From: Beroe forskalii
Lineage: Eukaryota; Ctenophora; Nuda; Beroida; Beroidae
DNA: 64,000 nucleotides
NCBI GenBank assembly: GCA_011033025.1
Contig: WFMF01000031.1
Coordinates: 744,001-808,000, forward strand
Direction: 5' to 3'
How positions within the stretch are numbered: the stretch's first letter is position 1; the number at the start of each line of letters is the position of its first letter. This document shows positions 1 to 64,000 of the stretch, piece by piece. The notes under the pieces are model-generated. The model worked only from the letters and a program-made list of their open reading frames with translations. It did no database searches and was not told the origin of the DNA. The position numbers were made by a program, and so were the translations under genes.

Positions 1-907
1 GTCTTCCAAATTGCAACTCTTTCTGTGATACCAAAAAATTTACTTTAATTCTGATATTTCTTATTGAAAGTCTTGAAGTATCAGAAAGCCAGGTCTCCTC
101 GGTGAAAGGAAGGTGGTTTAGGCCTTAGATGACAGGTAGGTGTCTCAGAGCTCAGGTATTTAGGTATTTAGGACAGATAGTGACTGAAAGGCTCTTTTTA
201 CCAGGTTTTTATTGTTGTTCTACATTGTAGATCGAGGTATGAATTTTTTATTTATTATCTTTTACTTTTTAAATGCTATATACCTTCGATGTGATTTATT
301 TAATGAAATTTTTCCATTTCACTTTAATTTATTAGATTGCCTAAGGCGCCCATTTGATTAACCAACAGACTATCAATAGGTTTAAGAATACATAATATGG
401 TTGGATGTGCCCTTCAGACAGATTGATAATTATCTAAAGATAATATTATCTATAGAAACTTTACTAGTCAAAACATGAACACATAATTCTTCGCTAGGAA
501 TGTGGAAGTCGGTATGAGTTGGTATGGTAGCTACTGTTTGCATTTGGAATGGTCATTTTCCAAGTTAAAAGACAGGGAATGTCCGTCGGCCCATATGCTG
601 GCAGTGGGTATTTTGCTGACTTAGCTGGCTTCCTGCATAGTGTACCCTTGCGGTATACCTACTTGGCGCTTGAAATTGATATTCAAAAACAGTCTGTTGT
701 AAAATTAGCTGATTCGGGCACACCAACTCCACATGTGACATTTCTGAACGTGAAAATGTAATCTTGTGAAACAAATCTTTACACTGAAGGGTAGCCTATC
801 ATTAATATTTATAAATATATTTGATATGATTTGATTGTAAAGTGCCGAAAAATTTATTAAACGTTGTTTCTCTATTAAACGTTGTTTCTCTATTCTATCA
901 CTTGGTA
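1..907. other. no gene recognised
   Basis: AT-rich sequence upstream of the first visible INTS3 exon. The best open stretch is about 70 codons at 549-761 on the plus strand. It resembles no family I know and has no clear splice partners. Earlier INTS3 exons must lie to the left of the window or, less likely, be unrecognised here. A short duplicated motif, TTAAACGTTGTTTCTCTA, occurs twice near 857-893. Confidence 0.5.
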
Positions 908-1708
908 TTACCATAGCTTCATCCTGGGTCCAATCCCCCCCCCCCTGAATTTTTTAACTCCCCCCTTGCCAAAACCTCCCCCCTGAATTTTCAAAATCCG
1001 CCATCCCCCCCCTTTTGGGCATCCCACCCCTGAATTTCAAAAATTCGACCAACCCCCCACCAAAAACTTCGAAAATTTTTCTAAAATATGTCCATCGAGT
1101 TGATTACACAAGTATCAACCGAAATTATGGACTAAATGACAAGATTAAAGTATGTGAACTGTGTTATATCTGACAGATAGATGTAAAGAACAAATCAGGC
1201 AGGAAATTTAGTCTATTTTAAACTTTTACACATAATAACATGATATTTCTAATACCTGAAATGGTATTGAAGTTCACTTTTTATGTCAATTAATTCTTAA
1301 ATCTATAGGTAAAGCTTTTAAGTGACACTTGTCAGGGATTCATGGCATAAAATCTAGCCTCAGGAATATTGTCAGCACAATATAAAATCATAGATAAGCT
1401 GATATCCCTTGAAAATGGCAAGCAATTGTAGCATCACAGTGATATGGCAGTCTTACAAAAGGAAAGCGGGGTCTGGGGGCGCAGCCCCACATCAGGGGTC
1501 TGAGAAAAAATATTTATCACGGACATAGGATTTTCATCTCAAATTTAGAAATTCTTCTGCCAGATCCCAATCCCCCCCCTTAATTTTTCACTCCCCCTTC
1601 GGTTCAAATCCCCAGAATCATTGAAATTGGGCCAACCCCCCACCTACCTTATCTGACCCAAAATCTTCATCCCCCCCTTTTCTTAGGGGGGGGATGAAGC
1701 TATGGTAT
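908..1708. mobile_element. ~800-bp terminal-inverted-repeat element, C-rich interior
   Basis: The left end reads ATACCATAGCTTCATCC (908-924) and the right end its exact reverse complement (1692-1708). Next to the ends are poly-C tracts of 7-10 bases, in C-rich lines at 935-1060 and 1565-1690. No transposase reading frame is present, so this looks like a non-autonomous DNA element. It ends about 35 bp before the INTS3 exon acceptor at 1743. The interior also contains a GGGGGCGCAGCCCC-like palindromic motif near 1477, related versions of which appear near 13370 and 52480. Confidence 0.6.
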
Positions 1709-1743
1709 TACTCTTTCAACACTTATTTCACCTCTACCTGCAG

Positions 1744-4700
1744 GTTCCCCTCCATCACGGCATCTTCCAACTCCTCTCCATCCTAACCAAAGACAAACGA
1801 CCCCGGATCTGGAAGTTCCTGTCTGAGTTCTACAACGTGGAACCCAGAGTGGGATACCATTTGCTGTACTACCTCTACAGTAGGGCGCAGCTCGACTTGT
1901 ACTCAGGTAACACGGGATTTAATTGTTTATATCGAAATGTGGTTATCCTGATTTAGTGAAATTTGAAAAAAAATACAATGCGAATATGAACAATCTTGAC
2001 ATGAAAGTAACATAGAAGCTGTAAATAACAACTTCCAACTTAAACATTTTACTAAACTCTCAACACCCCAGAGTTCGCGAGTTACACGGCAGCGGGTAAC
2101 CTAAAGTCGTGTCTGACGGAAGATCTGCGGATCTGTCAGGAGGAAGACAGTCCGGCAACCTTCTACCGGATCATCCCGGACATATACCTCAAGTTCCCGG
2201 CTGTTACCACTGGAAACGCTAACTTGCTCCACCTAATCGTGTCCTGCATTGACTCACAACAACTCCACACCATCATATGTGAGTGATGGAGTGTTGTCAT
2301 GGTGTTCTCAGGGTGTTGTCAAGGTGTTGTACTGTTGTCAAGGTGTTGTCTGCTGTTGTCATGCTGTTGTCAAGGTGTTATCAGATCTTGTAATTGGTAA
2401 TTGTCAGCTGGGAAACAAACTTCAACATTGTCTAATGTCTACTTGTTGCCCCTCAGGGAAGACTCACTCTTCCTCTCTCCCTCAGGCAATGTTATGAGCA
2501 AGAAGATGAAGATCTTCAACGTACGCAGCATCAGTTCTCTCCTCCGGACCACCTTGGAGTGGGAAACCTTCGAGCAGTACTGTGTTTGGCAGCTCCTCTC
2601 AGCCGAGAGCGTTCCTTCTGAGAGTGTTATTGATGTGCTCAAAGACATCAAGGACACGCACCACTTCGAACTCTTCAGTTCCATGCTCATCTTCCTCAAG
2701 TCTGTCAAACCCACGGAGAAAGTCGTCAAGAAGATCATATTCCTGCAGAACTTTGAAAATCAGCTGGTAAGATTTATCATCCAATTTGAATCGTTAATAC
2801 CGCCTTATTGAGTACTATCACTAAGAATCATGCCGTATCAAATGACATGAATATTCCCTTCAAAGTTTGTGTGCCATTCCATTTCCTTTATCATTATGAA
2901 GGACATCAGTTGAAGCATCTTATGAAGCCTCTTATGACCCATCTCTTGAACTTATACATGCCTCTTAGAATCATCCAGTTATGGTAAAGAACGATCTCCT
3001 ATCACCTTTTCACTGTTTCAGGTTGTTCCTATCACGGTGTGGTGGATTGATAAGTACGGTGAAGGGGTGCTACGGATTATCGAGGGGTTCATTGGCGCTG
3101 CCGTGTCTACGATGGACGACAAGAGGCTAAACATCCTCGTACAGTTCGTCGAGACGATCTGTCAGGTAAACTCCTTGGCTTCTCCTCGTCTTATATGTAC
3201 TTATATGCATCTTAATGCACAGTTATTATAATATCGACATCGATAGCAGCCAGAATGCAAGTTGGCCATTTTTGACACTTAAAGGCTTCTGTGCAGTGAA
3301 AAAGGCATCCCAGATGGTTGGAAACAGTCTTATATGAAAGAACTCATTGATATCTATCATTTGCAACAAAAATTATCAAAATCCGACCTTGCGTTGAGAT
3401 TTTATGAGGTTAAAACCACCTAAAAAGTCGCTTTCGATTTGTGACATGCGACTCGATTTTCCCTCACAAAAGAGCTCATAACTCAAAAACTAAAAGAGAT
3501 ACAGCCTTGGGACCTATCTCAAAAATTCGAGAAGACCCTCTTACATAAGAAGAGTCTTCACTGGAAAGGTCAAGTCCTTCGTGGCCCGGTTGAGGTTATC
3601 GAAGGCGGTGTACACGCGCGCGTAGACCGGCCTTCTTAACCTCAATATCCAACACAGAAGAGAAACCAATCCTACACCAAACTGTAGTACCCATGGCTGC
3701 TACAAGTTGACATGGATAGATCCTGGCTACCTGCTTTACTTTTCCGTGGTCTGGTCAAAGAGGCGGTGTACGCGATGGCCGTAGACGACCTATTATTCCC
3801 AGAGGAAGAGAGCCTGACCTGAAGTTGTCTTACCAACTTGTCGTACCCATGGTAACTACAAGTTGGAGGCATTAAACAGGTCCTACCTCTTTTCGGTGTT
3901 CCTCAGGGGTTAATCTTAGGCCGTTTTCCGAAAACCGGGTTTTCGGATGTCATGACACAAATTTAGCCTCTCAAGACCACAACAGAAGCCAATGAAAACA
4001 TATTTTTGTTACCAAGATGAAGCTGAAACTGTCAAGGATCACCTCAAACCAAAATTTTGCACAATGGGATGAATTTGTGGCTCTCAGGAGAGGTTAAGCG
4101 ATGTCCTCCCGGGAATTTCATCGTAAAAATTTGGCCTTGTTTTTGCCTCAAATGAACAACGCAAGGTCAAAAAACTCCCAACTTTGAACCAAGGAAGTAT
4201 ATTCTGACCTCTTGATTAAGATTACATTTCTTTTAAGAGGACTGAAGCACCTCCATGAGGTTAAAATGGCTAAAAACTGTAAAATCCAGGTTTTCAGATG
4301 TCGCGACACAGTTTTAGCCTCAAGACAGCAACAAAAGCCAATGAAAACAGATTCTTGATGGCAAAATGAAGCTGAAACTGTCTAGGATCACCTCAAACCC
4401 AAATTTTTCACAATGGGATGGATTGGTGGCTCTCAGGAGAGGTTAAGTGACTTCCTCCCGGGGATTTTATCAAAAATTCAGGCCATTTTTTAGCCTCAAA
4501 TGGACAACGCAAGGTCAAAAACTCCCAAATTTGACCAAGGAAGTATATTTTGACCTTTTGATTGAGACTGATAATTTTGGGAGGACTCAAACACTTCTTT
4601 GATGCTTGAAGTGGCTAAAAACAGTAAAATCCAGGTTTTTGAGATGTCGCGACAAAATTTAGCCTCAAAACAGCAACAAAAGCAAGTAAAGACATATTCT

Positions 4701-7700
4701 TGATACCAAAATGAAGCTGAAACTGTCTAAGATCACCTCAAATCAAAATTTGGTCGTATGAAAGTATACCAATGACCCCCTGCTGACCCCCTACTGACCC
4801 CCTGCTGACCCCCTACTGACCCCCTACTGACCCCCTGGTGAACCCCTACTGACGCCCTACTGACCCCTGGTGAACCCCTACTGACCCCTACTGACCCCTG
4901 CTGACCCCTATTGACCCCTGCTGACCCCCTACTGACCCCCTGGTGAACCCCTGGTGACCCCTGGTGAACCCCTACTGACCCCCTACTGACCCCCTACTGA
5001 CCACTTCCTGATCATAATTCTAACATATATCATGAATGTTTTAAAAGCATTTAAAATAGCACTCAGCCTTATAATGACGCTTTATTGGTCAATTGCCACT
5101 GATCAAGGCACCCTAAACGCACGCTCAAAACATAAACGAGTCAGTTATATTTTTCATGTTCGTTGGTGTTATTCTGTTATTCAAGTCAGTCAAATAAGTC
5201 AGGACAGTCACGTTAGTCAAGTTATTCAAGTCATTCAAGTCAGTTCTGTCAGTCAGGTCAGTCAGGTCGGTCAAGTTGGTCAATTTAGTCAAGCCAAATT
5301 AGTCAAGCCACTCAAGTCAAGTTACTTTGATCAAGTCATGTCATGTCAGTCATGTCAGTCATGTCAGTCATGTCAGTCATGTCAGTCATGTCAGTCATGA
5401 CAGTCATGTTTGTCATGTTAGTCATGTCAGTCATGTCAGTAATGTCAGTCATGTCAGTCATGTCAGTCATGTCAGTCATGTCAGTCATGTCAGTCATGTC
5501 AGTCATGTCAGTCATGACAGTCATGTTTGTCATGTCAGTCATGTCAGTCATGTCAGTCATGTCAGTCATGTCAGTCATGTCAGTCATGTCAGTCATGTCA
5601 GTCATGTCAGTCATGTCAGTCATGTCAGTCATGTCAGTCATGACAGTCATGTTTGTCATGTTAGTCATGTCAGTCATGTCAGTCATGTCAGTCATGTCAG
5701 TCATGTCAGTCATGTCAGTCATGTTTGTCATGTCAGTCATGTCAGTCATGACAGTCATGTTTGTCATGTTAGTCATGTCAGTCATGTCAGTCATGTCAGT
5801 CATGTCAGTCATGACAGTCATGTTTGTCATGTTAGTCATGTCAGTCATGTCAGTCATGTCACTGACATGACTGACATGACAACATATTAAAACATGACTG
5901 TCATGACTGACATGACTGACATGATGACATGACCGACATGACTGACATGACTGACATGACTGACATGACTGACATGACTGACATGACTGACATGACTGAC
6001 TGTCATGACTGACATGACTGACATGACTGACATGACTGACATGACTGACATGACTGACATGACTGACATGACTGTCATGACTGACATGACTGACATGATG
6101 ACTGACATGACTGACATGACTGACATGACTGACATGACATGACTTGATCAAAGTAACTTGACTTGAGTGGCTTGACTAATTTGGCTTGACTAACTTGACC
6201 AACTTGACCGACCTGACTGACCTGACTGACAGTACTGACTTGAATGACTTGAATAACTTGACTAACGTGACTGTCCTGACTTATTTGACTGACTTGAATA
6301 ACAGAATAACATAACGAACATGAAAAATATAACTGACTCGTTTATGTTTTGAGCGTGCGTTTAGGGTGCCTTGATCGAGTGACAATTGACCAATAAAGCG
6401 TCATTATAAGGCTGTGTGCTATTTTAAATGCTTTTAAAACATTCATGATATATGTTAGAATTATGATCAGAAGTGGTCAGTAGGGGGTCAGTAGGGGTCA
6501 GTAGGGTTCACCAGGGGTCACCAGGGGTTCACCAGGGGTCACCAGGGGGGGTCAAAGAGGGGTCAGCAAGGGGTCAGCAGGGGTCAGTAGGGGGTCAGTA
6601 GGGGTTCACCAGGGGGTCAGTAGGGGTTCACCAGGGGTCAGTAGGGGTCAGTAGGGGTCAAGCAGGGGGTCAGTAGGGGTCAGCTGGGGGGGGTCAGTAG
6701 GGGGTCAGCAGGGGGTCATTGGTATACTTTCATACGACCCAAAATTTTACTCATTAAGATTTGTTGGCAGATCTCAGGTGAGGATAAGTGTCTTCCTTCC
6801 CATGTTTTTATCAAAAAATTGGATTTTGTGTTAGCCTCAAATCCACAACGCAAGGTCACAAATTCCTAAATTTTGACCTAAAAGGTGGATTTTGACCTCC
6901 AGATCAAGAAAAAAATACTTTTGGAGGACTAAAACACTCCTTTGATGCATTAAATGGCCAAAAGCTGTGAAGTTAGGCATTTTTTGCTCAAATCAGCCTC
7001 ATATTTAACCTCACAGTTGCCACAAATAAGGTAATATCATGTTCAAAAAAGTTTTTTGGTCACCACAGATGTCCAAACTAACTTTTTATGTGAAAAGATT
7101 GGCATTATAACCTTTTTGAAAAAATGATGTATAAATAAGCCAATGTCACAAATTCCTTACATTCTGGCTGCTATCAATGACGAGTGATTATTAAATCAAG
7201 TGCAAATTTAATGTGCAATTAAGTGCAAATTTGATGTAATATTTGATGTAATATTTGATGTGATAACTGCAAATTTAATGTTGTTGTTGTGAAACCCACG
7301 GTGGGGCTGGCAATGTGCCGCAATATTATATCAATATTACACAATACAAGTTTAACAATCCAACAAAAACATAAACTCATAAAGCACTGATTTACGTATT
7401 TAAGGAGTTCATCTTTATGTAATATGTCGTTTAAAAGCATATGAAATACAGATATTACCAAGACTGCAGATCAATAATAACAAAATAGATAGAAACTGTC
7501 AAAACATAACTTCACTGAAAAACTCGCAAAACAATTTATTGCAAATCAAGAACAATACGGATAAAAAAACTGTCAAACATAAATCTTCTAAAAAACTCGA
7601 TAAACCGTGATTTTTTAATTAGTTATGGCAAAACGGTTCATATCAGGGCGCTGGCAAGCGCCCGCAGCGCAAGTTAGCACACACCCTAGGGCATCTGCCC

Positions 7701-10179
7701 GAAGGGCAGATGCCCTCGGCCCGAAGGGCCGAGGGCAGCCGAATTGGCCAGCAGTCTCGACCCGAAGGGCCGGGACTGCTGGCCAGACACTCCAAACAAG
7801 CCGATAGTACCAGCATGAAGTGCTAAGAGTGGTAGTGTAATCGTTTTTCAAGTATTGAAGAACTTGTTTGCCAGCGCCCATTATATAAAAATTCAGTGAT
7901 TTGCGAAAATCGCGATTTTCGAGTCGTGTTTTCAAGATGTTAATTTCAGTTGTTGATCACGAAAATTTGCACAGGTTTAGTCCATCACATGATTAAGAAA
8001 CCCTGAAAATTTCATGAAAATCGGCCGTACGGTTTTAGCAGGAAAAATTATTGAAAAATGCCTAAAATCACGGAAATTAGTGTTATCGTCGTCTCTCTCG
8101 AAACTACGACAGTTTTTATAAATCACTTTGTGGGAAGACCAAGACAGATATTGAAATCAATCCAAAAGTATCGTAAACTTTGCCATAGGGCACGTGTAGT
8201 AGGCTATATGGCAATTTTGATATCAAGTTGCTTAATTAGATAATTGGTCAATTAAACCAATTATCGCTTATATCTCGGCTCAGGAGGGCGATAGCGCCTC
8301 AAATCTAACGATAAACCAAACTATGGCATAAATTGTATTTAGAAATTAATATTAGAACTGTCGTGACAACTTTCTTAATTAGATAATTGGCCAATTAAAC
8401 CAATTATCGTCAATTTCACAGCCTAGGAGGACGATAGCGCCTTAAATCTAACAGTAAATCAAACTATGGCATGAATTGTATTTAGAAAGTAATACCGAAA
8501 TTTTCATGACAACTTTCTTAATTAGATAATTGGCCAATTAAACCAATTATCGTCAATATTTCAGCCCAGGAGGGCGATAGCGCCTTAAATCTAACGGTAA
8601 ACCAAACTATGGCATAAATTGTATTTAGAAAGTAATATCAAAATTTTCATGACAAATTTCTTAATTAGATAATTGGCCAATTAAACCAATTATCGTCAAT
8701 ATTTCAGCCCAGGAGGGCGATAGCGCCTCAAATCTAACGGTAAACCAAACTATGGCATAAATTGTATTTAGAAAGTAATATCAAAATTTTCATGACAACT
8801 TCCGTAATTAGATAATTAGCCAATTAAACCAATTATCGTTTATATCTCGTCTCAGGAACATGGTATCGACTTAAATCTAACGGCAATAGAAACTTTGTTC
8901 CCTTGTTCAACACCAAAAAGATTGATATGGTATGACAAAAAACAATTGAAAATTGTGTAGGTTCCGCTCAGCAACGGAAAAATCTCAACAAATCACCAAA
9001 TTTTCGATTGCTTTTCAAATGTAAAAATACAGATGCCACGATTGTGAACTATTTACCCGAAATTCAAATGCAAATACGATTCTTCATCCAAGTTTGATTT
9101 ATTCTAAAACAAACAGCTTGGTCCTAACCCATACCTCCATATGTATGCACATGGGATTGTCATTGATGAAGACGCGCATTTTACAGTGCGTGCAATTTGC
9201 TTTTATCAATCTGAATCCATCCATGTGTACATATTATATGGGTTATTTGCGCGGCCCTCGGGCCTCGACGTAAGAATATATTACTTTGATATAATATTAA
9301 CAAGTCCTCTATTTCTGCCCTCAGGCTGTCGAACAGAATCACGTGATATTTGAACAAGCGAATCTCTGGCGCCAGATACAATCAAGTTACAGTTTTATCT
9401 CCCAGTCTGTCAAAGATAACTGCACAATCGTTCAGGGGTGAGTAGCTGGAAAATAGCCATTGAGTTACTAAGTTGAACGGGGCGCCAAATCAAATTCTCT
9501 GAGATGAGTTGAAACGGCAAAAGTTGAAAGTTTTTCGTCTCCTTTCATTTCATATACGATTTCATAGCGCACCATAGTTTTCTCATTCAAAGTTCACCTT
9601 TGACAGAACACTCAAAAAATTTTCATTGTTGAACTTGAAGTTAAATGACGACGGGTGAACTTCCAAAACATACAAAATATCTTCCCCAACGTGTATTATC
9701 CAGCGACACTTTGGGCACTTTCCTGCACACTCCTTTAAGATCTATCCAAGCTCATTACACTCTTTCCTGCACACAAACACTCCACGTCTTGCATATTTGT
9801 CTCTTCCAACCTCTTCCTGCTTCGATACTCCACATTTAGTAAGGGTTCGAAAGCCAAAATCGCATTTGTTTCTATTAAATTTCAATCTAACCTAGTCAGC
9901 TTGAATTGTAACCCTGATCAGTTTCAGTTTCACTAATCATTGAAATGAAAGTGTAACTATCCCCCGATCTATAATACAGCTCAACATCATCGTATTGCTC
10001 ACTAACTGATCCATGATTCCGTTCAGGGAATGATGAGGGAGGGAGGGAGTGGGAAGGGCGCCACGACCCGGTCCCAGTCCGACTCGGACCACGCCCCCTC
10101 AGACTCAGACGACGACGAACGACCCAAGCTTTCCAAACGGAAACGGGAAGCGTCCGTCCTGGACAGTGATGACGAATAG
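1744..10179 (+). CDS. INTS3: Integrator complex subunit 3, C-terminal part (INTS3/SOSS-A)
   Basis: INTS3 is a scaffold subunit of the nuclear Integrator complex (snRNA 3' end processing, promoter-proximal termination) and also the SOSS-A subunit of the single-strand DNA sensor. Six exons chain in phase: 1744-1906, 2072-2278, 2486-2766, 3022-3165, 9325-9437 and 10038-10179, giving about 349 residues and a TAG stop. Diagnostic stretches are VGYHLLYYL, LEWETFEQYCVWQLL and the tail SKRKREASVLDSDDE, which matches the acidic Lys/Arg-rich end of animal INTS3. An upstream acceptor at 10026 would also keep the reading frame of the last exon but does not fit the phase of the preceding exon. The intron 3166-9324 is filled with repeats. 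The N-terminal and middle parts are not on this strand here; the N-terminal exons are at 20953-22660 on the minus strand. A conserved stretch between the last two exons was not found and may be missing or diverged. Confidence 0.9.
4752..6739. mobile_element. 2-kb foldback (giant palindrome) element
   Basis: The two halves are reverse complements over about 1 kb each. The outer ends are GGTCGTATGAAAGTATACC (from 4752) and its complement ending at 6739. Inside each end is a GACCCCCTACT/GACCCCTGGTGA-type short repeat, then a unique arm (around 5030-5160 and 6300-6440), then a 9-bp array, CATGTCAGT on the left half and its complement on the right. The symmetry centre is near 5870-5900. The arms differ in copy number and small indels. 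All long reading frames here are artefacts of the 9-bp periodicity. No transposase is present. Confidence 0.8.
5333..6150. repeat. 9-bp minisatellite, two head-to-head arrays
   Basis: About 58 units of CATGTCAGT-type sequence run from 5333 to about 5863. The reverse complement (GACTGACAT) continues from about 5864 to 6150. Variants such as CATGACAGT and CATGTTTGT occur at intervals of about 12 units, suggesting a higher-order repeat. Each half can pair with the other, forming the core of the foldback. Confidence 0.85.
7270..7330. repeat. single end of an interspersed element (also at 41.7-42.0 kb)
   Basis: The segment GAAACCCACGGTGGGGCTGG with following CAATGTGCCG is an inverted match to 42005-42037 and a diverged direct match to 41740-41770. 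It marks a fragment of the same dispersed element, lying in the INTS3 intron. Confidence 0.5.
7615..8870 (+). mobile_element. element with GC hairpin end and ~145-bp core tandem repeats (copy A)
   Basis: The left part begins GGGCGCTGGCAAGCGCCC and carries stacked hairpins such as GGGCATCTGCCC-GAA-GGGCAGATGCCC. Next comes a conserved segment (GAAAATTTCATGAAAATCGG at about 8008) and about 4.5 tandem units of roughly 145 bp, each with AGATAATTGGCCAATTAAAC and GGAGGGCGATAGCGCC. A related copy in opposite orientation lies at 42.8-46.99 kb. The hairpin end plus tandem core resembles the non-autonomous Helentron/'pearl' type described in some invertebrates, but I see no rolling-circle protein, so the class is an inference. 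Confidence 0.55.
8871..9324. other. INTS3 intron end, nothing recognised
   Basis: AT-rich intronic sequence before the acceptor at 9324. No repeat or gene was recognised. Confidence 0.5.
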
Positions 10180-10509
10180 GTCGCGGGATCTGACGCTAGG
10201 CACTGCAACAACGTCCATTTTCTGTCCTAGCACTTTAACAGTTCGTTATCACATAATATTATTTTTAAGTAAACATAGTCGGACTGTCGTGTGTCAATTG
10301 CTTCATTTTCAGTAGATCATCATCAAATTCAAAGCTGAAGTGATATTTTGACGTCTTTGAAGTGTTATTACCGCCTTCACATTTTATTATCATAAATTAG
10401 CATAAATTAAGATATTTTGATTTGGCAAAAACAGTAACACATTTCAGTTACACTTTGAGTTCTATTTGCATTCTTCTTTTAAAAATCTGTTTGCTTATAC
10501 TGCCATGTT

Positions 10510-10515
10510 AATAAA
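10510..10515 (+). promoter_or_regulatory. possible polyadenylation signal of INTS3
   Basis: An AATAAA hexamer lies about 330 nt downstream of the INTS3 stop codon. It is the first canonical signal on this strand after the gene. Chance occurrence in AT-rich DNA is quite possible. Confidence 0.35.
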
Positions 10516-10626
10516 TATAACGAATAATGGTCCAGTTTGAGTTAAACCAAAACATTTTATCTGTATTGTAACATATGGCATCGTGTTACACATACAGTCA
10601 CTATTGCCAAGGTGTCTCGACATTTT

Positions 10627-10659
10627 CAGGCGCGGCGTATTAGTATTACGCCGCGCCTG
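10627..10659. repeat. perfect 13-bp-arm GC hairpin
   Basis: CAGGCGCGGCGTA (10627-10639) and its exact complement (10647-10659) flank a 7-nt loop about 450 nt after the INTS3 stop. GC-rich arms in AT-rich surroundings could be a transposon end. A 3' processing or terminator-like function is not supported. Confidence 0.6.
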
Positions 10660-11370
10660 GGTCCTTTTTAATTTTTTCTGTGCGTGATAGTTTATACTTA
10701 TAGCGCGCAATGTACTTTCGTTTCAATGCAACGCGCATAAATTTCAAAGAAGCACTCAAGCGCGGTGTAACACGCCTCGCCTCAATTTCAAAAGTTCGAG
10801 ACACCACTGATGACTGACCACGGTTTTATTGATTGCAGACTCTGTTTCATCCTTTTCCGAGCATCAGCTTATAGTATTGGAAAGCACTGACAATGACATA
10901 CTCATAGAATATGTTGTTTGTGATTCACTTTCGGAATGAGTGATCTCGTACTCGTAGTCTTCTTTATCATTTATCTTAATGATAATGATAATTCCTGAGA
11001 AAGTATTCGTTATCACATTGACTGATTGACAATCAAATCTAATTTGTTATTTGAGCTCGACTATAATTTTTCAGCGGCAATCGTTGAACTGTTATTTTTA
11101 CTTTTCACACTTATTAACATTTTAAAGACGAGCATTTCACTTTTCAAATACAGCGTCATCATGATTGAAATTGCGACCATCATTAAAATTCATATGAAAT
11201 GAATACTTAAACTTCCTGGGGCAGTTCGCGTCGAACTGCATTTTCCGAATCCGCGGCGCCGGCGTTATTAGACCTAGACATATATATTGTCAGACGTTGT
11301 CGACCTTCGGCGGACTCGCGCGCGCTTCACTGCTTCAGCTTCGCGGCAAAGGGATCAGACAACGTCTGAC
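10660..11370. other. intergenic, nothing recognised
   Basis: AT-rich intergenic sequence. Around 11265-11360 a short near-inverted pair (CAGACGTTGTC at about 11290 and GACAACGTCTGAC at about 11355) suggests another small hairpin element. Confidence 0.4.
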
Positions 11371-12592
11371 AAGGGTATCTCTCCCATATAAACGGCTCTG
11401 AGTGACGTCACAGATCTAAACGTCAATTTTTCTGTATCCTAAACCTAACCAAAACCCTAACCTTAATCCTAACCGGCTAACCCTAACCCTAACAAATCTT
11501 AACCCCAATCCTGACCCTAACCCTAGTACTTAAAGCGCTAGGTGCGCTTAATTATATTTTTCTGAGTGACGTCATTGTCATAGATAATGAAGGCTCCCGT
11601 TTATATGGGAGACCTACCCTGACAAGTCATATAAATAACATGCATATAGTTATACGTCGCGTCATGACCTGCAAAATTAGTAATTACGTTTTCTGACATT
11701 ATTTCGTTGTTTGTCGGCCGTTGACAGACTTGCTAAACAGTACACGTATATCCCTGATTGCTTCGCGCGGCGCGCACACACCTAAGCCCGCATGGGTGTG
11801 TGTACGTTGCTAAACACGTATATCCCTGTGTGGCTCGCTCGGCGCGCTTCCCCAGGGAAGCGCGCGGCGCGTACACAAACCTATGCGGGCTTAGGAAGTG
11901 TGTACGCGCCGCGCGCTTCCCTATGCCCTACGGGATCGGAAACACCTGTGCTGGGGAAGCGCGCCGCGAGCCACGAGCCAAACAGGGATATACTTGTCGT
12001 ACGATGTAAAACCCACTGACGCCAGCTGCGAAGCGGCTGGCGTCGATGAGAATCAGCGCCGCGCGCGCGGCGCTGATTCTCGGTATCTCTCCCATATAAA
12101 CGGCTCTGAGTGACGTCACAGATCTAAACGTCAATTTTTCTGTATCATAAACCTAACCATAACCCTAACCAAGGTACGTCTCCCATATAAACGGGAGCCT
12201 TCATTATCTATGACAATGACGTCACTCAGAAAAATATAATTAAGCGCACCTAGCGCTTTAAGGACTAGGGTTAGGGTCGGGATTAGGGTCAGAGTTGTTA
12301 GGGTTAGGGTTAAGGATTAAGGTAGGGTTTTGGTTGGGGCTATGGTTGGGTTTAGGATACAGAAAAATTGACGTTTAGATCTGTGACGTCACTCAGAGCC
12401 GTTTATATGGGAGAGATACCCTAACCAAAACCATAACCTTAATCCTAACCCTAACCCTAACAAATCTTGACCCTAATCCTGACCCTAACCCTAGTCCTCA
12501 AAGCGCTAGGTGCGCCTAATTATATTTTTCTGAGTGACGTCATTGTCATAGATAATGAAGGCTCCGGTTTATATGGGAGACCTACCTGATTC
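11370..12592. mobile_element. cluster of short TIR elements with telomere-like cores
   Basis: A unit of about 240 bp is bounded by TCTCCCATATAAACGG and its complement ATATGGGAGA. It contains the palindrome TGACGTCA near both ends and a degenerate CCCTAA-type tract in the middle. A full copy lies at about 11379-11614. Another at about 12178-12415 is in reverse orientation (TTAGGG sense) and abuts partial copies at 12088-12177 and 12416-12575. The same end sequences recur in both orientations, so the telomere-like tract travels with the element and is not a chromosome end. Confidence 0.75.
11640..12087. repeat. GC-rich inverted repeat between TIR elements
   Basis: GC-rich segment with CCTAAGCCCGCATGGGTGTG near 11780 and a near-complementary ATGCGGGCTTAGGAAGTGTG at about 11883. 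It also contains GCGCGGCGCG palindromes and the hairpin CGCCAGCTGCGAAGCGGCTGGCG at about 12020-12043. Open frames here are overlapping on all frames and show no family resemblance. Confidence 0.55.
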
Positions 12593-14045
12593 TCGAGAGG
12601 GTCTGTCAACGCCAAACAAGAATTGACAGACCCTTGCCTTGTGATAAAGTCAGTTTCTTGATAAACATGATACGTTAAATTGAAAGCAAATTATTCTACT
12701 CATACTTACAGACTGCTTGGATAACCAAATATTCAAGGGCCATTTGATCCTGGAAATGATATTTTAATACTGATAATTTTTCGTATTAATGCTTTTTTCC
12801 AGCAGCCCCAAGAAGCCAGATTTTATACTTTTCTTGCATCTCCACTTCAAAAGTTTTCTTTCAGTCAATATTCAATTAATTTTATTTAAATTTATCAATC
12901 AATGACAGCTATGATTGAAGTATTGTGTCACTATTTTTTGTTTTTTTAAATTGTAAATAGGTGTTCGTTGCATTGTACTGCCATAAAGATGGAGGATCCT
13001 TTAATTGTAAATCTACGTTATTGTTTATGTTATGCACTAAATTATTTCTAAGTCAATGTTATAAGCAATCAAGTTCAACATATTTATTAAATTATTAGCA
13101 TATTAGTTTTATCCTTTCAGTGACACAATGTTTATGTAGTAGAAATAACAAATAATAATTATGATATTAAGAGTTGTCATGAATGGATGAAAATCAAGCG
13201 CTTTTGCTGGGTGGCATCCCCCAGAAGCCAGACATTAGGGGACAATGGCATTGGTGCTGAATTAGAACAATTGAATTTATACCTACTCATTTGCGGAATA
13301 TTTAAAAATACTTTAATTATAAAACAAATTGAAGAGATATGGTGTCTGAATGAATGCAAGGTCAGGGGCAGGGGCACAGCCCCAAGAAGCCAGATGTTCT
13401 GAGAGAACGAATTCAAATTTTATTAGAATTTCAACTCTCGTATGTTTGTGTTGCAATGAATGAGCCCGTGAATGACTCTATCTTTTGTGGAAAAAATATG
13501 TGGTAGAAAAATTTGCAACATAGATCTGTGCAATATAGCATTTATGAAATACCAAAAGTAAAAAAGTTCTGGTGAAACAGAAGGTAGGTTTTTCTAGGAT
13601 ATTTTTCTTATTTTGGCTGGAAAAATGTAGTTCCTGACAGGACCAGAAATTGAACAATGGGCCAAATTTTTTCCAAATCCAATCTTACAGTCATCATTTT
13701 TGATGTGGTATTCAGTCTTTATAAATTTAACCATCAAAGTGCAATTTCATGTTTGAAGCTCTTATTAGTAGAGACACAGGGTTTTAAACTCTTGCTTTAT
13801 GCACTTCCCATAATCTAATTTTCATGAAACTTGTTGATATCATGCACTTTGATGATCATAAGTGAATTGCCAAAATTTTTTAAAAAGCTTGTTTTATCCT
13901 TAAATTCTATGGGTGGTTGAATTTTTCCTACTTCATTCTATGTAGCTCTATGTTTGTTTCAGCAACAAATTATCATAATATTCATGCAATGTTATAGTCA
14001 TGATGAATTTTTTTTTCATTAAAGCAAGGTAGAAGATTAAAGCAA
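12593..14045. other. intergenic, nothing recognised
   Basis: AT-rich intergenic DNA up to the gap. The dispersed motif CCCCAAGAAGCCAGA appears at about 12807 and 13381 (variant near 13211), and its complement lies near 52480. It indicates old copies of one short repeat. No gene. Confidence 0.5.
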
Positions 14046-14145
14046 NNNNNNNNNNNNNNNNNNNNNNNNNNNNNNNNNNNNNNNNNNNNNNNNNNNNNNN
14101 NNNNNNNNNNNNNNNNNNNNNNNNNNNNNNNNNNNNNNNNNNNNN
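14046..14145. other. assembly gap, exactly 100 N
   Basis: A run of exactly 100 N is the usual placeholder for a join of unknown length. The right flank is inside the 24-bp satellite and the left flank is unique AT-rich sequence, so the contig orientation across it is not established by sequence. Confidence 0.97.
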
Positions 14146-17100
14146 CATGCCTTGACACCAGTGTCAGCATATTCCTTGACACTAGTGTCAGTGTATGCCT
14201 TGACACCAGTGTCAGCATATGCCTTGACACCAGTGTCAGCATATGCCCTGAAACAAGTGTCAGCGTATGCCTTGACACCAGTTTCACCGTATGCCTTGAC
14301 AATTTGACATCACTATCAGCGTATGCCTTGACACCAGTGTCAGCTTATGCCATGACATCATTGTCAGCGTATGCTTTGACACCAGTGTCAAATTATACAT
14401 TGTGTTGTCCTTGACACCAGTGTCAGCGTATCATTCTTGACACCAGTGTCAACGTATGCCTTGACACCAGTGTCAGCGTCATGCCTTGACATCAGTGTCA
14501 GCGTATGCCTTGACACCAGTGTTTGTATGCTTGACACCAGTGACAAAAGCGTATGCCTTGACATCAGTGTCAGCAAATGCCAGGACACCAGTGTCAGCGT
14601 ATGCCTTGACACCAGTGTCAGCGTATGCCTTGACACCAGTGTCAATGGTCATGCCTTGACACCAGTGTCAACATATGCCTTGACACCAGTGTCAGCGTAT
14701 GCCTTGACATCAGTGTCAGTGTATGCCTTGACACCAGTGTTCTCGTATGCCTTGACACCAGTGTCAGACTATGCCTTGACACCAGTGTCAGCGTATGCCT
14801 TGACACCAGTGTCAGCTTATGCCTGACATCAGTGTCAGTGAATGCCTTGACACCAGTGTCAGCTTATGCCTTGACACACCAGTGTCGGCGTATGCCTTGG
14901 AATCAATGTCAGGTTGTCTTGACACCAGTGTCAGCGTAAAGTTAATACACCAGTGTCTAAATATGCCTTGACACCAGTGCGATTGAATTTGCCTTGACAC
15001 CAGTGTCAAACTGTTTAATGCCTTGACATCAGATGTCAGCGAAAGTTGACATGGGTGCCCAGAGGCATTTTGACAATTGGTGTCATGATGCCTTGACATC
15101 AGTGTCAGCGTTGCCTTGACACCAGTGTCAGCGCATGCCTTGACACCAGTGTCAGCGTATGCCTTGACACCAGTGTATGCTTGGGCAGTGTGCCTATGAC
15201 ACCAGTGTCACCCTTTGCCTTGACACCAGTGTCAGTTAGTGTCAGTGTCACAAAATGCTTTGACATCAGTGTCTGGTATGCCTTGACATCAGTGTCAGCG
15301 TATGCCTTGTGTCAGTGTGCAAATGCCTTGACATCAGTGTTACAATAACAAGTGACATCAGTGTCGCAACAATGCCTTGACATCTGCTTGACTATTTTAT
15401 GTATTTGTCCTGTAATGTCATGATGCTTGCACCACGTGATAGGGCATGCCTATGACACCAGTGTCAGCGTGAGCTGACACCAGGGTCAGGGTATGCTTTC
15501 CAGTGACTGGAATGATGAACATGGAGTGAACTATAATTAATAACAGTGTCTATAATAGCAGCCTTGATAAGTGTCAGCAATTATGCCCTGGCCCTTGACT
15601 ATAGCCGGTGTCTGGGGTGAGGGGGTGCCATAAAACCCCAGTGTCTAGAATGCCTTGACACCAGTGTAGCTTGAACTATACCCTTTAAAATCCCTGACAT
15701 AAGTGTCAATATGCCTTGACACCAGTGTCAACGTATGCCTTGACATCAGTGTCAGAGAGTTGAGACATCAGTGTCAACAAATGCCTTGACACCATTGTTA
15801 TATGCCTTGACACCAGTGTCAGCAATTATGCCTTGACACCAGTGTCCGTATGCCCTGACACCAGTGTCAGCGTATGAAACGGAATCAGTGGTGCTTATGC
15901 ATTGACACATATCGTGTTTGCCTTCACCGTGTCCATTCATGCCACGCCATCATGGAGCATTAGGCATTGAATTGATGTCGTTGATCCGCACATGATAAGC
16001 GCCTTGTGCATGTACCTATACTGTGTACAGCGAAATGTCGATACATGGGTGCTTGTGTAAATTTGTATAAAATGACCAAAACTCCAACATTAGATCAGGA
16101 TGCAAATTTATTAAGTCTATAGAATTATAGGGAACCAGTTAAAATAGATTTTACTCCTCAAGCCATATTTCTATGGTCGGAAAGTGTACATTTTTGTATA
16201 TACTTGTACATTTTTGTACATACTGTGTTTTTGTACATATTCAGATCACTGTGGGTAAAATGTACAAAAATGTACAAAAATTACGTTGGCCCCCCCCCCT
16301 AGTTGAATAAAACATAAACAGCGAATGCCTTGACACCAGTTGCAGCGTAAGCCTTGACACCAGTGTCAGCGTATGCCTTGACACCAGTGTCAGCGTATGC
16401 CCTGACACCACTGTCAGTGTATGCCTTGACACCAGTGTCAACGTATGCCTTGACACCAGTGTCAACGTATGCCTTGACACCAGTGTCAGTGTATGCCTTG
16501 ACACCAGTTTAAGTGTATGCCTTGACATCAGTGTCAGCGACGGCCATGACACCAGTTTAAGCGTATGTCTTGACATCAGTGTCGACGAATGCCTTGACAC
16601 CAGTGTCAGCGTATGCCTTGACACCAGTGTCAGCGTATGCCTTGACACCAGTTTCAGCGTACGCCTTGACACCAGTGTCAGCGTATGCCTTGACACCAGT
16701 GTCAGCGTATGCCCTGACATCACTGTCAGTGTATGCCTTGACACCAGTGTCAACGTATGCCTTGACACCAGTGTCAACGTATGCCTTGACACCAGTGTCA
16801 GCGTATGCCTTGACATCAGTGTCAGTGAATGCCTTGACATCAGTGTCAGAGTATGCCTTGACATCAGTGTCAGCTCATGCCTTGACACCAGTGTCAGCGC
16901 ATTACTTGACACCAGTGTCAGCGTATGCCTTGGCATCAGTGTCAGCGCATGCCTTGACACCAGTGTCAGCATATGCCTTGACACCAGTGTCAGTGAATGC
17001 CTTGACATCAGTGTCAGCTCATGCCTTGACACCAGTGTCAGCGCATTACTTGACACCAGTGTCAGCGTATGCCTTGGCATCAGTGTCAGCGCATGCCTTG

Positions 17101-19835
17101 ACACCAGTGTCAGCATATGCCTTGACACCAGTGTCAGCGTATGCCTTGACATCAGTGTCAGCGCATGCCTTGACACCAGTGTCAGCATATTCCTTGACAC
17201 AAGTGTCAGCGTATGCCAAGACATTATGGTGTCAGAGTATGACTTGACACCAGTGTCAGCGTATGCCTTGACATCAGTGTCAGCGAATGCCTTGACATCA
17301 GTGTCAGCGAATGCCTTGACACCAGTTTCAGCGTACGCCTTGACACCAGTGTCAGCGTATGCCTTGACACCAGTGTCAGCGTATGCCTTGACACCAAGTG
17401 TCAACGTATGCCTTGACACCAGTGTCAGCGTATGCCACGACATCAGTGTCAGCGAATGCCTTGACATCAGTGTCAGCGAAAGCCTTGACATCAGTGTCAG
17501 CTCATGCCTTGACACCAGTGTCAGCGTATGCCTTGACACCAGTGTCAGCATATGCCTTGACACCAGTGTCAGCATATGCCTTGACACCAGTGTCAGCATA
17601 TTCCTTGACACCAGTGTCAGCATATGCCTTGACACCAGTGTCAGCGTACGCCTTGACACCAGTGTCAGCGTATGCCTTGACACCAGTGTCAGTGTATGCC
17701 TTGACACCAGTGTCAGCGAATGCCTTGACACCAGTTTCAGCGTAAGCCTTGACACCAGTGTCAGCGTATGCCTTGACACCAGTGTCAGCGTATGCCTTGA
17801 CACCAGTGTCAGCGTATGCCTTGACACCAGTGTCAGCGTACGCCTTGACACCAGTGTCAGCGTATGCCTTGACATCAGTGTCAGCGACGGCCATGACACC
17901 AGTTTAAGCGTATGCCTTGACATCAGTGTCGACGAATGCCTTGACACCAGTGTCAGCGTATGCCTTGACACCAGTTTCAGCGTACGCCTTGACACCAGTG
18001 TCAGCGTATGCCTTGACACCAGTGTCAGCGTATGCCCTGACACCACTGTCAGCGTATGCCTTGACACCAGTGTCAGCGTATGCCTTGACACCAGTGTCAA
18101 CGTATGACTTGACACCAGTGTCAGCGTATGCCTTGACACCAGTGTCAGCGTATGCCTTGACATCAGTGTCAGTGAATGCCTTGACACCAGTGTCAGCGAA
18201 TGCCTTGACACCAGTGTCAGCGAATGCCTTGACACCAGTGTCAGCGTATTCCTTGACACCAGTGTCAGCGTATGCCTTGACACCAGTGTCAGCGTTTGCC
18301 TTGACACCAGTGTCAGCGTATGCCTTGACACCAGTGTCAGCGTATGCCTTGACACCAGTGTCAGCGTATGCCCTGACACCACTGTCAGTGTATGCCTTGA
18401 CACCAGTGTCAACGTATGCCTTGGCACCAGTGTCAGCGTATACCAGTGTCAGAGTACGCCTTAAAACCAGTGTCAGCGTATTCCTTGACTTCACTGTCAA
18501 CGTTTGCCTTGACACCAGTGTCAGCGTATGCCTTTGACACCAGTGTCATGCCTTGATGCCTTGACACCAGTGTCAAGCGTATGCCTTGACACCAGTGTCA
18601 GCGTATGCCTTGACACCAGTGTCAGCGTATGGTGTGACACCAGTGTCAGCACGAGTGGTTCCCTTGACACCAGTGTCAGCGTATACCTTGACACCAGTGT
18701 CAACGTATGCCTTGACACCAGTGTCAGCGTAGGCCTTGACACCAGTATCAGCGTATGCCTTGACACCAGTGTCAGCGTATACCGTGACACCAGTGTCAAC
18801 CTATGCCTTGACACCAGTGTCAGCAATCACTTGGTGTCAGTGTCAGCGTGTCCAGCCTTGACACCAGTGTCAAGTATGCCTTGACATCAGTGTCAGCGTA
18901 TGTCTTGACACCAGTGTCAGCGTTGTGTCAGGAATCAGTGTCAGCGTATGCCTTGACACCAGTGTCAGCGTATGCCTTGACACCAGTGTCAGATAGACTG
19001 GTGCCAAGAGAGACTGATGCCAAACCTTTGACACCAGTGTCAACGTTTGCCTTGACACCAGTGTCAGCACATGCCATGACACCAGTGTCAGCATGTGCCT
19101 TGAGACCAGTGCCCTGACACAAGTGTCAGCATATGCCCTGACACCGGTGTCAAAAAATGCTTTGACACCAGTGTCAGCGTATACCAGTATATGCCGTGAG
19201 ACCAGTGTCAACAAATGCCTTGAAACCAGTGTCAGCGCATTACAGCTTGACACCAGGATGCCAGATTGACAGTGTAAGAGTATGCCTTGACACCAGTGTC
19301 AGCGTATGCCTTGGCATCAGTGTCTTCGTTTGCCTTGACACCAGTTTCTACGTATGCCTTGACAACAGTTTCAGCATATGCCTTGGCACCAGTGTCAGCA
19401 TATGCCTTGACACCAGTGTCAGCATATGCCTTGATACCAGTGTCAGCATATGCCTTGACACCAGTGTCAGCATATGCCTTGACACCAGTGTCAACATATG
19501 CCATGACACCTGTGTCAGCATATGCCATGACAGTTGACACCAGTGTCAGCGTATGCCTTGACACCAGTGTCCGCGTATGCCTTGACACCAGTTTCAGCAT
19601 ATGCCTTGACACCAGTGTCAGCGTATGCCTTGTCACCAGTGTCAGGATATGACTTGACACCAGTGTCAGCATATGCCTTGACACCAGTGTCAACATATGC
19701 CTTGACACCAGTGTCAGCGCATGCCAGCTTGACACCAGTGTCAGAGTACGCCTTAAAACCAGTGTCTGCGTATGCCTTGAAATGGACATTAGTGTTAGCA
19801 TATGTCTTGATATCAGTATCAAGCGGAAGTGGTCT
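14146..19835. repeat. 24-bp satellite with internal dyad (TGACACCAGTGTCA)
   Basis: About 5.7 kb of 24-bp units: the 14-bp imperfect palindrome TGACACCAGTGTCA plus a 10-bp linker (GCGTATGCCT). Because 24 is a multiple of three and the unit lacks stops in several frames, very long spurious reading frames arise, for example about 728 codons on the minus strand at 16241-18427. Segments 14.4-15.9 kb and 18.5-19.3 kb are degenerate; 16.3-18.5 kb is homogeneous with higher-order blocks (for example similar blocks at about 16320-16840 and 17860-18430). A non-repeat island lies at 15.93-16.31 kb. Confidence 0.9.
15930..16315. other. unique island inside the satellite
   Basis: This segment lacks the 24-bp unit. 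It contains several copies of GTACATTTTTGTA and the complement TGTACAAAAATG around 16185-16275, forming small inverted repeats, then a poly-C run. It may be an inserted element. No gene. Confidence 0.55.
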
Positions 19836-20640
19836 CAAGCACGAGTGGTGTCAAGCTCGAGTAATGTAAAGCACAAGTGGTGTCAAGAATGAGTGGTGTC
19901 AAGTACGAGTGGTTTCAAGTACGAGTGGTGTCAAACACGAGTGGTGTCAAACACGAGTGGTGTCAAACACGAATGGTGTCAAGTACGAGTGGTGTCAAGT
20001 GCGAGTGGTGTTAAGTTCGAGTGGTGCCAAGCACGAGTGGTGTCAAGTACGAGTGGTGTCAATCACGAGTTGTGTCAAGCACGAGTGGTGTCAATCACGA
20101 GTTGTGTCAAGCACGAGTGGTGTAAAGCACGGGTGGTGTCAAGCAGGAATTTACAGGAATTTTACAGGAATTTCAAATATAATTTATAACAAAAGCATTG
20201 TTATACAAATCTCACATACAATTCAGCAGTATGTTAATTACAGTGATGTGTGAGTTGGTGATTATACGAGTGGTGTCAAGCCCCAATCCGGTGTCAAGTC
20301 AGAAAAGTGTCAAGGAAAAGTGGTCTCAAGGAAAATTGGAGTCAAGTAAAAACGGTGTCAAGGAAAAGTGATGTCAAGTAAAATCGGTGTCAAGGAAAAG
20401 TGGTGTCAAGGGAAAGTGGTGTCAAGGGAAAGTGGTGTCAAGGAAAAGTGGTGTCAAGCAAAAGTGCTGTCAAGCAAAAGTGATGTCAAGTAAACGTGGC
20501 GTCAAGCAAAAGTGGCGTAAAGCAGAAGTGGTGTCAAGCAAAAGTGTAGTCAACTGTCAAGCAAAAATGATGTCAAGATAGACTGGTGTCAAGAGAGTCT
20601 GGTGTCAAGAGAGACTGGTGTCAAGCCTTTCTGCCGTCAG
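19836..20640. repeat. 16-bp minisatellites (GTGTCAAG core)
   Basis: The sequence changes abruptly to 16-bp units. First come GAGTGGTGTCAAGCAC-type units (19840-20140); after a short unique piece come AAAGTGGTGTCAAGGA-type units (20270-20600). Both keep GTGTCAAG, part of the 24-bp satellite on the left, which suggests a common origin. The open frames here are periodicity artefacts. Confidence 0.85.
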
Positions 20641-20952
20641 GGCTCTGAAAACACTGATAGTCATGTGATTGATGATTTGTTTCACACTCTGCGAACAATG
20701 CAACATGAACTCTAGAAGCTATGAGTGGATGAATACCATATCACCTGCATTCCTCGTTCCTCATCGGCAGAAATTCGCATCTCGGGCTCAGCCCGAGAGG
20801 GATGCCTATCTTTACGCGAATACGAGATGTATAGTGTATACCTCTCATGCTCAATAAGTTGTACGCGCGTGAGTTTAGGGGTGCATCTTACGATTTCGGG
20901 CTAGCACCCACGAGGGATATACTAATTAGAAATGCGAGTGGAAGGGACTAAC
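20641..20952. other. short non-repetitive stretch after INTS3 exon
   Basis: Intron of the minus-strand INTS3 fragment, next to the satellite. It contains the hairpin CTCGGGCTCAGCCCGAG at about 20790-20806. No further INTS3 exon could be recognised here. Confidence 0.5.
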
Positions 20953-22660
20953 CTTGATCATAGCTTCGGTGAAGAGAACGTTGGAACTCTTGATGTCTCC
21001 TCCTTTGATGCAACTCATCATGAGGACAAAGAGCTGGTCACCTCCAACTACGTTACTGAGGGGGAGAGCGCGTTTAAGCTTATTGGACACCCCGTGAATT
21101 TAAAGAATTTTAAAATAAAGTGCTCTGTTCAAAGAAGTATGACGGAGAAACTGAAGCTCCCAAAAAATGGACATACATATTTGTCCGTTAAACGCATGTT
21201 TTTTGAATGAAATGTATGTTGCATAATGTACAATGTTATACACTGTACAACACTGTACATTGTACATCACTAACCTAGTGAGTATCTGCTCTAGTATCCA
21301 CACCAGCTGTACAATATTATACACTGTACAATGAACATTAAATACTAACCTAGTGAGTATCTGCTCGAGTATCCACACCAGCTGCATCTTGACGGGCATG
21401 AGCAGCTTCTCGAAGCGAGTGTTCACCAGCTGGGTGAGTCTAGTGAGGACCAGCACCATGTTATCACGTGACACGATGGTCAGGTCGCGCCATGCCTTCG
21501 CAGCTTGGCTCTGGTCTGTCAGCATCACGTACAGTAGGGCCAGACATACCTGCAAAAGGGGGGCGGGGTTGTAAAGGGTTTATCTTCCGGAGTGTATGCA
21601 TTGAGCTGTGCAATAAACAATGAGGCCGAAGGCCGAATTGTTGATTAACACGATTAATGCATTAACTTTGGCCTCGGTCGATAGATACTATTTAACCATG
21701 AGCCAGATGGACCAAATCCACAACTAAGAAATTTCAGAATGAATCTCATTTCTCAATGTCAGCAACAAAATATTGTTTGATATGAAGTCAACATAATATA
21801 TGATAAGCAATAATTTGCAGAGATACATTCGAAATATTTCATATAATATATTTGCACTATAATTACTTAATTAAGCAGGAATCAGGGAATGAATTATACC
21901 ACAAACCCGTTTGTGATTGTCAGGGTTGGTTGAGGTGAGGAGGTTTAGTTTGTCTAATGCTTCTCTTTCAGATAGACCTGATAAAATAAGCGTGTCAAAA
22001 TCATATCGTGTTTCTATTTAAGTCACTTATTGATTTTGAGGTTGAATCATGAATTCCCGAAAATTGTCTAGATTTATGCCATTGGGGTTTGCAATGACAA
22101 GTTGTTTCAGACAGATACAATATCCTCAGATCTTATTCTGACATGGCAATCAACTGACATAACCACTTAACTGACATTCCTGAGATCACCTGAGAGCGTT
22201 TGGATGAGGAAGTCTTTGTCGGAGAGGAATTCTTTGTCAATGTCATCATTAACTTCAAGTTGATTCAGCGAAAACAAACATGACTTGACTGCTTCCATCA
22301 ACTATATAAAGGATCGAACTTGAAAAGCAATTTTAAATAGAATGTTATTTTATCCTCTCACTCAATCACTGCAATATTAGTTATATCTAACACCCCTCTA
22401 CCAATCAAGTTATCATTATTGGATTGAATGGTTGGGCTTCAACATTGGATTTTTCCTGAAGTCATCACTTATTTGAGGTTATCTGAATGTGAAGAAACCG
22501 TGATTCAGTATGTAAGAAATTGAACTTGGAAAGGAAAGCTTCTTAAACGAAATAGAAAATCTGCCAATATAATTAAAACAAGGATTCTAAAGGAATTTGT
22601 ACTTACAATCAATAAATTAATTTGAAATACGGTGTCGCAATACACATCAGCTGATAATCC
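20953..22660 (-). CDS. INTS3: Integrator complex subunit 3, N-terminal part
   Basis: Exons in reading order on the minus strand: 22607-22660, 22190-22301, 21907-21977, 21350-21549 and 20953-21055, all joined by GT-AG in consistent phase. The first in-frame ATG is at 22298, giving 161 codons, so the first exon would be mostly 5' UTR; its frame is nevertheless open. Matches to animal INTS3 include LSEREALDKLN, AKAWRDLTIVSRD, QLVWILEQILTS and CIKGGDIKSSN. The next exon should continue leftward but only satellite and the gap follow. The C-terminal third of INTS3 is on the opposite strand at 1744-10179. The acceptor of the first exon is 37 nt downstream of the NOP9 stop codon, so INTS3 has almost no room for a promoter of its own unless it lies inside NOP9. 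Confidence 0.9.
21271..21312 (-). repeat. duplicate of an INTS3 exon 3' edge in the intron
   Basis: The last ~35 bases of the 21350-21549 exon, its donor site and the start of the intron are repeated with one mismatch, starting at 21271 (the original begins near 21346). GTACA-rich spacers (TACACTGTACAATG) accompany both copies. It is an exon fragment in an intron, with a usable donor but no obvious acceptor. Confidence 0.7.
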
Positions 22661-22697
22661 CTGAAAAGTGAAGTTAAAAAGCTTTTATCAAACTCAA
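22661..22697 (-). promoter_or_regulatory. 37-nt NOP9-INTS3 intergenic region with 3' splice site
   Basis: Between the NOP9 stop codon (22698-22700) and the first INTS3 exon (22660) there are only 37 nt. They read on the minus strand as a GATAAA hexamer, then a T-rich tract ending TTCACTTTTCAG. This arrangement of weak poly(A)-like signal, pyrimidine tract and acceptor is typical of intercistronic regions in animals that use spliced-leader trans-splicing. No leader RNA gene was seen in the window. Confidence 0.5.
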
Positions 22698-25600
22698 TCA
22701 TCCATTGCTAGCTTGCTTCGAAACTTTCAGTTTCTTGGACTTTCGAGATTTCTTATCCTTGTCACTCTTTTGAGTCCTTTTTATTGCAACCTCCTCAACA
22801 TTTTCATAAGCATCCGTATTTTCTTTTGAGACATCCTTGGCACCACCATTGACAGGAAATCCCGTTCCCCCTTTATGTCTACCTCCGGAATGTCACTTGG
22901 CTGAGTGTCTCCAATGATCTTCTCAAATGTTTCGATGCGTTTCCTCTTCTTCCGTTCAGATTTCTCCCAGTTGCTGGATCCCATTTTAAATGCCTTGAGG
23001 TTGCAATTCCTCCAAACTATAGATCCGTACGTGTTGTCTTTGACTGCTTGTTCCTTCTCCACCAATACCTAGCAATCAATCAGTTGCAGGATGTGAATTA
23101 CTAAAATTCGGCACATTTCATATCCCTCAATCCTTGGAGTTTGGTCTGAACTCAAGAGATTTGAGATGTGCCGGAATTGTTACGTGACCGAATGTTTTAG
23201 CTCAACTACTCAATTACAAAAGTATGATAATTAGTAACCAAAAATTTTATAACAAATGTAGTTTCGAGTCAAAACTGCGTGTTTTGACTCCATAGCCGAC
23301 ATATCTTAAATCCCTTATATTGGTTTTTCAAAATAGCAATCACAGAACAAATAAAAGTTTAAGAAGGCTATGGAGCACTTTTTCAACTATTTCCCTGACA
23401 TTGCCACATATCCACATTGACCTTCGATCCCTGACTAAAAACACATACCTGTGCGATGGCTGATTTGATGTCAATATCAGCCGCATTCCACATAGCTTCC
23501 ACAATCCTGCTACCGGAGGGTGACAACACCAGACTGTCAACTACTGATACTGATCTCTTGATGAACCTGAGGTAATAATAATGAGGGATTCAGTCATAGT
23601 TCAAGGCTCGGTACGGAAGGAAAATTAGGGCAAAAGTTCAGTTTTGAGATCCCGAGTAACGGAACAAATTGTTACAAATTCTGGATGAGCTTTTGCCTCG
23701 ATGTTTGAGTGCACGACTTTTTTGTGATCATAACTCAGCTTATAAAAGTCCGTGCGCGCGCGATCATATAACAGTATAACTTACCGGTGCTTTAGAGTCA
23801 CAGGCACCGAGGCTGAGGTCAGGAAGGCTTGGAGAGCGTGAGAAGCTTGAGGGTTGTTAGAGAGGTAGATCACGTGATCATCAGTCAGGGAGCAGAGTCC
23901 TTCTTCCAACATCGACACCTCACCCAACTTAAACACTTCCTGGTAGAAGGGAATCGTGATTTAAATCTCAAGGAAGATAAAAGATCTCAAACTAGCAGCA
24001 ATACCCATTAGTATCGGCACAACGTCGAATTGTTTTTCAATGAAAGTATAAAATTTTGCACGACTCAATAAACTAATTGAAGAATTGACTGCTAATGTTG
24101 ACTACACTAATTTAGAATTAAATGGTATTTTCAAATAACCTGTAGAAGCAATGAACCAGGTAGAGTGGCCTCGAACCTATCTCTCCTGGGTTTACCACTC
24201 TGAGTAGGCTTCTTGTAGGACTCCAGCTTCTCCAGAAGTAGATCATGGGTGGTCAGGGACATCAAGCACCTGGGAAATGTAGAGTGGTTATTGCGGGGAT
24301 TCGACTTATTTCAGGGTGGATTTAGCGGTGAAAATGTTAGCTAGATCTACGTGGGGAGTTCCGAGTTATTAACGAAGTTATAGCAAAGATAAAATCGTTT
24401 CATCGTAGACCATAAAAGTCCCATCTAGAGATATATTCAGCTGCATTTACCTGAAGAAGAGATGGAGTTGGTCGTCAGGAACGTGGAAGGCCTCCTGTAG
24501 CACCTTCATAACGTTGTGAGACTTCAAGTTGTAATGGTGACAACACTTGATAACACTCGCAACAACACCTGAAAAGGTGACAAGTTGTAATGATGACAAC
24601 ACTTGATAACACTCGCAACAACACCTGAAAAGGTGACAAGTTGTAATGGTGACAACACTTGATAACACTCGCAACGACACCTGAAAAGGTGACAAGTTGT
24701 AGTGGTCATGGTTACAACACTTGATAACACTCGCAACAACACCTGAAAAGGAGGCAAGTTGTAATGGTGACAACACTTGATCACACTCGCAACAACACCT
24801 GAAAAGGAGACAAGATGTAATGGTGACAACACTTGATAACACTCGCAACAACATCTGAAAAGGTGACAAGTTGTAATGATGACAACACTTGATCACACTC
24901 GCAACAACATCTGAAAAGGAGACAAGATGTAATGGTGACAACACTTGATAACACTCGCAACAACACATCTGAAAAGGTGACAAGTTGTAATGGTGACAAC
25001 ACTTGATAACACTCGCAACAACACCTGAAAGGAAACAAGTTGTAATGGTGACAACACTTGGCAACAACATCTGAAAAGGAGACAAGTTGTAGTGGTGACA
25101 ACACTTGATAACACTCGCAACAACATCTGAAAAGGTGACAAGTTGTAATGGTGACAACACTTGATAACACTCGCAACAACACCTGAAAAGGAGACAAGTT
25201 GTAATGGTGACAACACTTGATCATACTCGCAACGACACCTGACGAGGAGACAAGTTGTAATGGTGACAACACTTGATAACACTCGCAACAACACCTGAAA
25301 AGGTGACAAGTTGTAATGGTGACAACACTTGATAACACTCGCAACAACACCTGAAGTTGTAGTGGTGGCAACACTTGATAACACTCGCAACAACACCTGA
25401 AAAGGTGACAAGTTGTAATGGTGACAACACTTGATCACACTCGCAACAACACCTGAAAAGGAGACACGTTGTAGTGGTGACAACACTTGATAACACTCGC
25501 AACAACACCTGAAAAGGTGACAAGTTGTAGTGGTCATGGTTACAACACTTGATAACACTCGCAACAACACCTGAAAAGGAGGCAAGTTGTAATGGTGACA

Positions 25601-28600
25601 ACACTTGATCACACTCGCAACAACATCTGAAAAGGAGACAAGATGTAATGGTGACAACACTTGATAACACTCGCAACAACATCTGAAAGAAAGGTGACAA
25701 GTTGTAATGATGACAACACTTGATCACACTCGCAACAACATCTGAAAAGGAGACAAGATGTAATGGTGACAACACTTGATAACACTCGCAACAACATCTG
25801 AAAAGGTGACAAGTTGTAATGGTGACAACACTTGATAACACTCGCAACAACACCTGAAAAGGAAACAAGTTGTAATGGTGACAACACTTGATCACACTCG
25901 CAACAACATCTGAAAAGGAGACAAGTTGTAGTGGTGACAACACTTGATAACACTCGCAACAACATCTGAAAAGGTGACAAGTTGTAATGGTGACAACACT
26001 TGATAACACTCGCAACAACACCTGAAAAGGAGACAAGTTGTAATGGTGACAACACTTGATCATACTCGCAACGACACCTGACGAGGAGACAAGTTGTAAT
26101 GGTGACAACACTTGATAACACTCGCAACAACACCTGAAAAGGTGAGGCCATAATGGTGACAACACTTGATAACACTCGCAACAACACCTGAAGTTGTAGT
26201 GGTGGCAACACTTGATAACACTCGCAACAACACCTGAAAAGGTGACAAGTTGTAATGGTGACAACACTTGATCACACTCGCAACAACACCTGAAAAGGAG
26301 ATATGCAGCGAATTCCAATGGTTCTAGCAGCAGGGGAGGGCCATTGTAATAAGTCAAATCAATGGGAATTGAGAAGCTCAAAAGGTATCACGTAAATCTC
26401 TTTTTGCTTAATACTTTGACACCAATCTTCTAACGAACCAGTCAAAGACTCGGCTAGGAAGTCCTCAAAGAGGGGTATCAGCTGAGAGCACATATCCTCA
26501 GCAGTGGGTGCAGTAGGGGCGTGTTCCAACATGCTCTGTACGGTGTAGTTAGCAACGGGGTGCAGACTCAGGGGCACCAGAACCTTCTGGAAGTGCTCCG
26601 AGTAGAGGGAAAGGAGTTCTTCCTTATCACTAACCTGGGTTAGAAATTAATAAGGTGAGCTAATGAGAGGAGTTTTAAAAGATATCTTCGAGTGGTGCTA
26701 GAACCGAGGAAAGGGGAAAGGGGAATTTCAAAGATAAAGATACATTCAACAAGCTGCAAGCTGGGTTAATTTGGAAGGAAGTCATAACTTTGAAAGATAT
26801 GTACCTTTATGAGAGATTGGATGACAAAACTAGCTTTGTTGTCTAATAGAACCTCTGGAAGAGGACCAAATTTCTCAACTTCCTTGTAATCGTCAACCTG
26901 AATTGGTTAAATATGGCTAAAAGTTGTTTGAAAACTAATCTATTCGATTCATCATATTTCATTCTACGATATCAGACGCAAAGATAAATTGTTTGCTTCA
27001 ATGATTTGCCACTTCAGTACTACCACAACAAACCTTCCTGTCGAAGGAAGAGAGAATGACAGCCTTAAAATTAGGTAGAGATTTACTGCTGGTTTTTGTG
27101 GAGTAGTACCAGCAGAAGCTGAAATGTGATAAAAACATCAGAAGAGTAGAAGACTGCAAAATTTAAAATTCAACAATGACCGGCAACTGCTATGATTTCC
27201 TGCAAAACACCCTTAATTTGATATGCCCAAAGGAAAAAGGGTTAAAAAGTCGTTTAACTATCATAGAGCAATGTAGTGAGTTGATGACGTCATTTTCGTA
27301 GCGCAATGCATTAAGTTGATGCCGGGGTTCTACTCACAGAGAGAAGAGGCGCCCCCTGCGGACTCCAGAGCAGGGTAGCCACATCCTCCCTCACTAAACG
27401 CTTTGTAAACTTGTGCAGGATCTTCTTGAGGGTCGGATGCGGCGTGGAAGTCTCGTAGAAACTGTGCTTCCCTATCTCCCATCTCTTCTTCTGTTGCTTC
27501 CGCTCCTCCTCCAACCGAACACCGACCAGAACCTGAAGGAGTTGGAGGAGATGATAAAGGTTAAGATTCAAAGTTTTAATACGTTGTCAGAACTCAGATG
27601 CATTCGCTTTAAATTTCAATACCCTACTAGAACTTTTTCATAAATAGCCTGTAGTCCAAGAAATCATAATCTTGGACTCAATAGTAATCGCCTATTTCCC
27701 GCGAATACAAAGTTTGTCCTGTTATTTGGACACCATTTTGTACCTGGAGAGCAAGTCTGAGAGTGTAAGAGCCGTGGGTGTTGGAAATGAGATCAGAAAC
27801 ACCGAGACACATCTTTCTGAACACTTGCTCAGCTAACTCAACCAACTCCGCAGTTTCTGAAGGAAGGGCAGTGAACTGAGTAGAAGAGTGATTGAGCAGA
27901 AATATTTCCGTGAAAAATTAAAAGTTTTCGTGGCAGTTGGGGCAGAAAAGAGTTTTTATAACAGTAAACGTTCAACAAATAACATGAGATGTAGGTCTTG
28001 GTATTTTAAAATCAAGCACCAGTGTCCTGCACTGCAGGTGTGTGTATTATTCAGAATGCCGAGTACTTGTATGATATGTACATTGTACACTGTACACTGT
28101 ACACTACACAAAGTAGTATATTACACTGTACACTGCACAGTGCACATAGTACACTATACATTTTACAGTGTATAACCTGCGGTGTATACGTCTGACGAGG
28201 TGCATGATGAACATCTCCAGCACATGAGAAGCGAAGTTGTGACACGCCAACTCTAGAGTGTGAGGGAGAAGGAGGGCTCCTATCTCAGTCAGTGTGGGGA
28301 GTGTGGAGTGAACCAGCAGTCGCTCCACAACCCTGAAACATGGCAATGTGTCAGCCCCGTAGTACACTGTACAGTGTACAGTGTACATAGTACATAGTAC
28401 AGTGTACAACTCAAGAGTGTGGGGAAGAAGGAGGGCTCCTATCTCAGTCAGAGTGGGGAGTGTGGAGTGAACCAGCAGTCGCTCAACTACCCTGAAACAC
28501 GGCAATGTGTCAGGCCCGTAGTACACTGTACAGTGTACATTGTACAGGATACATTGCACACTGTACAACTCTAGGATGTGAGGGAGAATGAGGGCTCCTA

Positions 28601-28947
28601 TCTCAGTGTGGAGTGAACCAACAGCCGCTCCACTACCCTGAAACATGGCAATGTTTCTAGGTAGGAAACATAAGATCAGATTGGACTGGGTGGGATAACA
28701 GGGTTTGTATAGATCAGTCTGCAGTGGAAACATAGGGTAAGGTTTCAGGTTCAAAACTCAATAAATTCATTGAACTCATTGGTACGAAGGAATGGAATGT
28801 ATGTTCGAACCTACTACAGTCCCAATGATACAGAATACGAGTGATTCCATCCTCTTTAATCTGATCCAAGACCTTCTCCTCCAGCAATCTCCGATCAGAT
28901 TCATTCTCAAAGCTCTCCGCTTCCAAAACCTTCAAAAAGACAAACAT
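22698..28947 (-). CDS. NOP9: nucleolar protein 9 (pumilio-repeat, NOP9-like)
   Basis: NOP9 is a nucleolar PUF-type RNA-binding protein of small-subunit rRNA processing. Exons in order: 28811-28947 (or 28929), 28190-28332, 27744-27856, 27338-27532, 26805-26897, 26439-26634, 24451-24568, 24140-24269, 23785-23939, 23449-23566, 22884-23068 and 22698-22835. All phases agree, giving about 573 residues against about 630 in human NOP9. Pumilio-type segments include WDCSRVVERLL, THGSYTLRLAL, NKASFVIQSLI, HPVANYTVQSML, VVASVIKCC and SPSGSRIVEAMWNAA. The C-terminal NTYGSIVWRNCNLKAF is characteristic of the family. The end is Lys-rich. The last 47-nt intron (22836-22882) is inferred from frame; if retained, the protein ends at a TAA near 22781. 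The ATG at 28947 is a guess: an acceptor-like TTTTTGAAG ends at 28930, and an upstream first exon may exist. Confidence 0.88.
24520..26310 (-). repeat. 56-bp minisatellite made from a NOP9 intron-exon boundary
   Basis: Roughly 30 tandem units of 56 bp, each containing (minus strand) CCTTTTCAGGTGTTGTTGCG, that is, a 3' splice site plus the first ~45 nt of the exon at 24451-24568. The unit nearest the exon is continuous with real coding sequence (VVASVIKCC). As 56 is not a multiple of three and no frame has stops, all three frames stay open on the minus strand for up to 386 codons. Variants (CATCTGAAAAGG, GGTCATGGTTACAAC) recur in the same order, showing larger block duplications, for example 24.55-25.3 and 25.45-26.3 kb. 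Confidence 0.9.
28405..28645 (-). repeat. two extra copies of a NOP9 exon 5' half
   Basis: The first ~90 nt of the 28190-28332 exon, with its acceptor, are repeated at about 28405-28492 and 28566-28640 at spacings near 160 bp. GTACACTGTACAGTGTAC-type spacers separate the copies. They keep the LLVHSTLPTLTEIGALL-like frame but lack the downstream half of the exon. Whether any is spliced in is unknown. The functional exon is taken to be the complete one at 28190-28332. Confidence 0.8.
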
Positions 28948-30129
28948 ATTATGAATAATCAGAATCTAAATAATATTATGAGGTTTCCTCGGAGTACTCC
29001 CTAAAATCTCTGATAATAGGAGGCCTATATTGTGGCTTTCCGCTCATTTCAAAAGTGTCAAAGCTGCCCAAATAACCAAGTGAATTAAAATCATCCCACC
29101 TTTTCCACCCAAAGAAAACCTCCACTAATTACAATCAACACGACGCTAATACTGTTCTGTCCCCCACTAAACCATAGGAACATGGGAAGATAGTACCAAA
29201 ACGGACTTGAAAAGTGGAAACCATCGTTGGCATCGCTATTGTTCTGTCCTGCCAAGTTGAAACGTTCAATGAGCTACGATAGAGTTTAAAATCAGGAGCT
29301 TTCGAAAATCATGTGATTATCGTCGTCAGCTGAAGACGAGGAGAGGGTGCTTATAAATGAAATGAGTGGTGTCAAGGAGTGGGGGATGGGTGGAGGGTGT
29401 GAGTGATCAGGTGACGGGATAATCAAATAAGTAAAGTTGGGGTATTTTAAAGGTTTAAATAAAGAGATGAGTTAGTATACCAAGTCCAAAGTTTGGATAC
29501 TAGGGGTCAAACTGAAATTTCCAAGAAAATATACGTCACTGTCTGCAGTGACCCCTTCCTATTAAACGAGGTAGAGAAGGGTAAATAACCCATGTGTTCA
29601 AGAAATCTTCATGATAAGTGGAAGATGGGTTAATTGAGCGATCTGTCTAGGTTTTCTGGAGAAATAGGGTAGATATTTGAGTGAAAGAGAGCTTTTATTA
29701 AATACAACACATCAAAAAGTTAATCTAACACAGAAAACGTTGTGAAAGCTTTAATTTCATCTAGAATAATATCTGCAATTCCCAGCAAAAGTTCCATTTA
29801 TTGCAGGCAACCGAGGAGTTAGGGGCCCAAAGAGCGTTCAGGATTACCCAGCATTTCAATTTTCTGTACAAATATTTCATTACAAAACACGCTCACGTCT
29901 CACGTATATGAATGTGTATTGTTTTCTATGGTATCCTGACCAATATTACATTTTGACTGGATCCTGACGGGGCGTACAGTCAATTTATAGGCTGAGTGAG
30001 GGTCACTTGGTCAATGGTCACTGCTAGTTGAGGGCATTTTGTAGGCCAGGACCAACTGTTTCAATTCATTAAACAAAGCATTGTACCAGCTTTACCTCTC
30101 CATATAACATTTAACATTTCACCTCAGTA
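28948..30129. other. NOP9-CMC1 intergenic region
   Basis: AT-rich. A short dispersed repeat with GATTATCGTCGTCAG near 29320 recurs at about 62355. One isolated GAGTGGTGTCAAG-like unit of the 16-bp minisatellite is found near 29365. A first NOP9 exon could be hidden here but was not recognised. Confidence 0.5.
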
Positions 30130-32572
30130 CTACTTGTTGTTCTTGATCCAATCGTGGAGCACTTTCAACCTGATCTGGTCCTCCAACTCCGCCTCTTTGT
30201 TCTTCTGTCGAGCTATCCGCTTCCTGTTCACATACTCCTCTTTACAGGCGTCCCGCAGCTCTTCGTTGTAAAACGCCCATTGCATGCACAACTTGAAATC
30301 CTGACGAATAATGGATGAAATACAAACCGAGTTGGATAGGGTTCTTGAATACCACGGGAGTGTCAAAGGTAACATATTGAACCAATGGCATGGAATTTCA
30401 AGTCTATACTTCAATAAAAACAAAGCAGTATAATTACTCACTTTGCTTTCCCTGTCACATTTCCAGAGGCCGGTAATCATTCCGTGTTCCTGTTGACACT
30501 TTGCAAGGTCTGCAAACTGATTAAAGCAATACTTCACATCCTCTTTGGCTCGTTCTCTAACCAGATCGTTAATTGGGACGTCTCGTTCCGCTTTCAGTAG
30601 CAACTGAGGGATGAATGGGATAAATGACAGTGACACGATCTCAGATCAATAATGAAGTGGTGCCACAAGGTACCTTGTTAACAGTGGTAGTGGTAGGTGG
30701 TACTCATTTACAACGGTACTTTATTTACGTAGTACCTTATCAACATAGGTACCTTATCAACAACGGCACCTTATTAACAAGGGTACATTGTTAACAACGG
30801 TACCTTATCAACATCGGTACCTTATCAACAACGGCACCATGTTTACAACGGCACCTTATTAACAAGGGTACATTGTAAAAAACGGTACCTTATTAACGAG
30901 GTTACGCATTTACAACAGAACCTGACTAACAACGGTACATTGTTAGCAACGGTTCATTGTTTACAACGGTAACTTGCTAACAACGGCACGTTATTTACAA
31001 CGGTCCATTGTTAAAAACGGTACCTAATTAACAAAGGTTCATTGTTGTAAGTTATGATACCTTGTTAACAACGGCACCTTATTAACAACGGTACATAATC
31101 AACATAGTCGATTGTCGACAACGGTACCTTGTTGACAACGGTACATTGCTTACAACGGTACATTGTTTACAACGGTACATTGTTTACAAAGGTACATTGT
31201 TTACAACGGTACATTGTTTACAACGGTACCGTTTGACAACGGTACCTTACTAACGGTACCTTAACAACGGTACCTTAACAACGGTACCTTAACAACGGTA
31301 CCTTAACAACGGTACCTTAACAACGGTACCTTAACAACGGTACCTCAACAACGGTACCTTAACAACGGTACGTCGGTACCTTAACAACGGTACCTTTACA
31401 ACAGTACCTTAACAACGGTACCTTAACAACGGTACCTTAACAACGGTACCTCAACAACGGTACCTTAACAACGGTACCTTAACAACGGTACCTTAACAAC
31501 GGTACCTTAACAACGGTACCTTAACAACGGTACCTTAACAACGGTACCTTAACAACGGTACCTTAACAACGGTACCTTAACAACGGTACCTTAACAACGG
31601 TACCTTAACAACGGTACACTATTAACGACAGACAAAGCAGAACAATGAGCAAGAAACTGAATGGAACTGATGGTCTGACGACAGCACATGCCTTTATATA
31701 TGCCATCGACACCACTCCGCACCCAATCAAGCATGACGAATAGCGCTACGTACGCATACCAATTCATGACGTTGACACCACTCTGCATGACGAACAGCGG
31801 TACGTAACATACCAACCCTATGACGTTGACACCAGTCAGCATGCAATTCGGCATGACGAACAACGGCGTTTGCACATTCCACATTCCAACTCTATGACGT
31901 TGACACCACTTTGCACCCAATGAAGCATGACGAATAATAATACGTGCACACCAAATCTATGACGTTGACATAACATAGAGATAAGGCTGTGTCATCTATA
32001 TCATGACTCACTGATCATAAAGTACCAAAGTTTACGAAGGAATTAGAGAGAATTACAAGTGAGGCAAGGAGTCTTCCAGGTAAGGCTAATGGAATTCCCC
32101 GTTCCTGCTCGGACTCCAGTACCCGATAAAAGCATGTATGTTGATTTTCAGCCAGCCGCGGACTTACTAAATCAGTACGTTCATGGTCCAAGAATGGTGA
32201 AGTATTTCAATCACGAATCATAAGCAGCCTCGGTAGCCAATTAATTAATTAATGAAGCACTTTCGCGCGCAATTCCCACGCGCGGCGCTGTTTCGGCGCT
32301 TCATCGTTGTGCTATCAAACAAAATTGCTTTCGCGCCTTATGCAAACGTTACAGTGTGACACGCATTGGGACAAATTAAGATGTTTCACACATGGCGGGA
32401 TGGAACCAATACCGATCAAGTTAATTGATTAGCGAATAGTAATGTAATGAAATGTTGAAAATAAGTAGGTTATGATACCGCTTACCATTTTTGATGGCTT
32501 TGGAACGTTGTCTCTGTCAAAAAGGCTTGGATTCGATGCTGACTTTTCACTCTGCTCATTCTTTTCAGCCAT
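30130..32572 (-). CDS. CMC1: COX assembly mitochondrial protein CMC1-like (twin CX9C)
   Basis: Small intermembrane-space CHCH protein of cytochrome c oxidase assembly. Three exons: 32486-32572 (29 codons from ATG), 30442-30603 and 30130-30300 ending in TAG, 139 residues in total. Two CX9C motifs are visible: CFNQFADLAKC within exon 2, and CDRESKDFKLC spanning the second junction. The context ERDVPINDLVRERAKE followed by LWKC, and ELRDACKEEYVNRK near the end, matches the CMC1 family (human about 106 aa). The Lys/Glu-rich C-terminal tail and the N-terminal extension are longer than usual. Intron 1 (about 1.9 kb) is filled by 14-17-bp and ~70-bp repeats. Start chosen as the only ATG in the first exon. 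Confidence 0.9.
30655..31620. repeat. GGTACC minisatellite in CMC1 intron 1 (17-bp then 14-bp units)
   Basis: The left part (30655-31210) has degenerate 17-bp units such as ACGGTACATTGTTTACA. The right part (31210-31615) is almost perfect 14-bp GGTACCTTAACAAC, about 28 units. The shift from old, diverged long units to homogeneous short ones shows recent expansion of a subunit. Confidence 0.9.
31680..31980. repeat. ~70-bp tandem repeat with TTGACACCA core
   Basis: About four diverged units share ATGACGTTGACACCACT, GCATGACGAA and TACGTACGCATACCAA-like blocks. The segment TTGACACCAGTCAGCATGC at about 31824 resembles the 24-bp satellite unit at 14-20 kb. It lies in CMC1 intron 1. Confidence 0.7.
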
Positions 32573-33003
32573 CCTAATCCGAAAGTTGATTGTAAGTTAT
32601 TAAGTTATGAAAGCTTCAAGCAATGAAGAACACCTACGCACCGTTTGAAGTTTGCGATGTGAAATTAGAATGGAGTGAAATCTTCTGTTAAGCCAGAAGA
32701 GTGCCATCAATGGGGCCCAAAACGAAATTCAGTTTCACCCGTGTCCACATTGGATGATCTACAAATCAATGAATAGGACTTCAAATGAAAAATTACACGA
32801 AGTTAAGAAAGCTCAATAAAACATGACAAATAATAAATAAAACTGTTGATGTCATAAATCAATCTTATTTACCATCAAACCTCTGCGCCGGTTGATTTAA
32901 TCCCCTTCATAAAGTTTAAAACACGATTCTATTCAATCTTGTATTTAGGAAAACCATAACATTACACAGACCAGAAACACGTGAGATAACTAAGAACCGT
33001 TGA

Positions 33004-33546
33004 TCAAGACATGGTAGCCTCAGCCCTCACATACTCTCCCACATCCGCCTGATGAAACACTACTATCGTATTAGGGTCCGTGGTCTTGCATTCCACCGTT
33101 GACTTGGCAGCCACCCCAAACCCTAGCGGTAAATCTGACATGTTATACACCACCACCCCATCGTATCGTTCTGTCCCAGCTGATATCCGACCCAGCCCTG
33201 CTTTAGTTACGTTATTACCGTACAGGAACTGCTGTTCTGCCCCGGGCTTTAACCAGACTTTCTGTTTAGCGTACGATGAGAGGAAGTCTAGGGCCGTGAT
33301 GTGGAGTTTAAACTTCTCCGTTTTGGAGAACTTCCCGAATAACGTACCGAGGCTGATCAGTTCTTTGCGGCCGATGTTCGTTGATTTCTTCATGATCGTC
33401 TCGCTGACGTAGTAGACCTTTTCCTTGTGGAATCGGAACACGTAGTTCCCATCACTTCGTTCTAACAGGAGTTTAACGTTCTCGCCCATGTATTTAGCGA
33501 GCTTCTCAAACAGGGACTTAGCTTCTTCTTCTGTTAGGGGTCTCAT
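33004..33546 (-). CDS. NIP7: 60S ribosome biogenesis protein NIP7
   Basis: NIP7 is a conserved nucleolar pre-60S factor with an N-terminal fold and a C-terminal PUA RNA-binding domain. The coding region is one uninterrupted exon of 180 codons plus TGA, exactly the family length. It starts [19 protein letters not shown] and contains [64 protein letters not shown] and [11 protein letters not shown], all hallmarks. A splice acceptor (GTGCAG) ends 3 nt before the ATG, implying a 5' UTR intron or trans-splicing. An in-frame read-through of the acceptor would add a spurious M-Q-A. No frameshift or truncation. Confidence 0.97.
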
Positions 33547-34090
33547 GGCCTGCACAGGGAATAGGGGGAATGAATACAGACAGGTTATAGAGATAAGGAA
33601 ACGGATGGGTCAACAAAGGGATCGTTCAGATATTACGTTATCATCAAGGGACAGGAGGGAATTTCAAGCGATAACGTTACAAGTTATTGTAAGTCTGTAG
33701 CAAATAAAACTATTGTAACGAAGGGGGAAGGAAGGGGCTTGAAATCGGCGCAATGATTGATATTTCATAACGTAATATTTGAACGGTCCCTGTTTGTAAT
33801 TTAACTTTTTTGAATCATCAATAACATAAGTCACAAATTCTTTTGCAATTTCATAATTTGACTGAACATTGAACAATCTGAGATAGTAAACAACTAGTTT
33901 ATTGATAACACTTGATATATTTGATACAATAATACAAAAAAGAAATAATATACAGCCAGAACTCTGAGATTCATTTCTCATCATGTTTAAAAACAAATTG
34001 ATAAAATCCCCTGCAAAAAGTTAGGTCAATTAATAGACAAACAAACTTGAAACTGATACAAAATATTTTGTAAACTTTAATTTGTTACCT
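33547..34090. other. NIP7 upstream sequence, nothing recognised
   Basis: AT-rich. The open frame of about 110 codons on the minus strand (33664-33996) has biased hydrophobic composition, no homology I recognise and no splice support. The NIP7 acceptor lies at 33550-33551. Confidence 0.5.
33550..33551 (-). promoter_or_regulatory. 3' splice site 3 nt before the NIP7 start codon
   Basis: On the minus strand the pyrimidine-rich CCCCCTATTCCCTGTGCAG ends here, followed by GCC and the ATG. It decides the start, since the longer read-through frame would begin in the intron. Confidence 0.6.
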
Positions 34091-34091
34091 G

Positions 34092-34850
34092 AACTTAAGG
34101 AATATCAAGCGTATAGGAGCAAGACTTACACATGACCTAAAGGTTCAGTTAGTTCATGCTCATATTCTTTCCATGATTGACTATTGTAATTCCTCTTATG
34201 CAATCATCACTGAGAAAAATCTCCAAAAGCTTCAAAAGATTCAGAATAACGCAGTCAGGTTCATATGCAAGCTAACTGGTAAAAGAAAATGGACATCAAT
34301 AAGCCCTTACTTGAAAGAACTTCATTTTCTGCCTGTTCTTTATAGAGTGAAATTTAAGACAGCTCTTTTAGTATTTAAATGTGTTAACAATCTTGCTCCT
34401 AAATATTTGAGTGATCTTATATCAGTACGGGACACAAAAAGAGTCAGTGTTAGATTAGACAATGACTTTTTCCTTCTGAAAATTCCTCCTAAGCCTAATT
34501 TTTCTAGAACTGAAGCTGCATTTAAATATAATGGCCCAAGAATTTGGAATAGTTTACCATATTCAATTAGATGTATCCCTGAGATTTCAGAATTTAAAAA
34601 GTGTCTGAAAACTTTTTATTTTGAAATTGCATTCAATGGAATTTGCTCATAAAAGTTAGATTTTGTTATGTTTTAGTTTTCAAAGTTAATTTGCACATAT
34701 GTGGGAACTGTGACACTCTTGTGATCTGTGTTTTTTAGCTTTCGAAGGTTGTCACGCTTAAATGGCTAGAATATTTCCCTCTCTGATATCTATTTGACAA
34801 TGTCTAAGCGTGTAAGAAAAACTTTAATTTATTTATTTATTATTATATTC
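34092..34850 (+). mobile_element. 5'-truncated LINE, reverse transcriptase C-terminal region (CR1/L2-like)
   Basis: An open frame from about 34092 to the TAA at 34650-34652 shows the conserved region after the reverse transcriptase domain of CR1/L2/Jockey-group LINEs: SMIDYCNSSYAI, LQKLQKIQNNAVRFI, LKELHFLPVLYRVKFK, NNLAPKYLSDL and GPRIWNSLP. Downstream, after a short 3' UTR (CGCTTAAATGG ... CTAAGCGTG), is an ATTTATTTATTT tail at 34831-34843, typical of 3' ends of such elements. It is inserted between NIP7 and the TCEANC2-like gene. The catalytic domain is absent. The intact frame suggests a relatively young insertion. Confidence 0.85.
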
Positions 34851-35222
34851 AACATCATAAAACGCAATTTGAAGTGAACGTTATTCAGAATCCATTTCAT
34901 TTTGCTTTCATGAAATTATAGTAGAACTCTACCGAGACTCAATAATTCATCGATCACTCATTACTCAATTCTCATCCAAACAGTTCATAGGTCACTCAGT
35001 ATGTTAAGTTTACGCTTGATTTAACTTAATTAACGTAACATAAAATGTTATTCTACGTATTCAAGAACATTCCAAACTCAATCAATCCATAACTTCTGAA
35101 ACTTTGTTTTTTAAATAACTTCTATAGCATAGATCACACATCTTCATTTATTTCAATAAATAAGAAACACGTTCATACAGCACATTTCTCCATCACTTTT
35201 TCTCTTAATCACGTTCTAATTA
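34851..35222. other. intergenic, nothing recognised
   Basis: AT-rich DNA between the LINE tail and the stop codon of the TCEANC2-like gene. Confidence 0.5.
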
Positions 35223-36335
35223 TCACGTTTCTACGACCTCCTTGCTGGACGATGCCTGATTGCCCCTCTTCACCTCGAATACCTTCTGCCGCACCTTCAA
35301 CTTGTACGCCTTGTCTATCTTCATGTCATTCTCCACGTAGATCCTCTTCTCCCATAACTTAGCCTGTTCCTCGTCCTTCTTCACGTCCCCACTAGACGCC
35401 ATGTTTGATCTGAAGATATATAGAATCAATTAAATTTGAGATCATTAATGAGAACAAGTTATTGAAAATGCTGATGGGTACAGAATTAATTTATTACCTT
35501 GACCAAGAATGTGTTTTTCATTGCTCAAGAGCTGTTTAAAATCCACCAATTTAATCATTAAGATCATCTAACTGTCCAAACCAATGCAGTAAAATATCCT
35601 ATATATCAGGGCTAAAGTATATATCAGGGCTAAAGAATATAGCAGGGCAGAAAATTTTGACATAAGAATAAATTTATCCTATGAATTGGTTGTAATGGGT
35701 CAAATAGTTTACCTGAAGAGACCCACAGCTCGTTTCCTCACATCTTCATCCGCTCCTCCACTCTGCATCAGAAGAGATAACTTCTTCTTGTTGGTGTTAA
35801 CTACTGGGGCTACTGGTAACTCCTGAATCTTCCTCTTCCACTGCAGGAGAAAACAGGAATTTATAGTAATTGTGACATTACTGCCCAGCCCAATCCAGTT
35901 AAAATAATATTTAAGTATTATTATCAAACAATCTCAGAAGGCTGGCAAGTACTTTTCAGATAATATATCGTCTGAATTGATTGATATGTGCCAAGAAATT
36001 GATAATCAATTGATTACCTGGTCTACCAGGCTCTTAGCCTTCTCTGAGATGGTGGGATTGGAGTGTTTCCGTAGCGGACCTATAGCCCGTCCGATGCCTG
36101 TTTCTGTTAGTATCTGTACTGGAAGAGATTGCCCAGACTCTATTTCAGCCAGACAGTCCGTTATTTGTTTGTCTGAGGCGTGTTTACATTCCAGAATCTT
36201 CTTCAGTTCGAGAACCCTCTTGACGTCTATCACGCCTTTGAGGGATTGGAGAGTGGCTTGCTTGAGACGAGGTCGCTTAGCTCGTCTCATGTCCTCGACT
36301 TCGTCTCTAGATAGTCTCTTCACGTACTTATCCAT
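35223..36335 (-). CDS. TCEANC2: TCEANC2-like (TFIIS N-terminal domain protein)
   Basis: Exons 36018-36335, 35713-35840 and 35223-35409, in phase, give 210 residues; human TCEANC2 has about 208. It starts MDKYVKRLS. The TFIIS N-terminal (LW) domain covers about residues 25-115, with KQATLQSLKGVIDVKRVLE, ILTETGIGRAIGPLRKHSN and KSLVDQWKRK. The rest resembles the start of a TFIIS central domain (DEDVRKRAVGLFR ... AYKLKVRQKVFEVKR) and there is no zinc ribbon. The likely role is nuclear and linked to RNA polymerase II; the family's exact function is unsettled. A 3' splice site (CCTCACAG) ends 4 nt before the ATG, so a 5' UTR intron or trans-splice site is likely. A related TFIIS-N protein cannot be fully excluded, but the length and the MDK start favour TCEANC2. 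Confidence 0.85.
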
Positions 36336-38717
36336 GGTTCTGTGAGGATTGCATGACAGGGATTAGACGTAAATTAGATTTAAGATTATTTCAAACGACT
36401 GATTATTGAAGATAGACGTGTAAAAAGCAACATCGGTTTTGATCAATCATTCATAATTTCAGGAATAAATTCAGATGGATAATATAATTTTGGATAACCT
36501 GTACAGTCAATCAAAATTTTAAGATTTGGCGGTGATGAAGATAATTTGCACTGTACATATTATTGTGTAAGCAATAAATGCAACCTTTTGAAATTGAGTT
36601 GATATCATTTCACTATTCTAGTATAGTTGTTACATAGAATTGAAAATTAATTTTCAAAAAGTTACTAATGCATATTGTTAAAATTATCATGCGAATAATC
36701 AAATAACAGTCAAATTAACTATCAAAATATCAAAATTCAAACTTCATATCATGGTTCTTTCTAGCTCTTTTATTTTCCTGCACGAAAAGTTCTTCAGTTT
36801 TAAATAATAAATATCCACATTGCCTTTATACTGAGGCGTAGCCAGCCGCCAGGGGGAAGGCGACACAGGCGGCTGCCTCCCCCTTTTTCTCCTTTTGGGT
36901 GGAAATTGCGAAAATTTTGTTCATTTTGTTTTAGTGAGAGCTTCGAGCCAGCTGTTTCCCATGACAAACACACCCATATGTCATTTATGATAGTAATCAA
37001 TGGCAATGCACAGGATTTCTAAAGATTATGCCTTTTATTGACAAGTTCTCAATTGTTGAATCATTCTTTTCCATTTCCTACGAAATATTCTTTTCTTTTT
37101 CCTGCAACAGTTACATCGTCTGTTTCGTTTATCAGACGATCTAAATTTGAGTCAGCTGTAGCAGGGACATGCTTTTAGTTTTGAGGTCGATTGATATCGC
37201 TAATAGATGAAAATTTGATGTTGAAAAGTTTATTTCATGAACTATGAAATGGTTTGGTAGTTATGAAGATTTTGATTTTAGGTAGGAAAACAGAGGCTCT
37301 ATGTGAGGCTATTTTACCATATTCCCTGCATGGGACTACACGCCCCCCCCCCCCTAGGGGGGGCCAGGCCCCCCCTAGTTTTCAAAAGGCCCCATGTAGA
37401 AAAATCTTAGGGGGGGGGACTTGGCCCTACCTAGGATTTTCTCAAAAATGTGAACATCGAAAGGAAGTTAAAATTTAGTTCAGTAAGAAAGAAATTTTCC
37501 TGAAATTCACCTTTTTCAGATTTAAATCAATCAATAAAACACCATTTTAAGTGTATGTTTATGCAAAAAAGTGAAAATTACGGCTATGAAAATCGAAAAT
37601 TTGCTTATGTAAATTTTGGCCCCCCGCAGTTTTCAAAAGGCCCCCCCCCCTAGAAAAAATCTGGGGGGGGGCCTTGGCCCCCACTTACTCGAAAAAGTGT
37701 GTAATGGCATGATTCCCTGTAGCAGTAAGACGACCGTAGCGACACATTCTAGTCTTTCCCAATGAAAACCTAGACCATATCTTGCTCTTAGGAATATCTC
37801 GAACAAATTTGAGGACTATAGGTTATTTTCAAACCTACGGAAGGGCAAGAAAACTGTCATTTTGACAAATCGCTTGAATAGCGTGATAACAGTGCGTAAA
37901 ATAAGGCAGCTCACTATTTTGAAGGCAGAATCCAGAAAACTCGCAATTTCCACTTGAAGGTTGGAGAATGTTTCAAGCTAATTATCGGAATCACTAAATA
38001 TGCAAAAACACCATGAGCAGGCCCGAGATTATGCGAGGTCAGCTTTGCTGAGACAGTAGAGAATATTGCCTCACTTGTGTTTTACAGATTTTTCATGGGT
38101 TACCTATGTTTAATAGAAGCAGCTAACTGGAGAAAGGATGATGTTTTACAATGCCTAAGGATGCTGAGTCACCCATTGAGACCCATGTCAATGCTGTTTG
38201 GAGTGACCTGAAAACCACGTTCTACCCCCCATAATGCGCTCATTCTGCATATATTCGTTGATTTCCGAACTACCGAAAAACGTTCTCAGACCTAGTGTAC
38301 TATTTACTTCACACTATGTTACAGATCAGGGTATATTCGAATGCGACAATATTTAATATTACTTCACTTTTTTGAATTCCCTAAAACTAGAAGTTACAAC
38401 TGTCAACTGAGCAAATCAGTGCAATACTTCAATAGTTTGGCAACATGACAGAAATTCCGAGATAGGCTAGGGTGTAACTACGGGGCCATCCATAAAGCAT
38501 ATTCACAAACATAAATACTTCACGTTACCATTCTCATTAAAAGTCATTCGCTCATTGAATAAACCTATTTCATGCAAATATTAGCACATGCATCCGTTTT
38601 CCTCATCTATTAGACCCAGGCTTCCTTTCTAATGTGATATTATATGCAAACTAGAGGGTTCTTTTCAAAAGACTAAAAGAACCCTATGGTAGGGTTCTTT
38701 TACTCTTTTGATAACAA
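36336..38717. other. intergenic region with short GC-rich repeat fragments
   Basis: Mostly AT-rich. Two C/G-rich fragments are embedded: 36835-36900 (GCCGCCAGGGGGAAGG and the near complement GGCGGCTGCCTCCCCC) and 37338-37690 with several runs of 7-12 C or G around CTAGGGGGGGCC. These resemble the poly-C element at 908-1708. A small hairpin, AGGGTTCTTTT with AAAAGAACCCT, lies at about 38657-38694. No gene recognised. Confidence 0.5.
36340..36341 (-). promoter_or_regulatory. 3' splice site 4 nt before the TCEANC2-like start codon
   Basis: On the minus strand AATCCTCACAG ends here, followed by AACC and the ATG. No matching upstream exon was recognised, so the partner may be a distant 5' UTR exon or a spliced leader. 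Confidence 0.5.
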
Positions 38718-41700
38718 CTAAGAGCAAGAGTCTATAGTGTGAGACGTTACGATGTCCATCATTGTTCTACAATGTGATGCGATCTCGGTAATGTCTTTTA
38801 GTGCCGCTTTCTTGTTATCCTGAAAGGAAAAGAGGTAGACATGCTAAGTAAAGGGACAATAACCTGTTCTCCTTCTTCCAACACACCCGCTTCTCCCCCA
38901 CACTAATAACCGGTCTGCCACTCCGCACGAAGGCCCCCACTAGCCGCATCATCAGGACAGCCAGCTTCCTGTCCTGTGCCGTCCACCTGTCCCGGTACTG
39001 AGGGTTGGAGTAGGGGGAGGTGGTGCTGAGGGGTAGTCCGAACACGTAGGAGAGGTCAGCCCCGTGGGTAACGCCCAGCCAGTCCGAACCCAGGTCTCCT
39101 GATACGCTGCACGTGGAAGATTGAAATTATTCCACGGGTTATTTTCTCAAGATTAAGTTCAAACTTCGTCACTCAATTGGTTGAAAGGGAATTCTTGGAC
39201 TTAGGCATTGAATCGTTCATTGAGTCCCCAAAACACCAATTAAGTAACGAGGAATTGGTTTTACTGACGTTGGTGAGAGGAAGTTGAAGAGATACTGGTA
39301 GACGGGGCTGCCTGATTGGGAGAGCGTGTCAGCAGTGAGTATCTGGGGACAGAAGAGCAACCAGTCTCCGATTAGCTGACTGAGACTCTCTTTCAGCGGG
39401 GTGGACTGATCTCCCGTGTAAAACTGAGGATGTAGAGCGTTAGATTGAGAAAAACTGAGGATGTAATGCAGTAGAATGAGGAAAAATGAGGATGTAGAAT
39501 GATGTTGATGCTTTGAACGATAGTCGATAACGCGGACAAATGTGAGGTTGGTTAATCTGATAGAAAAAAGTGCGAAGTGTGCCAGTTCGAATCTGTGATG
39601 ATCATAACAATAAAGGAATCACACAAATTGTAGTACCTGAATAAGTTTATCCTTGCCTTCGTCACTCATACACGGGAACTGAGCGAGACTGTTACCAAAA
39701 CTCAATGAATCCAGATTAGTCACGCTAGGTAAACTGTCCTGAAGATAGGTATGCTTGACCTAGCATTGAGCAGCTTGAAAAAGGACAAAATTCTATTAGC
39801 AGAAACGTTGTTTCTCTTTAAACTTTACTGTTACAAAAACCCAAAGCATTTCAATGAAATTGATTGCAATACTTCAAAATTTATATACTTGTTACATGAA
39901 TAGATGATTTGAAATTTCAATGAATTTCAATGAAATTTCTGTGACTATCGTCTTTACTAGAGAGATGGTTTCTGCGCATATATGCTCTTATGAGAATTAC
40001 TCACCGAAGTTAGCTTCAGGGAAATGCCGTTTATTTCTCCAAAGAACTTGGTCGGAGTCAAGCCCTCGTCTTTACAGATACCACTTAGCATAGGTCCTGA
40101 AAATTATTCCTACAGCAAAATGTGTTACAATATCAACTACCAATATTACTGAAGTGTCTAACTTTAAAAAGTAGTGATTAATTACTAAAATTTACTCAAT
40201 CAACTCACTGTGAGAGTAGTTCCCTGATTTTAAGACTTGCTGAGGGTCCCCCATCACCAGCAAACCATCAGCCACGGGAGGCCACGTATCCAAAGGATCC
40301 ACCTCGTCATCGATCAGGCCGTGCATCACATCTGAAAAGGAGTGATAACTAAATGCATAATCACAGATCTGAAAAGAAATGATGGCTCAATGCATCATAT
40401 CTGAAAAGAGGTGATGACTCAATGCATCACGTCATCTTAAAAGGGATGATTGTACATTACATCTGAAGAAGGGTGATGACAAAATGCATTACATCTGAAA
40501 AAGAAGTGTTGAAAAATTGCATCACATCTGAAAATGAGTGATGCATAAATGCACCACATTTGAAAAGAAGACAAAACAAAATGCCCCATGAAATCACACG
40601 TAACAACTTAGAAAGTAGCTGTTACTGCTTGAGCACGAAAAAACTTCGTAACTTCTCTTGACACAGATGCCCCCCCCCCCATTTCGCCTGCTTTTTTACC
40701 ATTCATCTTTCTTGCCTCAAAAACCCTCCCTCCTGCTCTCCTGACTCCTTTCATTGCACCGGACACCGTAAGGTCCCATTAATATAACTGTGATTACAGG
40801 AGTTTCCAGGAATTTTTTAAAAGGAAAAAAGCAATCGACAGGAATATTCAACATCATAGCAACAGTTTTTAATGGAATCTTTGACTAAGATTTTATAACG
40901 TACTGTGGAAAACAGGACTACTCCCGGCTCAAGGGACCATCATTAAAAAACAAATTTGCCGAAAAGATTGTATTCTGTTAGTGGATTCAAATCTTTTTTG
41001 AGCGTCTTCTTTTTACAACTTGTGAGTCCCAATAAATATTCAATTCTCAAGAAGATTTTCATGAGAAAAATGCGATGGCAAAAATACGATATATATATAT
41101 ATATTTATCCAAGACGTCAGTCCGCATTAATTACTTCACTTTCTACTTTACTATTACAATAGGTATTAACTTTATGAAAGGACCCAGTCTGAAAAGCAAT
41201 TTATGTTACTCTTGTAGTTTGAGCAAAAATGAGGCAGTTACGAAGGAGCAAATTGGATTTGGTTGTTACTTATAAATTATGTTATAAATTACATTTGGCC
41301 CTGATGCTCAAAAAATCATGCAGTCCAAGGGGTTGATTCGGCACCGAATTAATTTTCGAGAATTTGCTTCGCGAGGCGCAAGGATAGAGAGCTTTTGTAT
41401 TCCTGTATGTTCTTGTAAGGGTTGAATTGCTTAGTGAATTTAGAGTTTTAGGTGGGCAGACTGGCAGAGGTCTATTCGCTGCGTTTCAGTTCAAGGCATG
41501 CATAAGTGGCAAACGGACTTAATAGGTCTATAATTTAACTCAAAGACAAGCTTCTATCGGGTCCATTCTGCGATTTTTCCCGAGGATGCATCGAGAGATC
41601 GAGGAATTTTCTATGAATTATAGACACTGCTGAAAATTATCCAGGTTCCTTGTTCACCGAAGGTCGTTTGAGCAAATTGCTTATAATTGGAAGGATCTAG

Positions 41701-44700
41701 AAACCTTTGAAAACAAACCCACGCGAAGGATTAATTACTAAACCCACGGTGGTGCTTGCAATGTTCTGAAATAGATGAACAGTTGATCTCCAGTGTCCTG
41801 TTTCGAATAGTTACAAGTTTAGATCGCTGAGATGACCTACCTATAACCAATAAATAGAATCTATCAGCAAAACAGTCAACAGGCCTATTTGCTGTTTGAT
41901 AATAATTCCTATCTCCGAATTCATTTTACTATTTTCAATCTAATTTATTAAAGTTTTTACCGATGCTATTTTTGATATTGATTTTATGATATTATAATTT
42001 TAACATTTCGGCACATTGCCAGCCCCACCGTGGGTTTCACACCAACAAACAACGAATTCAGACATGAAATAGTGTGAAACACAGACGTGCACATAAGCAA
42101 GATGAAATCCAAGACCGACACTGATTTAAACCTGCCCTGGATCATGATGGTTTTCCTTTGCGCAGTGAATGTCTGTACATGTCGTCAAAAAGGTTTAATT
42201 GAATCGTAATTTTCATAAATTAATTATTTTGAAAAATTGCGTATTTATTTATGAATGAAGCTAGTTCAGATTTTTGTGGCATTTTAGATTTCATCCAGAA
42301 ATTTATCACCGATAGGTACTAGGTTAATAACTGTTCATCATTTATATATATATATATGGATAGCCAAAAACAATTGAAATTGTTTGGGTTTCGCAGCCAC
42401 TACAGTACCTAAAATTATACGATTAAAAGTGTTGATATGAATTTTAATCGCAGCCCGGTCGTGGCGGTGCATTTTGGTTTCAAAGCTAATCGATTTGAAG
42501 ATTCACGTTTTTCAAAGTTATTAAGGGGCTAGAACGTCTAACACATTTCTGTGTTTAGGTACAGCTCGATCCTGACAAAGTCAAAGACGGATTTACACAA
42601 TCAATGAAATTGTGGTAGTCTGCTACCACAGTGCACCGCCACGACCGGGCTGCGATTAAAATTCATATCAACACTTTTAATCGTATAATTTTAGGTACTG
42701 TAGTGGCTGCGAAACCCAAACAATTTCAATTGTTTTTGGCTATCCATATCACTCTTTTTTGGCAAAAAAACTTACTACATCCAGTACAAGTTGAGATAAT
42801 TGCTTTAATTAGTCAATTATTTCATTAAAGCAGTTTACAACCGGTACTCAAATATAATGTACAAAACGTAACTTCGGCTCTAGTAAATAATACCGTTAGA
42901 TTTAAGTCGGTATCATTTTTAATTTTTGAGCTATACGAGATAATTATTTTTAATTGGCCAATTATTCAATTACGCGGTTGACAACCTGTACTCAAATTAT
43001 CGTATAATCCGTAATTTTCATCTAGTTAACGATGCCGTTAGAATTAAGTCGTTATCATCTTTTGTTTTCGAGTTATACACGATAATTACTTTTAATTGGT
43101 CAATTATCTCATTAGCGGTTCAGAACAGGTACTGCCAGTTAACCGTATAAAACAAAAATTTTGGCTCTAGTTAATGATGCCGTTAGAATTAAGTCGTTAT
43201 CATCTTTTGTTTTCGAGTTATACACGATAATTACTTTAATTGGCCAATTATCTCATTAGGCGGTTGAGAACCGGTACTCAAGTTAAATTTCATGTCGATT
43301 CACCTGCTCAGCCAAATGGTAACTATACCAACTAGAGGAAACAACATCCTGGACCTGGTACTTTGTAACAACGACCGATTAGTTTCAGATGTCAAAGCTG
43401 AACCAACTGAAATATCGGACCATGATGCAGTCAGCGTTCTACTGTCCTTCACTCCTGGTACTATGGAGGATCACCAGGCTTCATATCTCGACGAAATGAA
43501 CTTTCGGTCTCTGGACTTTAGCAACGCAGATTTCGAGAAACTGAATGGAATGTTCACAGATGTTAATTGGAAGGAAATGCGAGCAACAGGCACATTCGAG
43601 GAATTCCCTACCAAGCTCAATCAAGCAATTCTTGATGTGTGCCTGAAGAATGTCCCTCGTAAACGACCTCCAACTGGCAAGCCAAAGCTTTACAATTCGC
43701 TCAGAAGGAAGAAGTCAAAGCTCAAAAGCCGTCTCTCTCTGCTGCTAAGTGCTCGGGTAACTCGAATCAGCAACTTGAAGATGAGATAGGGCTGGTATGC
43801 TATGATATCAAGGAGGCTATAGTTAAGCACCTCGATCAAGGTGAGAAACGCGCTGTTGAGAGGATAAAAACCAACCCGAAAAATATTTCTACTCCTACGC
43901 CAAGTCCTTTTCAAAAGGTGAAGCAGAGCATAACGACTCTTCTGAATAGTGACAAGGAACTGGTAACTGACCGGAAGGAACTCGCTAACATTCTGCAGCA
44001 ACAGTTTTGCTCAGTGTTCAGCGATCCAAACTGCCCGGACAAATCTGCCCCTTCCTTCACTGTGCCACCTCTCACCAGCCACGACACTGAGCTTGTGCTG
44101 ACGTTGAGAGCATAGAGGAGGCCATAGCCGAATAAAGCTTGACTCTGCCCCAGGTCCCTGATGGATTGCCTGCTGTCCTACTGAAGAAGTGTGCATCCAG
44201 TCTCAGCATAATCCCGATTCATCTACTTTGGTCTGAGTCCATGTCATCAGGCGTTGTGCCTGTTTTTACAAGAAAGGGCTTGTCACGCCACTTTTCAAAG
44301 AAAGGCAGCAGGTGCGAAGCAGTTAACTACAGACCTGTTACCCTGACTACTCATGTCGTCAAAGTTTATGAAAGGGTGATCAGGAAACATATGGTGGAAC
44401 ATCTCGAAAACCAACAATCTTCCTGACTGAAAAACAGCACTGGTTTCAGATCTAACAGAAGCTGTCTGACACAAAATGCTAGATCACTTTGACGATATAT
44501 TTGAAGGGTTCACTCGTGGTGAAGACACGGACTCCATCTATCTGAGACTACGCTAAGGCATTCGATAAAGTCGACTTGAATCTCCTTATCAAGAAACTGA
44601 AGAGGCCGGGTTCCATCCAAAGCTCATCGATTGGATCCAGTCCTTCCTACATGATCGTGAGCAAGTTGTAGTTCTTGATGGCGTGCACTCTGATAGTGCC

Positions 44701-47700
44701 TTAGTTCTCAGCGGTGTACCTCAAGGAAGTGTTCTAGGACCGCTGCTATTCATCCTCTTCATCAACGATTTGGAACAGGTGGTGCTTTCATCGAATGAGT
44801 TTCTTTGCAGATGACACGAGAGTCTCCAAGCAGATTGGTTGTTATGATGACTGTAGGCTACTGCAAGATGATTTGTTCAGAATTCTTGACTGGTCACGTG
44901 CCAATAACATGAAACTTCATGAACAAAGTTCGATTTACTGAATCACCTCCATAACAAGCAAAAAGTTCTTCCTGGAGCTTCTTTCTTTGCCGAAGCGTTG
45001 CATTACAAAGGTATCCAATGAGGAAGTGCTTTATCCTGTCGAGAATGTCCGAGACCTCGGTACAGGTAGCAAGTGATCTTAGCTGGTCTAGACACATAGC
45101 GAGCATGGTAACCAAGGCAAGGAGAGTACGCTGTCTTGGGTGTTCAGTGTCTTTAAAACTCGCGACAGCTTTTGTGATGACCACTATGTACAAGTCACTG
45201 GTTAGTACACTCGAATACTGCTGTCCATTGTGGAACCCAAGCAAGGTGTGTGTGATATCCAGCTGATTGGAAGGAGGAGTCCAAAAGGACCTTTACTAGC
45301 CGGGTATATGGCCTACGTCATCTGAACTACTGGGAGAGACTGAAGAAGCTTAACTTGATGTCACTGCAACGCAGACGGAAAGGGCACATCATTCTGATGA
45401 TGTGGAAGATTTTCCATAAAGTTGTTCCTAACTGCTGCAACATCCAGTTCAACATGACATCAAGGTATGGTGCAGTAGCAGCGATTCCTCCCTTGTCTGG
45501 GGTCAAGCTCATTGGCCAATCAGACTCTCTATGACAGATCCTTTTCAGTCTTAGGTCCAAAACTGTGGAACAAAGTACCGAGCACTATTAAAGCAGTCGA
45601 TAATTTTGACACGTTTAAATCGTACTTATCGAACTACATTGCTTTGATACCGGACACCCCTCCGGTCGCCGGGTACTGCTGCAACTGGTCTAACTCTCTG
45701 GTAGACTACTCACCAGCGCGGTGGTCGGAACTCTGATGACCCTACGACTCAACGAAAACTCAACCAAGTTACCAAGTTAGTTACGTATAAAGCGTTATTT
45801 TGGCTTAAGTTAATGATATCGTTGGAATAAAGTCGCTATCATTTCTACTTTCGGAGCTATAAGCGATAATTACTTTAATTGGCCAATTATATCATTAGCC
45901 GGTTGAAAACCGGTACTCAAATTAAAGCATATAACGTCATTTTGGCTTTAGTTAATGATACCGTTGGAATTAAGTCGCTATCATTTCTACTTTCGGAGTT
46001 ATACGCGATAATTACTTTAATTGGTCAATTATCTCATTAGGCGGTTGAAAACCGGTACGCAAATTAAACACATATAACGTTATTGTGGCTCTAGTTAATG
46101 ATACCGTTAGAATTAAGTCGCTATCATTTTTACTTTCTGAGTTATAAGCGATAATTACTTTAATTGGTCAATTATCTCATTAGGCGGTTGAAAACCGGTA
46201 CGCAAATTAAATACATATAACGTTATTATGGCTCTAGTTAATGATACCGTTGGAATTAAGCCGCTATCATTTTTAATTTCTGAGTTATAAGCGATAATTA
46301 CTTTAATTGGTCAATTATCCAATTAAGGATTTGCGAAAATATTTTTAACATGCCCTAGTGCACGCACCTCATTCTAAAGTTTCAAATGCCGTTTAGATTA
46401 CGGTTCTATCTTTTATGGTTCTCCCGTGAAGTGTTTTCCCGTTTTGTGGTGGGAGGAGGAGTCGTCGTCGTCGTCGTCGTCGTACCGTCCATAACACACT
46501 ATTTTTGGCAAAACAGGATTTTTTTTGATAATTTATTGTGAAAAAACGGTGCGACCGATTTTCATGAAATTTTCAGGGATTGTTCTTTATACAAAGGACT
46601 ACAACTGTGCAAATTTTCATGTCCAACAGAGCTCGTTAACATGTCTAAAAACGCGACTCGAAAATCGCGATTTTCGCAAATCACTGTATTTTTATATAGT
46701 GGGCGCTGGCAAACTCATTTTTCAAAACATGAAAATTGGTTCCGCTACGACTTTCAGCACTTCGTGCTGGTACTGCTGGCTCTTTTACTGGTCGGCCAGC
46801 AGTCCCGGCCTCGGGCCGGGACTGCTGCCATCGGCCCTTCGGGCCGATGGCAGCATCCCCGCCCTTTGGGCGGGGTTGCTGATCGTTCGGAGATGCCTTC
46901 GGGCCGAGGGCATCTGCCCTTCGGGCAGATGCCCTCGTCCAGAGACCCCATAACGTGGCCGCGAGCGCTTGCCAGCGCCCTGATATATGTATATATATAT
47001 ATAGCTGATATTTTCATATACCTGATATTTGTATTTTCCTACATTTATCTACTTAATCTCATTGCAGATTCTCAGAATGCACTATTTAACTATTTTTCAA
47101 AAAGCATTCTAACTATTAAACTTATTAAAGTGAAACGGATTTTTCCCTTCAGGAGCGGTTATACCAAGTGTGTCCATTTGAGATGGGAGTCCCGCTATCT
47201 CACAGCATTTGCAAGGAGAAGGGCCATGATAGGGCTGTGCAATGGTTCCAAATCAACACTCGTTTGCGCCCAGTCTTTGATTACATGGCAAAAACTGCTG
47301 GTAGGTACAGATGAAGTTTGTAATAAATAGCGAGCTTATAATTTCTGAAGATTCAATTTCCACTAAATCCATGTGTTCTTCAAGTTCCAAGGATATGATG
47401 GTCTAGTAATAGGTATCAACCCGGCCCTAAAATCAAACTTAAATAAATTATTATGCTGTTATGTTTAAGTGTTCATTCTTTCCTCTCCAGACTCTAATTC
47501 TCTTTTGCGAGCACCCTACATGAAGATAAAATGCCCTGAAAAGGCAACACATCCCAGTCAGTGTGTCTATTCACTAACTGAAGACCGCGAAGCTTGTTTT
47601 ACCTTCACTCCGAGGAGATCAATGAATATTGCTCTAGGCTTGGTCTGCCAGCCCAAAACCAGGTAATGATCAATTAACTGGACGGGGGCGAAAGAGCGCC

Positions 47701-50700
47701 CTTTTTCATTATTTTATTTCTGTTTTGAAGCAGCCAAACAAAATAAACCGGGATAGGTTTTTAAGTTAATAACAAACGCTATAGTTGTTTTATCTGACCC
47801 CTTTTTGCAGACGAATGCAAGACAGCCCTACAGAACAGCTTCATCAAGATCAAGTGCCAGGAAGTTCTGAATGAGATCGCCGGGTTCACTGTCTACAAGT
47901 GTGCTTTCTCTGAGCACTACTTTGTCTTAAAACACACGGAATTCAACAAAGTGACTATTCACGAGATACAGAATCACTACATAAGCAGTTCATGTCCGAA
48001 TGACCCGCTTAACTACCAATCGTGCGGTCTTTACGAGGAAACTAAGGGTATATAACACGGAGGGGATTCTGTGCGGGGAGATAATTTGCGAGACAACTGA
48101 GCAGGGGCAGGAGGGGGAGAAGGAGAAGGGAGGAGGAGGGAGGAGGAGGAAAGGGAATCCCGTGCACCGCCTGCCAGATATCGCGACACGTTGGATAACG
48201 TATGCGAGCACATCTTGTCAGACGAAATGCATATAGACGCTTGGCAGTGCAAGCCTCATCTCACAAAAGAAGTGTGCGCGCGGTTATCGGATAAAATCTG
48301 TTCTACGCCAGCTCCCCCGCCTCTGCCATACCGTGTGACATGGTGTGTCAGAACCCGGTCAGCTGTGAGGACGAGGCGATGTGTAACGGCGTGCAGTACG
48401 GACTCTGGTGCCGATCACAAGGGGAGAGGGTGCACCTCATGGCATCCCGCATCTGCGATAGAGTGCCGGACTGCGACAATCAGGCGGACGAACGAGACTG
48501 CCGAGAGTCGTTTTTAACAGGATTTAATTTATACAGATCTTAGGGGAGGACCGTTGTGCGCAAGGTTCGAAGAAGGGCAGAGCGAATACAACTCTCTTCT
48601 CCAAATACCTCCTTATCTCCGATGTGGGCCACTACAACTCACTCAGGACGGAGAAAAGAGGTCTTTCTGCAAAAACTTCTTAGATCAGGTGATAAATTAG
48701 TGATAAAAGATTTATTGCATAATCTTCTTACTACTTTACTAGAGGCCTATTTATCAATGAAGAGTCGAATGACTATGTGAAAAGGAAATCATATCGTCTA
48801 ACATGGTTAAGATCTTTATACAAAGTAATGATTTCTCATGTTGATAACAGCCTGAATGTTACTAATAAATATCAGACCGTTAACACACCCTTTTTATCCT
48901 ATAGATAAACTGTACGGATCCTATGCGGGGTACTCTCAAGTGCAATGTGAACGGGTATCCCAGCAGTATCTCTAAAGCTGTGGTTTGCACGGTGGAAAAC
49001 AGGAGGCCAATCTGCGATGATCAGCTGGATACTCAGGTAATGTCGAGTTTCAATGAAATCAAATTAGAAACTTAAATCCAAGATTCAGAAAACAATTAGA
49101 TAAGGCTATATTATATGGTCGGAGTGGTATTTCGAGAGGATCAGGGGCCGGGGTTAAATGTTCATTCCAAAATGGAACCTAAGTCAGAAACCCCAAAAAT
49201 TTAAAAGTAAATTGCATCAGATTTTTGGCTTGAGACTGTTTCGGTAAGGGTCTAGTAACTTAGTAACCACAGTAATCTGTAAGTAGAGCAAGTGTTGATT
49301 TAGTAAGTACAGTTATCTGGAAGTGTTGATTTAGCCACTCCGCAGTGTACCCGAGCCTCCCCTAACTGCACCGTCCACAAGCACCTTCTCTGTAACGGAG
49401 AGGAGGACTGCCAGGACGGCGGAGATGAGACACACAGGCAATGTGCCAGCGTCCTCAGGACTAAGTGCTTTCGCAGGTTTACTTTTCAGACAGCAGCCGA
49501 CTAGTCTTAATACTCCGTAGAATTCATTGAAAGTTTTACTGTTTTAGATGAATAGGCAAAAGGTTTGTCAGAGATAGAAATCAGTTTTGATTGGTAGTTG
49601 GTATTCTTGGCAATTCTTTATCGACTCAACCTACTAACCTACTACCTTACAGTAGTTATTAATTAAAGTTTGTCAGGTACAATGATGGCGAGATGAAGCT
49701 CCAAACCATACCCCTGTCGTGGGTTAGTGACGGGTTTCCTGACTGTTTGTACCAAGAGGACGAGTTGGAAACGGTATGGCCAACGTGCAAGCTGTCCCAG
49801 ACAACGCGCAGGGTGGCAGACAACAGCACGTGCAGTAACGTGTTCCTATGTGAACAAGGATCTTTTGACAACGTGGAGCTAACAGATCTTTGTGTGGGCA
49901 GGGATGATTGCAGAGGAGAAAGAGCTGTGTGTCAGGCATCCAGAAGCACTGCGAAGCTTTTCACAAAACCCATCTTCCTTGCTGGAAATAGCTTATTGTC
50001 TTACTGCCTCCCAGGGATGGAAAAGATTCAGTATTACACCACACCTTGCACCAGAGAACAAATCCGTGGCCCTGATTATCCTATTTTCGGACAGACGGGG
50101 GTATATTCTACAGAGCTGATGATTCCGAACAGTATCAGAACATGTGAGCATGTGTTTGGAGAACTGTATGTCTACTGGAGCTGCACAGGACGGTGTTCTG
50201 ATACACCCTGTGCCCTCCCACCTCTCAGACATGACTCCTGTCCAAGCATTTCAGGGAAAATTTTCACCTTAGCGAAGAGGTCCTATCTCACATTCGTGAA
50301 ATTTGAAAAGGGCGGAAAACACCAAATTAACAACTTCTTCAAGTGTGACAATGACATATGTGTGAGATTTGATAAGGTCTGTAACTTGGTGGATGACTGT
50401 GGGGATGAGTCAGATGAAAAGATGTGTAGGAACCATTTCCAGTGCAAAACCTCCAAATTCTATATATCTCTTGTCCAGAAATGTGACGGAAAGGTGGATT
50501 GTCTTGACCATTCAGATGAGTGCAATGCAGAGTGCGGCAAAGAAATTATTTCGGGAGTGTGCCTCAAATTGTTGGCGTGGGCCATAGGAGGCTTTGCTGT
50601 TGCGCTGAACACTGCATCATTAGTAAAGGGTGTGCCAGAAATTAGGTCCCAGACTACGAGTGCAGCTCTTGTCAACAGAATGCTTTCCTGTCTGATTCAT

Positions 50701-53700
50701 TTGGGGACTTGCTAACTGGATTGTACCTCCTGCTAATATCAGTTCAGGATGCCTTCATCATGAGAGAAGTGTATTGTGAGCAACAATCCGTGTGGCTTTC
50801 CAGTAATTACTGCTCCTTCCTTGGTGTTCTGAACACCTTTGGCACAACATTATCTCTGTTTTCCATGGCTTATCTCAGTACCGTGAGGGCAATGAATATT
50901 CGGAGTCAATACCGGACCAGTGACAATGTGAAGTGTAACACTTGGGTTGTAACGGCTGTCATCATTGCTGTTTCCGCAGCAATTCCCTGTATCCCTATAG
51001 TCAACTCCTTTGAAGATTCATTTGTCAATGGCATCACCTACAGGGATATCAGTTTGTTCGTTGGATCTGGAAGCAAACGAGATCATCTCAATGTCTTAGG
51101 AGCGTACTTTGGAAAAATCACCAATCCTGTCATTACTTGGAGGAAGATAAGAAATCTTCTTAATCTCATGTTTTCTGAAAATTATGGGAAATTGGAGAGT
51201 AGAAAAATTCATTTCTATGGAAATGACGGCGTTTGCTTGTTCAAGTTTTTTGTCAACGATGAGGATCCCCAAAACCTCTTCGTTTGGTCCGTGATCACGA
51301 TTATCTTCATATGTGTGGCTATAATTAGCTTCTGCTATGCTGTAATAAACCTCAGAGCCAAGAAATCTCACAAAAGAGTCAAAGTCTTGATGGCTCAAGG
51401 TGGCAATCATCGTGCAGGGAACGACCACACTCGACGACTGCAGCGTAAAAATAACCTGGATCATTGTCACAGATTTCATTTGCTGGGTTCCCTTTGTTAT
51501 AACCTGCTTCCTCCATTCTTTGGAAGTGGTGGATGCCACCTTCCTCTACTCTGTCTTCTCCATTGTCATCCTGCCCATCAACTCCTGCATCAACCCCCTC
51601 ATCTACGACAACTACATCAGGGACAGCTTACACAAGTTCATCCAGAAAAGGGAGGCAGAGCAGAAGCAAGAGGGGCCAGGAGTGGAGATGGTGCCATTGC
51701 CTAGACCTGTTATTTGATAGAAGGGAAAATGGTAAGAGACATTGAAATCACAGACATCTTAATTGCTCCCGTTCTTCTATTCTTTCATAGCCTTTTTCCT
51801 TCATTTCATTTGAAAAATTTCATCAATATTAGATATTATGATTATATTTTGAGCATCAGCAAAACAAATCTGATTGAAGATTGTTGCGCAATACTTATTT
51901 TGTGTTTAATTAACTTATTTTATTTTTCATTGGTTTGTGTTACATCATTACATGTTATCAAATTACATTCTTTTTCTCTACTTTAATCTTTTAATGTTGG
52001 GAGAGTATCCCTGGCAAATTTTGCTTGATTTTGAATTGGTCCAAACACCAAAATATACTTACTGTTATTCATTTTTGTCACTTTATCAAAGAGTATTTTA
52101 ATATGGTGACTGGGAGAGAACTGCAAATTCCCCAAACTGCAAATTTCTCAGATTGCAGAGCAAATTTCATGGATGTTGCAGATCGAAAAATTTGCAGTTT
52201 GTTACAAACACCAAAAGCCTTTATATATCCAAACTGCAGTTTGTTTCTTCATCTTGACAAGAAAATCTGCTTTGCAGGCATTTCTGGGGTCTTTGGTTTT
52301 GTTTGAAATTATGGTTCCAATCAATTGATCCCTGTTCGGAACCTCTGGCTCAAAAAGCCCCAGACCCCGCCTTTAATTCAGTACCAATATGAATTATACA
52401 TGTAAACTGAACCATGAAAGTTTATCTTGCAGAAATATCACTTCCACGCAATGTCGCAATTTCTAAATGTTTGGAACCTCTAGCTTCTTGGGGCTGCGCC
52501 CAAATACCCCTGCCCTGTAGATAATGCCTAACCTGCTGCTAGCTTTTGCGAACGAGGTGGCGCGAAGCGTCGCCGAGTGAGCTACAATGAAACCAAACTG
52601 CAAGAAATTTCTCGGGAACTGCAAAAAAATATTATCTGCACCTATGGCACATGCACCAAATTAGGATGAAAAACAAGGGATAGGAAGCAGCGGGTTAATA
52701 AATATACTTACCTAATATCTTGTCTTTGTTGACCCTTCGCAAGCATTCCAAATTCCCTTCCTCAGCCTCAGCACAGCCCGTTGCAGTCAGTATGTACCTC
52801 CACTTATCACTCTGTTTGCCTGCACTGGACAGTTTTAGCATCATGGTCAGCTGTGGAAAGGTAAATGGGTGGCACTCAAAAATAACAAATGGAAGCGAGG
52901 TAGTCATATATGGAGGACGATTGGTCGTATCTGTTTTCAAGCAGGTTACAGTTCGATAAAACAGAAATCACAGTAATCAAAAAAGTAATTTTTTGGATAG
53001 AAGATTAGAACTCACTCAGCACTGATAAAAGCCCACGGTGCAATCATTGATCCGGAAATAGAAATTGATCTGGCGAAGAGATCCTGAGTGACTGGTGAGG
53101 TGTGAAGGTACGTTACAATAGCTCCTCCTGCTGACTCACCCATGATGGTCACCTAAATATATGGAATAATAAATTGACGTTCGTAAAATTGTTACTAAAT
53201 ATTAATTTATGTTTGTCTTTTTGGCGATAAAATATTATGTGGGGATAATTGGATAGACAATGCCTGTCAAGTATCAAAGTTACAATCAAAAAACAATCAA
53301 AAGTATATATTCTCTTTATTTATTAGAAGCGATTAGGTACCTTATTAGGATCACCACCGAAGGAGTGAATGTTCTCTTGTACCCACTGAAGAGCAGCAAC
53401 AATATCCCACATTCCTAAATTGTGCGGTATTCCTTCATCCCCTTCTCTATTCCTCTTGTCATCCCCATCTCTACTTCTGCCATCTCCTCCTCCTCCTTTG
53501 CCAATGTTGAGGAAACCCAACCACTGGAGTCTATAGTTCACGGACACCACCACAACACCCTCGTGTTCCACCAGCGCCGTGCCGTCCCTGCTGATCCCGT
53601 CTCCGTTACTGAAGCTTCCCCCGTGGATGTAGAACAGCACTGCCCTCCTCCTCCTCTCTCTCCTCCTCCCTCGCTGTCTGTCTCCTCGGTCCTGTCTGCC

Positions 53701-54330
53701 TCGTCTAGCCGCCTGTCTGTCCCGTGTCTGTCGTGATGTCTGATATGAATGTTTGGCAGGGAGCCAGGAGGGGCGAGTGAAGATGTTGAGGGTGAGGCAG
53801 TTCTCGGAGTAGGAGAGTTGGGGACTGAGGAAGGGGGGTTCAGGCTCGTATTTGGACTGGAGACAAGCAGCTGTGATTTCGGTTGCGTCAATCACTTCAC
53901 CTGAGATAGGTGAAGCGTCAATATTCAATAACTTCACCTGAGAGTTACAAAATGGATAGTTGTTGCTCGTAGCCAATGATATAATCATGGCGTAAATTGG
54001 AGGCTCGGAATATGCGGATTTATGCGGATATATCACAATAAAAGTTCAATAAATTGAAAGTGGCATCGAAAGTAGTATTTTTACTTCTAGATTGTTTCTA
54101 AAACCATCTAGGCATGACAGCTACGGATTACGAAATGTACTTGGAAATACCTACCTTTTCGGTACACACGGTTTACAGGCTTAGCCAGTCTCAAGTTGCC
54201 TATTGGGGCTTTCGCGTACGGGATACCAGTGAAGGTAGCTAGCTGAGATGTCTCGGTGTCGAGATACCGACCGGTCACCAGTGCACCGCTCTCCAACTCT
54301 GCGGATAGGAACTTCCGGGACTCACGGCGC
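38718..54330 (-). CDS. carboxylesterase / cholinesterase-like alpha-beta hydrolase
   Basis: Exons in order: 54155-54330, 53341-53900, 53016-53152, 52712-52824, then after a 12.4-kb intron 40209-40331, 40005-40096, 39637-39738, 39269-39423, 38887-39106 and 38718-38819 (TAG). Phases agree throughout, about 590 residues; the signal-peptide exon upstream of 54330 is not identified. Family motifs: FTGIPYAKAPIGNLRLAKP, SENCLTLNIF, oxyanion loop IHGGSF, nucleophile elbow GESAGG, acidic residue in GICKDEG, and catalytic His in GVTHGADLSYVFGLPL. The catalytic triad is therefore complete. The region that carries the choline-binding Trp in acetylcholinesterase (before SENCL) has no Trp, so true acetylcholinesterase activity is doubtful. 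Two unusual Arg/Asp- and Gly/Asp-rich inserts flank the oxyanion strand. The C-terminal exon is short and least certain. Confidence 0.87.
40332..42353. other. left part of the 12-kb esterase intron
   Basis: Close to the exon are about 8 diverged copies of a ~45-bp unit with ATCTGAAAAG and GTGATGAC (40331-40560), apparently copies of the acceptor region of the 40209-40331 exon. The rest is AT-rich, with a TA run at 41090 and the element at 41740-42037. No gene. Confidence 0.55.
41740..42037. mobile_element. ~300-bp MITE-like element
   Basis: The left end AAACCCACGGTGGTGCTTGC (41740) and the right end GCCAGCCCCACCGTGGGTTT (ending 42037) are imperfect inverted repeats. The interior is AT-rich and non-coding. 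A fragment of the same family is at about 7290 in the INTS3 intron. Confidence 0.6.
42354..42749. mobile_element. perfect hairpin element, 117-bp arms
   Basis: 42354-42470 and 42633-42749 are exact reverse complements over 117 bp, separated by a 162-bp loop. Outer ends are ATATGGATAGCC and its complement. Inner ends are GTGGCGGTGC and GCACCGCCAC. No coding capacity. Identical arms mean either very recent insertion or ongoing arm homogenisation. It lies within the esterase intron. Confidence 0.9.
42850..46985 (-). mobile_element. element with GC hairpin end and ~135-bp core tandem repeats (copy B), split by a LINE
   Basis: Tandem units at 42850-43290 and 45770-46330 share AATTGGCCAATTATCTCATTA and GTTGAAAACCGGTACTCAAA blocks. 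Beyond them, to 46985, are a conserved segment with ATGAAATTTTCAGGGATTGT and stacked hairpins (GGGCATCTGCCCTTCGGGCA, GGGACTGCTG) ending GCGCTTGCCAGCGCCC. Read on the minus strand this matches the order of copy A at 7615-8870. A (GTCGTC)n tract lies near 46460. A LINE relic sits inside the tandem core. Confidence 0.6.
43292..45736 (+). mobile_element. degenerate LINE (endonuclease end plus reverse transcriptase)
   Basis: Several frames together cover a Jockey/CR1-like pol. They show the end of an apurinic endonuclease (TRGNNILDLVLCNNDRLVSD ... EISDHDAVSVLL, 43330-43460), RT motifs YRPVTLT, SGVPQGSVLGPLLFILFIND (about 44710-44770) and FADDTR (about 44805), then SLVSTLEYCCPLWNPS and GPKLWNKVPSTIK near the end. 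At least four frameshifts or stops break it, and the first half of the endonuclease is missing. It is a dead, 5'-truncated copy inserted in tandem repeats of copy B. Confidence 0.88.
46986..47152. other. sequence upstream of GPCR exons
   Basis: AT-rich with a TATA run at 46985-47003. The first exon(s) of the receptor with signal peptide must be here or further left but were not identified. Confidence 0.4.
47153..51717 (+). CDS. LDLa-module rhodopsin-class GPCR (GRL101-like), frameshifted
   Basis: Probable exons: 47153-47300, 47491-47662, 47811-48688 (broken), 48905-49036, 49346-49476 and 49677-51717. The ectodomain has Cys-rich repeats (IKCPEKATHPSQC, IKCQEVLN, INCTDPMRGTLKC) and LDL-receptor class A modules with acidic calcium-site patterns (CDRVPDCDNQADERDC, CNGEEDCQDGGDE, CNLVDDCGDESDEKMC, CDGKVDCLDHSDEC). 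Seven-helix features: DLLTGLYLL (TM2), FICWVPF (TM6) and NSCINPLIY (TM7, NPxxY). The DRY box is replaced by STVRAM. It resembles LDLa GPCRs such as snail GRL101 and relaxin-type receptors. Single-base shifts are needed near 47655, 48046, 48187, 48315, 48540, 50704 and 51395, mostly at short homopolymers, with little other stop damage. It is nested antisense in the esterase intron. The ligand is unknown. Confidence 0.8.
51718..52711. other. GPCR 3' side to esterase exon, nothing coding
   Basis: AT-rich. Contains the dispersed motif CTTCTTGGGGCTGCGCCC near 52480 and a GC patch (GGTGGCGCGAAGCGTCGCC) near 52556. No gene recognised. Confidence 0.5.
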
Positions 54331-57300
54331 CTGAAAAACGAAGAAATGAGAAACTCAGGAAAACAAGGGTAAACACAAAATAAAGAAGATGTTATCTGGT
54401 CAGTAAATAAGCGGATGTGATGTGGAATGAAGATTTCAGCGACCGTTAATAATTAGATAAAAAGGAAAGGTTTCAGACGCCGTTTTGATAAGTAAAAGAT
54501 CAATACACTGTAGCGAGCAAATTATTTTGCTTAGAAGAACTGAGTGCTTTAGTCTGTAACATAAAAGGGGGCTAGAGGCCGGTGACCGTATTAGAAGAGG
54601 AGAATGAGTATCATATGATGAGAAGGGCAGAGAACAAGCAAAACACTAGAACGATGGTGACATGTACAGGTAAAATGCATGAAATGATAGGTAACTCTAA
54701 GTAGTCACGAAGCATACACATCCAGCAGACAAAAGACATACAGACAAGAGGGGTTTCAGCAGACATTTAGGAGTTTATAATTACCACAAGTATGCTATAA
54801 GGATTACAAGAAGCAGGCTTTTCCAAATAGAGAAGAAAGATGAAGCATGGAAGCAGGAATAAGGTTTATTTGGGGAACATTCGGGAATATTCATCCGTTA
54901 TTCAGGCTACAAATTACATCCTAGAAGCGAAGATATATGCTGTGTTGAAGATTGAAATAGGAAAGTCTGCTTCTATGGGTTCGCGTTGTAATATGGACGG
55001 ATATTGCAAGCCTTATGTATGGGAAAAGAGCAGTTTGTTATTTTCACATAATATGTTTTGCGTTATGTTTTTGTGGATGTATTCAGATATTTTCTGATCA
55101 TATGTCTGTGAAACCCCACGATTTCTAAACTGTAATTGCTTTTCCGAAAAGAATAATAGCTTTAAATTGCTTATTAATAAGGTTGACTTCCATCGGGTTA
55201 TTTCAGCTTTCGAGATAATTCTGATAAAATGGCCCACGGAACGGTAATGAAAATGCGAAAAATGCCTGAGTGTTCTTTAATTTATCGGCGGCATAAAAGA
55301 TTACCCATAACTCTGAGATTCCGAAATTTTCTTGCAGGGTACAGGCTACACTGGTAACGAAATTTTACAGGAGTGGCGCAATGATTATATCAAGGTAGAG
55401 TTGGAAAAATAAGAGAACAAAGAAACAATCATTTTCATTCAAATCATCACCTAGATTTGGAGAAGTTGAGTTGAGTTAACAGCAAAATCCCCCACAATCT
55501 GCGAACTAATGTCGCCATGATTCAGTCCCTTCAGTGTTGTGATACCTCAGCAGTGATACTTCAGTAGTGACTAGTGATACCTCAGCAGCACTGTGACTCT
55601 TTCGATCAGACTTGCTTTCGATACGTCACTTCTTGTCGTCGCTACATTCTCCCAACTGCACCGAGCAAACTTTAGCAATAGTTTCCAGACTTCTAAAAGT
55701 CCTTGGCTGAAACATTAGACCACCCATTCCCCAAACAAAACTCAGGCCCAACAAGTACAGAAGATATTATATATCGTGTTTTTTCTAGTTTATAATTTTT
55801 TGAGTAAATCAAAGTATAATTTCGAATTACACGTGAAAAATTTCGAAAAGCTCAAAACAGGGGAATCACACACTTTATTGTGATTTTAGTTAACTAGTCT
55901 CGTATTTGAAAAGCGTATTTCACAAAAAACCGCCCTTTTGAATTTCGAAAGATAATTCAGTAATTAAAGCCTGCCTCTGTGAAAGATTCAGGAATTAATG
56001 CATGGCTCGGTGAATTAAAGTTTCATTCCAGTCCAACGCATTTGAATTTACGCTAACCACGTGACAGAGCAAGTGTTCATTATACTTTACTAACAAAGTA
56101 TTAACGGCTTTGATGTAGGCACCGATGATGTGTAAAACGAAAGATTTCTGCCTCATTTTAATGAGAGCTTAATTCAGTATATCAGCATTTCATTCTTGTC
56201 AGAGCGATTGGGAATTTATGTATTCAAAGTAATAACGTAAAATGTGATGAGATCTCCGGTTCTCAGTAATTCCTACTAAATCCCGTAGAACGGTAGCAAA
56301 CACGAAAGGCAATAGCACAATCCGATGAATCACACCCAATCCCAACATTGGAGAGTCATCATGCCTAGACATATTAGACATATTGCATATAATAACACAT
56401 TATATATCAGCTAGCTATTGCTCGACCTGGCTGTGAAAATCTGTATTGCATGTGAAACATCAAACTCTAAAAAAGGGTTTGTGTACGAATATTATATGCA
56501 ACCCAAACAACGGATTGTGGAACACAACTTGGCAAGAATTTACAAGAAGTTTCGATAATATATACTTGCCCAATGATAATACCAGATTTACACCTGCGTT
56601 ACACCCGAAAGTAAGTGTGAAGTTGCGTGCGTGTGTGATCTCGGAGGGTTTAGGAAAGGTAGGGAAAACAGCGACAACTTCCACACATAATTTGGCTGAG
56701 AGAGGTGGAAGCAGCAAAAGAGGTGTTAACAGAGACACGTGACAATGTCACGTGATTAGTGATCACGTGATATGGTCACGTGATCAAAGAATACAGATCT
56801 AGCTAGCAGATCTAGATCCTAATCCTAAAGACAGGTGATTGACGTCATCTTCGCTTTTCAGAATCCAGTGGATTGGTGACGTTGGTCGTTGAAACGTCAA
56901 TTTTATCAAGTTGGTAGTCTATAAGAGATCGTAAGATTAAGTGAGATCAGAGCCTGAGTGATATTGATTGAATAAAATATCAGCTTGTATATTTGCATAT
57001 CGTTATAGTGATTCTCAAGCTATGCTCCACAGGAAAGTTTATCAAAGAGGGTGGTACCGCCAATCTAATTTCTCAGGTATCGTTTCTAGCGTTTAGATTT
57101 CTTTTGGGTTTTGGATGCCACGAATTTTTCAAATTTTTTGATTCATAACCGTTTGTTATACATTACAAAATCCTGTATTCTTCAATCATAAATGAGGAAC
57201 GGTATTTCAAGTATCCGCTATCTTCTGATTGAAGCATTGTTTCACTCTTGACTCCTCATCGACTGGTTATATTGCAATCGAAAGTTTGATACCTCTGAAT

Positions 57301-58289
57301 AACGGTGGAATTTGTCACTATGAAAGCTATTGGTAGTAAAACTTTACGAAGATGATAGGTAGAACGATGGGTTTCTAATATGCATACGGAAGCGATGATC
57401 TGCAAGGTTTATCCTGATTCTAAGAACTAGCTGAATGGAAAGACCCCAAGCATCCGTGTTTATGGGATACTATTGTTTGGCGATCGAAATCAGAAGGGAT
57501 TCTGAGTTGGAAACAGAGCTCAGCGAAATATGAAAATAGTGAAAAGTTGAAATACAAATAAATTCTTAGTCCACAAAGGTTCACATGTTGATGAAACAGT
57601 AAAAAACTTATGAACTTATGAAAGGACATCTTACGGGATGATTAGCAATGAAAAGCCGCAAATGATTGTATCCTCTAAGCCTCTAGGTGTCTCTCAAAGT
57701 CTCAGATAGGCAAGACAGTTCTTAAGCAGCTGTAGACTGTATATTTCATTTCAAAGCCCTTAGAGCTTTAGAGATGCCCGGCGGGGTCTGCTAACAAACA
57801 AGGTAGCAGGTATTGACAAACAGCTTAAATTCCAGTTTGAACGGGTTATTAATATACTCGACAAGGAACGAAAGTTCTTATAGAGGTACTGGGAAGCAGA
57901 GCTTAAATTCCAGTCAGTAATATAGGTACTTCAGATGGTCCTTGCTTCATGAGGGAGGGTCCGTCAAATTACAGGAGGAGGATAACTATTAGTTCTGTAA
58001 TGAAATATCAATATTATGGGATGGTAATAGGCAATGTCTTATTACTTTATTAGCGGCTTGTTAGTGTGCTACACGTACTGAATATTTCAACCTCAAATAT
58101 TTGCAAATTGCAGCTGGGATTGTTCACCAATTGTAGGTAACAAGACGTCAAGAACCCAAAAATGTTCCACAGGAAATTTCTAAACATGCAATCTGTAACA
58201 GTACTGAAGCACTGAATAATGTCGAGAACAATGGCATTCCAACATTTTCTATTTTAATTGGTGGCCCATGGCAATACGAAGCGAGCACC
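54331..58289. other. upstream region of the esterase, no gene recognised
   Basis: About 4 kb of AT-rich DNA. A CACGTGA-rich cluster (GTCACGTGATTAGTGATCACGTGATATGG-type, four sites) lies at about 56737-56785, possibly regulatory or a short repeat. The missing first exon of the esterase may be here. An open frame at 56199-56381 on the minus strand has a hydrophobic segment but no clear in-phase donor. Confidence 0.45.
56737..56785. promoter_or_regulatory. cluster of CACGTG(A) E-box-like sites
   Basis: Four CACGTGA or TCACGTG motifs occur within 50 bp. Such E-boxes bind bHLH factors in animals. They lie about 2.4 kb upstream of the first recognised esterase exon, so a link to that gene is only a possibility. 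The regular spacing could equally be a short tandem repeat. Confidence 0.3.
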
Positions 58290-58846
58290 CGCGCCGGGGG
58301 GGGATCAGGGACTAAGTGCAAGACACGAGGCCGGGGTGGGTGGTGTTTGGCCCTTGGCGAAATCACTTAGTCCACTGTACTAACTGAGGTGGTCACCTTA
58401 TGGGAAAATCATAATCACTTAGTCCAAATAGCATATTTTTCCATATTTGGGCACTTTTTTGCCAGATGACGTCATAATTTTGGGGTGGGTCCCCACAAAT
58501 TGTATTAAATTTCAGTTAGTACACGGGACAAACTGCTCATTTTGGGGTGGGTCCCTACAAAACATGACAAATTTCAGTTAGTACATGGGACAATCTGCAG
58601 CGTTTTATGCTCATTTAGGGGTGGGTACCTTCAAATAGTGACAAATATCAGTTAGTACAGGGACAATCTGCCGCTTGGATAGGTTTTATGCTAATTTTGG
58701 GGTGGGTCACTACAAATAGTGCCGAATATCACTTAGTTCATGGGATTATCTGAAGGGGTGGTGGGTGGTATTTCAAAATTGGGCAAAAAATCACTTAGTA
58801 CCCCTCGTGTCTTGCACTTAATCCATGATCCCCCCCCGCCCGCGCA
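58290..58846. mobile_element. ~560-bp inverted-repeat element with internal ~85-bp tandem units
   Basis: Left end GCGCCGGGGGGGGATCAGGG, then ACTAAGTGCAAGACACGAGG. The right end CCTCGTGTCTTGCACTTAAT (58804-58823), then CCATGATCCCCCCCCGCCCG, is its near complement. Inside are about five tandem units with GGGGTGGGTCCCTACAAA and TTTCAGTTAGTAC blocks. Non-coding, non-autonomous. Confidence 0.75.
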
Positions 58847-59727
58847 GGTGGCAAATTAAAAGATTGAAGAAGTTACTATTTCGAACTATAGCATTTTTAT
58901 TAAGTCCATTGGTATCATAATTTATGTACAGTGAATCACGTTTTTTCAGATTTATTTAACAACACTGTTGCTCAATTGGGTTCAATTTTGAATATTAGAT
59001 ATTTTATATCCTTGATAGTTATAGCAGTGCTCAACTGCTCAACCATATATCCATTTAACTATGTAGAAACCACTTCACAGTGAACCGATGTTACGAAATA
59101 AGTAAAATGCTTTTCATTATACGTCAAGGTATGTATTATACCTAATAAGTAAAAAATGATTCCCAACGAAAACAAGAAAAATTTCAAAAACTCAGTAATC
59201 ATTCGGAGCAGATAAGATACAAGGATTTATCAGGTAAACACTGGGGTAACAATCCGGATCTTGATAACATCCAGATTGTTTCAAATAATGCCCAATTCGT
59301 CAATTAAAAGTAAAAATTCCAATGAAATGTATCACTAACAATCAAATCCAGGACCAGTCCCGTAAATCAATATCAGATAGAGATACTTATACCATATCAA
59401 ATTTCAAAATACATGAAAATGCCTGGAACGTCTGGCTCGCCAGGCTCTTCAGTTGGCAAAGCGGAGCCCTGGTTGGTAATCGGTAGATAATAACCGTGAA
59501 ATGACTCCTCGATTCAATCATATACGTGAAATTCCTGCCTCTAGTACTACTGAGAAACATTCCACCTGACGTATTTATACCTTTAAAAGATAATAAATTA
59601 ATAAAAGAAATTCCGCCTAACTGGGTTGAGCTTTGACTTCTAACATTTACCCACTCCATGACGGGAATTGGCACCCTATTTTCCCAAGAACCGTAGCCCA
59701 ATATACTATGGTTCATTCTCATCTAGC
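58847..59727. other. downstream of FTSJ3, nothing recognised
   Basis: AT-rich intergenic region after the FTSJ3 stop. No gene found. Confidence 0.5.
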
Positions 59728-62700
59728 TCATCTAGATCTGGGTTTGTGTCCTACTCTGTTCCGCTGTTTCTTTCCTGATGATTTGGAGTTGCCTTTCTTC
59801 TTTGCAGCAGCTCGCTTCATCCCGTCTGTATCCTTCTTCATCCGACTGTCAACGTACTTCACCTTGCCTTTTGCTCCGGGAGGCCTCTTTTGATGTTGAC
59901 CGTGCACTGCGATGAGGAAAAGTCGGTTACTGGTAAGTTTACAAACTTAATAAAACTAGAAAAACTAACATAATACAGCTCTCATCTAACGTAGATCAAT
60001 TTATTTTGATAATAATATGTGTATAACTAAACGTCGAGTAGGCAAAATTCCCTTACTTCTCTTAGCTTTCACGTAGGTAGTTTCCTGTTTCTTTGGCATT
60101 GCTTTCTTCATCATCTGTTTGAGTTTGTGCACTTGTTCGGCCTGGGCTCCGTCCTTGTTATCCGTGATCAGATCAGCTTGCTCTGACAACTTCTTCAGCT
60201 TCTTCATTGCCTGGAATTCAAATGTTCAGTTACTCAGTATTACATGATAAAGGTATTCAGAGTTGATCCAAAATTATGTCAATCTGCTAGAGTAGAATGA
60301 AGAAACAACACCGACTGAACATAAAACATAAGTCACAATAATCAAGTGGTTATGGCAGAACTCGCACCTTGTATTTAGCTTTAGCCTTTGCCTCTGCTAT
60401 CTTCTTGATGGGTCTGGCATTGATCTCCTTGATCTGTTGCTTGTACTCCTCGACCTGCTCCTTCGTGACTGGCAATGTCTTCTTGTAGTATTTCTTCTCC
60501 TCGTCAGCAAACCATTCAGGGAGGTCCTCGTCTCCCCAAGCCCATCTAGAGAGAAAAAGAATGAGATGAATCAAATGCCAGATAATCTTTGTACAGAAAA
60601 ACAGATATAGGGGCAAATTTTCTTCCAATCTTAAGAACTTATTAAGCAATACTATATACTGTTACAATCAGTAAAGCTTTACCTGTGATAAGCATCATCC
60701 ATGATCTCATTTCTTCGTTTCCTGCTGGTGACCAGCTGCTGGCCCAGTGCCAACTCTGCAGCTGTAAGGGCTTTCTGTTTCTTCTGGGCAGGAACCACCT
60801 CCACGTCATCACTCTTTGCAGCAGCAGAGGGTTCTTTCCTCTTCCGCAAGCCTCGGTAATCTTCATCATCTGACTCGCTTTCTGTTTCTGATTCCGAATC
60901 ACCTTCCTCTTCATTTTCAACAGTTTCACCACTCACAGTTTTATCTTCTTCGGCAGGTAAGTCAAAGGTCACTGTCTTCGGTTCAGTTGTTGGTTCAGCA
61001 TCACTTTTAGTTTGCTCGGTTCCCTTCTCTCCCACCCCAAAAGCGTTGGCCATGCCCTCAACTTCCATGTCTTCATCTAAATCGTCTTCCAAGAGCTTAT
61101 CTTTCAGCTGCGAGATGAGATCACTTGTGAGTGAATAGAATGAAGTAGACTTCAACATTTTCCTAGTTGCTTCAGAAATTATAATTCTAGTTATCAATAC
61201 TAATAGGTTAATTGAGACAGCAAAACCTTATTGAACCATAGGTTAGTCTTATCAATCTTTTCCTTCTGTTCCTTGACGATAAGAGGATTAGCTTCTTCTT
61301 CATCTTCCTCTTCTTCCTCTTCGAAGTCTTCATCTTCAGAAGCAGACTCCAATTCTATTCCTGTCAAATAATCCGATGAAACACTCATTAATAACTTTTT
61401 GATCAATATTTACAACTAACTATACTTGTCACTTCTAATTTAATACGATTACAACACAAACCTTGATCACTCGTCCTCATCATCGGCATCGCTATCTTCA
61501 TCAGAATCATCTTCATCTTGCTCCACTTCTGGTGTTTCCTCAGTCACGTCTTCCTTCTCTTCTTCTGCAGTCTCTTCTGTCTCCTCTACGTTTTTGAGAT
61601 GCTGTGGATGGTTTCTGTATTCAGTAGTTTGGCATTAAGATAATCAGTTTTATGGACACAGCAATTAAAAAAGTTAACATGAAAGTTTCAAAAGACTTAG
61701 GATCACGTTACTATTCAAAGAAACTCAGTGACTTGTACAAATTTATCCAGCAAAAATTACTCTAAACTTACCGTTTTGCTCTTGATGGCATTCAGGTTGA
61801 ACAAGGTGTGGTCCTCATCAGCACCAAATGCCTCCTTCGGCACATCCAGACCCTTCGCAACCTTAGCCAGATTCTTCTCCTTCAGCTTGCTTTGTTTCTT
61901 CTTTTTCTGTTTCTGCTCCGCCTTCTCCGCGGACTCCAAGTCCAAGATCTGACGCTCAATCTTGGTCTGGGAACGAAGTTTATCAATTTGCTTCAGCAAT
62001 CAGTCCCACTAAATTTCAACTAACAAGCTTACTTCTGTAGTACAGTAAACGGTACAGTTTGTATACAGATAAACTTGGTGACATAAAGCGACAGATCAAG
62101 CAATGCGATTATAAATTCCAATATTTGACGAATCTTCCCACCTCCTCATCCTCCTCTTCCTCAGGCTCCATCTCCACCTCATTACCCTGCTCCTCAGCAG
62201 GGGCCTCGGACTTCCTCACCTTCTCATGCCACTTTATGATACCTCTGAGGGGTTAGTCGTCAGATACACCTGTGATCGCGTCGAAGTTTTCACGATTTAT
62301 TTAAAAGGAGAATTGTTTAGATCACAAACTTTCAAAATCATGACGTGAATCGTGATTATCGTCGTCAGGCGAAGACTATTTATATATCATCTTATAGAAA
62401 CTTAGAGCCTTATAGAGCCTTATTGATTTTGAGTGAAATACATACTTGATCTCTTTCTTGCCCAATACTTTGATATCTTTCAAGGAGTCTTTTATTTCTT
62501 GAGTTGTGAGGGGGTTGTTAGCTATCTTCTCATCGTCCAGCTCTGGGGTGGGATTTCAAATCAAAAAGTTTTAACCTTAATGAACTTGAAAAAATAAACA
62601 AAGAAATACCTTTTTACGAATTCTTCGGTTCCAGCCGATGAGAAAAGCGTTAGAATTCAAATACAGTTAACAGTAGCGTTCATTCATAGTGCATTGCACA

Positions 62701-63712
62701 TTTTCCCGTGGTTAAAACATACCGATTGTATAGGCAGTGCTGAGCAGGTCAAGGAATTCGTCGGAGTCGATGAACTGTCGGGCACCGATGGCTTTGTGGA
62801 GTGATAGGGATGCGTCGTCTGAGTAACCTTCTCGCTTTCGCGTGATTTTCTGGGAATAGTTCAGCGAATTAGATAAGGTTCCTTCACTTTTAACATGCAC
62901 ATTATGCATGTTTATGCAGGCTAACATTCGGCTCACCTTTAATGATAGACCTAACAATAGGCCATCATTTCGATGCATATTGTACGTATAAACTCGGCCT
63001 TGCCTCGTTTAACATATTCTATTGCCCAACGCGTGACAGGGTCAGTTGAGTTAGCATTGTGTCAGAAAAATCTTCAAAACTAATTCTCAATCCCCAAGAT
63101 ATCACTGCTTATCTCCTTCTGGAATTTTCTGGGAATATTATAAATCTCATATTTATCAAGAGATTCTGCCACTTCGAAGAACGTCAGTGTAGAATATAAT
63201 AATTGATATTATGATTAAATTCTCACTAATTGCTATAAGTATTAATATTGCTACAATAATTGTTGTTGCTAAATTTATCCTTCCTAGAATTAGCAACATG
63301 CATCTCTCAGCAGCCTCTCCAAAGGTCTATCAAAAACTCAAAAAGTAAAAAAACATCAATTGCTACTATGTTGCAAGTTTTGAGAGCTCAACAATTCTCT
63401 TCGGAATTTTTTTTATCGCCACATTATTAAATGTTGCCTATTGTCCAACGAATATGCGAAAGAATAAGTCAAAGAAAGAAAATATTTTTTAAAAAAGTTC
63501 CACAAAACAAAGTCTGTTGTGAAATCATGAAGCAGCGAAATACTGAATAAATAATAATCAGTCGATTGCAGCACGTACAAGGTTTAAATCACACTTACAG
63601 AAGGGTTCATGAGGTTCAGCTTTTGATTGTCGTTTGTTTCCTTAGCGACGTCTGCAAACACATTCTTATAGCTGAAGAACTTGGGATCGATCTTATCTGG
63701 AGCCAGATAGTG
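59728..63712 (-). CDS. FTSJ3: pre-rRNA 2'-O-ribose methyltransferase FTSJ3 (Spb1), C-terminal part
   Basis: Exons in order: 63599-63712, 62723-62849, 62446-62542, 62142-62244, 61772-61966, about 61471-61604, about 61227-61383, 60683-61107, 60368-60545, 60057-60210 and 59728-59906 (TGA). FTSJ3/Spb1 methylates pre-rRNA and is needed for large-subunit assembly in the nucleolus. Family signatures: LAPDKIDPKFF after the methyltransferase domain, PLTTQEIKDSLKDIKVLGKK, acidic tracts (EDEDFEEEEEEDEEE), TNLWFNK, LPEWFADEEKKYYKK, KEINARPIKKIAEAKAKAK and VKYVDSRMKKD near the basic C-terminus. The N-terminal Rossmann methyltransferase domain is beyond the right edge. The boundary between the two acidic exons near 61383/61471 is the least certain: an in-frame stop follows the donor that I chose. 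Confidence 0.92.
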
Positions 63713-64000
63713 CTGAAATATTGAATCATATAAAGCCTGATGACACTAAAATTTCGATCCTTATTGGAGTATCGAGACACCAGGGTAATTGATGATAAAG
63801 TGAGGAAAACTGGTAAAAATGTAGCATTATGAAAGTCATTAAGTCATTATTCAGCAAGCATGCTCGACGACCAAGGTGAACCAAACTTTATACCTTAATG
63901 GTATAAATTATGGTTTGTACTTATTAAGGTCATCGGCGACTTTCTAACCTTAAATAGTACACACCTTAAATTGTACAAACCTTAAATTCTACTGACCGTA
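63713..64000. other. FTSJ3 intron
   Basis: AT-rich intron between the first visible exon and those outside the window. It contains AACCTTAA-type short repeats near 63945-63995. Confidence 0.6.

Follow-up and report, generated by a model that had tools for sequence, protein, structure and literature searches.

The window analysed here is the whole 64,000-nucleotide stretch C370:744001-808000 of the Beroe forskalii assembly (216.1 Mb in 1,134 sequences), and a window position equals the C370 position minus 744000. Pieces of the gene for INTS3 (Integrator complex subunit 3; PDB 8rbz chain c, Pfam PF10189 and PF24566) lie on both sides of a single run of 100 N at 14046-14145 (C370:758046-758145). 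The contig to the left of this gap, hereafter the left contig, runs from C370:673761 to 758045 (84.3 kb), and another 100-N gap at C370:673661-673760 bounds it at its other end. A second copy of part of the gene lies on a separate sequence of the assembly, C642. The features of the window are the following.

1..1704: right part of a ~3.6-kb stretch (C370:742068-745704) without a counterpart in the C642 copy
1744..3165, plus strand: INTS3 C-terminal exons (cores 1744-1905, 2071-2277, 2488-2748 and 3022-3165, the last placed by eye)
3238..8967: ~5.7-kb stretch in the last INTS3 intron, without a counterpart in the C642 copy
10006..10179, plus strand: last coding exon of INTS3, with acidic/basic tail and stop codon
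14046..14145: scaffold gap of 100 N joining the left and right contigs, most likely wrongly
14146..20900: start of the right-hand contig, an intron of 24-bp satellite (14147-19780) and 16/32-bp arrays (19819-20626)
20953..22298, minus strand: INTS3 N-terminal exons, human residues ~60-189 (cores 22014-21907, 21549-21349 (Ints3_N) and 21093-20953)

The preliminary description of this DNA had placed INTS3 halves on opposite strands about the gap, and this was confirmed by Pfam searches, PDB sequence searches and tblastn. The minus-strand N-terminal exons matched Pfam Ints3_N (5.1e-14) and PDB INTS3 (1.1e-10), and the plus-strand C-terminal exons matched HEAT_Ints3_C (3.3e-20 and 4.2e-23) and PDB INTS3 (3.6e-16); the first C-terminal exon scored 5.8e-5 with HEAT_Ints3_C, below the cut-off of that profile. 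We ran tblastn with a human INTS3 query that proved nearly identical to PDB 8rbz chain c on comparison. Residues 60-152 matched the minus strand at window 21993-21355, and residues 676-861 and 997-1042 matched the plus strand at 1819-2739 and 10048-10176, respectively. The matches of the exon for residues 60-96 (E 0.18) and of the last coding exon (residues 997-1042, E 0.41) were weak; the latter exon gains support from C642, where the C-terminal 45 residues are identical, and a TAG stop directly follows position 10176. With residues ~153-189 aligned by eye, the two parts correspond to human residues ~60-189 (minus strand) and ~676-1042 (plus strand, 1744-10179), and they are complementary, non-overlapping pieces of INTS3, as had been claimed.

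The exon edges proposed earlier at 20953 and 1744 agree with splice sites, namely gttagt after 20953 and ctgcag before 1744. A candidate first exon (MEAVKSCLFSLNQ...), recognised by eye only in the minus-strand reading of 22320-21851, fits the previously given boundary at 22298. The middle of the protein had been described as absent from the window, and tblastn with human INTS3 accordingly gave no match there for residues 190-675, although the poorly conserved linker ~496-675 could escape this in-window search. No INTS3 exons were found in window 14146..20900. The five introns between adjacent modelled exons (1744-3165 and 20953-22014) measure about 165-360 bp. The stretch at 3238..8967 contains a fold-back palindrome (arms 5167-5380 and 6098-6311, 99%) together with 9-bp and 11-bp arrays.

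We found the middle INTS3 exons where they had been expected, on the plus strand to the left of the window, and those modelled extend from C370:739498 to about 741908. The human query matched this middle part by tblastn at window -4511 to -3326 on the plus strand; a further exon-like stretch, to about window -2092, gives the same peptide in both copies and was unmatched to human. A whole-genome search with the Ints3_N profile returned three matches, at C370:739715-740656 (plus), C642:105388-104564 (minus) and C370:765552-765313 (minus), the part left of the window scoring 4.7e-116. The HEAT_Ints3_C profile returned four matches, two on the plus strand of C370 and two on the minus strand of C642.

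At C370:764953 the last N-terminal exon closes with FTEAMIK, followed by gttagt, and the first middle exon of both copies begins VVTSQMTWVV after ttcag, at C370:739498 and C642:105725. Both splice sites are phase 0, and the joined protein aligns with human ...SVLD/ILTEQREWVL... without gap or overlap (by eye, with tblastn for the flanks). Judging from these exon ends, the junction appears to be one intron between human residues ~189 and ~190, with nothing missing there. The assembly contains all three conserved parts of INTS3 (N-terminal, middle and C-terminal), and the splice sites that were checked are usable. Compared with INTS3 elsewhere, the assembled arrangement alone differs, and nothing observed points to an unusual protein.

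C642 is 107,593 bp long and carries INTS3 residues ~190-1042 on its minus strand; its end (107593) lies 1.9 kb upstream of its first middle exon, and no N runs occur in the parts read (C642:1-10000 and 60001-107593). The homology with the left contig is terminal in both sequences, reaching over C642:98078-107593 and C370:758034-738112 reversed. It consists of 12 collinear blocks with 79-96% identity in coding and non-coding DNA (C642:98078-107347 against C370:758034-738179 reversed), and the last 93 bp of C642 match C370:738207-738112 at 79%. Two stretches occur in the C370 copy only, at about 742068-745704 and 747238-752967 (window 3238-8967). One extra match between the two sequences, at C642:62204, was short and off the diagonal.

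The copies were compared in 10 coding segments totalling 2,397 nt, where they showed 88 nucleotide and 0 amino-acid differences; the segments were picked as identical peptides, and the zero is thus partly by choice. About 295 replacement differences would be expected in these 2,397 nt without constraint, and the synonymous distance between the copies is 0.18, the comparison leaving aside parts of residues ~495-676 and the 3283-3639 region. Outside the segments, the copies differ by 6 versus 8 glycines and by a likely Asn/Thr replacement after the segment ending APAD, if the exon extends there. These data suggest that both INTS3 copies are constrained.

We consider the two copies to be probably alleles of a very diverse species. 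As a synonymous distance between alleles, 0.18 is high and would need a hyperdiverse species or a cross. For calibration, we searched for other allele pairs with five stretches (8.0, 9.0, 3.9, 7.3 and 15.7 kb), and none of the five had a second copy among the best ~40 candidates scored in each search, the matches being dispersed repeats; the 15.7-kb search was weaker, with the query's own place unlisted. The 15.7-kb stretch also matched C1117 (2 kb at 76%, plus smaller pieces), which we read as a paralogue.

The same divergence could also point to two INTS3 loci, produced by segmental duplication and one or both incomplete, a reading that is compatible with a wrong join at the gap and would agree with the finding that the flanks at C642:90-98 kb and C370:724-733 kb each occur once, repeats apart. 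We regard it as improbable. Neither the profile search of the 216 Mb nor a DNA search revealed a second INTS3 N-terminal part, the DNA search with the N-terminal region returning its own place and copies of a ~150-bp dispersed repeat. Moreover, homology reaching both contig ends is what an unmerged overlap would give, and the apparent constraint on both copies also argues against two loci. The second copy that had been offered earlier as an alternative therefore exists for the middle and C-terminal part, but it is partial and most likely the other allele.

The surroundings of the C642 copy bear on its position in the chromosome. Beyond C642:98078, away from INTS3, a reverse-transcriptase-like fragment (by eye) is followed by two further genes. 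Judged by eye these are MORC-like and EXOSC10-like, and they encode a HATPase_c_3 domain (3.5e-29) and a 3'-5' exonuclease domain (9.4e-6), respectively. No INTS3 N-terminal exons were found on C642 past the end of the left contig, where these MORC-like and EXOSC10-like genes lie instead. The right contig starts within satellite, 6.8 kb from the end of the N-terminal exons, and has the same orientation as the C642 part. C642 followed by window 14146 onward would thus form one collinear minus-strand INTS3 gene, whereas the present order of C370 does not give a single transcription unit. Because the C642 version leads to the MORC-like and EXOSC10-like genes and is collinear with the right contig, the join at 14046-14145 is probably wrong; it is most likely a scaffolding error, and C642 is most likely the true neighbour of the right-hand contig. 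The gene order of C642 and the fit of the exons support the earlier suggestion of an assembly error across the gap. Taken together, the split of INTS3 is very probably an assembly artefact around one ordinary gene, with contigs wrongly joined at a repeat-filled intron; the competing readings weighed against this one are not all mutually exclusive.

The remaining contents of the left contig show how far its orientation alone can explain the split. MON2 exons for residues 216 to 1287 lie on the plus strand at C370:678030-715836, and a further exon recognised by eye reaches about 716.3 kb. The contig also carries an MFS transporter (5.7e-20) and, by eye, small membrane-protein genes and an LDLa/GPCR-like gene. 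MON2's C-terminal part (profile 525-802) turned up nowhere but at C170:443438-448210, and the 10 kb before it on C170 contain a 171-bp tandem array, with no MON2 exon and no N. MON2 is thus a second gene interrupted at a tandem array, and either the left contig or C170, if not both, is probably misjoined at tandem repeats. The search for the MON2 N-terminus additionally returned DCB-domain matches on C991, C855 and C275, which may be related BIG-type genes.

It had been proposed that flipping the left contig restores the gene. The INTS3 part of the left contig does read the wrong way relative to the N-terminal exons, but turning the whole contig is insufficient. A misorientation of only this contig (673761-758045) is formally possible with 100-N gaps on both sides, and it correctly predicts middle exons on the plus strand. 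The restored INTS3 would contain an intron of at least 72 kb, however, and the flip would put 65.7 kb, with most of the MON2 exons found, the MFS transporter and other genes, inside that one intron, in a gene whose modelled introns have the short lengths given above; MON2 itself would still be without its C-terminal part on this contig. We therefore judge a simple flip to be quite improbable.

Under the preferred reading of wrongly joined contigs, a further misjoin within the left contig is likely, between about C370:716 kb (11-bp arrays) and 738 kb (24-bp arrays). It is not directly visible, C370:673761-758045 containing no N. We considered whether C642:1 follows C370:738 kb and rejected this, as the exon at C370:737578-737931, which belongs to a family with 14 places, has no continuation match in C642:1-10000.

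The 24-bp satellite was examined with an exact two-unit pattern, which occurred 107 times forward and 236 times in reverse in the genome, compared with 0 for a reversed control. Among the matches listed, its places were on C1, C2, C171, C342 and C370, and further arrays on C370 lie near 34-38, 137-144 and 370-373 kb. We compared five arrays and worked out their directions by hand from word counts. The satellites of C642 and the right contig run in opposite directions relative to the gene, and an intron joining the two would have to contain both. The array at C370:733.2-736.3 kb, by contrast, runs the same way along INTS3 as the right-contig array (window 14147-20145), and 410 of 2007 distinct 36-mers are common to the two. 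The distinct 36-mers common with the array at 703.6 kb numbered 144 of 2007 (733.2-736.3 kb array) and 189 of 3810. This similarity would fit a break in or beside 733.2-736.3 kb, but weakly, as the short array at 738.4 kb has similar proportions in common with both (55/258 and 59/258). Physical overlap of the five compared arrays was rejected, their longest shared runs being just 65-94 bp. Inverted satellite arrays may give an assembler many ways to err.

These arrays could also be the breakpoints of a real chromosomal inversion, heterozygous or fixed, that splits INTS3 on one haplotype. The array at C370:733.2-736.3 kb is inverted relative to that at window 14147-20145, and the two have the common 36-mers described above, yet this similarity is weak, and we find a real inversion very hard to credit. 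At the 3' end of INTS3, C642 has the MORC-like gene and not the MON2/MFS stretch, and C642:60001-98077 and C370:694001-738000 show no match, repeats apart, so one local inversion would be insufficient. In addition, the split copy has no amino-acid change in the chosen segments. There is a similarly slim chance that one haplotype was rearranged via the inverted 24-bp arrays, separating the N-terminus of INTS3, and that the other (C642 plus the right contig) is whole; if true, this would be a segregating disruption of a core Integrator gene. A truly split INTS3, with two pre-mRNAs joined by trans-splicing, has a next to negligible probability, as nothing but the arrangement itself and the compatible splice sites speaks for it and the missing part lies on C642, correctly oriented and at a short distance.

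Returning to the reading of an assembly artefact, we propose the following history. The intron between human residues ~189 and ~190 would be filled with the 24-bp satellite in both orientations, and the two haplotypes would differ strongly. The assembler would have broken INTS3 at this intron and kept the rest of the gene in two overlapping versions, which now lie at the right ends of the left contig and of C642. During scaffolding the left contig would then have been put next to the N-terminal contig, either misoriented or misplaced. In the real chromosome, window 14146 onward most likely continues leftward into C642 or an equivalent allele, and the expected order would be EXOSC10-like, MORC-like, INTS3 (minus) and NOP9-like.

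Comparable errors are described in the literature. In highly heterozygous species, according to a passage of PMC7203741, overlaps are retained between homologous contigs, and its authors know of no linked-read or Hi-C scaffolder that handles them; parts of PMC8081667 report corrected inversion errors and false duplications arising where haplotypes have diverged. As far as these passages go, INTS3 resembles a retained heterozygous overlap or heterotype false duplication (PMC7203741, PMC8081667) in that diverged contig ends of one stretch would have been kept as an overlap, with wrong scaffolding alongside. It differs in that the INTS3 overlap ends inside one gene at a satellite intron, which would leave the gene cut on opposite strands. 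The program purge_dups calls such overlaps by read depth, whereas the INTS3 case is likened to them by sequence. The locus also resembles a scaffold inversion error, as presented in parts of PMC8081667, since a contig at a 100-N gap points the wrong way with respect to its neighbour's gene; unlike such an error, turning the whole contig gives no sensible gene order, and an internal misjoin would also be needed.

These findings have consequences for use of the assembly. An annotation would list INTS3 as truncated genes, along with a duplicate on C642 and an inversion that are both false, and work on gene order, inversion or gene loss in Beroe forskalii should treat the order of C370 at about 716-764 kb as unreliable. 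The case offers a testable order, with C642 beside window 14146. What is unusual at INTS3 is most likely the assembly and not the biology of the organism.

MON2, like INTS3, looks broken in the assembly, with its parts lying as follows on C370, the scaffold that holds the window, and on C170, another sequence of the same assembly:

C370:678030-716300, MON2 middle, on the left contig
C170:443438-448210, MON2 C-terminal part, preceded by a 171-bp tandem array

Neither MON2 break (C370 or C170) showed an N gap in the sequence read. Past the last MON2 exon, at C370:716266-717005, we noted a pair of 11-bp arrays resembling, by eye, arrays in the last INTS3 intron.

That intron contains a stretch of about 5.7 kb (window 3238-8967) with no counterpart in the second INTS3 copy on the 107.6-kb contig C642. 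Within it lies a fold-back palindrome with arms of 214 nt (99%), accompanied by 9-bp and 11-bp arrays. At the other end of the gene, a 75-bp tandem duplication (window 21227-21384) takes in both the last part of one INTS3 N-terminal exon and the splice donor that follows, and this exon therefore has two candidate donors. Upstream of the N-terminal exons, the following neighbours were observed:

Window 23781-23960, minus strand, NOP9-like PUF-repeat exon (6.3e-4, below the family cut-off)
Window 33007-33609, minus strand, NIP7 gene (2.1e-26)

A 24-bp satellite family, present in both orientations, forms several separate arrays on the one scaffold C370 and recurs on C642, and C1 and C342 of the same assembly also carry arrays:

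Window 14147-19780; C370:703.6-708.9 kb, 733.2-736.3 kb and 738.4-738.7 kb, 24-bp satellite arrays
C642:106662-107163, 24-bp satellite array

A lone exon (C370:737578-737931), lying immediately upstream of where the middle exons of INTS3 begin, belongs to a gene family found at 14 places, itself included. Its open frame of 118 aa is shorter than those of 12 of its 13 relatives, so the exon may be a fragment. Finally, a 2-kb segment (window 49695-51731) was 76% identical to C1117:4900-6933, elsewhere in the assembly, and the relation is probably that of paralogous genes, not of alleles.
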